Below, one piece after another: positions 1 to 42,966 of a stretch of 42,966 bases of DNA (positions are counted from its first letter, which is position 1; every line of letters starts with the position of its first letter). The DNA lies in NCBI GenBank assembly GCA_016193385.1, contig JACPSF010000107.1, forward strand, positions 16,589 through 59,554, written 5' to 3'. A program made the position numbers and the translations under genes. The notes under the pieces are model-generated. The model made no database searches and was not told the DNA's origin. It worked only from the letters and a program-made list of their open reading frames with translations. This DNA comes from Deltaproteobacteria bacterium. Its GTDB lineage: Bacteria > Desulfobacterota_B > Binatia > UBA9968.

Positions 1-158
1 TAGGGAAGGATCAGATTGAAGGACTCCTTAGGTTCGGCAGAACTCTTTGGTTCCGCTTTCACGGCCGAATTCAAAAAACTTCCGTTGGTTGAAAACAGAA
101 GGAAAAGCCCCAGAAGCCACCCCAGGTGCTGTCCCGTCGTCGAAAACCATCCCCGCAT
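1..158 (-). CDS. N-terminus of a secreted or membrane-anchored protein (runs off the left edge)
   Basis: Reading the minus strand from ATG at 158, the frame stays open to the edge of the window (52 codons). The start is preceded by a strong purine-rich ribosome site (AAGGGGGG) about 5 bases upstream. The encoded N-terminus has a classical export signal: a short positively charged start (MRGWF), then a hydrophobic core (LGWLLGLFLLF, about residues 12-22) and a small-residue region around residues 24-31. The following stretch is rich in Lys, Glu, Ser and Pro, as in linkers after a signal peptide or membrane anchor. It lies 72 bases downstream of trmL and in the same direction. Too little is visible to name the family. 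Confidence 0.55.
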   Translation of the reverse strand, partial: MRGWFSTTGQHLGWLLGLFLLFSTNGSFLNSAVKAEPKSSAEPKESFNLILP

Positions 159-230
159 GGCAACCCCCCTTGATCTAAGGATTTCGCTTGTAGCTTAAAT
201 AACCATATTCCGTTGTGGCGTCAACCCCCT

Positions 231-683
231 TTAGACCTTCCCAAGTTGCCTTAACGCTTCATAGAGGACAATAGAAACGGCATTAGACAGATTAAGACTC
301 CGCACTTCTTGGCTCATCATGGGGATCCGATAGGACCGTTCCCGGTGGGCGTTGAGGAGTTCCTGAGGTAGGCCCCGGGTCTCCGGTCCAAAAACCAGGA
401 AGTCCTCTTCGTGATAAGCCGCCCGGGTATACGATTGCGCAGCCTTTTTGGAAAATAGTAAGAGCCTCTTACCATTCTCCTCCTTTAGGAACTCCTCCCA
501 GGAGGCGTGGAGCCGGACCTCGACGTACGGCCAGTAATCTAATCCTGCGCGCTTCAATTGTTTGTCATTGATGCTAAAGCCCAGCGGCGCGATTAAATGC
601 AAGGGAGTACAAGTCGCGGCGCATAAGCGCGCAACGCTTCCCGTATTAGGAGGGATTTCGGGTTGGTAGAGCACGACGTGCAT
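231..683 (-). CDS. trmL: tRNA (cytidine/uridine-34-2'-O)-methyltransferase TrmL
   Basis: SPOUT-class methyltransferase expected to 2'-O-methylate the wobble base of tRNA-Leu isoacceptors in the cytoplasm. The protein opens with the family signature VLYQPEIPPNTGSVARLC. It carries the SAM-binding knot motifs FGPETRGLP (about residue 98) and IPM....RSLNLSNAVSIVLYE near the C-terminus. I start it at ATG 683 (MHVVLYQ), giving 150 residues, close to the usual ~155. The open frame continues upstream to 752, but those extra residues have no family counterpart and come from the heptamer repeat array. dtd lies upstream on the same strand. Confidence 0.93.
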   Translation of the reverse strand: MHVVLYQPEIPPNTGSVARLCAATCTPLHLIAPLGFSINDKQLKRAGLDYWPYVEVRLHASWEEFLKEENGKRLLLFSKKAAQSYTRAAYHEEDFLVFGPETRGLPQELLNAHRERSYRIPMMSQEVRSLNLSNAVSIVLYEALRQLGKV

Positions 684-685
684 GA

Positions 686-772
686 CAATGGCCAATGGCG
701 GATAGCGAATGGCGAAATGGCGAGAACAAATCGGCTTGAAAACTATTCGCAATTCGCAATTCGCTATTTTTA
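686..772. repeat. Degenerate 7-base repeat arrays in the dtd-trmL spacer
   Basis: The spacer is mostly built from 7-base units. On the plus strand units of the type CAATGGC/GAATGGC/GGATAGC run from 686 to 721. ATTCGCA, ATTCGCA, ATTCGCT and ATTTTTA run from 745 to 772. The two groups are roughly reverse complements (GCGAAT versus ATTCGC), so a transcript could fold back on itself. The last unit includes the dtd stop codon. Similar arrays occur at 4950, 6285 and 10481. Confidence 0.75.
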
Positions 773-1210
773 GGGGCTCTCCAGTATCAAAGTTACCGGT
801 CCGTCGTTGATGGTCCGAACGTCCATCTTGGCTTGAAATCTGCCCGTGACCACTTTAAAACCGAGGTCTTTAACTTTTTGCACAAAATAGGAATAGAGCT
901 TCTGTGCCTCTTCGGGTGGCGCGGCTTGGCCAAAGGAGGGTCTCCGCCCTCGGGTGCAGTCGCCGTAAAGGGTGAACTCGGAGACGATCAGAATTTCCCC
1001 GTTCACGTCTTTGAGAGAGCGGTTCATCTTTCCCGTTTGATCTTCAAAGACTCTAAGTTGGGTCACCTTTTCTACCAGCTCATCAGCGTCTCTTTCGGTG
1101 TCTTCTTTGGCGATGCCGAGGAAGAGACAAAGTCCCGGTCCGGTTTCACCTATAGGCTCTCCTTCAATCGTTACCCTGCCTTCTCTAATCCTCTGCAGGA
1201 GAATTTTCAT
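770..1210 (-). CDS. dtd: D-aminoacyl-tRNA deacylase (Dtd)
   Basis: Cytoplasmic editing enzyme that hydrolyses D-aminoacyl-tRNA such as D-Tyr-tRNA, recycling tRNA. The 146-residue protein starts MKILLQRI and matches the family from end to end. The signatures are SEFTLYGD (about residues 77-84, the SQFTLYAD-type active-site loop) and NDGPVTL near the C-terminus (the NxGPVT motif that interlocks across the dimer). Start chosen at ATG 1210, because the frame upstream to 1483 reads through the divergent lgt promoter and encodes nothing family-like. No strong ribosome site is visible. It lies between trmL and the divergent lgt. Confidence 0.95.
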   Translation of the reverse strand: MKILLQRIREGRVTIEGEPIGETGPGLCLFLGIAKEDTERDADELVEKVTQLRVFEDQTGKMNRSLKDVNGEILIVSEFTLYGDCTRGRRPSFGQAAPPEEAQKLYSYFVQKVKDLGFKVVTGRFQAKMDVRTINDGPVTLILESP

Positions 1211-1376
1211 CTTAAGGTCTATTAAAATGATTTTCTTACGGATACAAGAGGGAAAAACCTGAACCCAACTCCTCGGGAAGGCCCAAATAACCAGAATAAA
1301 TCCCCGCAGCGACTCCTTGGGTAATGGCATTTTTTTTGGTACCCTAGAAACATTTCCAAGCCTGTGAGGTGCTCGG

Positions 1377-2168
1377 GTGTATCCAGTCCTCTTGAAGATC
1401 GGTCCGCTGACCATATACAGCTTTGGCACATTGATAGCCTTGGCCGCGCTCGGTGCCGGTTGGGTTATCTGGCTTGAGCTCAAACGATATCGTTATAACC
1501 CGGAACTTGCCCCGACGATGATTTTCGCCGCGGCGCTTGGCGGCTTCGCAGGTGCGAGGGTGCTTTTCATTATCGAGGACTGGAGCGCCTTCGTGCGCTC
1601 TCCCTGGGAGTATATCTTTAGCGGTGCCGGCTTTACCTGGTATGGAGGATTGGTTGGGGGCGCGTTAGCGGTTACCTGGGTGGTTCGGCGTGAACACATT
1701 CCCTGGTTCCGGGGTGCGGATATCTTCGCTCCGGCCCTGGCCGTGGCGTATGGCATCGGGCGCCTGGGTTGCCATGTCGCCGGAGATGGGGACTGGGGAA
1801 CCGTCACGGGTCTTCCCTGGGGTGTCGCCTATACCAATGCGATCATCGGCTGGGTTCATCCTCTGACCGGTGTTCCCTACCCCGCGGGAGTTAAGGTTCA
1901 TCCCACGTCGATTTACGAGTTCATTCAGTCGATGATCGTTCTTGCCATCCTCTGGCCGCTGCGGAAAAAGGGTTATCCCGAGGGTACGATGTTTTCGCTT
2001 TACCTCGTTCTGGCGGGCCTGGCGCGTTTTACGGTGGAATTCTGGCGTGTGAATCCGGTGATCGGGCTGGGATTGACTGAGGCTCAATGGTTCAGCCTGG
2101 CGCTGATCTTTCTCGGAGGCTACCTCATTTACTTTCGGTCAGGATGGGCTAGGCAAACCAACATATAA
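1377..2168 (+). CDS. lgt: Prolipoprotein diacylglyceryl transferase Lgt
   Basis: Inner-membrane enzyme that moves diacylglycerol from phosphatidylglycerol to the lipobox Cys of prelipoproteins, the first step of lipoprotein maturation. The 263-residue polytopic protein shows the family core GIGRLGCHVAGDGDWG (residues 126-141), the GGLVGG segment (about 90-95) and HPTSIYE (175-181). Its hydrophobic segments are spread over the full length. The start is GTG at 1377 with GAGGTG upstream. It is divergent from dtd, with about 165 bases between the two starts, and converges on the AroE-like gene. Confidence 0.95.
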   Translation: MYPVLLKIGPLTIYSFGTLIALAALGAGWVIWLELKRYRYNPELAPTMIFAAALGGFAGARVLFIIEDWSAFVRSPWEYIFSGAGFTWYGGLVGGALAVTWVVRREHIPWFRGADIFAPALAVAYGIGRLGCHVAGDGDWGTVTGLPWGVAYTNAIIGWVHPLTGVPYPAGVKVHPTSIYEFIQSMIVLAILWPLRKKGYPEGTMFSLYLVLAGLARFTVEFWRVNPVIGLGLTEAQWFSLALIFLGGYLIYFRSGWARQTNI

Positions 2169-2233
2169 GTGAGATGACCCCTGCGACCCCTGGTTTTCTT
2201 TTTCCTGTTTTGCCGGAAGTGTGTCCTCCGGGC

Positions 2234-3355
2234 TCACCCCGTCCACGCCTCATACATGAGCTCGGAGATGCGCCGGTAGGTTTCCGTCTGGTAGAGACCC
2301 AGCCTATGTAGATATTCACGACAGATCTGGTGATAAAAAGCTTCGACAGCTTGGGCAATGATCATCCCCTTGCCATTGAGTGTCTTATGGCCGCTCAGTC
2401 TGCCATGGCGGAGGAAAACCGTCTCGGCAGGGAAGTAGATTAGGTCACAGAACCCGACGTGCGGCGGTATGGTGAGGGCAAGGTTCAACGAGGCTCGGTT
2501 GTTGGCCTCGATGTCGCTGAGCGAGGCGCTCAGCCAGGCGCGGTAAAACCCGGGCTTTCCGTAATCGCCTTCGGGAAAAACGGCGGGCTTCGCGGGTGCC
2601 AGCGCGGAATAAGGTTCAAGGAGGGTAATTCTTCCGTCCGAAAGGCGGCGTATCCCGCCCTGACCTTTGGTCGTGCAATTGACGACCAATCCCACCTTTG
2701 GTGCCCATCGCTCAATTTCGGTCTCTTCAATGGCGGCGGCATTGCCAAAGAGGTCATTAACCTCCGTGGCTAAGTCGCGAGCCGCTTCCGGCGTCCGGTT
2801 GCAGATCAGGAGTTGGCCCCTTTGGACCGCTTCCCCTAGGTGAAAAGCGACTGCGCGGGCCGAACCTCCAGACCCGATAATGAGAACGTCGATGCCTCGA
2901 AGAGAGTCTACAAAGGGACTCTTTTCTCCCGGTTGAGGGAGCGTAAGGCTGTCGATAAACCCCCTGCCGTCTGTATTGGTGCCGTGCAGGCGTCCTTCCC
3001 GAGTACGGATGATGGTATTGACGGCTTTGATCCGCTTGGCTTGCTCGTCGATGTCGTCCAGGTAGTCGATAATCTTGACCTTATATGGAACCGTGACGTT
3101 CGCCCCCATGACGCGGTCACATGCTTTGAGCGCTTGGACGAAATCTGCGAGGCGCGCCTCATCGACATCGAAGGGCAGGTAGACAGCCTCCATGTTGAGA
3201 GCGTGGAAGACTTTGTTCCAGAGCGGCGGGCTTTTGGAGTAGTGAGAAGGGGCATCGCCGATGATCCCGGCGACCAAATGCTTCTCTACGGCCTTTCGAT
3301 CCAGAATGTTCCGAATGCAGGCCTGGATGGCTCTGAGTTCATTGGGAGTGCTCAC
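2234..3355 (-). CDS. Long shikimate-dehydrogenase-like protein (AroE family), copy 1
   Basis: AroE-type NADP-dependent dehydrogenase, expected to reduce 3-dehydroshikimate or a related cyclitol acid. Seen: the substrate motif HYSKSP (S40 and S42), catalytic Lys in NVTVPYK (K92), catalytic Asp in NTDG (D129), the nucleotide loop GSGGSA (161-166), NRT, and NGKGM..AQ near the C-terminus. At 373 residues it is about 100 longer than E. coli AroE. The extra length is an N-terminal extension and an insertion of roughly 40 residues before the LIY motif. A collinear second copy of identical length lies at 13589 inside the glycan locus. GTG start at 3355 with GAGG upstream. This copy keeps all catalytic residues and may be the housekeeping AroE; that assignment is inference. 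Confidence 0.85.
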   Translation of the reverse strand: MSTPNELRAIQACIRNILDRKAVEKHLVAGIIGDAPSHYSKSPPLWNKVFHALNMEAVYLPFDVDEARLADFVQALKACDRVMGANVTVPYKVKIIDYLDDIDEQAKRIKAVNTIIRTREGRLHGTNTDGRGFIDSLTLPQPGEKSPFVDSLRGIDVLIIGSGGSARAVAFHLGEAVQRGQLLICNRTPEAARDLATEVNDLFGNAAAIEETEIERWAPKVGLVVNCTTKGQGGIRRLSDGRITLLEPYSALAPAKPAVFPEGDYGKPGFYRAWLSASLSDIEANNRASLNLALTIPPHVGFCDLIYFPAETVFLRHGRLSGHKTLNGKGMIIAQAVEAFYHQICREYLHRLGLYQTETYRRISELMYEAWTG

Positions 3356-3504
3356 GACGCGCCTCGTTGGCCAGGCGCCGCTCGCTTACGGTCCAGCGCT
3401 TTGGCGGTTCCGTTGCGCCGCGATCTTCCGGTTCGGTTACGGCATGGCGTAGGCACCATATTGCAGCCCAGGACGAATCGCAACGGCGCTGAACGGGGTG
3501 CGGA

Positions 3505-4938
3505 TCAATGAAAGGGTTTGATTCCGAGCTTGTCATTGGCAAACCAGAGGAGCGATTTCTTATCGTTGATCATGGTCTCCAACGCCACTTCCCGTCCCCA
3601 CAACTGATGCAAATACTGCATGGTCTTTTCGGCGTATTCTAACTGAAGATCTCTGCCGTCGTGGTAGTGTTTGAGAAAGAGCACGCGGTTGCTGTTGTAA
3701 TCCGCATCCTCAATCTTAATGACAGGGACTGTTCCCATGCCCACATTTCGGATCAGGGTTTCCTTAATCTCACGCCAGTTTTCCGCGTCGGCCACCCGAC
3801 TGACGACCTTTTCACCTCCGCGGCTCTGGTATTCAAAGAGGTTGAGATCGCGGACTAATTCTTCGGTCAGGTAGCGACGAAGAAAAGAGCTGTCCCGCTC
3901 AACCTCGCGGACTTCGAAAACTTTCTCCTTGCCGCTCTTTTTTCTCGGGCCGTGCTCCTTCTCTTTTTCGGCTGAAGGCTGATCCCAGCGCGTTTCGATG
4001 TCCTCCCATATTTTGGTGCCCAGATGGTAAGGGTTGATCCCGCCGGGGATTGGGCTCAGGACTTGGTTATGCCGCACTATGAACTCGAGCTGCATGCCCT
4101 GGGGCAGGTCGAGACTTTCCAGGATGCGTTTATGCCAGACGCTGGCCCAACCCTCATTCATGATTTTGGTTTCCATTTGCGGAATGAAATACTGGGTTTC
4201 CTCGTGGGCAATCGTGAGGAGGTCTTTTTCCCAGTTACTGAAGTGCGGGTTGTGGTCACGGATGAAGATCAGGAGATCCTCGTCTGGATAAAGCGGCATT
4301 CGGTTCAGATCCGGGGCGGTATATTCTTTGCGCCGATGGATGGTTTGAAAAGGGTCGGTTGACGGCTGGGCTTCCTCGAGCCGTCGCTCCTCCTGCTCCT
4401 CCGGCGTCTCTTTCCGAATAGCCAGGTTGCGCCGGCATTGAAGGCCCAGGGCGTGGGCCGCATCGAGAATCCGCTCCACTTTTTCCAGCCCAATACTGGG
4501 GTCCTCCGCATAGCGGCGAACGCGGTCGGCGTGGGCTTTAAAGGTCTCGAGGGTGAACTCTGAGCGATTGGTTTTGAAAGTGAAATTGTTCTTGAAGAAG
4601 TCGTTGTGGCCGTACACGTGGGCCATCGTAAGGATCTGGAGCAGCAGAGAATTGTCCCGCATCAAGTATGCGATGCAGGGGTCAGAGTTGATCACCATCT
4701 CGTAGGGAAGTCCACTAACGCCGTAATCGTAGAGGGTTTTCAGCTTTTCGTAGCCTTTACCGTAAGACCAGTGGGGGTAATGGGACGGCATGCCGGAATA
4801 GACCGTGTAGCTCAGCATCTGTTCGTGGTCGCAGATCTCGAACTCCTGGGGATAAGTGTCCAGGCCGAATTTCTCTGCCTGGCCTAGGATCCGATCGTTC
4901 CAGGCTTTTAATTCCTCAATGGTATACGGTGCAGTCAT
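3505..4938 (-). CDS. SpoVR family protein
   Basis: Homologue of Bacillus SpoVR and E. coli YcgB; the biochemical function is unsettled. In many bacteria the gene travels with prkA and yeaH/yhbH, as here, and is linked to stationary-phase or sporulation responses. The 477-residue protein runs end to end with the family, opening with YTIEELKAWNDRI. It carries the conserved Tyr/His-rich segments PSHYPHWSYGK (about residues 51-61), MAHVYGHNDFF and IMNEGWA, and RHNQVLSPIPGGINPYHLG. It is the last gene of the prkA-yeaH-spoVR unit. The ATG at 4938 is separated from yeaH by a spacer made entirely of a heptamer array. Confidence 0.95.
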   Translation of the reverse strand: MTAPYTIEELKAWNDRILGQAEKFGLDTYPQEFEICDHEQMLSYTVYSGMPSHYPHWSYGKGYEKLKTLYDYGVSGLPYEMVINSDPCIAYLMRDNSLLLQILTMAHVYGHNDFFKNNFTFKTNRSEFTLETFKAHADRVRRYAEDPSIGLEKVERILDAAHALGLQCRRNLAIRKETPEEQEERRLEEAQPSTDPFQTIHRRKEYTAPDLNRMPLYPDEDLLIFIRDHNPHFSNWEKDLLTIAHEETQYFIPQMETKIMNEGWASVWHKRILESLDLPQGMQLEFIVRHNQVLSPIPGGINPYHLGTKIWEDIETRWDQPSAEKEKEHGPRKKSGKEKVFEVREVERDSSFLRRYLTEELVRDLNLFEYQSRGGEKVVSRVADAENWREIKETLIRNVGMGTVPVIKIEDADYNSNRVLFLKHYHDGRDLQLEYAEKTMQYLHQLWGREVALETMINDKKSLLWFANDKLGIKPFH

Positions 4939-4949
4939 GGCGCTCTAGT

Positions 4950-5103
4950 GAATGGCGAATGGCCAATAGCGAATAGTTAAAAGTAAATAGTCAGCACTGT
5001 ACAGTCACTTCTCAACCGTCGCATCCATCCTTTGACCATTGACTATTGACGATCGACGATTTGCCATTCACTGATTACTGTTCACCGTTCACTGTTTACT
5101 GCG
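4950..5103. repeat. 22-unit degenerate 7-base array filling the yeaH-spoVR spacer
   Basis: The whole spacer can be cut into 22 consecutive 7-base units in one unbroken phase. It begins GAATGGC, GAATGGC, CAATAGC, GAATAGT. In the middle it shifts to GACCATT, GACTATT, GACGATC, GACGATT. It ends CACTGAT, TACTGTT, CACCGTT, CACTGTT, TACTGCG. The sequence of the units drifts but the phase does not. The array begins 12 bases from the spoVR start and runs into the yeaH stop codon (5096-5098). Confidence 0.85.
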
Positions 5104-6283
5104 AGACGGCATCTTCGCGGGCGCGATCCTTACTCAGGAAAGCCTTAAAGGAAGGCCAGATGTCTTCCCTGCGCTGGATCTGGACGGTCTGGAAGTTATC
5201 CGCTTGCAGCTGCGAGAAAAATTGGATCATGCTGTTGCCGTAATAGCCGGAGCCCAACGGCTTGATTTCGCCGTAGCCGAAAAGGTTGGCGATCTCGGCG
5301 ATCTGCTTGGCGCCTTGTAGAGCCGCGGGATTGTCGGATTCGAAGTTGTCGCCGTCGGAGCAATGAAAGACGTAGACATTCCAGAGGGTGGGGTGGAATC
5401 TCTGGTGAATGATCTCCAGGGCCTTGTCGTAACCCGAAGAGATGAAGGTCCCACCGGATTCCCCTTTATGAAAAAATTCCTCTTCGGTGACCTCGCGCGC
5501 CTCGGTGTGGTGAGCGATGAACACGATCTCGACGTTTTGATATTTGGTGCAAAGGAACTGGTAGAGGAGAAAAAAGAAACTCCGCGCCAGGTATTTCTTC
5601 ATGGTGTCCATGGAGCCGGAGGTGTCCATGACGCAAAGGACCACCGCATTGGACTCGCGCCGAATGTCGCTCACGGTATGCCGGTAGGTGAGATCGTCCT
5701 GGTGAAAAGGAAAGCGGCGGGATTGAAAGGAGATGATTTCTTCTCGCTGGGTGGCCTTCCTGCGCTTGACCCGTGAGCGGGCCGTGCGCCTCTTGTCGAG
5801 GCGGACCCGGATCCCTTTTTTCCGGTAGCCCTTGCGTTTGTATTGCTGCTCGACTTCGATTTCCCGCAGGTGTTTCCTCTCCAGATAGGGCAGTTGGAGA
5901 TCCTCGAACATGATCTCGATGAGTTCTTCCAGGGTGACGTCGGTCTCATAATAATCCACCCCGGGCTGATCCCCGGCACGGCGGTCTTGCCCAGCCTCTT
6001 TGCCTTTGCCGATGACCTGACCGGGTTGTGCTTCCTCGCCGCCACCTTGCCCGACACCGGGCACGTTCTCCCCGTAGATGAAGCGGTACTCTTTCACTCC
6101 ACGGATAGGGACTTTGATGATGCGGTTACGGTCCTTGCCGATGATCGACTCCTCGGCGATGATGTCCGCGATATTCTGCCGGATAGCTTCGTAGACCTTT
6201 TGGCGGTGGCGCAGGCGATCTCCCGCGCTGTGGTCGCTCCGTTGGGCGGAGGAGGAATCGTAGGAACGGAAAATGGTCTCCAT
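5096..6283 (-). CDS. YeaH/YhbH family protein (DUF444) with VWA-like MIDAS motif
   Basis: Homologue of E. coli YeaH and Bacillus YhbH, the standard partner of PrkA kinase and SpoVR. The exact role is unknown; the C-terminal half resembles a von Willebrand A metal-binding fold. The 395-residue protein has a basic, Arg/Lys-rich N-terminal half. It then shows DTSGSMD (D220 onward, MIDAS-type) and conserved blocks SGGTFISSGYDKAL and FGYGEIKPLGSGYYGNS. It lies between spoVR and prkA on the same strand. Both flanking spacers are short repeat arrays, with 7-base phase downstream and 8-base phase upstream. Confidence 0.93.
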   Translation of the reverse strand: METIFRSYDSSSAQRSDHSAGDRLRHRQKVYEAIRQNIADIIAEESIIGKDRNRIIKVPIRGVKEYRFIYGENVPGVGQGGGEEAQPGQVIGKGKEAGQDRRAGDQPGVDYYETDVTLEELIEIMFEDLQLPYLERKHLREIEVEQQYKRKGYRKKGIRVRLDKRRTARSRVKRRKATQREEIISFQSRRFPFHQDDLTYRHTVSDIRRESNAVVLCVMDTSGSMDTMKKYLARSFFFLLYQFLCTKYQNVEIVFIAHHTEAREVTEEEFFHKGESGGTFISSGYDKALEIIHQRFHPTLWNVYVFHCSDGDNFESDNPAALQGAKQIAEIANLFGYGEIKPLGSGYYGNSMIQFFSQLQADNFQTVQIQRREDIWPSFKAFLSKDRAREDAVSQ

Positions 6284-6284
6284 G

Positions 6285-6348
6285 GTTTAAGCTAAAAGGT
6301 TAGCAAGCTTGGAAGCTTTCTAGCATTCCAGCTTTCTGGCCTCCCAGC
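6285..6348. repeat. 8-unit degenerate 8-base array in the prkA-yeaH spacer
   Basis: Eight consecutive 8-base units fill the spacer: GTTTAAGC, TAAAAGGT, TAGCAAGC, TTGGAAGC, TTTCTAGC, ATTCCAGC, TTTCTGGC, CTCCCAGC. Seven of the eight end in AGC or GGC. The period differs from the 7-base arrays elsewhere in the window. The array begins just upstream of the yeaH start and ends 6 bases before the prkA stop codon. Confidence 0.75.
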
Positions 6349-6354
6349 TTACAA

Positions 6355-8289
6355 TCAATCCTTCCACAGATTGTTGGCCGCATATTTGAGAACGACATCC
6401 ACACAGCTCGAACAATATCCGTTGTCGAGGAGGTTTTTTACCATGGTGTTGTACTTTTCGCTTTGTTCCTCATCCCGTGTCCTGGCCTTGGTGATGATGC
6501 GGCTCAGATCGCGCACCGAGGTCATCAGTTTCTTCTCGATGGCCTCTTTCAAAGGTTCATAGCTGCCGTAATCGATTTTTTCCCCTCTACGATTGGCGGC
6601 CCACAGATAGGCGATGACCTCCTGGCGGAAACCGTCGGCCGCCGAGCCGATGATGGCGATCTGCTCCTCAATCGATTTCATAAAGCCCTCGTCGGGTGAG
6701 AGTTCCTCCTTGGTGTTTCTATCCTTGACCTTGCTCTTGTTGACGTAGGCCTCAGCGTGGTCCAGATAGTTCTGGAAGAGGGCCTCGGCCTGCTCCTGAT
6801 ACGAATAAACGAATGCCCGGGTGATCTCTTTTTCCAGGAACTCGAGGTACTCCTTGTGCAGGGTGTCCTGGAGAAACTCCAGATATATTTTGCGCGTGTC
6901 GTCGGGTAGATCGGCCTCCTTCACCATGTTGATCAGCGCCTCCCGGACATTGATGGGGTTGATGCAGTTGCCTGCTGTGTTGTCCGAAAGGGCGTTGTCG
7001 AGCGCCATCATGATGAAACGGGTCGAGATACCCGTCATGCCCTCGCGCTTGGCCGCTTCGCGGAGTTCCTGAACATCGGCCTTCTTGGTCCTTCCCTTTT
7101 CAACGACCTCTTCCCCGTTGTAGAGCTTGACTTTCGTCATTAGGTCGCACTTGTTGGTCGGCTCCAGGCGGGAAAGGATGGCGAACATGGAAGCGATCTC
7201 CAAAGTGTGCGGGGCCACATGGGCGTGAAAATCGGAATGGCGAATGATTTTCTGGTAGATTTTGACTTCCTCGGAAAGCCGGAGGTTATAGGGAACCTTG
7301 ATCACCACGATCCGGTCCAGGATCGCCTCATTGGTATGGTCGGCTTTAAACTTCTGCCACTCAGCTTCATTGGAGTGGGCCACGATCACCGTATCGACAT
7401 ACACCAGCCCGTGGCGGCCTGGTGCCGGGATCACCTTTTCTTGAGTCGCGGTGATCATACAGTGGAGATATTCGATTTCGTTTTTGAAGACCTCGATAAA
7501 TTCGACCATCCCACGATTGCCAATATTGAGCGCCCCGTTAAGTTCTAGGACGCGTGGATCTCCTTCGGAGTAGAGGTCGAGCTTGGAGATATCTTCGCTG
7601 CCGATGAGAACCGAGGTGTCCTGGTTGTTAGGGTCGACCGGCGGCACGACGCCGACGCCGACCCGGGCTCGCTTGGAAAACTCCACGGTGCACACCGGAA
7701 ACTCCTCATAGCGCCCATGGAATTCTTCCTTCAGTCGGTAGCGGCAAACCGGACAGAGATCTCCTTCGACGTGAACGCCTAGCATCTTTTCGAATTCTTT
7801 ACGCAGGTGGCGCGGGATGAGATGGATGGGCTCCTCGAACATGGGGCAGCCCTCAATGGCGAAGATGGGGTCACTTTGCTCCAAGCCGCGGTGGAGTTTC
7901 TCGATCAGGGAGCTTTTCCCTGAGCCTACAGGCCCCATCAGATAGAGGACCTGGCGACTTTCCTCGCCTTTTAACGAGGCCGCGTGGAAATAGCGGACGA
8001 TCTGCGCGATGGCTTTCTCTATCCCGAAGAATTCATCGGTAAAGAAGTTGTAGACCTTGACCGACTCGTCTTTGTAAAGGCGCTTGATCCGAGGATCCTC
8101 GATTTCTTGAATGTCCCGCACACCGCCCTTCATGACGATGTCATAGATCCGGGCGTGGGCCAGTTTCGTGACGGAGGCATCCTCCTTGAGCTTGTCGAGG
8201 TAGCCCAGCAGGTTGCCTCGCCAAGATTTCACCTTCCGCGCGTCCCGGTCCTTTCGGATTAGCGTTCCGAAATCCTTATTATTATTCAT
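6355..8289 (-). CDS. prkA: PrkA/YeaG family serine protein kinase (AAA-type ATPase)
   Basis: Cytoplasmic AAA+ protein of the PrkA/YeaG family, described as a Ser/Thr kinase (and in Bacillus as an AAA protease) acting in nutrient stress. The 644-residue protein has the P-loop GPVGSGKS (119-126) and a CxxC pair (C180, C183). A central AAA core contains VIVAHSNEAEW. The C-terminal kinase-like region has STRFIMMALDNAL and ends YCSSCVDVVLKYAANNLWKD. It is the first gene of the operon with yeaH and spoVR. The start ATG at 8289 has a G-rich ribosome site upstream. I see no clear sigma-70 or sigma-54 promoter in front. Confidence 0.96.
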   Translation of the reverse strand: MNNNKDFGTLIRKDRDARKVKSWRGNLLGYLDKLKEDASVTKLAHARIYDIVMKGGVRDIQEIEDPRIKRLYKDESVKVYNFFTDEFFGIEKAIAQIVRYFHAASLKGEESRQVLYLMGPVGSGKSSLIEKLHRGLEQSDPIFAIEGCPMFEEPIHLIPRHLRKEFEKMLGVHVEGDLCPVCRYRLKEEFHGRYEEFPVCTVEFSKRARVGVGVVPPVDPNNQDTSVLIGSEDISKLDLYSEGDPRVLELNGALNIGNRGMVEFIEVFKNEIEYLHCMITATQEKVIPAPGRHGLVYVDTVIVAHSNEAEWQKFKADHTNEAILDRIVVIKVPYNLRLSEEVKIYQKIIRHSDFHAHVAPHTLEIASMFAILSRLEPTNKCDLMTKVKLYNGEEVVEKGRTKKADVQELREAAKREGMTGISTRFIMMALDNALSDNTAGNCINPINVREALINMVKEADLPDDTRKIYLEFLQDTLHKEYLEFLEKEITRAFVYSYQEQAEALFQNYLDHAEAYVNKSKVKDRNTKEELSPDEGFMKSIEEQIAIIGSAADGFRQEVIAYLWAANRRGEKIDYGSYEPLKEAIEKKLMTSVRDLSRIITKARTRDEEQSEKYNTMVKNLLDNGYCSSCVDVVLKYAANNLWKD

Positions 8290-8662
8290 CCCCGTGACTC
8301 CCCCTTTCGGAGTTGATCCTGTTTAAGAAAAAAGGTTGAGTGTCTCTTCTGAACCGGTTTGATTTTCGATGGGCCGCAAATGGTCGTGTTACCCATGCAG
8401 AGCTTGAGAGGTACTCCCGCAGATTTGAGTGCTTTCTATAGGGGCTGGGACAAAAGAAAAAAAAGGGGCTCGGTTTGGTTGGGGGGGAGACCAGAAGCTC
8501 GTTAGGGTCAGCACGAAACCTCCTTTCCCTAAGGATCCCGGTCGGCTTTTACTGGGGTTTCAACTTCCATGACCCCTATGTATCGTCATTGAACCTCTAT
8601 TTTGGCCCAATGTCAAGGAAATTTCTTGTTCGTCGTCGGGTCTTTGGTTTTCTTGCCAGGTT
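8290..8662. other. Gene-free spacer upstream of prkA and the transposase relative
   Basis: About 370 bases with no convincing gene on either strand. A short open frame at 8475-8684 exists but has no family features, and its codons run into the repeated GGGTCGGAC words. The segment contains G-runs and A-runs near 8450-8490. It must hold the prkA promoter (minus strand), though I cannot point to clear -35/-10 boxes. Confidence 0.5.
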
Positions 8663-8750
8663 TTGGGTCGGTCCCGCTCGCTAAACCTTATAAAGGGTCG
8701 GACCTTTACTTTTCGGGGTCAGACTTTTGGCGGGATAGGGTCGGACCTTC
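8663..8750. repeat. Four GGGTCGGAC-type direct repeats before the transposase relative
   Basis: Near-identical words occur at about 8665 (GGGTCGGTC), 8695 (GGGTCGGAC), 8715 (GGGTCAGAC) and 8738 (GGGTCGGAC). The second lies in the imperfect palindrome AAAGGGTCGGACCTTT (8692-8707). Words of this type often sit upstream of IS200-like/RAYT genes, where hairpins serve as recognition sites. Here they end about 70 bases before the transposase-like start codon. Confidence 0.6.
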
Positions 8751-8818
8751 AATTTTTTTCTTGCAGTTTGTCATGAGTTGGGATATTTAGTCACTCGTTT
8801 TGTTCGGAAGTCTCTTCA

Positions 8819-9823
8819 ATGGCCAGGCCGCTTAGAATCCAATACGCAGGAGCCTTATGTCACTTAACCGTCCGCGCGTACCATCGTCAGCCGTTGTTCC
8901 GCGACGACCATGATAGACAACGCTACCTCGACCTCCTCAGCCACTACCAAGACCGGTTCGGCTGCACGATTTATGCTTACGTTCTATTAAAACGAGTGGT
9001 CCATCTCCTCCTCGAAACTCCCCAGGGGAATATAAGTAAAATGATGCAGTGCCTGGGGACGAGCTATACCCAATATTTCAACCGGCGGCACGGACGGCGA
9101 GGGACGCTTTTCGAGGGACGATACAGGAGCTATCTCATTCACAAGGAAACCCGGCTGGCCGAAATTACCCGCTATATTCATCGAGCCCATTTCGACCGAG
9201 GATTGAAAAAACGAAAGCAAAGGGACTACCCATGGAGCAGTTACCGTATCTATCTGGGTCGCAGTGATTCGGGCCTGGTCGAGGTCGAGACCGTTCTAAA
9301 CTGGTTTGGCACCGGCCTGGAGCAGCAACGGAAATATTATATGGAATTTGTTGAAAACGGGAGCCTGAGGGAAAACACTTACCCCCGTGTTATATCTCAG
9401 CAAATCGTGGGTCCCGCCAATTTTGTCGAAAAGGTCTTCGCAGAATTTCAGAATTTTCAGCTTCACGCAGAGAGCTCCTCACTCAAGAAGGCGGAGAGAA
9501 TCCTAAGGGCCGTCAGCCTGATGCTCGACCGCGATGATATTTTAGGTTTTGAGGAGAAAAGGAGAAAATCGCTGGCAAGGCATATAGCCATGTATCTTAT
9601 CAGACGCCAAACAGCGCTTCCTCTGCGTTCCATCGGAGCCATGCTTGGGGTGAAGGCTTCGGCGGTGGCTCTGGCCATCAGAGGAATTGAAAAGTTGCTT
9701 AAACAGGAGGATTCCCCCATCAAAGTGAAGGACTTTTTAAAGCTCCGTGTGCCTCTACTGCCGGAATGGTTCGGCGATCAACCTGCCGTCGGAGAGAATG
9801 CCAGTGGTTCAGCCGACTCTTGA
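8819..9823 (+). CDS. IS200-like/REP-associated (Y1) transposase relative with degenerate HUH motif and DnaA-C-like tail
   Basis: The N-terminal half matches the REP-associated tyrosine transposase group: MARPLRIQYAGALCHLTVRA, then YAYVLLKRVVHLLLE, GTLFEGRY (96-102) and RYIHRAHFDRG. The usual HVH of MPNHVHLL reads VVH here (V60-V61-H62), so one metal-binding His is missing. ARGN reads VRAY and YIHxNP reads YIHRAH. The C-terminal third (about 250-290) resembles the helix-turn-helix of DnaA domain IV (LARHIAMYLIRRQ..LPLRSIGAMLGV). The frame is intact over 334 codons. Its 3' end overlaps the broken NusG-like gene by 26 bases. It is likely catalytically impaired, either decaying or reused as a DNA-binding protein. 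Start ATG 8819. Confidence 0.85.
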   Translation: MARPLRIQYAGALCHLTVRAYHRQPLFRDDHDRQRYLDLLSHYQDRFGCTIYAYVLLKRVVHLLLETPQGNISKMMQCLGTSYTQYFNRRHGRRGTLFEGRYRSYLIHKETRLAEITRYIHRAHFDRGLKKRKQRDYPWSSYRIYLGRSDSGLVEVETVLNWFGTGLEQQRKYYMEFVENGSLRENTYPRVISQQIVGPANFVEKVFAEFQNFQLHAESSSLKKAERILRAVSLMLDRDDILGFEEKRRKSLARHIAMYLIRRQTALPLRSIGAMLGVKASAVALAIRGIEKLLKQEDSPIKVKDFLKLRVPLLPEWFGDQPAVGENASGSADS

Positions 9824-10285
9824 ACTTGAAGGGGGGCTTCGCTGGTATGCCCTCCGGACAAAGCCTAGGAAGGAGCCTGAAGTTGAAAAGAGGCTTAGCA
9901 ACTTCAGGCTTGAGGTTTTCCTACCTTGGCTGCAGTCGCGTCCCCCGGCTACCTGTTTTGCCGTCTCGATGTGTTCGTGTCAGGGAAAGCAGCCAGGTAC
10001 GCGCCCGGGGTAGTCGATTTTGTAAAGTTCGGCAATCGGATTGGTGAAGTGCGCATTGACGTGATCCAGGGGCTGCGGGAAAGATGCCCGAACGGGATAG
10101 CCCAGATTCAGCCGCGGACTTACAAAGCGGGAGAGCCCGTGATGGTTAGGGAAGGGCCTTTTTCCGGGCTGGAGGCGGTCTTCGAGCGTGAGCTCAAAAA
10201 GTCGGAGCGGGTAGCAATCCTTTTGGAAATTCTAGGCCGGCAAACCCGTCTGGTTCTCTCGAGCGAGATGATCGGCCGGCCCTGA
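9798..10285 (+). pseudogene. Frameshifted NusG/RfaH-type transcription antiterminator
   Basis: The first part (ATG 9798, frame continuing past 9925) encodes a NusG N-terminal start, LRWYALRTKPRKEPEVEKRL, followed by LEVFLPWL. The family's next motif, PGYLFCRLDVFV, then appears in another frame from about 9941 and continues to the stop at 10285. That second frame includes a KOW domain (YKAGEPVMVREGPFSGLEAVF) and the tail RVAILLEILGR. The residues that normally lie between FLPWL and PGYLF (about 15-25) are missing, so the lesion is a small deletion that also changes frame. Specialised NusG paralogues of this kind usually sit at the head of long polysaccharide operons, which is exactly the position here. 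If the sequence is right the gene is dead; an assembly error is the alternative. Confidence 0.8.
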
Positions 10286-10434
10286 GGTTGGACAGATTCG
10301 CCGATGAACAACCCGTTGGCGGATTCGTACTGACACCTTCGGTTGATACAGAGCTGCTCGGATTTTACTAAGCATCTCTGAGACATAATGGGGGTTCTTT
10401 CTCCACTAGCGAAAAAGACCCGCAGCTCGGCTAC

Positions 10435-10470
10435 CCCGGGCTATGCAGGGATGGCGGAAGCCTGCCCGGG
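10435..10470 (+). promoter_or_regulatory. Strong hairpin in the leader of the glycan operon
   Basis: CCCGG (10435-10439) pairs with CCGGG (10466-10470). After a 5-base bulge, GCAGG (10445-10449) pairs with CCTGC (10461-10465), closing an 11-base loop. No U-run follows, so it is not an ordinary intrinsic terminator. It lies between a NusG-like gene and the first sugar gene, where recognition or pausing elements for antiterminators occur. The function is inferred from position only. No riboswitch class was recognised. Confidence 0.4.
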
Positions 10471-10480
10471 AGGGGACGTT

Positions 10481-10557
10481 CGAGAATCGAGAGTTCAGAG
10501 CTTTTCGCCGTACTCTGAGAGGTGGATCTTAGCTCTGGGCTCTTAGCTTTTGACTAT
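10481..10557. repeat. Degenerate 7-base array before the first epimerase gene
   Basis: Eleven 7-base units in one phase, beginning CGAGAAT, CGAGAGT, TCAGAGC and ending TAGCTCT, GGGCTCT, TAGCTTT, TGACTAT. The array runs into the start codon of the epimerase at 10556. It is of the same kind as the arrays in the housekeeping operons at 686 and 4950. Confidence 0.6.
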
Positions 10558-11527
10558 GTCCGCAATTCTTGTCACCGGCACCGCCGGCTTCATCGGCTCG
10601 AAGGTTTCTGAACTTTTACTCGCCGAAGGTCACGAAGTCGTGGCCATCGACAATCTCAACGATGCATATGATGTCCGGCTTAAGGAGTGGCGGCTGGCTC
10701 AACTGGAAGGCAAGCCTGGGTTTAACTACCACCGTCTAGACATTTGTGACCGGGAGGGGCTACGCAAGTTGTTCCATGAAAAATTTGAAGCGGTCATTAA
10801 CCTAGCGGCTCGTGCGGGAGTTCGTCAGTCGGTGGAGAACCCCTGGGTCTATCTTGATACCAACGTGACCGGCACACTGAATCTCCTGGAGCTTTGCAGA
10901 GACTTTGGAATAAAGAAGTTCGTCCTCGCCTCCACTTCTAGCCTCTACGGGGCAAACAATCCTCTGCCCTTTCGCGAGGATGCTAGGACCGATGGTCCCC
11001 TTTCGCCTTATGCAGCTTCCAAAAAGGCAGCGGAAGTGCTTTGCCACACCTACCATTATCTTTACGGAGTTGACGTGAGCGTACCGCGGTTTTTCACCGT
11101 TTATGGACCAGCCGGACGCCCGGACATGAGTCTTTTCCGATTTGTCCAACGGATCAGCGAAGGATTACCGGTAACCGTTTACGGTGACGGCATGCAGTCA
11201 CGTGATTTTACTTATGTGGACGACATCGCGAGGGGTACATTGGCGGCCCTTAAGCCTCTCGGATACGAGATAATTAACCTGGGCTCCGATCAGCCTGTTG
11301 TCCTCCGGGATGCTATCCAATTGATAGAGCGCTTGGTTGATCGGAAGGCACGGACGGAGTTTAAGCCCCGCCATCCGGCCGATGTCCTAGCGACTTGGGC
11401 GGATATCAGCAAGGCCAAGAGCCTCTTAGGGTGGCGGCCTCAAACGAAATTGGAGCAAGGCGTTCGTCAATTAGTAGATTGGTACCGACAGAACCGAGCA
11501 TGGGCCAAGGAAATCAGCACGGACTAA
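10556..11527 (+). CDS. NAD-dependent NDP-sugar epimerase, UDP-glucuronate 4-epimerase-like
   Basis: Extended short-chain dehydrogenase/reductase acting on a nucleotide sugar. Seen: the NAD loop GTAGFIG near the N-terminus, STSSLYG with the catalytic Ser, YAASK (Tyr/Lys pair) and RFFTVYGPAGRPDMS. The last is characteristic of the UDP-glucuronate 4-epimerase/CapI branch. Length 323 residues, typical. I start at ATG 10556 (MSAILVTG) rather than the TTG two codons upstream, because MSAILVTG aligns with the family. It is the first gene of the long plus-strand locus, preceded by the heptamer array and leader hairpin. The exact substrate is uncertain. Confidence 0.85.
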   Translation: MSAILVTGTAGFIGSKVSELLLAEGHEVVAIDNLNDAYDVRLKEWRLAQLEGKPGFNYHRLDICDREGLRKLFHEKFEAVINLAARAGVRQSVENPWVYLDTNVTGTLNLLELCRDFGIKKFVLASTSSLYGANNPLPFREDARTDGPLSPYAASKKAAEVLCHTYHYLYGVDVSVPRFFTVYGPAGRPDMSLFRFVQRISEGLPVTVYGDGMQSRDFTYVDDIARGTLAALKPLGYEIINLGSDQPVVLRDAIQLIERLVDRKARTEFKPRHPADVLATWADISKAKSLLGWRPQTKLEQGVRQLVDWYRQNRAWAKEISTD

Positions 11528-11549
11528 GCTTGGCCTAACTTTTTTCAAT

Positions 11550-11629
11550 TCGTGGGTGTTTAACTCCCCGACTTTGCAGTTGTCGTTTTCCGGCTTTCTC
11601 TGTCTCCCAAAGCCAGCTTGGACCCACGA
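11550..11629 (+). repeat. Nested inverted repeats in the spacer before the first Gfo/Idh gene
   Basis: An outer 8-base pair TCGTGGGT (11550-11557) / ACCCACGA (11622-11629) encloses an inner GGCTTT (11592-11597) / AAAGCC (11609-11614). No T-run follows, so it is not a standard terminator. It fills most of the 114-base spacer, the longest gap in the front half of the locus, and could mark a processing site or internal regulatory point. Confidence 0.35.
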
Positions 11630-11641
11630 TGGTGTTGACGC

Positions 11642-12715
11642 ATGGATGATATGCGTGTCCTTTTAATCGGCTTAGGAAGCTTTGGGTGCAATCACCTGAG
11701 GGCCTGGCACGAGCTGGGCCTTGGCCGGAATCTCTACGTCGCAGAGATCGATCCGAAACGGCACTCTGAGTGTGAAATTTACAGGTTGAGCTCTGATCGC
11801 ATAACGGCTGATTATCATTATTTTCTGGACTCGGTGAATGTTGTGGACATTGTGACCCCGTCAACGAGCCACTTTGCCCTCTGTTCGGAGGCTCTGCGGG
11901 CGGGAAAAGACGTCTTTATAGAGAAACCCATGACCATGACATCGGAGGAGGCGTCGGAGCTGGCGGCCTTGGTTCGAAAGACAGGACGGGTGCTCCAGGT
12001 GGGTTACTATTATCGTTTTCATCCCATTTCACGTTCCCTCAAGACACAAATGCGGGCGCAGGGTCTGGGAGAGCTTAGGTATTTGTCCGGGAATTTTATG
12101 GGCTTTAAACGGGCCCGCACCGATGTGGGAGTCACTCACACGGACGCTATTCATTTCCTCGATCTATTCAATTGGTTTGTGGCAAGACCTCCCAACGAAG
12201 TCTATGCGGTAACACGTGATCATTTCGGACGAGGGATGGAGGACCTCTCTTTGGCAGTGCTTGAGTATCCAAACGGGATATTAGCAAAGGTAGAATCGGG
12301 TTATATTCAGCCCGGGAGATGGCGCGATAAAGTAGTGCCCGATGCCTTTACTTCCAAGGAAATCTTTGTGGCCGGCAGTCGCGCGACCGTAGAAGCAGAT
12401 TTTGAGACGGAGCAAATGGTCGTTCATAACGTGCACCAGGAATTCCGTGATGGTACATGGTGGCCGGTCTTGGGCGGGTTTCAGGTCCCCTATTTGGGGA
12501 CGGCCAGTCCCGTCCAGATGATCTGTGCTGAGTTGTCGGCGTTCCTTGAATGCGTGCGGAGACGCGGGCGGCCTGGTGCCAATGTTGTGGGAAGCGGCGT
12601 GGTTCTAGCTAAACTTATGGAGGCGATCTACGGCTCGGCTCGACAAAACGTTCCCGTCGAGCTTCGCTGGAGTCCAGACGAGATTGAGAGCTTGGAAACG
12701 GGGAGCGAGACGTGA
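11642..12715 (+). CDS. Gfo/Idh/MocA family sugar oxidoreductase (A)
   Basis: NAD(P)-dependent oxidoreductase of the glucose-fructose oxidoreductase family, expected to act on a sugar or nucleotide-sugar hydroxyl. Seen: a Rossmann start VLLIGLGSFGCNH, TPSTSHF, and the family signature EKP (FIEKPMTMT) with the conserved Lys. Then comes GYYYRFHP and a C-terminal sheet domain with THTDAIHFLDLFNWF. Length 357 residues, typical. Its closest relative in the window is the enzyme at 39989 (shared FMGF and PGxWR segments). The stop overlaps the GTG of the DAHP-synthase-like gene by 4 bases, so the two are probably translated together. Confidence 0.85.
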   Translation: MDDMRVLLIGLGSFGCNHLRAWHELGLGRNLYVAEIDPKRHSECEIYRLSSDRITADYHYFLDSVNVVDIVTPSTSHFALCSEALRAGKDVFIEKPMTMTSEEASELAALVRKTGRVLQVGYYYRFHPISRSLKTQMRAQGLGELRYLSGNFMGFKRARTDVGVTHTDAIHFLDLFNWFVARPPNEVYAVTRDHFGRGMEDLSLAVLEYPNGILAKVESGYIQPGRWRDKVVPDAFTSKEIFVAGSRATVEADFETEQMVVHNVHQEFRDGTWWPVLGGFQVPYLGTASPVQMICAELSAFLECVRRRGRPGANVVGSGVVLAKLMEAIYGSARQNVPVELRWSPDEIESLETGSET

Positions 12716-13575
12716 AGGACCTAAGCGAGAGCGATCTTAAAGAACGTATTCCCTTAGCGGCAAAAACGTCGCAGAGGCAGAAGTCCGCTGTCCGTGTAGG
12801 CGATGTAAGCATTGGCGGTGAGAAGATAGTGGTGATGGCAGGCCCTTGCGCGGTGGAAAACCTAGAGCAGGTGATCGATATAGCGCACCGTGTGAAGGCT
12901 GCCGGGGCTGCTGTTTTACGTGGAGGCGCTTATAAACCACTGACCTTCCCTTACCGAAGTGATAGTGTTTTCGAATTGCGTGAAACGGGACTTAAGTACC
13001 TTGCTGCGGCGGGGAGGGCGGCTGGGCTACCCGTAGTGACGGAGGTCATGGATCAGCGCCTCGTGGAGACGGTAGCGAAGTACGCGGATATCTTGCAGAT
13101 CGGCGCTCGAAATATGCAGAATTTTCCGCTTTTGGAGGAAGTGGCAAAAACTCGTAAGCCGGTCTTACTAAAGCGGCATTTTGGCTGCAGCCTACGCGAT
13201 TGGCTCGGCGCGGCCGAGTATTTGCTTTACGGTGGAAATTCCAACGTCGTGCTTTGCGAACGCGGGGTTGTGGCGCCGCATACGCACGAGGTGAACTCCA
13301 GATTTATCGTAGACATCCAGGCCATACCCGCAATTAGGGAGTATTCACATCTTCCGATCGTTGTGGATCCCAGTCACGCCACGTTCAAGAGAGACTATGT
13401 TGGTCCCGTGGCTCGGGCTGCTATTGCGGCCGGGGCTGATGGCATCCTTATAGATGTTCACCCCGTACCGGAAAAGGCGGCGGTGGACCCCCTGCAAGCG
13501 CTGTCCTATAGCTGTTTTGAAAGCTTGATGCGGGAGCTTCGGGGGATCGCACAGGTCCTGGGTCGTACCCTTTAG
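12712..13575 (+). CDS. DAHP-synthase-like 3-deoxy-ulosonate synthase with altered aldose-phosphate site
   Basis: Homologue of type I-beta DAHP synthase, which condenses PEP with erythrose-4-phosphate. Retained: AGPC (C46), R70, K75, K154-R155, CERG (R184) and DPSHA (H222). A metal-ligand Glu appears as Asp (D248). Changed: KPRTSPY reads KPLTFPY, losing the Arg (L77) that in characterised enzymes contacts the erythrose-4-phosphate phosphate. LLKRGMSAT reads LLKRHFGCS, and the TATRNTLD region reads HEVNSRFIVD. At 287 residues it lacks the regulatory ACT-like or mutase domains. GTG start overlaps the previous stop by 4 bases; the AroE-like gene follows 13 bases later. Catalysis with PEP looks intact. 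The aldehyde partner is probably not erythrose-4-phosphate (inference). Confidence 0.8.
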   Translation: MKDLSESDLKERIPLAAKTSQRQKSAVRVGDVSIGGEKIVVMAGPCAVENLEQVIDIAHRVKAAGAAVLRGGAYKPLTFPYRSDSVFELRETGLKYLAAAGRAAGLPVVTEVMDQRLVETVAKYADILQIGARNMQNFPLLEEVAKTRKPVLLKRHFGCSLRDWLGAAEYLLYGGNSNVVLCERGVVAPHTHEVNSRFIVDIQAIPAIREYSHLPIVVDPSHATFKRDYVGPVARAAIAAGADGILIDVHPVPEKAAVDPLQALSYSCFESLMRELRGIAQVLGRTL

Positions 13576-13588
13576 TCTCGCCGCTTCG

Positions 13589-14710
13589 ATGACCGTTACC
13601 TGCTCAGTTCAGCAGCTTCAACCCATCGTCACAAATCGACTCGATCCTGCTGCGGGCGATTGGTCCTGCCTTGCCGGGATCATTGGCGATCGGCCATCCC
13701 AGTATGCGAAGAGCCCTTCCCTATGGAATGCCGCGTTTCGCGCTGTGGGCCTCGATGCTATTTACCTGCCTTTGGATGTCGAGGCTCATAATCTAGCTGC
13801 TCTTGTGGCCGTCCTTCGTGAAAGCAGGCAGGTGGCGGGTTTTAACGTGACCGTCCCGTACAAGGTGGCGGTGATGGAACTGCTCGATGATTTGGATCCC
13901 AAAGCTCGTCAGATCGGTGCTGTCAACACCGTGGCGCGCACGAAAGACGGAAAACTGGTCGGACACAATACGGATGGCCAAGGGTTCATCGACATGCTTA
14001 CCAGAGAGTTGCCCGGGCAAGCGCAAGCCTTCCTTCCAGAACTCAACGGAATTAAAGTTTTGCTCATCGGTTCTGGGGGGGCAGCCCGGGCAGTGGCCTT
14101 CTACTTGGCTGACGCCATTGGGGCAAACGGCCACTTAACCATTGTGAGTCGGAGTCAAGAGAAGGCTCATGCATTAGCGAGCGCCGTGGACCGGATTTAT
14201 GGAAATGCTTACGGCACCCGTGAGAACGAGGTGGCATCCGTGGCACCCAAAGTCGATCTTGTCGTCAATGCATCCACCAAAGGTCAACAGGGTGTGCGAA
14301 AGGTGCCGAATCATCGGATCACGTGCCTTGAGCCTTATTCGGCCTTAAGCCCAGCCCGACCCGCGGAGTATCCTGAGGGCAGCTTTTCTAGCGAGGCCGC
14401 CTTCTATGCCACATGGTACCGCGAGTCCTTTGCGGAAATTTGCTCCAACCTTCGATTGTCCGGAGAAATAGTGATGCATGTTGCGGAGACGGCAGCGTTT
14501 GTAGACTTGATCTATGCGCCTCTAGAGTCGGTTACGTTGTGCCAGGCGAGATGGACAGGGCATCGGGTTCTGAATGGAAAGGGGATGAATATCGCTCAGG
14601 CGAGCGATGCCTTTGTAAACCGAATCATGCAGCCGTATTTAGCTACCGCAGAGGAAGAATTGGGATCTATCTACCAGCGTGTTTTTCGGACTATGGCAGA
14701 GGTGTGGTGA
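13589..14710 (+). CDS. Long shikimate-dehydrogenase-like protein (AroE family), copy 2 in the glycan locus
   Basis: Collinear with copy 1 at 2234 and the same length (373 residues), with the same N-terminal extension and the same C-terminal insertion. Catalytic Lys (K92 in NVTVPYK) and Asp (D129 in NTDG) are kept, as are the nucleotide loop GSGGAA and GMNIAQ. The substrate-carboxylate motif reads QYAKSP: the first Ser of SKS (Ser14 in E. coli AroE) is Ala40 here. It follows the DAHP-synthase-like gene by 13 bases, with no dehydroquinate synthase or dehydratase nearby. That argues against ordinary shikimate synthesis and for a reduction of a related keto compound. The role is inferred. Confidence 0.82.
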   Translation: MTVTCSVQQLQPIVTNRLDPAAGDWSCLAGIIGDRPSQYAKSPSLWNAAFRAVGLDAIYLPLDVEAHNLAALVAVLRESRQVAGFNVTVPYKVAVMELLDDLDPKARQIGAVNTVARTKDGKLVGHNTDGQGFIDMLTRELPGQAQAFLPELNGIKVLLIGSGGAARAVAFYLADAIGANGHLTIVSRSQEKAHALASAVDRIYGNAYGTRENEVASVAPKVDLVVNASTKGQQGVRKVPNHRITCLEPYSALSPARPAEYPEGSFSSEAAFYATWYRESFAEICSNLRLSGEIVMHVAETAAFVDLIYAPLESVTLCQARWTGHRVLNGKGMNIAQASDAFVNRIMQPYLATAEEELGSIYQRVFRTMAEVW

Positions 14711-14770
14711 CGGAGAGATGGTGACGGAGGGAAGGAAGCCCGTTGAGTCTTTGAGGAGTTAGAGGTTCTT

Positions 14771-15784
14771 TTGACCCTTCCAGCCCATAAGGTTCTTGTC
14801 GTTGGCGCGGGCTCCGTCGGGTCTCGGCATATACGAAACCTCTTGGCCTTGGGAGCGCAAGTCTCTGTGTATCGATACCGCCAGCATAGCAATGCCCGCC
14901 TGCGAGAGCTGGGGGAAGGGATACGGGTTTTTCAGTCCCTCGAAGAAGCTTTGTCTTCGGATGTCAAAGCCGTGGTGGTGGCTAACCGAACCGACCAGCA
15001 CGTCGCCGTAGCCCTCGCCGCTGCGGAGCGAGGTCTCCATTTATTCATCGAGAAGCCGCTCTCGCACAGCATGGAAGGGCTGGAAAGACTTTTAATGCTG
15101 GTAGGCGAACGCAATTTGGTCGTTGAAGTGGGCTGCATGATGCGGTTTCATCCCAATCTTCTCTGGATTCGGAACGCTCTTCGCGACGGGCTCATAGGTG
15201 ATGTCTACTTCGCTCGAGCCGTGGTAGGACAGTACCTGCCGGATTGGCGTCCGGGGCAGGATTACCGGCTCTCCTACAGTGCTCGGGTTGATCAGGGCGG
15301 CGGGGCCGTGCTCGACCTCGTGCACGAGCTGGATTATCTGACTTGGTGGTTTGGCGACGTGGAGGAGGTGGCTGCGCTACTCGGCCACGTCTCTAAGCTG
15401 GAAATCACTTCGGAGGACGTAGCGCAGATCTTGCTTCTCTTCCGCAGCGGGGTGATGGCCGAAGTGCACGTGGACTATGTACGGCCCACCTACCGCCGCA
15501 GCGTTGAGGTCGTCGGAAGTCGTGGTGTCCTTAGCTGGAATGATCCCGGAGGAACCGTCACGCTGGAGGGTCCTGGTGGAGAGACGGTAACGCACAGGGT
15601 GCCGGTTGATTTCGAACGTAACCAAATGTTCCTTGAGCACATGCGTTGGTTTCTGGATCGTTTGATTTCGCAAAAAGAAGCGGTTGTCCCGATCTACGAA
15701 GGGGTTCGTGCACTGCAGGTCGCCCTGGCGGCCCGTATTTCCTCTAAAAACCGGACCTTTGTTCAGCCGGCCTCTCTACAGTAA
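14771..15784 (+). CDS. Gfo/Idh/MocA family sugar oxidoreductase (B)
   Basis: NAD(P)-dependent oxidoreductase with the Rossmann motif VLVVGAGSVGSRHIRN, the signature FIEKPLSH, and GCMMRFHPNL. A C-terminal sheet domain contains GGGAVLDLVHELDYLTWWFG, where the His/Asp pair is typical of the active site. Length 337 residues. The start is TTG 14771 with AGAGG just upstream. The 60-base spacer before it has a tandem 14-base repeat built on TGGTGACGGAG. It sits between the AroE-like gene and a CMP-ulosonate synthetase homologue, so it may act on a precursor of that sugar. Confidence 0.85.
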   Translation: MTLPAHKVLVVGAGSVGSRHIRNLLALGAQVSVYRYRQHSNARLRELGEGIRVFQSLEEALSSDVKAVVVANRTDQHVAVALAAAERGLHLFIEKPLSHSMEGLERLLMLVGERNLVVEVGCMMRFHPNLLWIRNALRDGLIGDVYFARAVVGQYLPDWRPGQDYRLSYSARVDQGGGAVLDLVHELDYLTWWFGDVEEVAALLGHVSKLEITSEDVAQILLLFRSGVMAEVHVDYVRPTYRRSVEVVGSRGVLSWNDPGGTVTLEGPGGETVTHRVPVDFERNQMFLEHMRWFLDRLISQKEAVVPIYEGVRALQVALAARISSKNRTFVQPASLQ

Positions 15785-15824
15785 CGGCGGGAGATAAGCG
15801 AGCGGACGCACGGGGGTAAGCCAA

Positions 15825-16541
15825 GTGAGTATTCTCTGCGTCATCGGGGCCCGCGGAGATTCCAAAGGCCTTCCCGGGAAAAACATCCGACTGCTTCTGG
15901 GCAAGCCACTCATCGTTTGGTCTGTAGAACAGGCTCTCTGCTGTCCGGAAATCACCCGGGTCGTGGTGTCCACCAACTCTGAAGAAATCGTTGCGATCGC
16001 ACGAAAGGCGGGTGCGGAAGCACCGTTTCTCCGTCCCTGGGGACTCGCCACGGACAGGGCCGGGAAATTCCAAGTGTGGCAGCATGCTTTGGTGGAGTGC
16101 GAAAGATACTACGGAGAGAAGTATGAGTGTTTTGTCGATCTGGATTGTACGAATCCTCTGCGAGACGTTGCGGACATCTCATCGGCCGTCCAACAATTCA
16201 GGGAAAGCCGCAAGCGAGGCGTGGACGCTGTCTTGTCCGTGTGTCTGGCTCGAAAAAATCCTTATTTTAACATGTTGGAAGTCAATCCCAATGGAGCGCT
16301 TAGAGTTTGTAAGGATTCGCCCAAGCCGATCGTCCGCCGCCAGGATGCGCCCACGGTATACGACCACGTTGCGAGCATTTATGTTTTGGACCCGGCCTAT
16401 CTCCGGAGGGCGAGCTGCCTGCTGGAGGGTCATGTGGAGGGGTATGATATCGGCGCGGCCAAGAGTTTCGATGTAGACTCTGAGCTTGATTTCCGCATCA
16501 TCGAAATGCTGATGAAAGACAAATTCTCAACGGCCTCTTGA
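15825..16541 (+). CDS. CMP-ulosonate synthetase homologue (acylneuraminate cytidylyltransferase family), first copy
   Basis: Family member that would activate a 2-keto-3-deoxy acid sugar with CTP. The nucleotide loop reads GARGDSKGLPGKN, where the family usually has PARGGSKGxPxKN. The motif usually written LQPTSPLR reads LDCTNPLR, and the C-terminal DVDSELDF is present. Length 238 residues, typical. GTG start at 15825; the stop overlaps the next gene's TTG by 4 bases. The order here (cytidylyltransferase, SDR, NeuB-type synthase, NeuC-type epimerase, CBS-guanylyltransferase) recalls the Campylobacter jejuni ptm locus. Divergence at the sugar-facing motif suggests a substrate different from the copies at 32777 and 36532. 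Confidence 0.85.
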   Translation: MSILCVIGARGDSKGLPGKNIRLLLGKPLIVWSVEQALCCPEITRVVVSTNSEEIVAIARKAGAEAPFLRPWGLATDRAGKFQVWQHALVECERYYGEKYECFVDLDCTNPLRDVADISSAVQQFRESRKRGVDAVLSVCLARKNPYFNMLEVNPNGALRVCKDSPKPIVRRQDAPTVYDHVASIYVLDPAYLRRASCLLEGHVEGYDIGAAKSFDVDSELDFRIIEMLMKDKFSTAS

Positions 16542-17335
16542 ATAAGATAGACACATTCGACATCTCGCAAAAAAGGGTTCTTCTGGTGGGGGGCACCGGG
16601 GTCTTGGGTCGTGTTTACGCCAAGGCCTTAGCGTCGCGGGGTTCTCTTCTGGTCATCGGCGACCGTCCCGGATCAGACGTCCTCCACATGGCGTCGCAGT
16701 TGCCGGGGAACGTGAAGGGCGTGGAAGTGGACGTGACGGATGAATCATCGGTCTGTCAAGGAGTAAAAGAAGCCGTTGAATTTCTTGGCGGACTCGATGC
16801 GGTCATCAACAACGCCGCGCTTACAGGGGAAAGTCTGTTGGCCCAGAGGGATGTCTTCGCTCCTTTCGAGGAGTATCCTCTTTCTGCCTTTCGGGCCGTC
16901 CTTGACGTGAATCTCACAGGCACTTTTCTTGTCGCAAGAGAAGCGGGTCGAGTGATGAAGAAGGCAGGGTCAGGCAGTCTCATCAACGTTTCTAGCATTT
17001 ATGGAATCGTGGGCCCTGATCACCGCATCTACGAAGGACAATCCTTTAAATCCATGCCTGGGTATTCGGCGAGTAAAGCGGGTGTCATTGGACTAACTCG
17101 GTGGTTAGCCACATGGTGGGGTCAGGACGGAATCCGGGTCAATTGTGTTGTCCCTGGCGGAGTTTACAACAACCATAGCGAAAGCTTTGTGCGGGCCTAT
17201 GGTAGCCGAACCCCCCTGGGGCGCATGGCGGACCGGGAGGAATTGACGGGTATTATCATCTATCTCGTCGCCGATGCGTCCAGTTATTGCACCGGACAGA
17301 GTTTTATCATCGATGGTGGGTTCACGGCCTGGTAG
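16538..17335 (+). CDS. Short-chain dehydrogenase/reductase, PtmA-like
   Basis: Classical SDR of 265 residues: cofactor loop GGTGVLGRVYAKAL near residue 18, NNAALTG, the catalytic SSIYG Ser, and YSASKAG (Tyr/Lys). The tail CTGQSFIIDGGFTAW is typical. In C. jejuni, ptmA in the flagellar legionaminate locus encodes a similar protein of unresolved role, and this gene has the same neighbours. Start TTG 16538 overlaps the previous stop by 4 bases. A 62-base gap follows before the NeuB-like gene. The substrate is unknown, probably a keto or amino sugar of this pathway. Confidence 0.8.
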   Translation: MNKIDTFDISQKRVLLVGGTGVLGRVYAKALASRGSLLVIGDRPGSDVLHMASQLPGNVKGVEVDVTDESSVCQGVKEAVEFLGGLDAVINNAALTGESLLAQRDVFAPFEEYPLSAFRAVLDVNLTGTFLVAREAGRVMKKAGSGSLINVSSIYGIVGPDHRIYEGQSFKSMPGYSASKAGVIGLTRWLATWWGQDGIRVNCVVPGGVYNNHSESFVRAYGSRTPLGRMADREELTGIIIYLVADASSYCTGQSFIIDGGFTAW

Positions 17336-17397
17336 GGCATGCTCTGTTGGGAAAGGCGCCGGTATCGGGGTCATAGGTTTCCTTTTGGGAGGAGCTG

Positions 17398-18435
17398 ATG
17401 GCAGAGTTCGAAATTGGTGATCGAAGGATCGGAGAAGAATATCCGCCATTTGTCGTAGCGGAAGCAGGCATCAACCACGAGGGAGACTATAACAAGGCGG
17501 TCCAAATGGTGGATGCTGCGGTTGCGGCCCGTGCGGACTGCGTCAAGTTTCAGTGCCACATCACGGAAGAGGAGATGGTTCCCACTGACATGAAGCCTGG
17601 AAAGATTTCCGATGAACGGCTCTGGGACATTATAAAGCGTTGCGAGCTTACGGAGGACGAAGAACACCGAGTCCAGGCCTATTGCGAAGAAAAGGGGATC
17701 CTTTACCTCTGTACTCCGTTCTCCCGAGCCGCTGCCGACCGGCTCTATAAAATGGGAGTACCGGCATTCAAAATTGGTTCCGGAGAGTGCAACAACCTTC
17801 CCCTGATCGATCACGTGGCCGGAATGGGCAAGCCGGTCATCCTGTCCACAGGGATGAACGATGTGGAATCTATCCGCCACTCTGTTGCCCTTTTTCGTAA
17901 AAGGAACTGTCCCGTCATGCTCATGCACTGTACCTCGATGTATCCAACCCCCTACGGGAAGGTGAGGCTGGGCGCTATCCAAGAGCTGAAGAGAGAATTT
18001 GCCCTGCCTGTGGGACTGAGCGACCATTCCTTGGGAATCTACGCGTGTTTGGGAGCCGTCGCACTCGGAGCTTGCGCTCTGGAAAAGCACTTCACGATCA
18101 GTCGGGGTTGGCCAGGACCTGACGTTCCGATTTCCATTGAGCCTGGGGAGTTGGCTGAAATGGTTAAAGGCGCCCGGGCCATCTGGGAAGCTCGTGGGGG
18201 CAGGAAGACCATCTTACCGGAAGAGCAACCGGTCATCGACTTCGCCTACGCCACGGTAGTGACGATCCGTCCCGTCAAACAGGGGGAGGTTTTCACGCGA
18301 GAGAACACATGGGTCAAACGGCCGGGTACTGGGCCCATACTGGCTCGGGATTTTGAGCGGGTACTGAAAAAAAAGGCCAAGAGGGCTCTTCCAGCTGACG
18401 TTCACGTGTCGCCCAATGACGTTGAAAGCTACTGA
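17398..18435 (+). CDS. NeuB-family ulosonate synthase, divergent clade
   Basis: Sialic/legionaminic/pseudaminic-acid-synthase family: a TIM barrel condensing PEP with an N-acyl amino sugar, plus a C-terminal SAF (antifreeze-like) domain. Seen: VVAEAGINHEG (20-30), DCVKFQ, CTPFS, FKIGSGE, LSTGM, HCTSMYPTP, GLSDHS, EKHFT. The SAF start reads VFTRENTWVKRPGTG. Residues 55-90 (HITEEEMVPTDM...LWDII) replace the KxxxKAxYQ...ESQL segment that lies over the substrate in typical sialate and legionaminate synthases. The copy at 25784 has the typical segment. Length 345 residues; ATG 17398 has a good GGGAGGAG site. The substrate may differ from legionaminate. Confidence 0.88.
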   Translation: MAEFEIGDRRIGEEYPPFVVAEAGINHEGDYNKAVQMVDAAVAARADCVKFQCHITEEEMVPTDMKPGKISDERLWDIIKRCELTEDEEHRVQAYCEEKGILYLCTPFSRAAADRLYKMGVPAFKIGSGECNNLPLIDHVAGMGKPVILSTGMNDVESIRHSVALFRKRNCPVMLMHCTSMYPTPYGKVRLGAIQELKREFALPVGLSDHSLGIYACLGAVALGACALEKHFTISRGWPGPDVPISIEPGELAEMVKGARAIWEARGGRKTILPEEQPVIDFAYATVVTIRPVKQGEVFTRENTWVKRPGTGPILARDFERVLKKKAKRALPADVHVSPNDVESY

Positions 18436-19357
18436 GGCCTCGCGTTGGCGCGTCCTGGTCACCGGCGCCGGTGGTTTTTTGGGAAGGCGGCTTGCTCCCG
18501 AGATGGCCCGGCTCGGCATCCTGGTGGTGGCGACAGGACGGCAGATCCCTAAGGAAGTGGAGGCCGCAGCCGAGATCGTTATTCGCGGCAATCTAGGAAG
18601 CCCCAGAGTATTGACCAAGGCTTTAGAGGCATTGGTGGGTCGAGGCGAGCCAGGCCAGTTCAGAGGAGTTATACATCTCGCGGGTCTGAGCGATGCTGAG
18701 CTAGCGCGCGCTGATCCGCTAGCTGCGTTTGAGGAGAATGTCCTTAGGACCTACGAGCTACTCGAAGCATGTCGGGGATTCAAAGTCCGCCGATTTTTGT
18801 TTCCCTCCACCGGGCTGGTTTACGGAAAGCAATGCCGGAAGCTATTCACCGAGGATTCGCCTCTAAGACCGGGGTCATTTTATGCGGCGACCAAATTAGC
18901 TGCGGAGGCCCTGATTCAAGGCTATGCCGAGGACTACGGCTTCTCCTGCGATATTGTCCGCCTGAGCAACATCTACGGGCCCGGAAGCCCCGACAACACT
19001 GTATTCGGGCAAATCCTTCGACGGATTCGTGCCAAGAAAGAGGTCCGGCTCCGTTCCCTCTCTCCTGTCCGAGATTTTATTTATGTGGACGATGTGGTGA
19101 CGGGCTTCATTCGTTTGCTCCAGACCGGAGGCGAGCAAGGATACAGGGTGGTGAACCTATCGAGTGGAGTGGGGACTGCTATTGGAAAATTGGCGAGAAC
19201 CGCCCTGATAGCGGCGGGCCACAACCGCAGGGATCGGATGTCTAGCTTCGGGCGTACCGAGGACGTAATGATTCTATCAAATGAACGCCTGGAGGCGATT
19301 ACCGGCTGGAAACCATCGCGGACATTGTTCGAAGGGTTAAGGAAAAGCATCCTTTGA
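18416..19357 (+). CDS. NAD-dependent epimerase/dehydratase family protein
   Basis: Extended SDR acting on a nucleotide sugar: VTGAGGFLGRRL at residues 15-26, HLAGL, PSTGLVYG, YAATK (Tyr/Lys), RLSNIYGPG and RDFIYVDDVV. Length 313 residues. The ATG at 18416 lies 20 bases inside the upstream NeuB-like gene, and an in-frame TTG at 18422 is possible. The stop is 9 bases before the NeuC-like start. In the matching position of the C. jejuni ptm locus there is also an accessory reductase. The exact reaction is not evident from sequence. Confidence 0.8.
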   Translation: MTLKATEASRWRVLVTGAGGFLGRRLAPEMARLGILVVATGRQIPKEVEAAAEIVIRGNLGSPRVLTKALEALVGRGEPGQFRGVIHLAGLSDAELARADPLAAFEENVLRTYELLEACRGFKVRRFLFPSTGLVYGKQCRKLFTEDSPLRPGSFYAATKLAAEALIQGYAEDYGFSCDIVRLSNIYGPGSPDNTVFGQILRRIRAKKEVRLRSLSPVRDFIYVDDVVTGFIRLLQTGGEQGYRVVNLSSGVGTAIGKLARTALIAAGHNRRDRMSSFGRTEDVMILSNERLEAITGWKPSRTLFEGLRKSIL

Positions 19358-19366
19358 GAACAGCCA

Positions 19367-20560
19367 GTGCAGCACAGAAAGAGAAAGATAGCCGTTTTCA
19401 CCGGAAACCGCGCGGAATACGGGCTCCAATACCCCATCCTCAAGGCCATCGATAAGGAGCCGGCCTTAGAATATTACCTTTTGGTATCCGGGGCGCATTT
19501 GGACGAGGACTTCGGGCGGACGGTTACGGAGATAGCGCGGGACGGGTTTCGTATTTTCCGGGAGGTGAAGCTGGAAATGACCCGGGACACCCTGTACGCG
19601 ACGGCGCAGGCCATTGCTACGGGGATTTTAAGCCTGAGCGCTACGCTTGATGAACTCAAGCCCGATGTTTTGCTGGTCTACGCGGACCGCTTTGAAGGCT
19701 TCTCTGCCGTGATCACGGGAAGCCAAATGGGCATACCCACCGCCCACGTGGAGGGCGGCGACATCACCGAAGGAGGAGCCCTGGACGATTCCGTCCGCCA
19801 CGCCATGACCAAATTGGCTCATCTCCATTTTACTACCAATGAGGACGCGGCAAGGAGAATCAAGGCCATGGGCGAGGAGGATTGGAGAGTCTTTAATGTA
19901 GGATTCCCCGCCATTGACCTTATAGCCGCTGGGGAGTACGCGACGCCAGAGGAGATTGCGCGGAAATATGGGGTCGACCCGAAAAGAGCGCTGGTTGTTT
20001 TCACTCAACATTCCGTGGCCACGGAGTTTGAAAAGGCCGACGCTCAGATCCGGCCTTCGCTGGAGGCGATGGAGATTCTAGCCGGGAAGGGCTGCCAAGT
20101 GATGATCACCTACCCCAACAACGATGCGGGCGGAAGGCGGATCATCCGGGAGATTCAGTCGTTCGCTCAACGCAGGATCCCTGGGATTCAGTTTCATAGA
20201 AGTCTCGGAAGGTTTGACTACCACGGACTGCTAAATATCTGCGGCCGCATCGGACGCGGTGTATGCGTAGGCAACTCCTCCAGCGGAATCAAAGAAACAC
20301 CTGCATTAGGGTGCCCGACGGTCAATATCGGGTCGCGTCAAAAGGGCCGACTTCGCGCGACCAACATCCTGGACGTGGGGTACGATCGGGAAGCGATCGC
20401 TGCGGCTGTCCTGCACAGCCTTGAGGATGAAGGCTTCCGCGCCCGGTGCCGCGATTGCCAAAATCCCTACGGGGTTGGCAATGCCGGCCCAAAAATCGCC
20501 GGCGTGCTTAGCTCCATTGAGCTAGGCCCGCGCTTGATTCAGAAACGGATGGTTATCTAG
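19367..20560 (+). CDS. legG: Hydrolysing NDP-N-acetylhexosamine 2-epimerase, LegG/NeuC family
   Basis: GT-B-fold enzyme that removes the nucleotide and inverts C2, delivering a free ManNAc-type sugar for the synthase step; LegG does this for the diacetamido sugar of legionaminic acid. Seen: VFTGNRAEYGLQYP near the N-terminus, VYADRFEG, HVEGGDITEGGALDDSVRHA, TQHSVATEF, NSSSGIKETP and NIGSRQKGR. These are the family's catalytic and UDP-binding blocks. Length 397 residues. GTG start at 19367 with no strong ribosome site. Neighbours are an epimerase upstream and the PtmE-like guanylyltransferase downstream, as expected for the legionaminate route. Confidence 0.9.
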   Translation: MQHRKRKIAVFTGNRAEYGLQYPILKAIDKEPALEYYLLVSGAHLDEDFGRTVTEIARDGFRIFREVKLEMTRDTLYATAQAIATGILSLSATLDELKPDVLLVYADRFEGFSAVITGSQMGIPTAHVEGGDITEGGALDDSVRHAMTKLAHLHFTTNEDAARRIKAMGEEDWRVFNVGFPAIDLIAAGEYATPEEIARKYGVDPKRALVVFTQHSVATEFEKADAQIRPSLEAMEILAGKGCQVMITYPNNDAGGRRIIREIQSFAQRRIPGIQFHRSLGRFDYHGLLNICGRIGRGVCVGNSSSGIKETPALGCPTVNIGSRQKGRLRATNILDVGYDREAIAAAVLHSLEDEGFRARCRDCQNPYGVGNAGPKIAGVLSSIELGPRLIQKRMVI

Positions 20561-20569
20561 CCTTCTCCT

Positions 20570-21667
20570 TTGTCTTCGAGCTTCCACGCCGTGCCTCCGA
20601 ATATATCCAACTATTTGATTGCGGATACCGCGTCGATTCGACAGGTCACTGAGATCGTGAATAAGAATCGCGTGGGTATCGTTCTCGTCGTCGACAATGA
20701 CGGGGTCCTTCTGGGAACGATTACGGATGGCGATATCCGAAGGGCGATTCTAGCGGGCGTTGACTTCGGCGGGAAAGCGACAAAGATCATGTGTGATAAG
20801 CCGGTCGTCGCGCGCGCAGGAGTGAGGCCAGAGATGATTCGCACCATGATGGAAGAGTACCGCTTGCATCATATTCCCATTGTTGATGAGCGAAGGCGTC
20901 CCGTAGAGCTGTGCCATGTCGAGCAATTTTTGGAAAGGCCGAGGGGTTTCTCTATGGCCGTGGTCATGGCCGGCGGAGACGGGGAGCGGCTTAGACCCAT
21001 CACGGACTCTATCCCAAAGCCGATGGTTCGCGTGGGAGATCGTCCTGTTCTGGAGCACATTCTGAGGAGCCTGGTAGAGTCGGGGGTCCGAAAGTTTTAC
21101 TTCTCCGTCAATTATAAGGCCGAAGTCATCGACCGCTATTTTGGCGACGGTCAGGCCTTCGGCGTGGCGATCGAATACCTCCGGGAGAGCCAGAAGCTTG
21201 GGACTGCGGGCAGTCTAAAGTTATTGCCCGAGACACCCAACGGGCCCTTTCTCGTGATCAACGGTGACGTGCTCACTACCGCAGATTTTCGCAGCCTCTT
21301 TTCATTCCACACCTCGCACCGGAGCGTCCTGACCGTCGCGGCGGCGGAGTACCGCTTGCAGATCCCTTACGCGACCCTAAAGCTGGGCAACCACTATCTC
21401 CTGGGGATGGAGGAGAAGCCGGAAGTTCGATTCCACTGCAACGCGGGGATCTACGCCGTGGATCCTGAAGTTTTGCGTTTTATCCCTGAGGGGTCGTCCA
21501 GCGACATGACCACTGTGGTCGATGAATTGTTACGCAACGGTCTGCCAGTCAGCGTGTTTCCGATTTACGAATTTTGGGTGGATATCGGAAATCCCGAGGA
21601 TCTGAAACGGGCCAGGCAAGACCTGCCCATCAGTTTTAGCGGTAAGGAAAAGGTTAACAAGGAATGA
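20570..21667 (+). CDS. ptmE: CBS-domain nucleotidyltransferase, PtmE-like (glucosamine-1-phosphate guanylyltransferase)
   Basis: Two domains: a CBS pair (about residues 10-122, with GTITDGDIRRAI) and a sugar-nucleotidyltransferase. The second shows VVMAGGDGERLRPITDSIPKP (the GGxGxRL loop and Lys) and VINGDV. This is the layout of C. jejuni PtmE, which makes the GDP-amino sugar that enters the legionaminic pathway. Start TTG 20570; GTG 20591 is a possible alternative. The stop overlaps legB by 4 bases. A related CBS module is fused to a dehydrogenase at 28435. CBS pairs often bind adenine nucleotides, so feedback or energy control is possible. Confidence 0.88.
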   Translation: MSSSFHAVPPNISNYLIADTASIRQVTEIVNKNRVGIVLVVDNDGVLLGTITDGDIRRAILAGVDFGGKATKIMCDKPVVARAGVRPEMIRTMMEEYRLHHIPIVDERRRPVELCHVEQFLERPRGFSMAVVMAGGDGERLRPITDSIPKPMVRVGDRPVLEHILRSLVESGVRKFYFSVNYKAEVIDRYFGDGQAFGVAIEYLRESQKLGTAGSLKLLPETPNGPFLVINGDVLTTADFRSLFSFHTSHRSVLTVAAAEYRLQIPYATLKLGNHYLLGMEEKPEVRFHCNAGIYAVDPEVLRFIPEGSSSDMTTVVDELLRNGLPVSVFPIYEFWVDIGNPEDLKRARQDLPISFSGKEKVNKE

Positions 21668-22662
21668 GCGGTGATTTTGCCGGGAAGTCCGTGCTAGTGA
21701 CAGGGGCGGATGGGTTTATCGGGAGCCATCTGGTGGAACGGCTCCTGGCCGAAGGCGCCCGGATCCGTGCGTTTGTCTTCTATAACTCCTTTGGGCGTTG
21801 GGGATGGCTAGATGACTGTCCCGCGGATCTCAGGGACCATCTGGAGATCTTCCCCGGAGATATCCGGGACCCCTTGCGAGTGAGAGAAGCGGTAAAGGGT
21901 CAAGAGATAGTTTTTCATCTGGCCAGTCTTATCGCGATCCCTTACAGCTACCACGCGCCGGCGAGCTACGTAGAGACCAACGTGTTGGGGGTCCTCAATG
22001 TGCTGAACGCGTGCAGAGAGGTGTCGTGCCGGCGGATGGTACACACGTCAACCAGCGAGGTCTACGGAACGGCACGTTATGTTCCCATTGACGAGCAACA
22101 CCCGCTCCAGGCTCAGTCTCCCTATTCCGCCTCCAAGATCGGGGCGGATATGCTGGCAGAGAGTTTCTATCGTTCATTTGGACTTCCCGTCGCTACCATC
22201 CGGCCATTTAACACGTACGGCCCGAGGCAATCCGCGCGAGCGGTGATTCCGACGATCATCACTCAATTATCGGGTGGCGTTAAGACGCTCCGTCTGGGCG
22301 CGCTGACGCCGACGAGGGATTTCAATTACGTGAAGGATACGGTGAGCGGGTTTCTGGCCGTCTCGCGGGCAGACGGGGCCATCGGCCGGGTCATCAATGT
22401 AGGCTCCGGGCGAGAGGTGGCTGTCGGCGACCTAGCACGGACCGTCATGGGCATAATCGGCCGCAAGGCGGAAATTGTCTGCGAGGAGGAACGCCTTCGG
22501 CCGGAGCAAAGCGAGGTACAGCGCCTCGTCTGCAACAATGCTCTAGCCAGGGAATTGACCGGCTGGGGCCCCCAGCATTCTTTAGAGCAGGGCCTTCAGG
22601 AAACATGCGCCTGGGTCAAAGACCATCTGGACCATTACCGCCCGGGGGAATACCTGTTGTAG
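21664..22662 (+). CDS. legB: NDP-N-acetylhexosamine 4,6-dehydratase LegB
   Basis: Extended SDR that makes the 4-keto-6-deoxy intermediate in legionaminic acid synthesis. The sequence follows LegB closely: GADGFIG (14-20), VFYNSFGRWGWLD (38-50, a LegB hallmark), HTSTSEVYGTARYVPI, YSASK (Y154/K158), and RPFNTYGPRQSARAVIPTII. Length 332 residues, typical. ATG start overlaps the PtmE stop by 4 bases, so the two are probably translationally coupled. Its product should pass to the aminotransferase encoded at 31115. Confidence 0.93.
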   Translation: MSGDFAGKSVLVTGADGFIGSHLVERLLAEGARIRAFVFYNSFGRWGWLDDCPADLRDHLEIFPGDIRDPLRVREAVKGQEIVFHLASLIAIPYSYHAPASYVETNVLGVLNVLNACREVSCRRMVHTSTSEVYGTARYVPIDEQHPLQAQSPYSASKIGADMLAESFYRSFGLPVATIRPFNTYGPRQSARAVIPTIITQLSGGVKTLRLGALTPTRDFNYVKDTVSGFLAVSRADGAIGRVINVGSGREVAVGDLARTVMGIIGRKAEIVCEEERLRPEQSEVQRLVCNNALARELTGWGPQHSLEQGLQETCAWVKDHLDHYRPGEYLL

Positions 22663-22673
22663 CGTAATTCCGG

Positions 22674-24260
22674 ATGAACGTCTTCTTTCTCACTCAGAGT
22701 CTCTCGCTTCCGGTTTTCTATGAGATAACCCAGTGCTTCGCTGAGCGAAAGGCGCTAGACCGGGCAGGATTCTATCTTTCAGACTCGGCTCACTTCGAGG
22801 AATTCCGCTCGGCGTTTCCCGAGATTGAGTCTGGAAAGTATCTGCTCTTAAAGGAGTGGGAGATTATCCGTGACTCATTCCGCCGGGCTCCTGATATCGA
22901 GAAGATTTCCGCCTACGAGAAGGAGCTGGCTGAGGACAGTCTCTGGAGCGCGCTGGTTGCAGATCGCAGGATATACAACGGTCCGCGGGCGACCCTCAGG
23001 CAAGATTATCGCCTCCGCTATAGCCACGAGCGCACGCTGTCCATCCTGCAAACGGGCTTGGAAAGGATGGAAGAGTTGTTTGATCGGCTGAAGCCGGACC
23101 TGGTGGTCTCTTTTATTTGCGTGACTCTCGGGGAATATCTTGCCTACCTGTTTGCCAGATCGCGAGGGGTTGCCTTTGTCAATCTGCGGCCCACCCGGAT
23201 CGAAAACTACATCTACGGCGGCGAGAGTGTCTTGGAGCCTTCCGAGTTTCTCATGAACGCCTACCGGGAAACGCTCAAGTCCGGTCCGGATAAATTTTGG
23301 GGAGAAAAGGCCAGGACCTATCTTGACAAGATTCGACAGACCCACGCCCGCTACGAAGGCGTAGTCAGGCCGTCAGCGAGGCCGCCCGTGAGCGCCGTCA
23401 AAAAACGACTCTCTTTCCGGCGGCTGGTATGCAGGCTTCCGGCAATTCTTAAGCGGGAGGGTCGTCGGTATTGGAGTACAGGCCAATTTCAAGAGGACGG
23501 GCCAGGCCTGCTTGAGTCGGTTTGGTTCGCCAAGGTCAGGCGGCCCCTTCAAGCCTGGTACATGGACCGCTCCCTCGGATCTCTCTACGTGAGGGAAAAG
23601 GATTTATCCGGCTTAAGCTATGCGTTCTTTCCTCTGCATGCGGAGCCCGAAGTTACGTTGAACGTTTACAGCAGGCCTTATCTCAACCAGGTTGAGGCCG
23701 TTCGTCTTTTCAGTCACAGCCTCCCTGTAAAGATGAAGCTCCTGATCAAGGAGCACCCGTGGGCGGTAGGCAGGCGGCCGCTGAGCTACTACCGGAAGCT
23801 GCTTCAGATTCCCAACGTTTTGCTAGCTTATCCCGGCATCGAGTCCCGGCCGCTTCTACAGCACGCAGAGCTCGTGACTGTCATATCGAGTTCGGTCGCG
23901 TTCGAGGCAGTGATGCTTAAGAAACCAGTGGCCACGCTGGGTCGAGCTCCGTTCAATATTCTGCCGCGAAGCATGGTGCGTCATGTTCAGGACCCGGACC
24001 GCTTAGGCTGTGAAATCAGAGACCTCCTGGAATTCTACAGGTACGATGAGGCGGCCCTTTTGTGCTACATTGCGACCGTTATGAAATACTCGGTGCCTGT
24101 CGACTGGTACTCGCGGTTGTTGGGTCGGCGGGAAGCGTATCGGGAGGCGGGGCAAAACCAGCCTCGGAATGAGCCGGAGGAACGTAGACGGCAGATTGAA
24201 ATGTTGGCATCCTTTCTCCTTCAGTGGCCTGAGGAGAACAAATTGGTCAATGCTCTGTGA
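22674..24260 (+). CDS. Capsule/surface polysaccharide biosynthesis protein, KpsS-like GT-B fold (first of two)
   Basis: Large soluble protein (528 residues) related to the KpsS/LipB-type capsule polysaccharide proteins, which act as Kdo or polysaccharide glycosyltransferases at the inner membrane. The visible family core is in the C-terminal half: FFPLHAEPEVTLN, a long helix, LLIKEHPWAVGRRP (the KEHP motif), then HAELVTVISSSVAFEAVM and KKPVATLG near residue 415. The N-terminal half is less conserved and has the helix DRLKPDLVVSFICV. The stop overlaps the next gene by 4 bases. Likely transferase for a CMP-activated ulosonic sugar made in this locus (inference). Confidence 0.7.
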   Translation: MNVFFLTQSLSLPVFYEITQCFAERKALDRAGFYLSDSAHFEEFRSAFPEIESGKYLLLKEWEIIRDSFRRAPDIEKISAYEKELAEDSLWSALVADRRIYNGPRATLRQDYRLRYSHERTLSILQTGLERMEELFDRLKPDLVVSFICVTLGEYLAYLFARSRGVAFVNLRPTRIENYIYGGESVLEPSEFLMNAYRETLKSGPDKFWGEKARTYLDKIRQTHARYEGVVRPSARPPVSAVKKRLSFRRLVCRLPAILKREGRRYWSTGQFQEDGPGLLESVWFAKVRRPLQAWYMDRSLGSLYVREKDLSGLSYAFFPLHAEPEVTLNVYSRPYLNQVEAVRLFSHSLPVKMKLLIKEHPWAVGRRPLSYYRKLLQIPNVLLAYPGIESRPLLQHAELVTVISSSVAFEAVMLKKPVATLGRAPFNILPRSMVRHVQDPDRLGCEIRDLLEFYRYDEAALLCYIATVMKYSVPVDWYSRLLGRREAYREAGQNQPRNEPEERRRQIEMLASFLLQWPEENKLVNAL

Positions 24261-25774
24261 AAAAGAGGTGCATGTTTTTCTACGTCAACGAGGGATTTGC
24301 GGTCCGCTACTTCCTGCGGTCCGGCATCCTTAAGACTCTGCGGGAAAGTCTTGCTCAGGTTGTCATCCTTTCGCCGAATGCCCTGGAGGAATCTTTCCGA
24401 AAAGCATTCGAGTCTGAAAACGTCATCGTCGAGCCTTTCGAGCAACAAGCTTGTGAGACCTATTTGAAAGGCTCCAAGGTACAAAAGGCGCTCAAAGAGC
24501 TACGCTATTTTGTGCTCAACGGGAAGTACAATACGAGAACCGTTGACGATTTTAATACTATTTTCAAGGCTCAGCGGGGTTGGAACGGGGAAGCTGGGTG
24601 GGGCGGCCTGGTGGCTGGATTCCTGTGGGAAGCCGTCAGGTGTGCGCTGAAGAGGAGCCACCTCCTCCGGCGCCTTCTCATTCGATTTGAGTGCCTTTTT
24701 TTCACGCCGAAGTTTCATCGACGGCTCTTCGATAAATACCAGCCGATTCTGGTCGTGACTTCGAGCCTTGGATGGTGGGACTACGATCAGTACCTTATGC
24801 GCGAAGCGCGGCGTCGTGGAATCAGGACCGTGGCAGTAATATTGAGCTGGGATAATACCAGCGGCATGGGAATGGCGGGCTGTGACGCGGATTACGTCGT
24901 GGCTTGGTCCGAGAACATGAAACGGGAGTTAATCGAGTATCACGATGTGGACGAAGACAAGATTTTTGTGGGCGGCGTTGCCCACTGGGATGATTACTAT
25001 GATCCGTCTGTTTTACCGGATCGCGACACCCTGTTTCGTGAATTGGGCCTGGATCCGGCGAAGAAAACAATATTCTTCGCCACCAAATCACCGAACCGCT
25101 TTCCTTGGGCGCCCGACATGGTTGCAAAGTTGGCGGATGGCGTGATGGCGGGGAGGATCAAGCATGCCGCGCAAGTTTTGGTTCGCCTGCATCCGATCCA
25201 CTACAAAACTGTGAACGGAAAGATGCTTTATTCAAAAATCCTTGAGGCCTATGAAGAGGTGAGCAGTCGGTACCCTTCTGTGATACTCAACAGACCGCAG
25301 ATGGCTTCCAGCCAAATTAACTTTGACCTGAAAGACTCGGAGACCGCTCTGGTCGCCTCCATTCTGAGGCACTCCGACGTTATGCTGAGCATGTTTTCGA
25401 CGATGGTGATCGAGGCTGCGATTTTCGACCTTCCGTCGGTCAACGTTGCTATCCGTGGGGAATTCCAGGCCGCTGACGAAATGAAGAGTCGTCAAGACAT
25501 TATGATCGATTATGTTCAAAGTCATAATCAGCGGGTCATCCGGACGGGCGGTGTGAGAACTGTTTTTTCAATGGATGGGCTCTTTGAAGCCATTAACTTA
25601 TACCTTGACAATCCCGGTTTAGATGCCCGGCAGCGCGCCCGCCTCAAGGCGGAAGAGGCGGGTCCTTTCCCAGGGGAGGCCGGAGAGACCATAGGACGTT
25701 ATTTGAGCAGTCTGGCGTATCGTGAGTATGGATTAGCGCATGCTGGACATCCTGTCATATCTCCGTCCAGATAG
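24257..25774 (+). CDS. Surface polysaccharide GT-B-like protein (second of two)
   Basis: A 505-residue soluble protein with the overall layout of the preceding one. A C-terminal segment reads VLVRLHPIHYK, then ILRHSDVMLSMFSTMVIEAAIFDLPSVNVA (about residues 369-398). This resembles the donor-site helix of CDP-glycerol glycerophosphotransferases and related GT-B capsule enzymes. Earlier blocks are SSLGWWDYDQYLM and LSWDNTSGMGMAG. Start GTG 24257 overlaps the upstream stop by 4 bases; the LegI gene follows after 9 bases. I assign it as a likely glycosyltransferase. The donor sugar cannot be read from the sequence. Confidence 0.6.
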   Translation: MKKRCMFFYVNEGFAVRYFLRSGILKTLRESLAQVVILSPNALEESFRKAFESENVIVEPFEQQACETYLKGSKVQKALKELRYFVLNGKYNTRTVDDFNTIFKAQRGWNGEAGWGGLVAGFLWEAVRCALKRSHLLRRLLIRFECLFFTPKFHRRLFDKYQPILVVTSSLGWWDYDQYLMREARRRGIRTVAVILSWDNTSGMGMAGCDADYVVAWSENMKRELIEYHDVDEDKIFVGGVAHWDDYYDPSVLPDRDTLFRELGLDPAKKTIFFATKSPNRFPWAPDMVAKLADGVMAGRIKHAAQVLVRLHPIHYKTVNGKMLYSKILEAYEEVSSRYPSVILNRPQMASSQINFDLKDSETALVASILRHSDVMLSMFSTMVIEAAIFDLPSVNVAIRGEFQAADEMKSRQDIMIDYVQSHNQRVIRTGGVRTVFSMDGLFEAINLYLDNPGLDARQRARLKAEEAGPFPGEAGETIGRYLSSLAYREYGLAHAGHPVISPSR

Positions 25775-25783
25775 CGGATAACC

Positions 25784-26839
25784 GTGGTTGGGACAATTGA
25801 TATAGCTGGCCGAAAGGTAGGTAAAAATCAGCCGGTTTTTATCATTGCCGAGGCCGGCGTCAACCACAATGGCGATGTCAAGATGGCCCTGGAGTTAGTG
25901 CGGGAGGCCAAGCGGTGCGGGGCAGACTGCGTCAAGTTTCAGACCTTTAAGGCGGAGTCGGTGGTGACTGCGCGGGCGCGCAAGGCGGCGTACCAGCTTG
26001 AGGTAACCGATAAGCAGGAGTCCCAGCTCGAGATGCTGAAAAAGATCGAGCTGCCCGAAGCTAGCTATCCGGAATTGATGGCGCTATGCAAGCATCTCGG
26101 CATCCAATTCTTATCCACGCCGTACAATTTTGCTGACGTAGATTTATTGCATCGACACGGGGTGGACGCCTTTAAAATCGCCTCGGGCCAGATGGTAGAG
26201 ACCCCCTTCCTGGAACATGTGGCGAGATTCGGTAAGCCGATGTTTGTCTCCACGGGCATGTGTACGTTGAGTGAGGTCCAAGAGGGTCTAGAGAGCATAT
26301 GCCGGGCAGGAAATAGTCAGGTGGTCATCCTCCAGTGCACGACCAATTACCCTTCTTCCGTAGAAGACGCGAATATAAGGGCCATGGCCTCGATGGCGGA
26401 TTCGTTGAAAGTCCTGGTCGGGTATTCAGACCACACCGGGAGCGACTATTCAGCCCTGGCCGCCGTGGCATTAGGGGCGGTGGTGGTGGAGAAGCATTTT
26501 ACCTTGGATAAGACCTTGCCGGGCCCCGATCACTCCTGCTCTTTGGAGCCGGCGGACCTGGCGCGATTCGTTCAGGCTATTCGGAGCGTGGAAACAGCGT
26601 TGGGAAGTCACGTCAAAGCGCCGGCGGAGGCCGAGCGCAGGAATATAGCCGGAATGAGGCGGAGCATTGTTGCGACCAGAACTATTGCTGCCGGAACCCC
26701 TATTTCCCGGGACCATGTGGAATTCAAGAGACCTGCGGTCGGGATCGAGCCGAGAAGGCTCAAGGAGGTGCTGGGAAAAAAGGCCAAAGTAAACATCCCC
26801 GCGGACACTCCGCTGACGGCGGAAATGATCGAATGGTAG
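25784..26839 (+). CDS. legI: Legionaminic/sialic acid synthase, LegI/NeuB family
   Basis: Canonical synthase condensing PEP with a ManNAc-type sugar to a nine-carbon ulosonic acid; best match is LegI. Seen: IIAEAGVNHNGD, DCVKFQTFKAESVV, KAAYQL...ESQLEMLKKIEL (the substrate segment of the family), STPYNF, FKIASGQ, STGMC, QCTTNYPS, GYSDHT, EKHFTLDKTLPGPDH. The C-terminal SAF domain includes RRSIVATRTI and FKRPAVGIEP. Length 351 residues. GTG start; the acetyltransferase ATG follows the stop directly. It is distinct from the divergent synthase at 17398. Confidence 0.92.
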   Translation: MVGTIDIAGRKVGKNQPVFIIAEAGVNHNGDVKMALELVREAKRCGADCVKFQTFKAESVVTARARKAAYQLEVTDKQESQLEMLKKIELPEASYPELMALCKHLGIQFLSTPYNFADVDLLHRHGVDAFKIASGQMVETPFLEHVARFGKPMFVSTGMCTLSEVQEGLESICRAGNSQVVILQCTTNYPSSVEDANIRAMASMADSLKVLVGYSDHTGSDYSALAAVALGAVVVEKHFTLDKTLPGPDHSCSLEPADLARFVQAIRSVETALGSHVKAPAEAERRNIAGMRRSIVATRTIAAGTPISRDHVEFKRPAVGIEPRRLKEVLGKKAKVNIPADTPLTAEMIEW

Positions 26840-27490
26840 ATGAGTTCTGAAAAGAGGAAGGTCGTTATCGTTGGGACAGGGGGACATGCGAGGGTGATCA
26901 TTTCGCTCCTGGAGGGACTGGAGCGCTGGCAGATCGTGGGTCTTCTCGATCGCGAGTTTGGCGCGACGGAAGAAGACATCGGAGGGTATAAGATTATCGG
27001 CTCGTGGAAAGATATTCAGCCGACTAGAGAACGGGCCGGTCATGCGGTCGTCGCAGTGGGGGATAACGAGGAACGAAAAGGGTTGTATCACTCATTTAGG
27101 AAAGCCGCGTTTGAGCTTCCAACGCTGATTCACCCAACGGCCTATCTGGACAGGTCGGCTAGGCTCGGGGACGGTTGCGTGGTGTGCATGGGGGCCTTGG
27201 TAGGGGCCAACGCGACCGTCGGCTCAAATACCATCGTCAATTCGGGTTCCATCGTGGACCATGAGTGCCGGTTAGAGGACCATGTTCATATTGCTCCGGG
27301 TGTGCGCCTCGCCGGCCGCGTGGTGGTGGGAGAAGGGACGTTTGTGGGCATTGGTACGAGCGTCATAGACAAAGTCAAGATCGGGAAAGGCGTTATCGTG
27401 GGGGCGGGCTCGGTCGTCGTATCCGACCTGCCAAATAATGTGGTCGCCTATGGGGTTCCCGCCAGGGTTAGAAGAGGGAAGTCGCGATGA
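26840..27490 (+). CDS. Sugar O/N-acetyltransferase, NeuD/PglD/LegH family
   Basis: Two-part protein of 216 residues. A Rossmann-like sugar-binding N-terminus carries VVIVGTGGHARVI and the VAVGDNEERK loop. A C-terminal left-handed beta-helix of hexapeptide repeats runs from about LIHPTAYLDRSARLGDGC to GVIVGAGSVVVSDLP. These enzymes acetylate amino sugars (PglD, LegH) or sialic acids (NeuD). Position directly after legI and absence of another acetyltransferase make it the best candidate for the LegH step. The start codon immediately follows the legI stop. The stop overlaps the next gene by 4 bases. Confidence 0.82.
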   Translation: MSSEKRKVVIVGTGGHARVIISLLEGLERWQIVGLLDREFGATEEDIGGYKIIGSWKDIQPTRERAGHAVVAVGDNEERKGLYHSFRKAAFELPTLIHPTAYLDRSARLGDGCVVCMGALVGANATVGSNTIVNSGSIVDHECRLEDHVHIAPGVRLAGRVVVGEGTFVGIGTSVIDKVKIGKGVIVGAGSVVVSDLPNNVVAYGVPARVRRGKSR

Positions 27491-28347
27491 AGTTTGCCGT
27501 GAGTACGACGGCTTTCCGAGGTCGGCCGATTGAAGATATTGTTTGTCTGGCCGGAGAGGCAGGCCTCCACCTGGAATTTAGTTCAGGGCTTCCGTATCGC
27601 CCAGATATGGAAGAGATCTTTTACGAAGCGACATGTCCACGGATACCCCACAATTACTTCCCGGCTCCCAGAGTGCCTTTTGTTCTGAACCTCGCGAGTC
27701 TGCGCGAGGAGATACGAGAGCGATCTATTGAGCACTGTAAGAAGGCCTTGCGCATGGCCGCAATGGCGGGCGCGCCGTTTTATTCCGCCCACGCGGGTTT
27801 CTGCGTCGATCCGGCGCCTGCGGATCTAGGCCAGAAGTTGCCGCTTCAGAATGAGCGCCCCCGCGAGGAATACTGGCGCCGATTCGTGGAGGCGGTTAAG
27901 TTCCTGGCGGAGGAGGCCCGCAGACTCAATATCAAGTTCCTGGTAGAAAACAATGTTGTTGCGCCGATGAACGTCTCTCCCTCGGGCCAGCATCCTCTCC
28001 TATGCGCTTCCTTTGATGAAATGGGTCGGCTCATGAAGGCAGTCAAAAACCCAGCACTCGGTGTTCTCCTGGATACAGGTCACCTGAAGGTGAGCTCCCT
28101 GACCCTGGGCTTTCGCCCAGAAGTTTTTCTGGGAGCGTTGAGGGAGCACGTCCATGGAATCCATCACAGCGACAACGATGGAAGCGAAGATACAAACCAT
28201 CCGATTACTGACAAGTACTGGTTTCTCCCCTACACCCCCCACTATAAAGGGGCTTACCATATCCTTGAGGTTCACGACCAAACCATCGCCCAAATCAGAG
28301 AGCAATACCGGCTTCTCGAAAAGGCGGCCAAAGGACCTAACCGGTGA
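27487..28347 (+). CDS. TIM-barrel sugar (phosphate) isomerase/epimerase-like protein
   Basis: Xylose-isomerase-like TIM barrel of 286 residues. Metal-binding segments fit the family: SAHAG, FLVENNVV (Glu), LLDTGHLKVS (Asp/His) and HGIHHSDNDG. Such proteins isomerise or epimerise small sugars, or act in inositol and sugar catabolism. It overlaps the acetyltransferase by 4 bases, so it belongs to the pathway operon. It might supply an aldose or ketose precursor, for example the unknown aldehyde for the DAHP-synthase-like enzyme (speculation). An 87-base gap follows. Confidence 0.7.
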   Translation: MKFAVSTTAFRGRPIEDIVCLAGEAGLHLEFSSGLPYRPDMEEIFYEATCPRIPHNYFPAPRVPFVLNLASLREEIRERSIEHCKKALRMAAMAGAPFYSAHAGFCVDPAPADLGQKLPLQNERPREEYWRRFVEAVKFLAEEARRLNIKFLVENNVVAPMNVSPSGQHPLLCASFDEMGRLMKAVKNPALGVLLDTGHLKVSSLTLGFRPEVFLGALREHVHGIHHSDNDGSEDTNHPITDKYWFLPYTPHYKGAYHILEVHDQTIAQIREQYRLLEKAAKGPNR

Positions 28348-28434
28348 AAGCCAAAACCGGTTCGGGCGGTCCGATCTATCTCGGGATAGGCACGGTTGGA
28401 GCGACGGCGACATAGCTAAGGGAGGCACGCTGCG

Positions 28435-30108
28435 TTGAATTACGACATCAGCTCCATCATGGTCCTGGAGGACCAGAGCATCCTGGAAATCCTAAAGGCC
28501 ATCAACGACTCCGCGTCAAAGTTTGCGCTCGTAGTGGACGAAGCGAAACGGCTGGTCGGGATCGTCACCGATGGCGATATTCGGAGGGGTCTTCTTAAGG
28601 GACGCTCTGTCAACGATCCGGTGAGGGTCGTTATGAACCCTTCGCCTGTGGTGGCGCGGGACGGCCTGACCCGGGAGACGATGCTATCGCTGCTCAACGA
28701 GAAGATCTCGATGGTTCCGGTGGTTGGCGAGGATGGAAGAGTCAAAGGTATTTTATCATTCAAAGACAAGAATGTCGCGCTGGACGTGAAGTCGCGACGA
28801 ATCTGTGTTGTGGGATTAGGTTACGTTGGACTGACCCTGTCGGTCGTTTTGGCTGAGATCGGGTTCAAAGTCTTCGGGTTTGACATCGATGCGCATATTA
28901 TAAAGTTACTTAACGATGGTCGCAGTCACTTTCACGAAAACGGTCTCGAAGCTTATCTGCACCGGAATCTGGGCAAACGGCTGTTCCCGGTCAACTACCT
29001 CGACGGAATCGACGCGGACGTTTATATGATCGCCGTCGGGACCCCGGTGGATAAAGAAACCAAGCTTCCGGATCTGAGTTGCGTGGAGACGGCGGCAACG
29101 ATGATCGGCAGGCACATCAAGTCTGAAGATTTAGTGATCCTGCGGTCGACCGTGCCCGTAGGGACGACTCGCCGTCTGGTTCTTCCTGCCCTGAACACGG
29201 CCTCGGGTTTGCGGGCAGGGACGGACTATTTTTTGAGCTTTGCTCCGGAGCGGACGGCGGCGGGCATCGCCCTGCCGGAACTCAGAGAGTTGCCGCAGAT
29301 CATCGGGGGTTATGACAAGAAGAGCGCCGCGCTGACCTCCAGGCTATTCGGCGAGATCACCTCCACGATTATAGACGTGGGCTCCCTGGAAGTCGCGGAG
29401 ATGGTCAAGATTATGAACAACACCTTTCGCGACGTCAAATTTGCATACGCCAATGAGATGGCGCTGATATGCAAAGAGTTGGGTCTAGATATGCACCAAT
29501 TAGTCCAAGCAGCTAATGACAGCTACGATCGGGACAAGATTCCTGTCCCTAGTCCGGGTGTTGGCGGTCCGTGTCTGACAAAAGATGGCTATCTGCTCCA
29601 GTACTCTTGCAAGGATCTGAGTGCCCAGCCGACAATAGTCGGCCTGTCCCGACAGGTAAACGAGTCTATTCCATTTCGAATAGCAAGGGAGATCGACCGC
29701 GAGCTCAAGCGTTTAGGCAAGAAATCACTGAAGATCTTCGTGATCGGTTTCGCTTTTAAAGGCGAGCCGGAAACTTCGGATACGCGAGACTCTGCAACCC
29801 TAGCGCTCTTAAAAGAGCTGCGTTGGCTTGGTTACCCTGATTCCTGCTTTTTTGGTTATGACGCCGTTGCCGGGCCCGGGGACATATCTCAGTTTGCGGT
29901 AACCCCTGTATCCTTAGCCGAAGGCTTTGAAGGCGCGGATGCCGTCATCATCATGAATAACCATAAAAGCCACAGAGTGGTGGATATTTTTACTCTCCTC
30001 ATGACTACAAAGAAACCTTGCTTGTTTGTGGATGGGTGGCGGACATTTGACCCAAGGGATATCAAAGAAATCGAACACCTCGTCTATCTGGGGGTAGGGT
30101 GCAGGTAG
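28435..30108 (+). CDS. Fusion of a CBS-domain pair with a nucleotide-sugar dehydrogenase
   Basis: Residues 1 to about 115 are a CBS pair (GIVTDGDIRRGLL, then MVPVVGEDGRVKGIL), like the one at the front of PtmE (20570). From residue 121 the protein is a UDP-glucose/UDP-N-acetylmannosamine dehydrogenase. It has RRICVVGLGYVGL, VGTPVD, RSTVPVGTT, the conserved Lys in VAEMVKIMNNTFRD, and the catalytic Cys380 in GGPCLTKD. The C-terminal domain has GFAFKGEPETSDTRDS. This four-electron oxidation yields a hexuronic acid. Start TTG 28435 with AAGGGAGG upstream. A CBS-dehydrogenase fusion is unusual, and the module may give allosteric control. The next gene overlaps by 10 bases. Confidence 0.88.
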   Translation: MNYDISSIMVLEDQSILEILKAINDSASKFALVVDEAKRLVGIVTDGDIRRGLLKGRSVNDPVRVVMNPSPVVARDGLTRETMLSLLNEKISMVPVVGEDGRVKGILSFKDKNVALDVKSRRICVVGLGYVGLTLSVVLAEIGFKVFGFDIDAHIIKLLNDGRSHFHENGLEAYLHRNLGKRLFPVNYLDGIDADVYMIAVGTPVDKETKLPDLSCVETAATMIGRHIKSEDLVILRSTVPVGTTRRLVLPALNTASGLRAGTDYFLSFAPERTAAGIALPELRELPQIIGGYDKKSAALTSRLFGEITSTIIDVGSLEVAEMVKIMNNTFRDVKFAYANEMALICKELGLDMHQLVQAANDSYDRDKIPVPSPGVGGPCLTKDGYLLQYSCKDLSAQPTIVGLSRQVNESIPFRIAREIDRELKRLGKKSLKIFVIGFAFKGEPETSDTRDSATLALLKELRWLGYPDSCFFGYDAVAGPGDISQFAVTPVSLAEGFEGADAVIIMNNHKSHRVVDIFTLLMTTKKPCLFVDGWRTFDPRDIKEIEHLVYLGVGCR

Positions 30109-31118
30109 AGAGCACGAAGGCCCTGGGAAACGTGTTAGTCACTGGTGGGACTGGATTCATAGGTTCCTATCTCGTCAAGCGCCTGGTGGAAGGAGGGAAT
30201 CGGGTCCGGGTATTGGATAATTGTGTCCGGCGTGATGTTCGCAGGTTGGGCTCCTATTTGGATAGGATTGAATACGTAGAAGGCGACGTCGTTGACTCGG
30301 ATCAGGTCTTGCGAGTCGTAGAAGGCATCGACACGCTCTTTCACCTGGCGTTCATTAACGGAACAGAGAACTTTTACAGATTTCCCGAAAAGGTGCTGGG
30401 GGTGGGAGTCAAAGGCGCCCTGAATACCTTGGACGCCGCCCTCCGATGCGACGTTAAGCGGTACATCGTAACCTCGTCCTCGGAAGTCTATCAGCAGCCG
30501 ACACGAGTTCCCACGCCCGAGGATGAGCGGATCGTCATTCCGGACATCAAAAACCCAAGGTTCTCATACAGCGGCACGAAAATTATCACGGAATTGCTGG
30601 CCCTGCATTATCCAGCGAAAAGCAAGCTGGAAACCGTGATCTGCCGACCCCATAACGTGTACGGTCCAGATATGGGCGCGGCCCATGTGATACCGCAGAT
30701 GATTCTTCGCATGAAAGATCTCAGCAGAGAGTTTTCCATTAGGGAGATCGAGCTGCCCATTCAGGGCACCGGGGAAGAGACACGGGCCTTCTGTTATATT
30801 CACGACGCGGTAGGCGAACTGATTCAGTGCGCCGTTAAAGGCAAAAATCGCGAGATCTATCACATCGGTACCGAAGAGGAGATCGCCATACGAGAGTTGG
30901 CCGCGCGTTTAGCTCAACTGCTGGGAATTGGAATTTCCTTGAAGAGGAGCGAGAGGCCGCTGGGCGGGACGACCAGAAGATGCCCAAGCATCGCTAAGAT
31001 AAGAGACCTGGGTTTTGAACCCGAATGGTCTTTAACCGACGGTCTGAAGGAGACGGTTGCGTGGTACCTCAGGGCTGAATTCAATCCGCAAGACGAGCGC
31101 AGGGAGACTACAGGATGA
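30099..31118 (+). CDS. NAD-dependent epimerase/dehydratase family protein
   Basis: Extended SDR of 339 residues on a nucleotide sugar: VTGGTGFIGSYLV (14-26), HLAFINGTENFY, TSSSEVYQQPT, the Tyr/Lys pair in YSGTK, RPHNVYGPDMG. It overlaps the dehydrogenase by 10 bases (GTG start at 30099) and the aminotransferase by 4. It could epimerise the uronic acid made by the upstream dehydrogenase, or act as a second dehydratase or epimerase. The sequence alone does not decide. Confidence 0.82.
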   Translation: MQVESTKALGNVLVTGGTGFIGSYLVKRLVEGGNRVRVLDNCVRRDVRRLGSYLDRIEYVEGDVVDSDQVLRVVEGIDTLFHLAFINGTENFYRFPEKVLGVGVKGALNTLDAALRCDVKRYIVTSSSEVYQQPTRVPTPEDERIVIPDIKNPRFSYSGTKIITELLALHYPAKSKLETVICRPHNVYGPDMGAAHVIPQMILRMKDLSREFSIREIELPIQGTGEETRAFCYIHDAVGELIQCAVKGKNREIYHIGTEEEIAIRELAARLAQLLGIGISLKRSERPLGGTTRRCPSIAKIRDLGFEPEWSLTDGLKETVAWYLRAEFNPQDERRETTG

Positions 31119-32281
31119 GAAATATTCCGCTGGCGAACCCCTGGATCGGAGAGGAAGAGGCAAGGGCCGTTTACGAAGTGGTGAAGTCCGGCTGGGTCAG
31201 CACGGGGGAAAAGAACAGAGAGTTCGAGGAGGCGTTTGCCGCGTACGTGGGCGCCAAACATGCCGTCGCGGTCAATAACGGCACCACGGCTCTGCATCTG
31301 GCATTGATCTCGACGGGGATTGGCGAGGGTGATGAGGTCTTAGTACCCGATATCACTTTCATCTCGACGGCCAACGTAGTCCTCTATGAGCGCGCTACTC
31401 CTGTTTTGGTGGAATGTGCTCCACTGACCTACAACGTCTCCCTGGAGGATGCGCAGCGCCGGCTTACCCCTAAGACACGGGCCGTCATCGCGGTAGATAT
31501 GAACGGCATGCCGGTCGATTACGGCGCTGTGATGGCTTTCGCCGAGAGACACGGCTTGAGGCTGATTGCGGATAGCGCCGAATCGCTGGGAGCGGTCTAT
31601 AAAGGGCGAAGAGTTGGGTCGATTGCGCCGCTGCATGTCTTCAGTTTCTTTCCCAACAAGAACCTCACTACCGGGGAAGGAGGAATGATCACGACGGATG
31701 ACGCGGACTGCGCTGCTTTGTTGAGACAGCTCCGCAATCAGGGGCAGGACTGGCGTTACCACCACATCCATCTCGGGTATAATTACCGCATGACCGACAT
31801 ACAGGCGGCGCTTGGCTTGGAACAACTCAAAAGGGTCGAGCATCTTCTCGCGGCGAAAGAGGAAATCGTGGCGCGGTACAACGACGCCTTCAGAAACGAT
31901 CCCGATATCGCGCCTCCGTTCGTGCCCGAATATGTTGACCGGCACGCCTGGTACATGTATGCGGTCTCCCTGCGGGGGGACCTGGATCGGGATTGGGTGG
32001 TATCGGAGCTAAAGGCACGAGGAATCGACACCAGGCTGAGCTTCCCTCCTATCCATATTCAGCCTTACTACGAGAAGCGATTTGGTTACCGTCAAGAATC
32101 GTATCCTGTCAGCTTCCAGGCCTGGAGCCAATTAATCGACCTACCCCTTTGGGTTGGACTGACTATCGAAGATCAGGACTACGTCGTGAATAGCCTAAAG
32201 GAGATTGCCCGCTCTGCTAAAAAAGCTGGCTCTAAGGAACAGCGACCCAACCCGAGGCGCCAGAATCGGTTAACTGGGTAA
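31115..32281 (+). CDS. DegT/DnrJ/EryC1/StrS aminotransferase, LegC/perosamine-synthase-like
   Basis: PLP-dependent sugar aminotransferase of 388 residues. Seen: PLANPWIGEEE, SGWVSTGEKNREFE, NNGTTALHLAL, DSAESLGA (D153, which holds the pyridine nitrogen) and FFPNKNLTTGEGGM with the PLP Lys182. It should aminate a 4-keto-6-deoxy nucleotide sugar. It is the only such enzyme in the window, so I assign it to the LegC step after LegB. Its details look closer to perosamine synthase, which leaves some doubt. The start overlaps the upstream stop by 4 bases. Directly downstream is a deletion scar. Confidence 0.85.
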   Translation: MRNIPLANPWIGEEEARAVYEVVKSGWVSTGEKNREFEEAFAAYVGAKHAVAVNNGTTALHLALISTGIGEGDEVLVPDITFISTANVVLYERATPVLVECAPLTYNVSLEDAQRRLTPKTRAVIAVDMNGMPVDYGAVMAFAERHGLRLIADSAESLGAVYKGRRVGSIAPLHVFSFFPNKNLTTGEGGMITTDDADCAALLRQLRNQGQDWRYHHIHLGYNYRMTDIQAALGLEQLKRVEHLLAAKEEIVARYNDAFRNDPDIAPPFVPEYVDRHAWYMYAVSLRGDLDRDWVVSELKARGIDTRLSFPPIHIQPYYEKRFGYRQESYPVSFQAWSQLIDLPLWVGLTIEDQDYVVNSLKEIARSAKKAGSKEQRPNPRRQNRLTG

Positions 32282-32286
32282 CGCAA

Positions 32287-32445
32287 ATGAGCGCTGCTAT
32301 TTGGTCACGCGTGGGTCGGGCTGTTTGGGAGCGCTGGAAGGCGGTCGCGCACGCGCTCGGAGTTTTCCAGGCCAGGCTCCTACTTTCGCTTTTCCTGGTG
32401 AGCTCACGGGAGTTCCTGTGGTCCTTAACGCTTCGTTTAACTTGA
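32287..32445 (+). pseudogene. Truncated small membrane protein gene, 5' side of a deletion junction
   Basis: ATG 32287 opens a frame beginning MSAAIWSRVGRAVWERWKAV, followed by AHALGVFQARLLLSLF. This resembles a small membrane protein commonly found beside carbamoyltransferases in glycan loci (pattern WxRWKxIAxxIGxFQARxLLxxF). After about codon 36 the similarity stops. The frame then runs into the sequence of a carbamoyltransferase 3' end in the wrong frame and ends at 32445. Probably the 5' remnant of a gene fused by deletion to the carbamoyltransferase remnant. Recognition of this small family is from memory. Confidence 0.55.
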
Positions 32446-32558
32446 AGGGTGAACCCATTGTGAATACGCCGGCTGAGGCCTTGAGCACGTTCCGGCGAAG
32501 CCAGATGGACGTGTTGGTTCTGGATCGATTCGTTATCGAAAAAGATTTGAGGAACTAG
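32370..32558 (+). pseudogene. 3' remnant of a NodU/CmcH-type carbamoyltransferase
   Basis: In the frame ending at 32558 the sequence ELTGVPVVLNASFNLKGEP is followed by IVNTPAEALSTFRRSQMDVLVL. This is the C-terminal end of O-carbamoyltransferases of the NodU/CmcH family (usual LTGVPVLLNTSFNxxGEPIV). Full-length members are roughly 550-600 residues. Only about the last 55 remain, with no start codon or ribosome site of their own. The remainder of the gene has been deleted. Confidence 0.75.
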
Positions 32559-32582
32559 CGCCAGGGGTTAAAGAGGAACAAA

Positions 32583-32762
32583 TTGGGCATTCTTAGGGAT
32601 CTATCCAGTCGCTTTGGCATTGCCGTGGAGCTCGTGGAATTCCTTTGGACCAACAAGCTCTGGTGGATGATCCCGCTGGTGGTTCTTCTCATCCTATTTG
32701 GATCGTTAATCGTCTTCACCCAGAGCAGCGCCGTGGCTCCATTTATTTACACCCTGTTTTAG
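32583..32762 (+). CDS. Small membrane protein, DUF5989-like
   Basis: A 59-residue protein with TTG start and a good GAGGAACAAA site. It begins MGILRDLSSRFGIAVELVEF and has one strong hydrophobic helix (MIPLVVLLILFGSLIVF, about residues 29-45). It ends QSSAVAPFIYTLF, the conserved tail of this family. In other genomes this family follows the carbamoyltransferase gene in saxitoxin-like and surface-glycan loci, exactly as its position after the carbamoyltransferase remnant suggests. It has survived while its partner was deleted. The stop is 14 bases before legF. Confidence 0.75.
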   Translation: MGILRDLSSRFGIAVELVEFLWTNKLWWMIPLVVLLILFGSLIVFTQSSAVAPFIYTLF

Positions 32763-32776
32763 TACTCCCAAGGGGC

Positions 32777-33487
32777 ATGAAAACTTTAGGCATCATCCCG
32801 GCGAGGGGAGGATCCAAGAGAGTTCCCAAAAAGAACATCCGCCCCTTGTTAGGAAAGCCCCTCATTGCCTATACCATAGAGGTCGCGCTGCGGGCCCGGT
32901 GCATCGATCGGTTGATCGTATCCACCGACGATGATGAGATTGCTCATATCGCCCAGAAGTATGGAGCCGAAGTTCCCTTCATGCGCCCCTCGGAGTTGGC
33001 TCAGGACGACACCCCGGATCAGCCTGTTTTTCGACATGCACTGGATTGGCTCAAGGAACACGAGGGTTATGTGCCTGACCTCGTGTTGAACCTGCGTCCC
33101 ACCACCCCTTTTAAGACGCCTGAGATTATCGAGGAAGTTGTCCAGCGAATGGTGGATACGAACGCAGATGTGGTGCGGACGATGTCCCGCGTCGATGGGG
33201 TTTACCACCCGTACTGGATGTACCGATTATCCGACGACGGCCGGGCTCGTCCGTTCGTAAATGGAATTAAAGTGGCCGATTACTATCAGTCGCAGCTGTT
33301 GCCCCCGGTATACCGGATTAATGGTCTTGTCGATGCCATTAAGCCTCGGGCGATCTACGAAGGCAGCTTTTTGGATACCTCGAACATGGTTGCCGTTATC
33401 GTGTCCGACGAAGTATCGATAGATGCGGATACCGAGATTGATTTGAAACTCTGCGAGGTGTTACTGAACGATGCTGAGGCCACCTGA
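32777..33487 (+). CDS. legF: CMP-legionaminate/CMP-sialate synthetase, LegF/NeuA family, second copy
   Basis: Activates the nine-carbon sugar with CTP. The protein begins MKTLGIIPARGGSKRVPKKN (the canonical loop), with VSTDDDEIA and LRPTTPFK in place of LQPTSPLR. The C-terminal DADTEIDL carries the catalytic Asp. Length 236 residues. Start ATG 32777 is preceded by AAGGGG; the open frame upstream overlaps the small membrane protein and is not coding. It is the most canonical of the three cytidylyltransferase homologues here, so I pair it with LegI (25784). Confidence 0.88.
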   Translation: MKTLGIIPARGGSKRVPKKNIRPLLGKPLIAYTIEVALRARCIDRLIVSTDDDEIAHIAQKYGAEVPFMRPSELAQDDTPDQPVFRHALDWLKEHEGYVPDLVLNLRPTTPFKTPEIIEEVVQRMVDTNADVVRTMSRVDGVYHPYWMYRLSDDGRARPFVNGIKVADYYQSQLLPPVYRINGLVDAIKPRAIYEGSFLDTSNMVAVIVSDEVSIDADTEIDLKLCEVLLNDAEAT

Positions 33488-33561
33488 ACTTTTCGGGATG
33501 CGATGGGCCTTCTTGCTAGCAGCTTGCTTGGATTGGGCAGTAGAAAAACAGAGCTAAGACC

Positions 33562-34482
33562 GTGGTAAAAAAAAGTTGTTATGTCTGCGGCGGTTCCCAA
33601 CACCATGAGATTCTTCGCCAAGACTGCGACGACCATTACCTTAATCTGGTAAATCCAAAGCTCAACCAAGAGTATCGGGCGATTGTTGTATGCGAAAGTT
33701 GCGGTTTCGTTTTCCATTCACCTACGCTTACGGACGACGAAATTGCCGTGATGTATGAGCGCTTCCGTGATACGGACTTTCGCAATGAGACACCGGACCA
33801 CTATTTTGACAGAATCACTACCCTCCCAAAAAGTGAGAGTCTGAACTATCAAAAAGTTCGAAAGCTCAACCTTTTGATAGCCAAATACGGCCCGGCAACG
33901 CAACATCGCACCATTTACGACGTCGGAATCGGGGGCGGCGTCTTCGTCAAGACTTTTCTCGACTATGCCGAGGGCAAGTGGGAGGCCTATGGTGTGGAGC
34001 CGACGAGATCGTACGCCGAGCTGGCGGCGAGGCGACTTGGGATTCTCGTTAAAAGTCAATTTTACGAGCCGCAACTTTTCGACCTCCGGTTTGATTTCAT
34101 CACGGCCATCAAAGTCATTGAGCACGCCAAAGATCCGATCGCCTTCCTCAAAGGGCTCCGTCAAGATCTGGAAGACGATGGCATCGTCTACGTCGAGGTC
34201 CCCAACATGAAAGAAATTTTCAGCCTGCCTCCGGACCACGACCAGCTGCAGTACACTCACCTCTATTTTTACTCCGACAGAATCTTCGAACATTTCTGTA
34301 GAATGGCAAGCTTTCAGATAGTGTGGATGGAGCAGACCCTGAATCGGGAGGGCGACTGGGATTTGAATTTGATCCTGAAGAAGGATTTGACCGGCCCCGA
34401 CTACGCCTGCAGGATGCCGTTGTATGACTACAGAGATATTCTAAAAATGAGAAGCTCTTCTGCGCCTTTCCGTGAAAGGTAG
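33562..34482 (+). CDS. Class I SAM-dependent methyltransferase with N-terminal zinc ribbon
   Basis: A 306-residue protein with a Cys4 ribbon (C6, C9, C44, C47), then a Rossmann methyltransferase. Motif I is IYDVGIGGGVF near residue 117, the acidic acceptor is YGVEPTRS, and the later block is FDFITAIKVIEHAKDP. The HVxxP-like segment reads VEVPNM. Such zinc-ribbon methyltransferases in glycan loci methylate sugars or glycan ends. GTG start at 33562; gaps of 74 and 91 bases separate it from its neighbours, so it may be a later addition. Confidence 0.8.
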   Translation: MVKKSCYVCGGSQHHEILRQDCDDHYLNLVNPKLNQEYRAIVVCESCGFVFHSPTLTDDEIAVMYERFRDTDFRNETPDHYFDRITTLPKSESLNYQKVRKLNLLIAKYGPATQHRTIYDVGIGGGVFVKTFLDYAEGKWEAYGVEPTRSYAELAARRLGILVKSQFYEPQLFDLRFDFITAIKVIEHAKDPIAFLKGLRQDLEDDGIVYVEVPNMKEIFSLPPDHDQLQYTHLYFYSDRIFEHFCRMASFQIVWMEQTLNREGDWDLNLILKKDLTGPDYACRMPLYDYRDILKMRSSSAPFRER

Positions 34483-34573
34483 GCGTTAAATTCGCTCGGT
34501 GACCTCGGCGATGAAAGTCGCCTCAGCATCGGAAACGTCGGACCCTCGGGCCCGGTAATAAGGGGCGAGGGGT

Positions 34574-35482
34574 ATGTCGTTCATGGATCCTAACATTGAG
34601 CGCAAGAACGCTGTCCAGAATGCTCACCTCAAGCGGGCGGCTAGATTGTTGGACGGTTCGCCGGTTTTTTCTCATATCGAATTCAGCATATGCGGGCTGT
34701 GCAATCGGGAGTGCGTTTTCTGCCCTCGGGTGGATCCGAAAATTTACCCGAACGTCGCGGAATTTTTATCCCTGGAACTCTATCGCAAGGTTCTAACCGA
34801 CCTCAAGGACATCGATTATACCGGAGGCCTTTCGTACTCCGGCTTCAGCGAGCCGTTTTATCATAAGCAGCTCGTCGAGTTTGTCGGGTCGTCGAAGGAG
34901 ATCCTGCCCCGCTGCCGGGTCGAAATCGTCACCAACGGCGATTTTGTTAAGGCGCAAAAGCTGCGGGCCCTGTTTGACGCGGGACTGAACACGCTTCTCA
35001 TCAGCATGTACGATGGCCCCGAGCAAATCCCCCACTTTCAAGCAATTATCAGGGAAGCGGAGGTAGACTCGGAACGGGTCATTCTCAGAAAGCGCTATCT
35101 GCCGCCCGGGGAGCAGTATGGCATCAACCTGACGAATCGGGCGGGCATGGTCATCCTTAAGGAGGTCGAGGTAGCTCCTCTCAAGGAGCCCATGAATCAT
35201 CAGTGCTACTATACTCATTACCGTATGATGGTAGATCACACGGGCGAGGTTTTATTGTGCCCCCATGATTGGGGAAAAAAGCTGATCGTCGGCAACGTGC
35301 GAGACCAGCATATTGTCGATATATGGACCGGGAAGATCCTGACCCCGGTTCGCCAGCGGCTGGCGGCCGCAGATCGCAGGTTCGCGCCCTGCAACGTGTG
35401 CGACGTGGTGGGGACGCTTCAGGGCGGCGAGCACTTTAAGGCTTGGCAAGAGTTCTATGGCGGCAAGAAGGGCCCCCCGTAA
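34574..35482 (+). CDS. Radical SAM protein with SPASM-like C-terminal cysteines
   Basis: Radical SAM enzyme of 302 residues. The iron-sulfur motif CxxxCxxC is in CNRECVFC (C43, C47, C50). SYSGFSEP is the GGE/P-type segment, and VEIVTNGD lines the barrel. The C-terminal Cys residues (in HQCYY, LLCPHDWG and CNVC) with IGN-like VGNV and DIW match a SPASM auxiliary-cluster domain. The substrate could be a sugar (dehydrogenation, epimerisation or deoxygenation) or a peptide. No small peptide gene is seen next to it, so a sugar is more likely. ATG 34574 has GAGGGGT upstream; the stop overlaps the next start (TAATG). Confidence 0.85.
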   Translation: MSFMDPNIERKNAVQNAHLKRAARLLDGSPVFSHIEFSICGLCNRECVFCPRVDPKIYPNVAEFLSLELYRKVLTDLKDIDYTGGLSYSGFSEPFYHKQLVEFVGSSKEILPRCRVEIVTNGDFVKAQKLRALFDAGLNTLLISMYDGPEQIPHFQAIIREAEVDSERVILRKRYLPPGEQYGINLTNRAGMVILKEVEVAPLKEPMNHQCYYTHYRMMVDHTGEVLLCPHDWGKKLIVGNVRDQHIVDIWTGKILTPVRQRLAAADRRFAPCNVCDVVGTLQGGEHFKAWQEFYGGKKGPP

Positions 35483-36477
35483 TGGCTGGGGCTCGTTCTC
35501 TGCGGGTGGGCATCCTGGGCGCGGGCAATATAGCCTTGGACCACGTCGCGGCATTGCATGCGTTGGACCACGATGTTGCGGCCGGATGTTCCACTGGCAC
35601 CTCCTCGCGGCGCTGGCGGGATTTTACGCTAGCGGCGCCCGAGGCGCGCTTCGAGCCCGTCGGGGAGGCGTTGCTGGTCGATCCCCAGGTTGACGCCGTC
35701 GTAGCCTGCCTGCCTTGGAATCTCACGGAGAAGTGGCTTCCCAAATTGCTTTCGACCCCGAAGCCCGTTCTCATAGAAAAGCCTATAGCCCTCTCCACAA
35801 AGGCGCTGCGGGCCGTGCTCGACCGGAGCGATGTCAAACTGGAAAATAAATTGGTCGGCTTCAATCGACGCTTCTATGCGCCCGTGCAAAGGCTGAAAGA
35901 GCGCCTGGATCGGGGAGGACTGAAATCGGTAGAGATCACCGTATCGGAGTCCGTGGACAGACTGGTCGAGCGCTACAGTGCGGAAATCATACCGCATATT
36001 CTTGCCTATTCCTCCTGCCATATCCTGGATGTAGTTCTTTACCTCCTTGGCGCGATGTCGCCCGTAACCATATATGGGCACGAGGAACGGGGATATCCCG
36101 GGCCCTTTCGATCCTTGAACGGCCTCCTGCGGACGAAGCAGGGGATACCGGTCGCGTTCTCCATGAACGCGGAGGATCCCGTTCCCGTGGGTATCCGTTT
36201 CCGCTTTGACGACCGCACGGCTTGGCTGCTTTCCCCAATGGAACGCTTGGTCGCCTGCCGCGGATACGAGGTGCTTGAGCCCACGCCGGAGGTTCGGATC
36301 CGCCGCTATAGCCCTAAGCCGATTCTTGAGAGCATCGCGGATTCGTCGAGCAAGCCGGGTTTTGTGGAACAGATGCGGGCCTTCACTACCGGCGAGGGCA
36401 GGGAAATCGCGGCCACGCCGATGGACAGTATGCGGCTCCTCGGTCTGATTGAATCCCTTCAGCAGGCTGCCATCTAG
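35482..36477 (+). CDS. Gfo/Idh/MocA family sugar oxidoreductase (C)
   Basis: 331-residue oxidoreductase: VGILGAGNIALDHV (Rossmann), CLPWNLT, the signature IEKPIALS and GFNRRFYAPV. The C-terminal domain has SCHILDVVLYLLG with a conserved His. It starts at ATG 35482, overlapping the radical SAM stop by one base, which indicates a coupled pair. It is followed 54 bases later by a CMP-ulosonate synthetase homologue. The spacer has a small hairpin (TCCTGC 36504-36509 / GCAGGA 36515-36520). Confidence 0.82.
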   Translation: MAGARSLRVGILGAGNIALDHVAALHALDHDVAAGCSTGTSSRRWRDFTLAAPEARFEPVGEALLVDPQVDAVVACLPWNLTEKWLPKLLSTPKPVLIEKPIALSTKALRAVLDRSDVKLENKLVGFNRRFYAPVQRLKERLDRGGLKSVEITVSESVDRLVERYSAEIIPHILAYSSCHILDVVLYLLGAMSPVTIYGHEERGYPGPFRSLNGLLRTKQGIPVAFSMNAEDPVPVGIRFRFDDRTAWLLSPMERLVACRGYEVLEPTPEVRIRRYSPKPILESIADSSSKPGFVEQMRAFTTGEGREIAATPMDSMRLLGLIESLQQAAI

Positions 36478-36531
36478 AGCCACAGCGGTATCGATTCTCC
36501 GGGTCCTGCGCGTAGCAGGAAGTTTCAGGCT

Positions 36532-37245
36532 ATGGCGTCTAAGGTTATTTCCATTACCCCTGCCCGTGGCGGCTCCAAAGGTCTGCCGCGTAAGAATATA
36601 AGGCCGTTACTGGGCAAGCCGCTGATCGCCTATCCGATCGAGGCGGCGGTCGCAAGCGGGGTGGTGGATACGGTGCTGGTGACCACGGATGATGAAGAGA
36701 TCGCCGAAGTGGCGCGCAAAGCAGGTGCGGAAGTGCCGTTTCTTCGCCCCAGAGAGCTGGCCGATGATTTGGCGACGACCGAAGCCACCTTGCAGCATGC
36801 TTTGCTGGCATACGAAAAATCGACCGGACGGACTTTCGATATCTGCGTTTTTCTCACGGCGACCGACATTTTCCGCCAACCCGCGTGGATAACCCATGCG
36901 GTGCGTATTCTCCATGAGCGGCCCGAGATTGAAAGCGCCTTCTCCGCTCACGCCACTTCTAAGAACTACTGGCAGAAAAGGGAAGACGGAAGCTATGAGC
37001 GACTGCTTCCCTGGATGCGCAGCTATAGCTCGCGCCAGGTTCGCCAGGTCATATATCGCGAAGACACGGGGCTGGCGTGCGCAAGCCGCGCCTGGTTGTG
37101 GCGCGAGGGCCGTCGTATCGGAGACCGGGTCGAAATCATTCCCAACTCCGACTCGGCTACCTCCATCGACATTCACACGGAATTCGACTTCTTTTTGGCC
37201 GAACAGGCTTTGAAGTACCTCAAGGAGCATTCTGAGTATGATTGA
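36532..37245 (+). CDS. CMP-ulosonate synthetase homologue (acylneuraminate cytidylyltransferase family), third copy
   Basis: 237 residues with the CTP loop TPARGGSKGLPRKN, VTTDDEEIA and the C-terminal SIDIHTEFDF. The sugar-facing motif LQPTSPLR is strongly changed to LTATDIFR, and the middle part (NYWQKREDGSYERL) is also unlike sialate enzymes. It overlaps by 8 bases a FMN-dependent 2-hydroxyacid oxidase homologue, an unusual partner. Probably activates an acid sugar different from those of the copies at 15825 and 32777. Confidence 0.82.
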   Translation: MASKVISITPARGGSKGLPRKNIRPLLGKPLIAYPIEAAVASGVVDTVLVTTDDEEIAEVARKAGAEVPFLRPRELADDLATTEATLQHALLAYEKSTGRTFDICVFLTATDIFRQPAWITHAVRILHERPEIESAFSAHATSKNYWQKREDGSYERLLPWMRSYSSRQVRQVIYREDTGLACASRAWLWREGRRIGDRVEIIPNSDSATSIDIHTEFDFFLAEQALKYLKEHSEYD

Positions 37246-38269
37246 GTTTCGTACGCTGCGAGAGATTGAGCGCGCTGCTCGCAGCAAGATAGATGATCAT
37301 GCTTGGGATTGGCTCGAGTGCGGCACCGAAAACGAATTGACTCTTCAGCGTAACCGTCAGGCATTCGAGCGTGTAGCCCTCAGGCCGCGCATCTTCCGCG
37401 ATGTCTCTCACGTAGATCTCACCACCCAGGTGGCCGGTTTGAATCTTCCCGTGCCGGTCATAGTATGCCCGCTGGGTGGTCTTACCATCTATGACGACGG
37501 TGGCGAAGAAGCCATCGCCCAGGGCATAACCGGGATCGGCTCTATTCTCTGCGTCAGCGCCATGGCGAGGCTGAAATTATCGGAAATCCGCGCCGCGGCC
37601 CCTCGCGCCAGGCTGATGTACTTGGTCTTTTTTATGGGCCCGCGCAATTGGATAGAAGAGCAAGTGCGGGAGGCCGAGGCGCTGGGTGTCGAGGGTATTT
37701 GCGTGGGGGCTGACGCGCCGACCAGAGGGATACGGTATCGAGATCGGGAGAACCGCTACAATGCCCGCAAGTTTGGCCGGACCACCAATCCGCCGCCGCC
37801 TGACCACGGGACGAATGCGAAGACAACCTGGAAGGATATCAAGTGGTTACGGAGTATTACTAAAGTACCACTTATTATCAAGGGGGTTATGACGGGAGAG
37901 GACGGCAGGCTATCCCGGGAGCACGGAGCCGACGCCGTTTGGGTTTCGAATCACGGCGGGCGTCAGGTAGATTCCGGGCTTGCGCCCCTGGAAGCCTTGG
38001 AGGAGGTGCGTGAGGCCGTTTCCGGGACGGACATTATCGTTGACGGAGGTGTTCGCGGGGGAGGGGATGTAGTTCGCGCCCTCGCCATGGGAGCAAAGGC
38101 GGTGGGATTGGGACGTTCCATCGTCTATGGCCTGGCCGTGGGTGGAGCCGATGGAGTCCGTCTCACCATGGAGCTCTTCCGTGAAGAGATGTTAAGCATC
38201 ATGGCCAATATCGGATGTCCCAGTATCGCCGACTTAAACCGTGATATGATCCGGATACGACCCTGCTAA
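37238..38269 (+). CDS. FMN-dependent 2-hydroxyacid oxidase/dehydrogenase homologue
   Basis: 343-residue TIM-barrel flavoprotein of the glycolate oxidase/lactate dehydrogenase (LldD) family. Core kept: RPRIFRDVS, IIKGVMTGED (K215), the catalytic SNHGGRQ (H239, R242), D159, DGGVRGGGDVVRALAMGA and IGCPS. Changed: the Tyr that in spinach glycolate oxidase is Tyr24 aligns with W25, and Tyr129 aligns with V130. Both contact substrate in the characterised enzymes. It overlaps the cytidylyltransferase by 8 bases. Possibly oxidises a sugar-derived 2-hydroxyacid to the 2-keto acid (inference). It is the last locus gene before the IS element. Confidence 0.85.
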   Translation: MIEFRTLREIERAARSKIDDHAWDWLECGTENELTLQRNRQAFERVALRPRIFRDVSHVDLTTQVAGLNLPVPVIVCPLGGLTIYDDGGEEAIAQGITGIGSILCVSAMARLKLSEIRAAAPRARLMYLVFFMGPRNWIEEQVREAEALGVEGICVGADAPTRGIRYRDRENRYNARKFGRTTNPPPPDHGTNAKTTWKDIKWLRSITKVPLIIKGVMTGEDGRLSREHGADAVWVSNHGGRQVDSGLAPLEALEEVREAVSGTDIIVDGGVRGGGDVVRALAMGAKAVGLGRSIVYGLAVGGADGVRLTMELFREEMLSIMANIGCPSIADLNRDMIRIRPC

Positions 38270-38395
38270 GCCCTCTCTGCCAATATAGATGAGACACTTA
38301 CCCGCCTTGAGTTTAGTGTAGGATAGAGGGCGAGTAAGGAGTCGAAGGTGGGAACAGCGGGTATCACAGCGTTATCTTCATCAGAGGTGGAAGTG

Positions 38396-38755
38396 ATGGC
38401 CAAGCCTGAGCGGCGCCGATTTACAGCGGAGTACAAGCTGCGGATATTGCGGGAAGCGGAGGCTTGCAGTGGTCGTGGGGAGATCGGGGCCCTTCTTAGG
38501 CGCGAAGGGCTGTACTCCTCCAACCTGACCCAGTGGCGTAAGCAGGGGGAGAAGGGGGAGTTGGAGGGGTTGTCTCGCAAGCGCGGGCCATTGCCTAAGC
38601 CGAGGCATCCGTTAGCCGAGAGGGTCAGGGTTCTGGAGCGGGAGAACGCCCGGCTTAAGCGGCGGGCGGAGAGGGCCGAGGGATTGGTGGATCTCCAAAA
38701 AAAAGTCTCCGAGATCTTGGGGATCGAACTGAACAGGAGCGGCGAGAAGGACTGA
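38396..38755 (+). CDS. IS3-family transposase OrfA (helix-turn-helix protein)
   Basis: 119-residue protein from ATG 38396 (MAKPERRRFTAEYKLRIL) with GAGGTGG upstream. The N-terminal helix-turn-helix FTAEYKLRILREAEAC...IGALLRREGLYSSNLTQWR is typical of IS3 OrfA. The C-terminal half is a charged coiled coil (RVRVLERENARLKRRAERAE). It ends TGA overlapping the ATG of OrfB (ATGA-type), so OrfB can be made by coupled re-initiation or frameshifting. Confidence 0.88.
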   Translation: MAKPERRRFTAEYKLRILREAEACSGRGEIGALLRREGLYSSNLTQWRKQGEKGELEGLSRKRGPLPKPRHPLAERVRVLERENARLKRRAERAEGLVDLQKKVSEILGIELNRSGEKD

Positions 38756-39870
38756 TGGCGGTGATCGGCAAGCAGGACAGATTATTTGGGATCAAGCCGA
38801 TCTGCCTGGCTTTAGGGATTGCGCGGGCGAGTTACTACCGGTTTCAGAGTCCAACGGCTCCCCAGAGGACCGAGCGGTCTCATCCCCGGGCGTTGTCTTG
38901 TGAGGAGCGCCACAACGTGTTGACTGTTCTCAACGAGGAGCGGTTTTGCGATCAGGCTGCGGCCCAGGTGTATGCCACGCTTCTCGATGAGGGGCAGTAT
39001 CTGTGCTCGGAGCGCACCATGTACCGCATCCTGGCTGAGAATGGCGAAGTGCGGGAGCGCAGAGATCAAGTTCGTCATCCGCGGTATGCGGCCCCCGAGC
39101 TGTTGGCGAGTCGGCCCAACGAGGTGTGGTCGTGGGACATCACCAAGCTTTTGGGTCCGGCCAAGTGGACTTATTTTTATCTCTACGTGATCCTGGATAT
39201 TTTCAGCCGTTATGTGGTGGGTTGGATGGTGGCGTATCGGGAATCGGCTCAGTTGGCCCAGCGACTCATTGAGCAGACCCTAGAGCGCCAGCAAATCGAG
39301 CCCGGAAGGCTCACGCTTCACGCGGATCGGGGCTCCTCGATGACCTCCAAGCCGGTGGCCTTTCTTTTGGCGGAGCTGGGAGTGACCAAGACCCACAGCC
39401 GTCCTCACGTCTCCAACGACAATCCGTATTCGGAGAGCCAGTTCAAGACGATGAAGTACCGCCCAGAGTTTCCCGAGAGGTTTGGCTCATACCAGGATGC
39501 CCGAGGATTCTGCGGGGAGTTTTTTCCCTGGTACAACCAGGAGCATCATCACAGTGGTTTAGGATTTCTAACTCCCTTTGAAGTTCACACTGGGCAAGCT
39601 GAGCAACGCCGGGAGCACAGGGCGTTGGTGCTACAGGGTGCTTTTGAGAAACACCCGGAGCGATTCGTTCGCGGCCGGCCCGCGCCGCCAGCCCTGCCCG
39701 AGCAGGTCTGGATTAACAAGCCCAAGGAGGGAAATTCCAGCAACCAATCGCCCGTTGGGAGCTTCAGCCAGAAAAACGGCTTCCACAATTGCCCTATAAC
39801 GGACGCAACGGAGTCGGGGAGGGATCTACCTAGGGGTCAAAACGAGATGACACAGAATCTTGCACAGTAA
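38755..39870 (+). CDS. IS3-family DDE transposase OrfB
   Basis: 371-residue integrase-type transposase. Seen: HTH_21-like LCLALGIARASYYR region, ELLASRPNEVWSWDITKL (first Asp), LHADRGSSMTSKPV (second Asp), NPYSESQFKTMKYRPEFP (Glu), and WYNQEHHHSGLGFLTP. All three acidic catalytic residues are present, so it may be active. The tail past about residue 330 is longer than usual and ends close to the right inverted repeat. Confidence 0.92.
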   Translation: MAVIGKQDRLFGIKPICLALGIARASYYRFQSPTAPQRTERSHPRALSCEERHNVLTVLNEERFCDQAAAQVYATLLDEGQYLCSERTMYRILAENGEVRERRDQVRHPRYAAPELLASRPNEVWSWDITKLLGPAKWTYFYLYVILDIFSRYVVGWMVAYRESAQLAQRLIEQTLERQQIEPGRLTLHADRGSSMTSKPVAFLLAELGVTKTHSRPHVSNDNPYSESQFKTMKYRPEFPERFGSYQDARGFCGEFFPWYNQEHHHSGLGFLTPFEVHTGQAEQRREHRALVLQGAFEKHPERFVRGRPAPPALPEQVWINKPKEGNSSNQSPVGSFSQKNGFHNCPITDATESGRDLPRGQNEMTQNLAQ

Positions 39871-39988
39871 TTTGGAACCGGGAAGTGTCTCATTTCATTG
39901 ACAGGTTCCGTAAGTGGCACCGGCCGGTCGGGGTAATTTTGAGTTCTTGGCAGATCACCATTCACAAGGGGATTCTTATCATCAAATT

Positions 39989-40972
39989 ATGAAAAATGCT
40001 CCGGCAGTTCTGCAAATCGGAGTGGGGAGATGGGGTATGAACCACCTCAGAACCCTGCTGAGGCTGCAATCTGAAGGACTTTGCAGGCTTGTCGGCGTAC
40101 AAGATGAGAGTGAACAAAGGTTGAGAGATACGGCCAAAGAATATGGCGTTAAAACATTTTCCGATTATCGCGGCATGGAAGAGGCCGACGCAGTGGATAT
40201 TGTTGTCCCAACATATAACCACTTCAATGTGGCTAAGGCTGCCCTTTTGGCCGGTAAGGACATCCTGGTCGAAAAGCCTCTGACCCAGACTTTGGAAGAA
40301 GCGAAAGAAATTGACAGACTAAAGCGCGAGGCGTCAAGAATTGTCATGGTGGGCCACCTTTTTCGATACAACCCCGCCGCAGAATACGCCAGGAAGCTTA
40401 TTGCCGAGAAGGAACTTGGGAAGGTGCGGTTCCTGCGGGGACGCTTTATGGGGTTCAGGTTTCAAGAGCATGATGCGGGAATTTTGGCCACGACAGCGAT
40501 CCATTTTGTTTACTTATCCAACTACCTTATTGGGAGGACACCGACGACGGTTTGGGCGAAAACGGCACATCTGTTAGGGACCAAACTGGACGACTTCAGC
40601 CTCATTAGGCTTGAATACGGTTCTGAGTTCACCATCATCGAATCGGATTACTTCACGCCTGGAAAGTGGAGAACGTTTGACATCATCGGAACACAAGGAT
40701 CTTTGTTCGTGGACTTATTGAATCAACAGATGGCGGTTCACAGGAAAAGACACGTAAGGGCTGGAGACCGTTATGAAGCCTACGACGGAGGCGTCATCCA
40801 TCCAGAACTAAGATTCCAGGAGCCTTTGGAACTCGAAATCCGCCACTTTCTTGAATGTGTTCGAGAAAGGTCAGATCCATTGACCGGCACATCCGACGGT
40901 ATTGAAACATTGAGGATTGTTGAAGCCGCGTACGAGTCTTCGCGTTTAGATAAAACGATTGTATTAGATTGA
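39989..40972 (+). CDS. Gfo/Idh/MocA family sugar oxidoreductase (D)
   Basis: Starts at ATG 39989 (MKNAPAVLQIGVGRWG), 327 residues; the open frame upstream has no family match. Rossmann loop GVGRWGMNH, VPTYNHF, signature VEKPLTQT, GHLFRYNP, then RFMGFRF, TTAIHFVYLSNYL and YFTPGKWR. It resembles enzyme A at 11642 more than B or C, so the two may be duplicates at opposite ends of the locus. It is the first gene after the IS and lies in DNA with clearly lower G+C. Confidence 0.85.
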   Translation: MKNAPAVLQIGVGRWGMNHLRTLLRLQSEGLCRLVGVQDESEQRLRDTAKEYGVKTFSDYRGMEEADAVDIVVPTYNHFNVAKAALLAGKDILVEKPLTQTLEEAKEIDRLKREASRIVMVGHLFRYNPAAEYARKLIAEKELGKVRFLRGRFMGFRFQEHDAGILATTAIHFVYLSNYLIGRTPTTVWAKTAHLLGTKLDDFSLIRLEYGSEFTIIESDYFTPGKWRTFDIIGTQGSLFVDLLNQQMAVHRKRHVRAGDRYEAYDGGVIHPELRFQEPLELEIRHFLECVRERSDPLTGTSDGIETLRIVEAAYESSRLDKTIVLD

Positions 40973-40992
40973 TCGAATCCCAAGGGGGGAAT

Positions 40993-42207
40993 ATGCGTTG
41001 TCAGGTCTGTTTTAGCGATAAGCTATATCGTTTTCTAGATTTGGGAAACCACCCGCCGTGCATTTTTTTGAACGAAGCACAGTTTAACGCCGAAATGTCG
41101 TACCCACTTCACTGCCATTATTGTTCCGCCTGCGGTCTGGTGCAGTTGGGCCATTTGGTAGATCCCAAAGTGCTTTTTACGGACGATTATCATCACATTG
41201 CCGCCTTGTCGGAAAGCTTCAAAGCCCACATGCGGTCCTTGGCCGCAGAGTCCGCGAAGAAGTTTCAACTTACTAGTAATGACCTCGTAGTCGAGATAGG
41301 TTCCAACGACGGAGCCCTCCTCGAAGCGTTCTTGCCATACAAAGTAAAAATACTGGGTGTAGACCCATCCGATGTCGCAAAAATCGCCTTAGAAAAAGGG
41401 TTGCCCACAGTCCGAGAGTTCTTCGACGAAAAGCTCGCCATCAACATCGCTAGGGAACATGGACAGGCAACACTCATTGCGGCTCTAAATACTTTCGCAC
41501 ATGTTTCCGCTCTGGACTCGTTTTTGCGCGGCATCCGACATCTGTTGACCGATTCGGGCGTGTTCGTAAGCGAATCCCACTACGTGCTCAATCTGATTTC
41601 CGAGCTCCAGTACGATTTTATCTATCACGAGCATTCCCGGTATTATTCGATGCGCCATCTGATTGACTTGCTCGGCCGATTTGAGATGGACGTTTTTGAT
41701 GTGGAGCGGATCCCCACTCACAGCGGCTCAATTCGGGTTTATGCGTGTAAGAAGGGAGTTTATCCAATTTCAAAGTCGGTTTCGTCCCTTCTCCAGCAAG
41801 AGGAGGATTTTGGCCTTTCTAACGCGGAGACCTACAGAAAGTTTGCAGCAAGAGTGGAGAAACATAGACGAAGCCTCTTGGATCTACTGCACGGCATCCG
41901 TGCGGAAGGACAGAGGATCATGGGCCTCACTTTTCCGGCGAGAGCCGTGACGCTCCTTAACTTCTGCCAGATCGGGCCTGACATACTTGAGTGCATTACG
42001 GAAAGAAGTTCCCTCAAGATAGGCAGGTTCTCTCCGGGAACACATATAAAAGTTGTAGACGAAGCGGTCCTGTTCGGCAGCAATCAACCGGATTACGGCC
42101 TTCTTCTTTCCTGGCATATTCAAAAGGAAATTATTCCGAAATTCAGGGCAAAAGGATTCAAGGGAAAATTCATTGTCCCTTTGCCGGCTCCCACAATTGT
42201 CGAATAG
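40993..42207 (+). CDS. Sugar C-methyltransferase-like protein (zinc ribbon, SAM domain, C-terminal Methyltransf_14-like)
   Basis: Starts at ATG 40993 with AAGGGGGG just upstream (the open frame extends to TTG 40969). The 404-residue layout matches NDP-hexose C-methyltransferases such as TylCIII. A zinc-binding N-terminus carries C3, C6, C44 and C47. The SAM domain has VVEIGSNDGALLEAF, and the hallmark DFIYHEHSRYYS follows. The C-terminal domain binds the nucleotide sugar. Such enzymes add a branch methyl to a deoxy-keto sugar. It follows oxidoreductase D closely. Confidence 0.85.
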   Translation: MRCQVCFSDKLYRFLDLGNHPPCIFLNEAQFNAEMSYPLHCHYCSACGLVQLGHLVDPKVLFTDDYHHIAALSESFKAHMRSLAAESAKKFQLTSNDLVVEIGSNDGALLEAFLPYKVKILGVDPSDVAKIALEKGLPTVREFFDEKLAINIAREHGQATLIAALNTFAHVSALDSFLRGIRHLLTDSGVFVSESHYVLNLISELQYDFIYHEHSRYYSMRHLIDLLGRFEMDVFDVERIPTHSGSIRVYACKKGVYPISKSVSSLLQQEEDFGLSNAETYRKFAARVEKHRRSLLDLLHGIRAEGQRIMGLTFPARAVTLLNFCQIGPDILECITERSSLKIGRFSPGTHIKVVDEAVLFGSNQPDYGLLLSWHIQKEIIPKFRAKGFKGKFIVPLPAPTIVE

Positions 42208-42214
42208 CGTGTCG

Positions 42215-42966
42215 ATGAAGATAAAGGTGCTTTGTTTTATCGCGTCTGCAAATTACTCCGGCGCAACCAGATTCAGCATGGACGTACTGAAGCTCTGGAA
42301 TAAGAATCTCTTCGATATTCGGGTTATCTTTTCTAGATATGACGATAAAAAACTCTCTGTAATCTCTGCAGAATTAGAGCGTCTTGGAGTCAAGTTTACT
42401 GTTCTTAACAAAGTCATTCCGTCGAGGGGAGTAATCTGGAACAAGTGCGTAAGGCGATTGGATGGCATTCTTCTAAGGTTCCCCCAAAAGTCTATCGTTC
42501 GCTTTAAGCTCAAGCGGATTTGCTCTGATTTTAAGCCAGACCTTATTTACTCCAACAGCGTGTCGTTACCCTTAGCGGATTTACGAAAATACACGGGAAA
42601 GACAAAGGTATTTTATTATGTCCATCTGTTTCCTTCCGCAGTGTCGGATCCCGCAAAGCTAACTGAGGCGCATATTCAAAAGCTTAACGCTTCAGACAAG
42701 ATCGTGGTGGCCAGTTCTACCGTCAGGAACTTGTTAATCGAAAGAGGACTTAAGAGAGACCTTCTGACTGTATCTGCAGAATCTCTCTTGCCGCCGGTGA
42801 AGGACCTAGCTGCGCGAAAGATTTACCGGAACCGCTTAGGTTATACAGAAAATCAAGTCGTCGTCGGGGGGTCCGGTGCGGTCTCGTACAGGAAAGGTTG
42901 TGATCTTTTCGTTGAGATGGCCAGAAGAGTGTCTTCTGACCTAAAGAACGATCAGATTCAATTTCT
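42215..42966 (+). CDS. GT4-type glycosyltransferase, truncated by the window edge
   Basis: Open from ATG 42215 (or GTG 42209) to the end of the window without a stop, at least 250 codons. N-terminus MKIKVLCFIASANYSGATRF matches the G-rich acceptor-domain start of GT4 enzymes. Later LIYSNSVSLPLADL and, near the edge, VVGGSGAVSYRKGCDLFVEM is the start of the donor domain (usual VGxxGxxxxRKGxDLF). Base composition is AT-rich compared with the locus to the left. The nucleotide-sugar donor cannot be told. Confidence 0.8.
   Translation, partial: MKIKVLCFIASANYSGATRFSMDVLKLWNKNLFDIRVIFSRYDDKKLSVISAELERLGVKFTVLNKVIPSRGVIWNKCVRRLDGILLRFPQKSIVRFKLKRICSDFKPDLIYSNSVSLPLADLRKYTGKTKVFYYVHLFPSAVSDPAKLTEAHIQKLNASDKIVVASSTVRNLLIERGLKRDLLTVSAESLLPPVKDLAARKIYRNRLGYTENQVVVGGSGAVSYRKGCDLFVEMARRVSSDLKNDQIQF

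Follow-up and report, generated by a model that had tools for sequence, protein, structure and literature searches.

The window, i.e., the whole stretch of 42,966 nucleotides that was analyzed, encodes a homologue of DAHP synthase (here referred to as DAHPSx) in which an arginine of the erythrose-4-phosphate (E4P) site is replaced by leucine, and which is encoded in a sugar locus directly upstream of an AroE homologue (AroEx). The reading that we favor and consider likely is that DAHPSx is a PEP-aldose synthase that derives from the type I-beta lineage, uses an aldose other than E4P and forms a 3-deoxy-ulosonate, which would be altered by dehydrogenases, activated as a CMP-sugar and used in a surface or flagellar glycan. 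The DAHPSx and AroEx pair thus probably makes an acidic sugar that is displayed on cell surfaces or flagella. The gene and the altered motif are located as follows.

12712..13575, forward strand: DAHPSx, a predicted PEP-aldose synthase of the DAHP-synthase family, with KPLTFPYR, C46, D248 and H190/H192
12934..12957, forward strand: KPLTFPYR, residues 75-82 of DAHPSx, with Leu for the canonical E4P Arg and a new Arg82

The DAHPSx reading frame starts with GTG and comprises 287 amino-acid residues. The protein scores 319.1 bits against TIGR01361, the profile of type I-beta DAHP synthases, i.e., above the curated cutoff of 267.75, and 208.4 bits against PF00793, and it is 44-56% identical to the canonical enzymes of loci L002-L080. 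The structure model has a mean pLDDT of 92.4, falling to 64-70 in the blocks that contain the KPLT loop, where it is weak, and superposes on 1vs1 with a TM score of 0.87 (normalized to the query). DAHPSx shares with the type I-beta enzymes (TIGR01361; 1vs1, 1zco, 1rzm) the fold, the PEP residues and the Cys/His/Asp metal ligands, but differs from them in that KPLTFPYR replaces KPRTSPYS, a loop reads HxH and the gene is found in glycan loci. According to passages of PMC6362186, E4P is bound by the Arg and Thr of KPRT in the enzyme of T. maritima, and the metal by Cys, His, Glu and Asp; in the docking described there, E4P did not reproduce the contacts with the KPRT Arg and Thr, so that the evidence for an anchor role is the crystal structure cited in that paper. 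The original prediction, which was made from the window alone, had listed C46, R70, K75, K154, R184 and H222 as retained PEP and metal residues and had pointed to altered loops facing the aldose. All six residues are found in DAHPSx, and KPLT, KRHFGCS and HEVNSRFIVD occupy the positions of the canonical KPRT, KRGxSAT and TATRNTLD. To these differences can be added that the metal ligand at position 248 is Asp (Glu in the canonical enzymes), that there are three-residue insertions after KPLTFPY and after CERG, and that R82, H190, H192, F225 and P260 are fixed or nearly fixed in the family.

The family-wide comparison was made with three sets of sequences. The canonical set holds 83 type I-beta sequences (79 from loci L002-L080 and four from carrier genomes), the family set holds 130 rows (121 for the window and its best 120 homologues of a larger set, plus nine from carrier genomes), and the clade-B set consists of the best 120 homologues of a larger set found with the gene of carrier G411 as query. 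The family and clade-B sets add up to 250 rows (121 + 9 + 120), which overlap in part because some carriers also appear in the homologue lists. Position 77 is Arg in 83/83 canonical sequences and in none of the 130 family rows, where it is Leu (126), Met (3) or Ile (1); the window and its best 120 homologues account for 117 Leu, three Met and one Ile, and the carriers have Leu in 9/9. Clade B has Leu in 120/120. The E4P-binding KPR[TS] feature of the type I-beta enzymes is therefore absent (Arg77 in 0/130 and 0/120), and the Arg-to-Leu change, first noted in a single protein, is a feature of the whole homologue family. Other positions changed with it: F79 is found in 130/130 family rows (Ser, Gly or Asn in canonical sequences), R82 in 128/130 and in 120/120 of clade B (a gap in canonical sequences), H190 in 130/130 (canonical Arg, of GIRT), H192 in 130/130 vs 2/83, F225 in 130/130 (canonical Gly) and P260 in 130/130 vs 0/83. 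The PEP residues R70, K75, R133, K154 and R184, as well as H222 and D259, are invariant in 250/250 rows, which suggests that these proteins are likely active PEP enzymes.

The metal site divides the homologues. Cys46 is found in 121/121 of the window-type list and Asp248 in 117/121 (Glu in three, Asn in one), while clade B has Asn46 and Glu248 in 120/120. Of the Cys/His/Glu/Asp set, the window and most of its type have Asp248 for Glu and clade B has Asn46 for Cys, with H222 and D259 kept in both. Source names of the window type include Nitrospira sp. Kam-Ns4a, Gemmatimonadaceae, Acidobacteria and Tectomicrobia. Clade B takes in four of the nine carriers, those from the Alphaproteobacteria search, and its source names include Roseibium (member P0250 is from Roseibium sp. 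MMSF_3544) and Tara ocean data. A switch between metal-dependent and metal-independent forms is known for KDO8P synthase (KdsA), a member of the same superfamily. The title of PDB entry 2nwr, one of several entries on an engineered path from a metallo to a non-metallo enzyme, names a C11N mutant of KDO8P synthase; because Asn replaces Cys46 in the same manner, clade B may be metal-independent.

A tree was calculated from 66 sampled rows after removal of the diagnostic columns and was rooted on five KdsA rows. With a bootstrap that had yet to settle (0.983), one side of a branch (support 97/82) holds the family, represented by 21 window-type rows and nine carriers, and 31 canonical rows form a separate branch with support 93/70. 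As judged from the sequences, the KPLT change marks a discrete family and is no point change. Assignment of DAHPSx as KdsA or NeuB was ruled out by profiles and tree: unlike KdsA, it has no KANRS motif, scores 105.6 bits against TIGR01362 (cutoff 314) and lies on a separate branch of the tree, and unlike NeuB (N-acetylneuraminate synthase), it scores only 26.5 bits against the NeuB profile and has no SAF domain.

The start of the DAHPSx gene overlaps the upstream gene by 4 nt and the AroEx gene follows after 13 nt, so that Gfo_A, DAHPSx and AroEx look like one operon. The surrounding sugar locus contains the following genes.

10550..11527, forward strand: NAD-dependent epimerase/dehydratase, upstream end of the sugar locus
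11642..12715, forward strand: Gfo_A, Gfo/Idh/MocA oxidoreductase, overlapping DAHPSx by 4 nt
13589..14710, forward strand: AroEx, shikimate-dehydrogenase-family protein of 373 residues, with Lys92 and Asp129 kept
14771..15784, forward strand: Gfo_B, a second Gfo/Idh oxidoreductase
15825..16541, forward strand: CTPtr1, cytidylyltransferase, a neighbor that perhaps serves a NeuB product
17398..18435, forward strand: NeuB1 (NeuB and SAF), neighboring pathway
19367..20560, forward strand: NeuC, UDP-GlcNAc 2-epimerase, neighboring pathway
25784..26839, forward strand: NeuB2, neighboring pathway
32645..33487, forward strand: CTPtr2, cytidylyltransferase, neighboring pathway
36532..37245, forward strand: CTPtr3, PseF-like cytidylyltransferase, predicted partner of DAHPSx

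Gfo_A is 53-56% identical to the gene that adjoins DAHPSx in loci L097 and L103. CTPtr3 is 50-65% identical to a cytidylyltransferase near DAHPSx or AroEx in 7/9 carriers; in the window it lies 23 kb from DAHPSx, with CTPtr1 and CTPtr2 nearer, and no cytidylyltransferase at least 50% identical to it was found in loci L103 and L158. Scans of 29 ORFs located between 10550 and 42207 (27 by Pfam and two by NCBIfam only, with one lacking any match) found neither a phosphatase nor a DHQ synthase family. The same interval holds three genes for PEP-condensing enzymes (DAHPSx, NeuB1 and NeuB2) and three cytidylyltransferase genes, which suggests that up to three acidic sugars are made in one glycan locus. 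Among the remaining genes, an FMN-dependent dehydrogenase (lactate-dehydrogenase-like; 37238-38269) follows CTPtr3 directly, and no Pfam family was matched at 0.001 by a 505-residue protein of the locus (24257-25774). Two transposase genes were noted: one is IS200-like (Y1_Tnp), encodes a DnaA-type domain as well and precedes the sugar locus (8819-9823), and the other, of the integrase-core kind, lies inside it (38755-39870). As to carriage by mobile elements, no plasmid match was found at 1e-60, and the ten matches to phage records at 1e-20, which are without annotation, include none of at least 60% identity (best 46.7%).

AroEx, which was absent from the original prediction, scores 83.8 bits against PF08501 and 168.2 against the shikimate dehydrogenase profile TIGR00507, i.e., under the cutoff of 200.2. 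Lys92 and Asp129, which we take to be the catalytic residues of the AroE family, are present in 120/120 AroEx homologues and in 9/9 carriers. Ala takes the place of the first SxSP serine in AroEx of 9/9 carriers and in 112/120 homologues, including 26/26 of those on contigs that were matched to DAHPSx contigs; the Ser residues of this motif presumably have a role in carboxylate binding. The structure model of AroEx (pLDDT 95.9) has shikimate dehydrogenases as its best fold matches. A sugar enzyme, 5-ketofructose reductase (7cok/7col), ranks 6th by fold; by sequence it ranks 3rd for AroEx and 2nd for AroEx of G411, behind shikimate dehydrogenases. Its presence among the relatives of AroEx, as named in PDB entries, indicates that sugars can be substrates of AroE-family enzymes. 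AroEx thus resembles both AroE and 5-ketofructose reductase in the AroE fold and the catalytic Lys/Asp, but differs from AroE in the lost Ser, in a length that is greater by about 70-80 residues in the window clade, and in its score below the TIGR00507 cutoff. The 8/8 carriers tested (all but G914) have a further AroE-family gene; these genes read HSxSP in 7/8 genomes, while both in G413 do not. The long AroE family extends beyond the DAHPSx module: a second long homologue in the window (2234-3355, reverse strand), outside the sugar locus, is 47% identical to AroEx and keeps both motif Ser residues (YSKSP). The Ala of SxSP is not tied to the module. In locus L097, a further paralogue (7274-8392) lies beside the module, and its residues at the positions that align with the substrate and catalytic Asp are changed.

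Linkage of these genes was followed in nine carrier genomes, which are a non-random sample. G001 was the only KPL[ST] member among the 80 loci listed in the homologue search. DNA pattern searches gave G155 and G073 (2/295 genomes) and G736 and G622 (2/297 genomes), both with KPLT-only patterns that miss KPLS members, as well as G428, G413, G411 and again G001 (4/289 genomes) and G914 (3/118 genomes including two repeats; another search gave 1/114, a repeat). Neighboring genes in the carriers were called as simple ORF picks by codon-position score, and some of these were checked with Pfam. An AroE homologue is found on 8/9 DAHPSx loci and a cytidylyltransferase also on 8/9; in the ninth carrier, G428, both are found together with a GT2 on another short contig (C328, locus L159). 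The same queries in the 79 canonical DAHP synthase loci gave four AroE, one Gfo and one cytidylyltransferase. These controls are the shorter loci, with a median of 14.7 kb, the queries were in part taken from the carriers and, because the AroE queries are of the AroEx type, distant AroE genes may be missed. A search for cytidylyltransferases beside relatives of DAHPSx had been proposed together with the original prediction, and this association was found (8/9 loci vs 1/79 canonical). A Gfo/Idh gene is found on 7/9 DAHPSx loci; in L098 the contig ends beside DAHPSx, and L099 gave a weak match only. The Gfo/Idh proteins of the loci belong to two distinct subfamilies, with 53-56% and 35-46% identity within them and 22-32% between them where aligned. 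In addition, when contigs were matched by length, 26 of the 120 DAHPSx clusters listed had a counterpart in the AroEx list; with the lengths shifted by 1-60 in either direction, 1.25 matches were obtained on average and four at most. Gfo and AroEx are fused in L102.

The carrier loci hold further genes of sugar and flagellar function. A flagellin-family gene and FliW are found in L097 and a flagellin gene in L100. GT2 and cytidylyltransferase are fused in L101 (7156-8583). Near DAHPSx in G428 (L099) lie a transaldolase-family gene (4584-5354) and a cytidylyltransferase-like/PfkB fusion (9737-11368). Divergent genes for NeuB with SAF adjoin DAHPSx/AroEx in four carriers (L097 11875-12912, L098 6905-8011, L102 10607-11602, L103 7226-8167), and a NeuB-cytidylyltransferase fusion (L158 2884-4656) is found near a module; in these cases DAHPSx might not make the activated sugar. 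At 22.4 bits, the NeuB-like protein of L102 barely exceeds the cutoff of the NeuB profile (22.1 bits); it may act on a different substrate or lack catalytic activity.

The glycan loci and the presence of other DAHP synthases in the carriers speak indirectly against a role of DAHPSx in aromatic biosynthesis. The case raised against the original prediction, a KPLT enzyme as the sole DAHP synthase, was not found in the carriers, as 9/9 have another DAHP synthase. This second enzyme is of type I-beta with KPRS or KPRT in G155, G073, G736 and G622, and of type II in G428, G413, G411 and G001. In G914 it is of a KPRTTV type, which we assume to be type I-alpha. One copy of DHQ synthase, off the contig of the module, is found in 7/8 carriers tested (all but G914); none was found in the single-cell genome G001.

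From these data we infer the acceptor, the order of steps, the substrate of AroEx and the final glycan as follows. DAHPSx would be a member of the DAHPS/KDO8PS/NeuB superfamily that was derived from a type I-beta DAHP synthase and gave up the use of E4P. PEP would attack the aldehyde of another aldose, most likely unphosphorylated as in NeuB, to give a 3-deoxy-2-ulosonate. The Gfo/Idh protein and AroEx would then alter a ring hydroxyl, perhaps by oxidizing it and then reducing from the opposite face, and a PseF-like cytidylyltransferase (CTPtr3 in the window) would produce a CMP-sugar, to be built into a surface polysaccharide or a flagellin glycan. A NeuB-like role, i.e., PEP condensation that feeds a cytidylyltransferase, is suggested by the combination of a retained PEP site, a lost E4P anchor, the cytidylyltransferase partner and the lack of a phosphatase in the locus. 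AroEx could act on the ulosonate because a 3-deoxy-2-ulosonate is, in its pyranose form, similar to quinate (OH and COOH on one carbon, followed by CH2 and then by CHOH groups); this likeness, the precedent of 5-ketofructose reductase and the Gfo-AroEx fusion point to a role of AroEx and Gfo at a ring hydroxyl.

The most serious alternative, to which we assign about a one-in-four standing, is that the acceptor is phosphorylated after all, e.g., a pentose or hexose phosphate used in the style of KDO8P synthase, with the phosphate bound at Arg82 or the His190/His192 loop. All three residues are new and fixed or nearly fixed, and the near-invariant R82 could still bind a phosphate from a different side; yet no phosphatase family was found among the 29 window ORFs (it could lie elsewhere in the genome), and the canonical Arg of GIRT is also replaced, by H190. 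It is improbable that the module supplies a glycan with a carbocyclic acid (quinate, shikimate or cyclitol type), where the housekeeping DHQ synthase would close the ring and AroEx would act on a true quinate- or shikimate-like ring. The adjoining AroE homologue with its catalytic Lys and Asp and the DHQ synthase in 7/8 carriers tested fit this idea, but the module itself has no DHQ synthase (the single copies are on other contigs), AroEx lacks the first Ser of SxSP, and no special DAHP synthase would be needed with DAHP as the intermediate. Cyclization by DHQ synthase also requires the phosphate, which counts against the same idea. Still less credible is an ordinary extra DAHP synthase isozyme that tolerates the Arg-to-Leu change: the TIGR01361 score and the identity to canonical enzymes agree with it, but the Arg is missing in 250/250 rows along with a set of co-fixed changes, all nine carriers have a sugar or flagellar gene context and each has another DAHP synthase. 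A non-catalytic or decaying paralogue, to which the E248D change in the window clade might point, is very unlikely given PEP residues invariant in 250/250 rows, conservation across several phyla, and residue pairs (C46/D248 or N46/E248) that are fixed, or almost fixed, within their clade; plain degeneration was set aside because of this residue invariance.

We thus return to the non-E4P PEP-aldose synthase as the preferred reading. More tentatively, and with rather less confidence than an even chance, we propose that two shikimate-pathway enzymes were co-recruited in several phyla into an unrecognized CMP-ulosonate route, where DAHPSx would use a non-E4P aldose and AroEx would act on a ulosonate ring that mimics quinate; that the Asn46 clade (alphaproteobacterial, with marine members) is maybe metal-independent and repeats the KDO8P synthase switch in the DAHP synthase lineage; and that flagella and cell surfaces would carry the product, an acidic sugar of a new class. 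No description of a DAHP synthase-AroE pair in glycan loci was found in the open-access literature. Where sources give these proteins a name, it is 3-deoxy-7-phosphoheptulonate synthase, and with this label genome models would add an extra entry enzyme to aromatic biosynthesis and miss a sugar pathway. If the proposal is true, the family would be a new lineage among the PEP-aldose synthases, AroE-type enzymes would gain a role in the synthesis of acidic sugars, and an undescribed acidic sugar would be predicted in some Alphaproteobacteria, Nitrospirota and Acidobacteriota.
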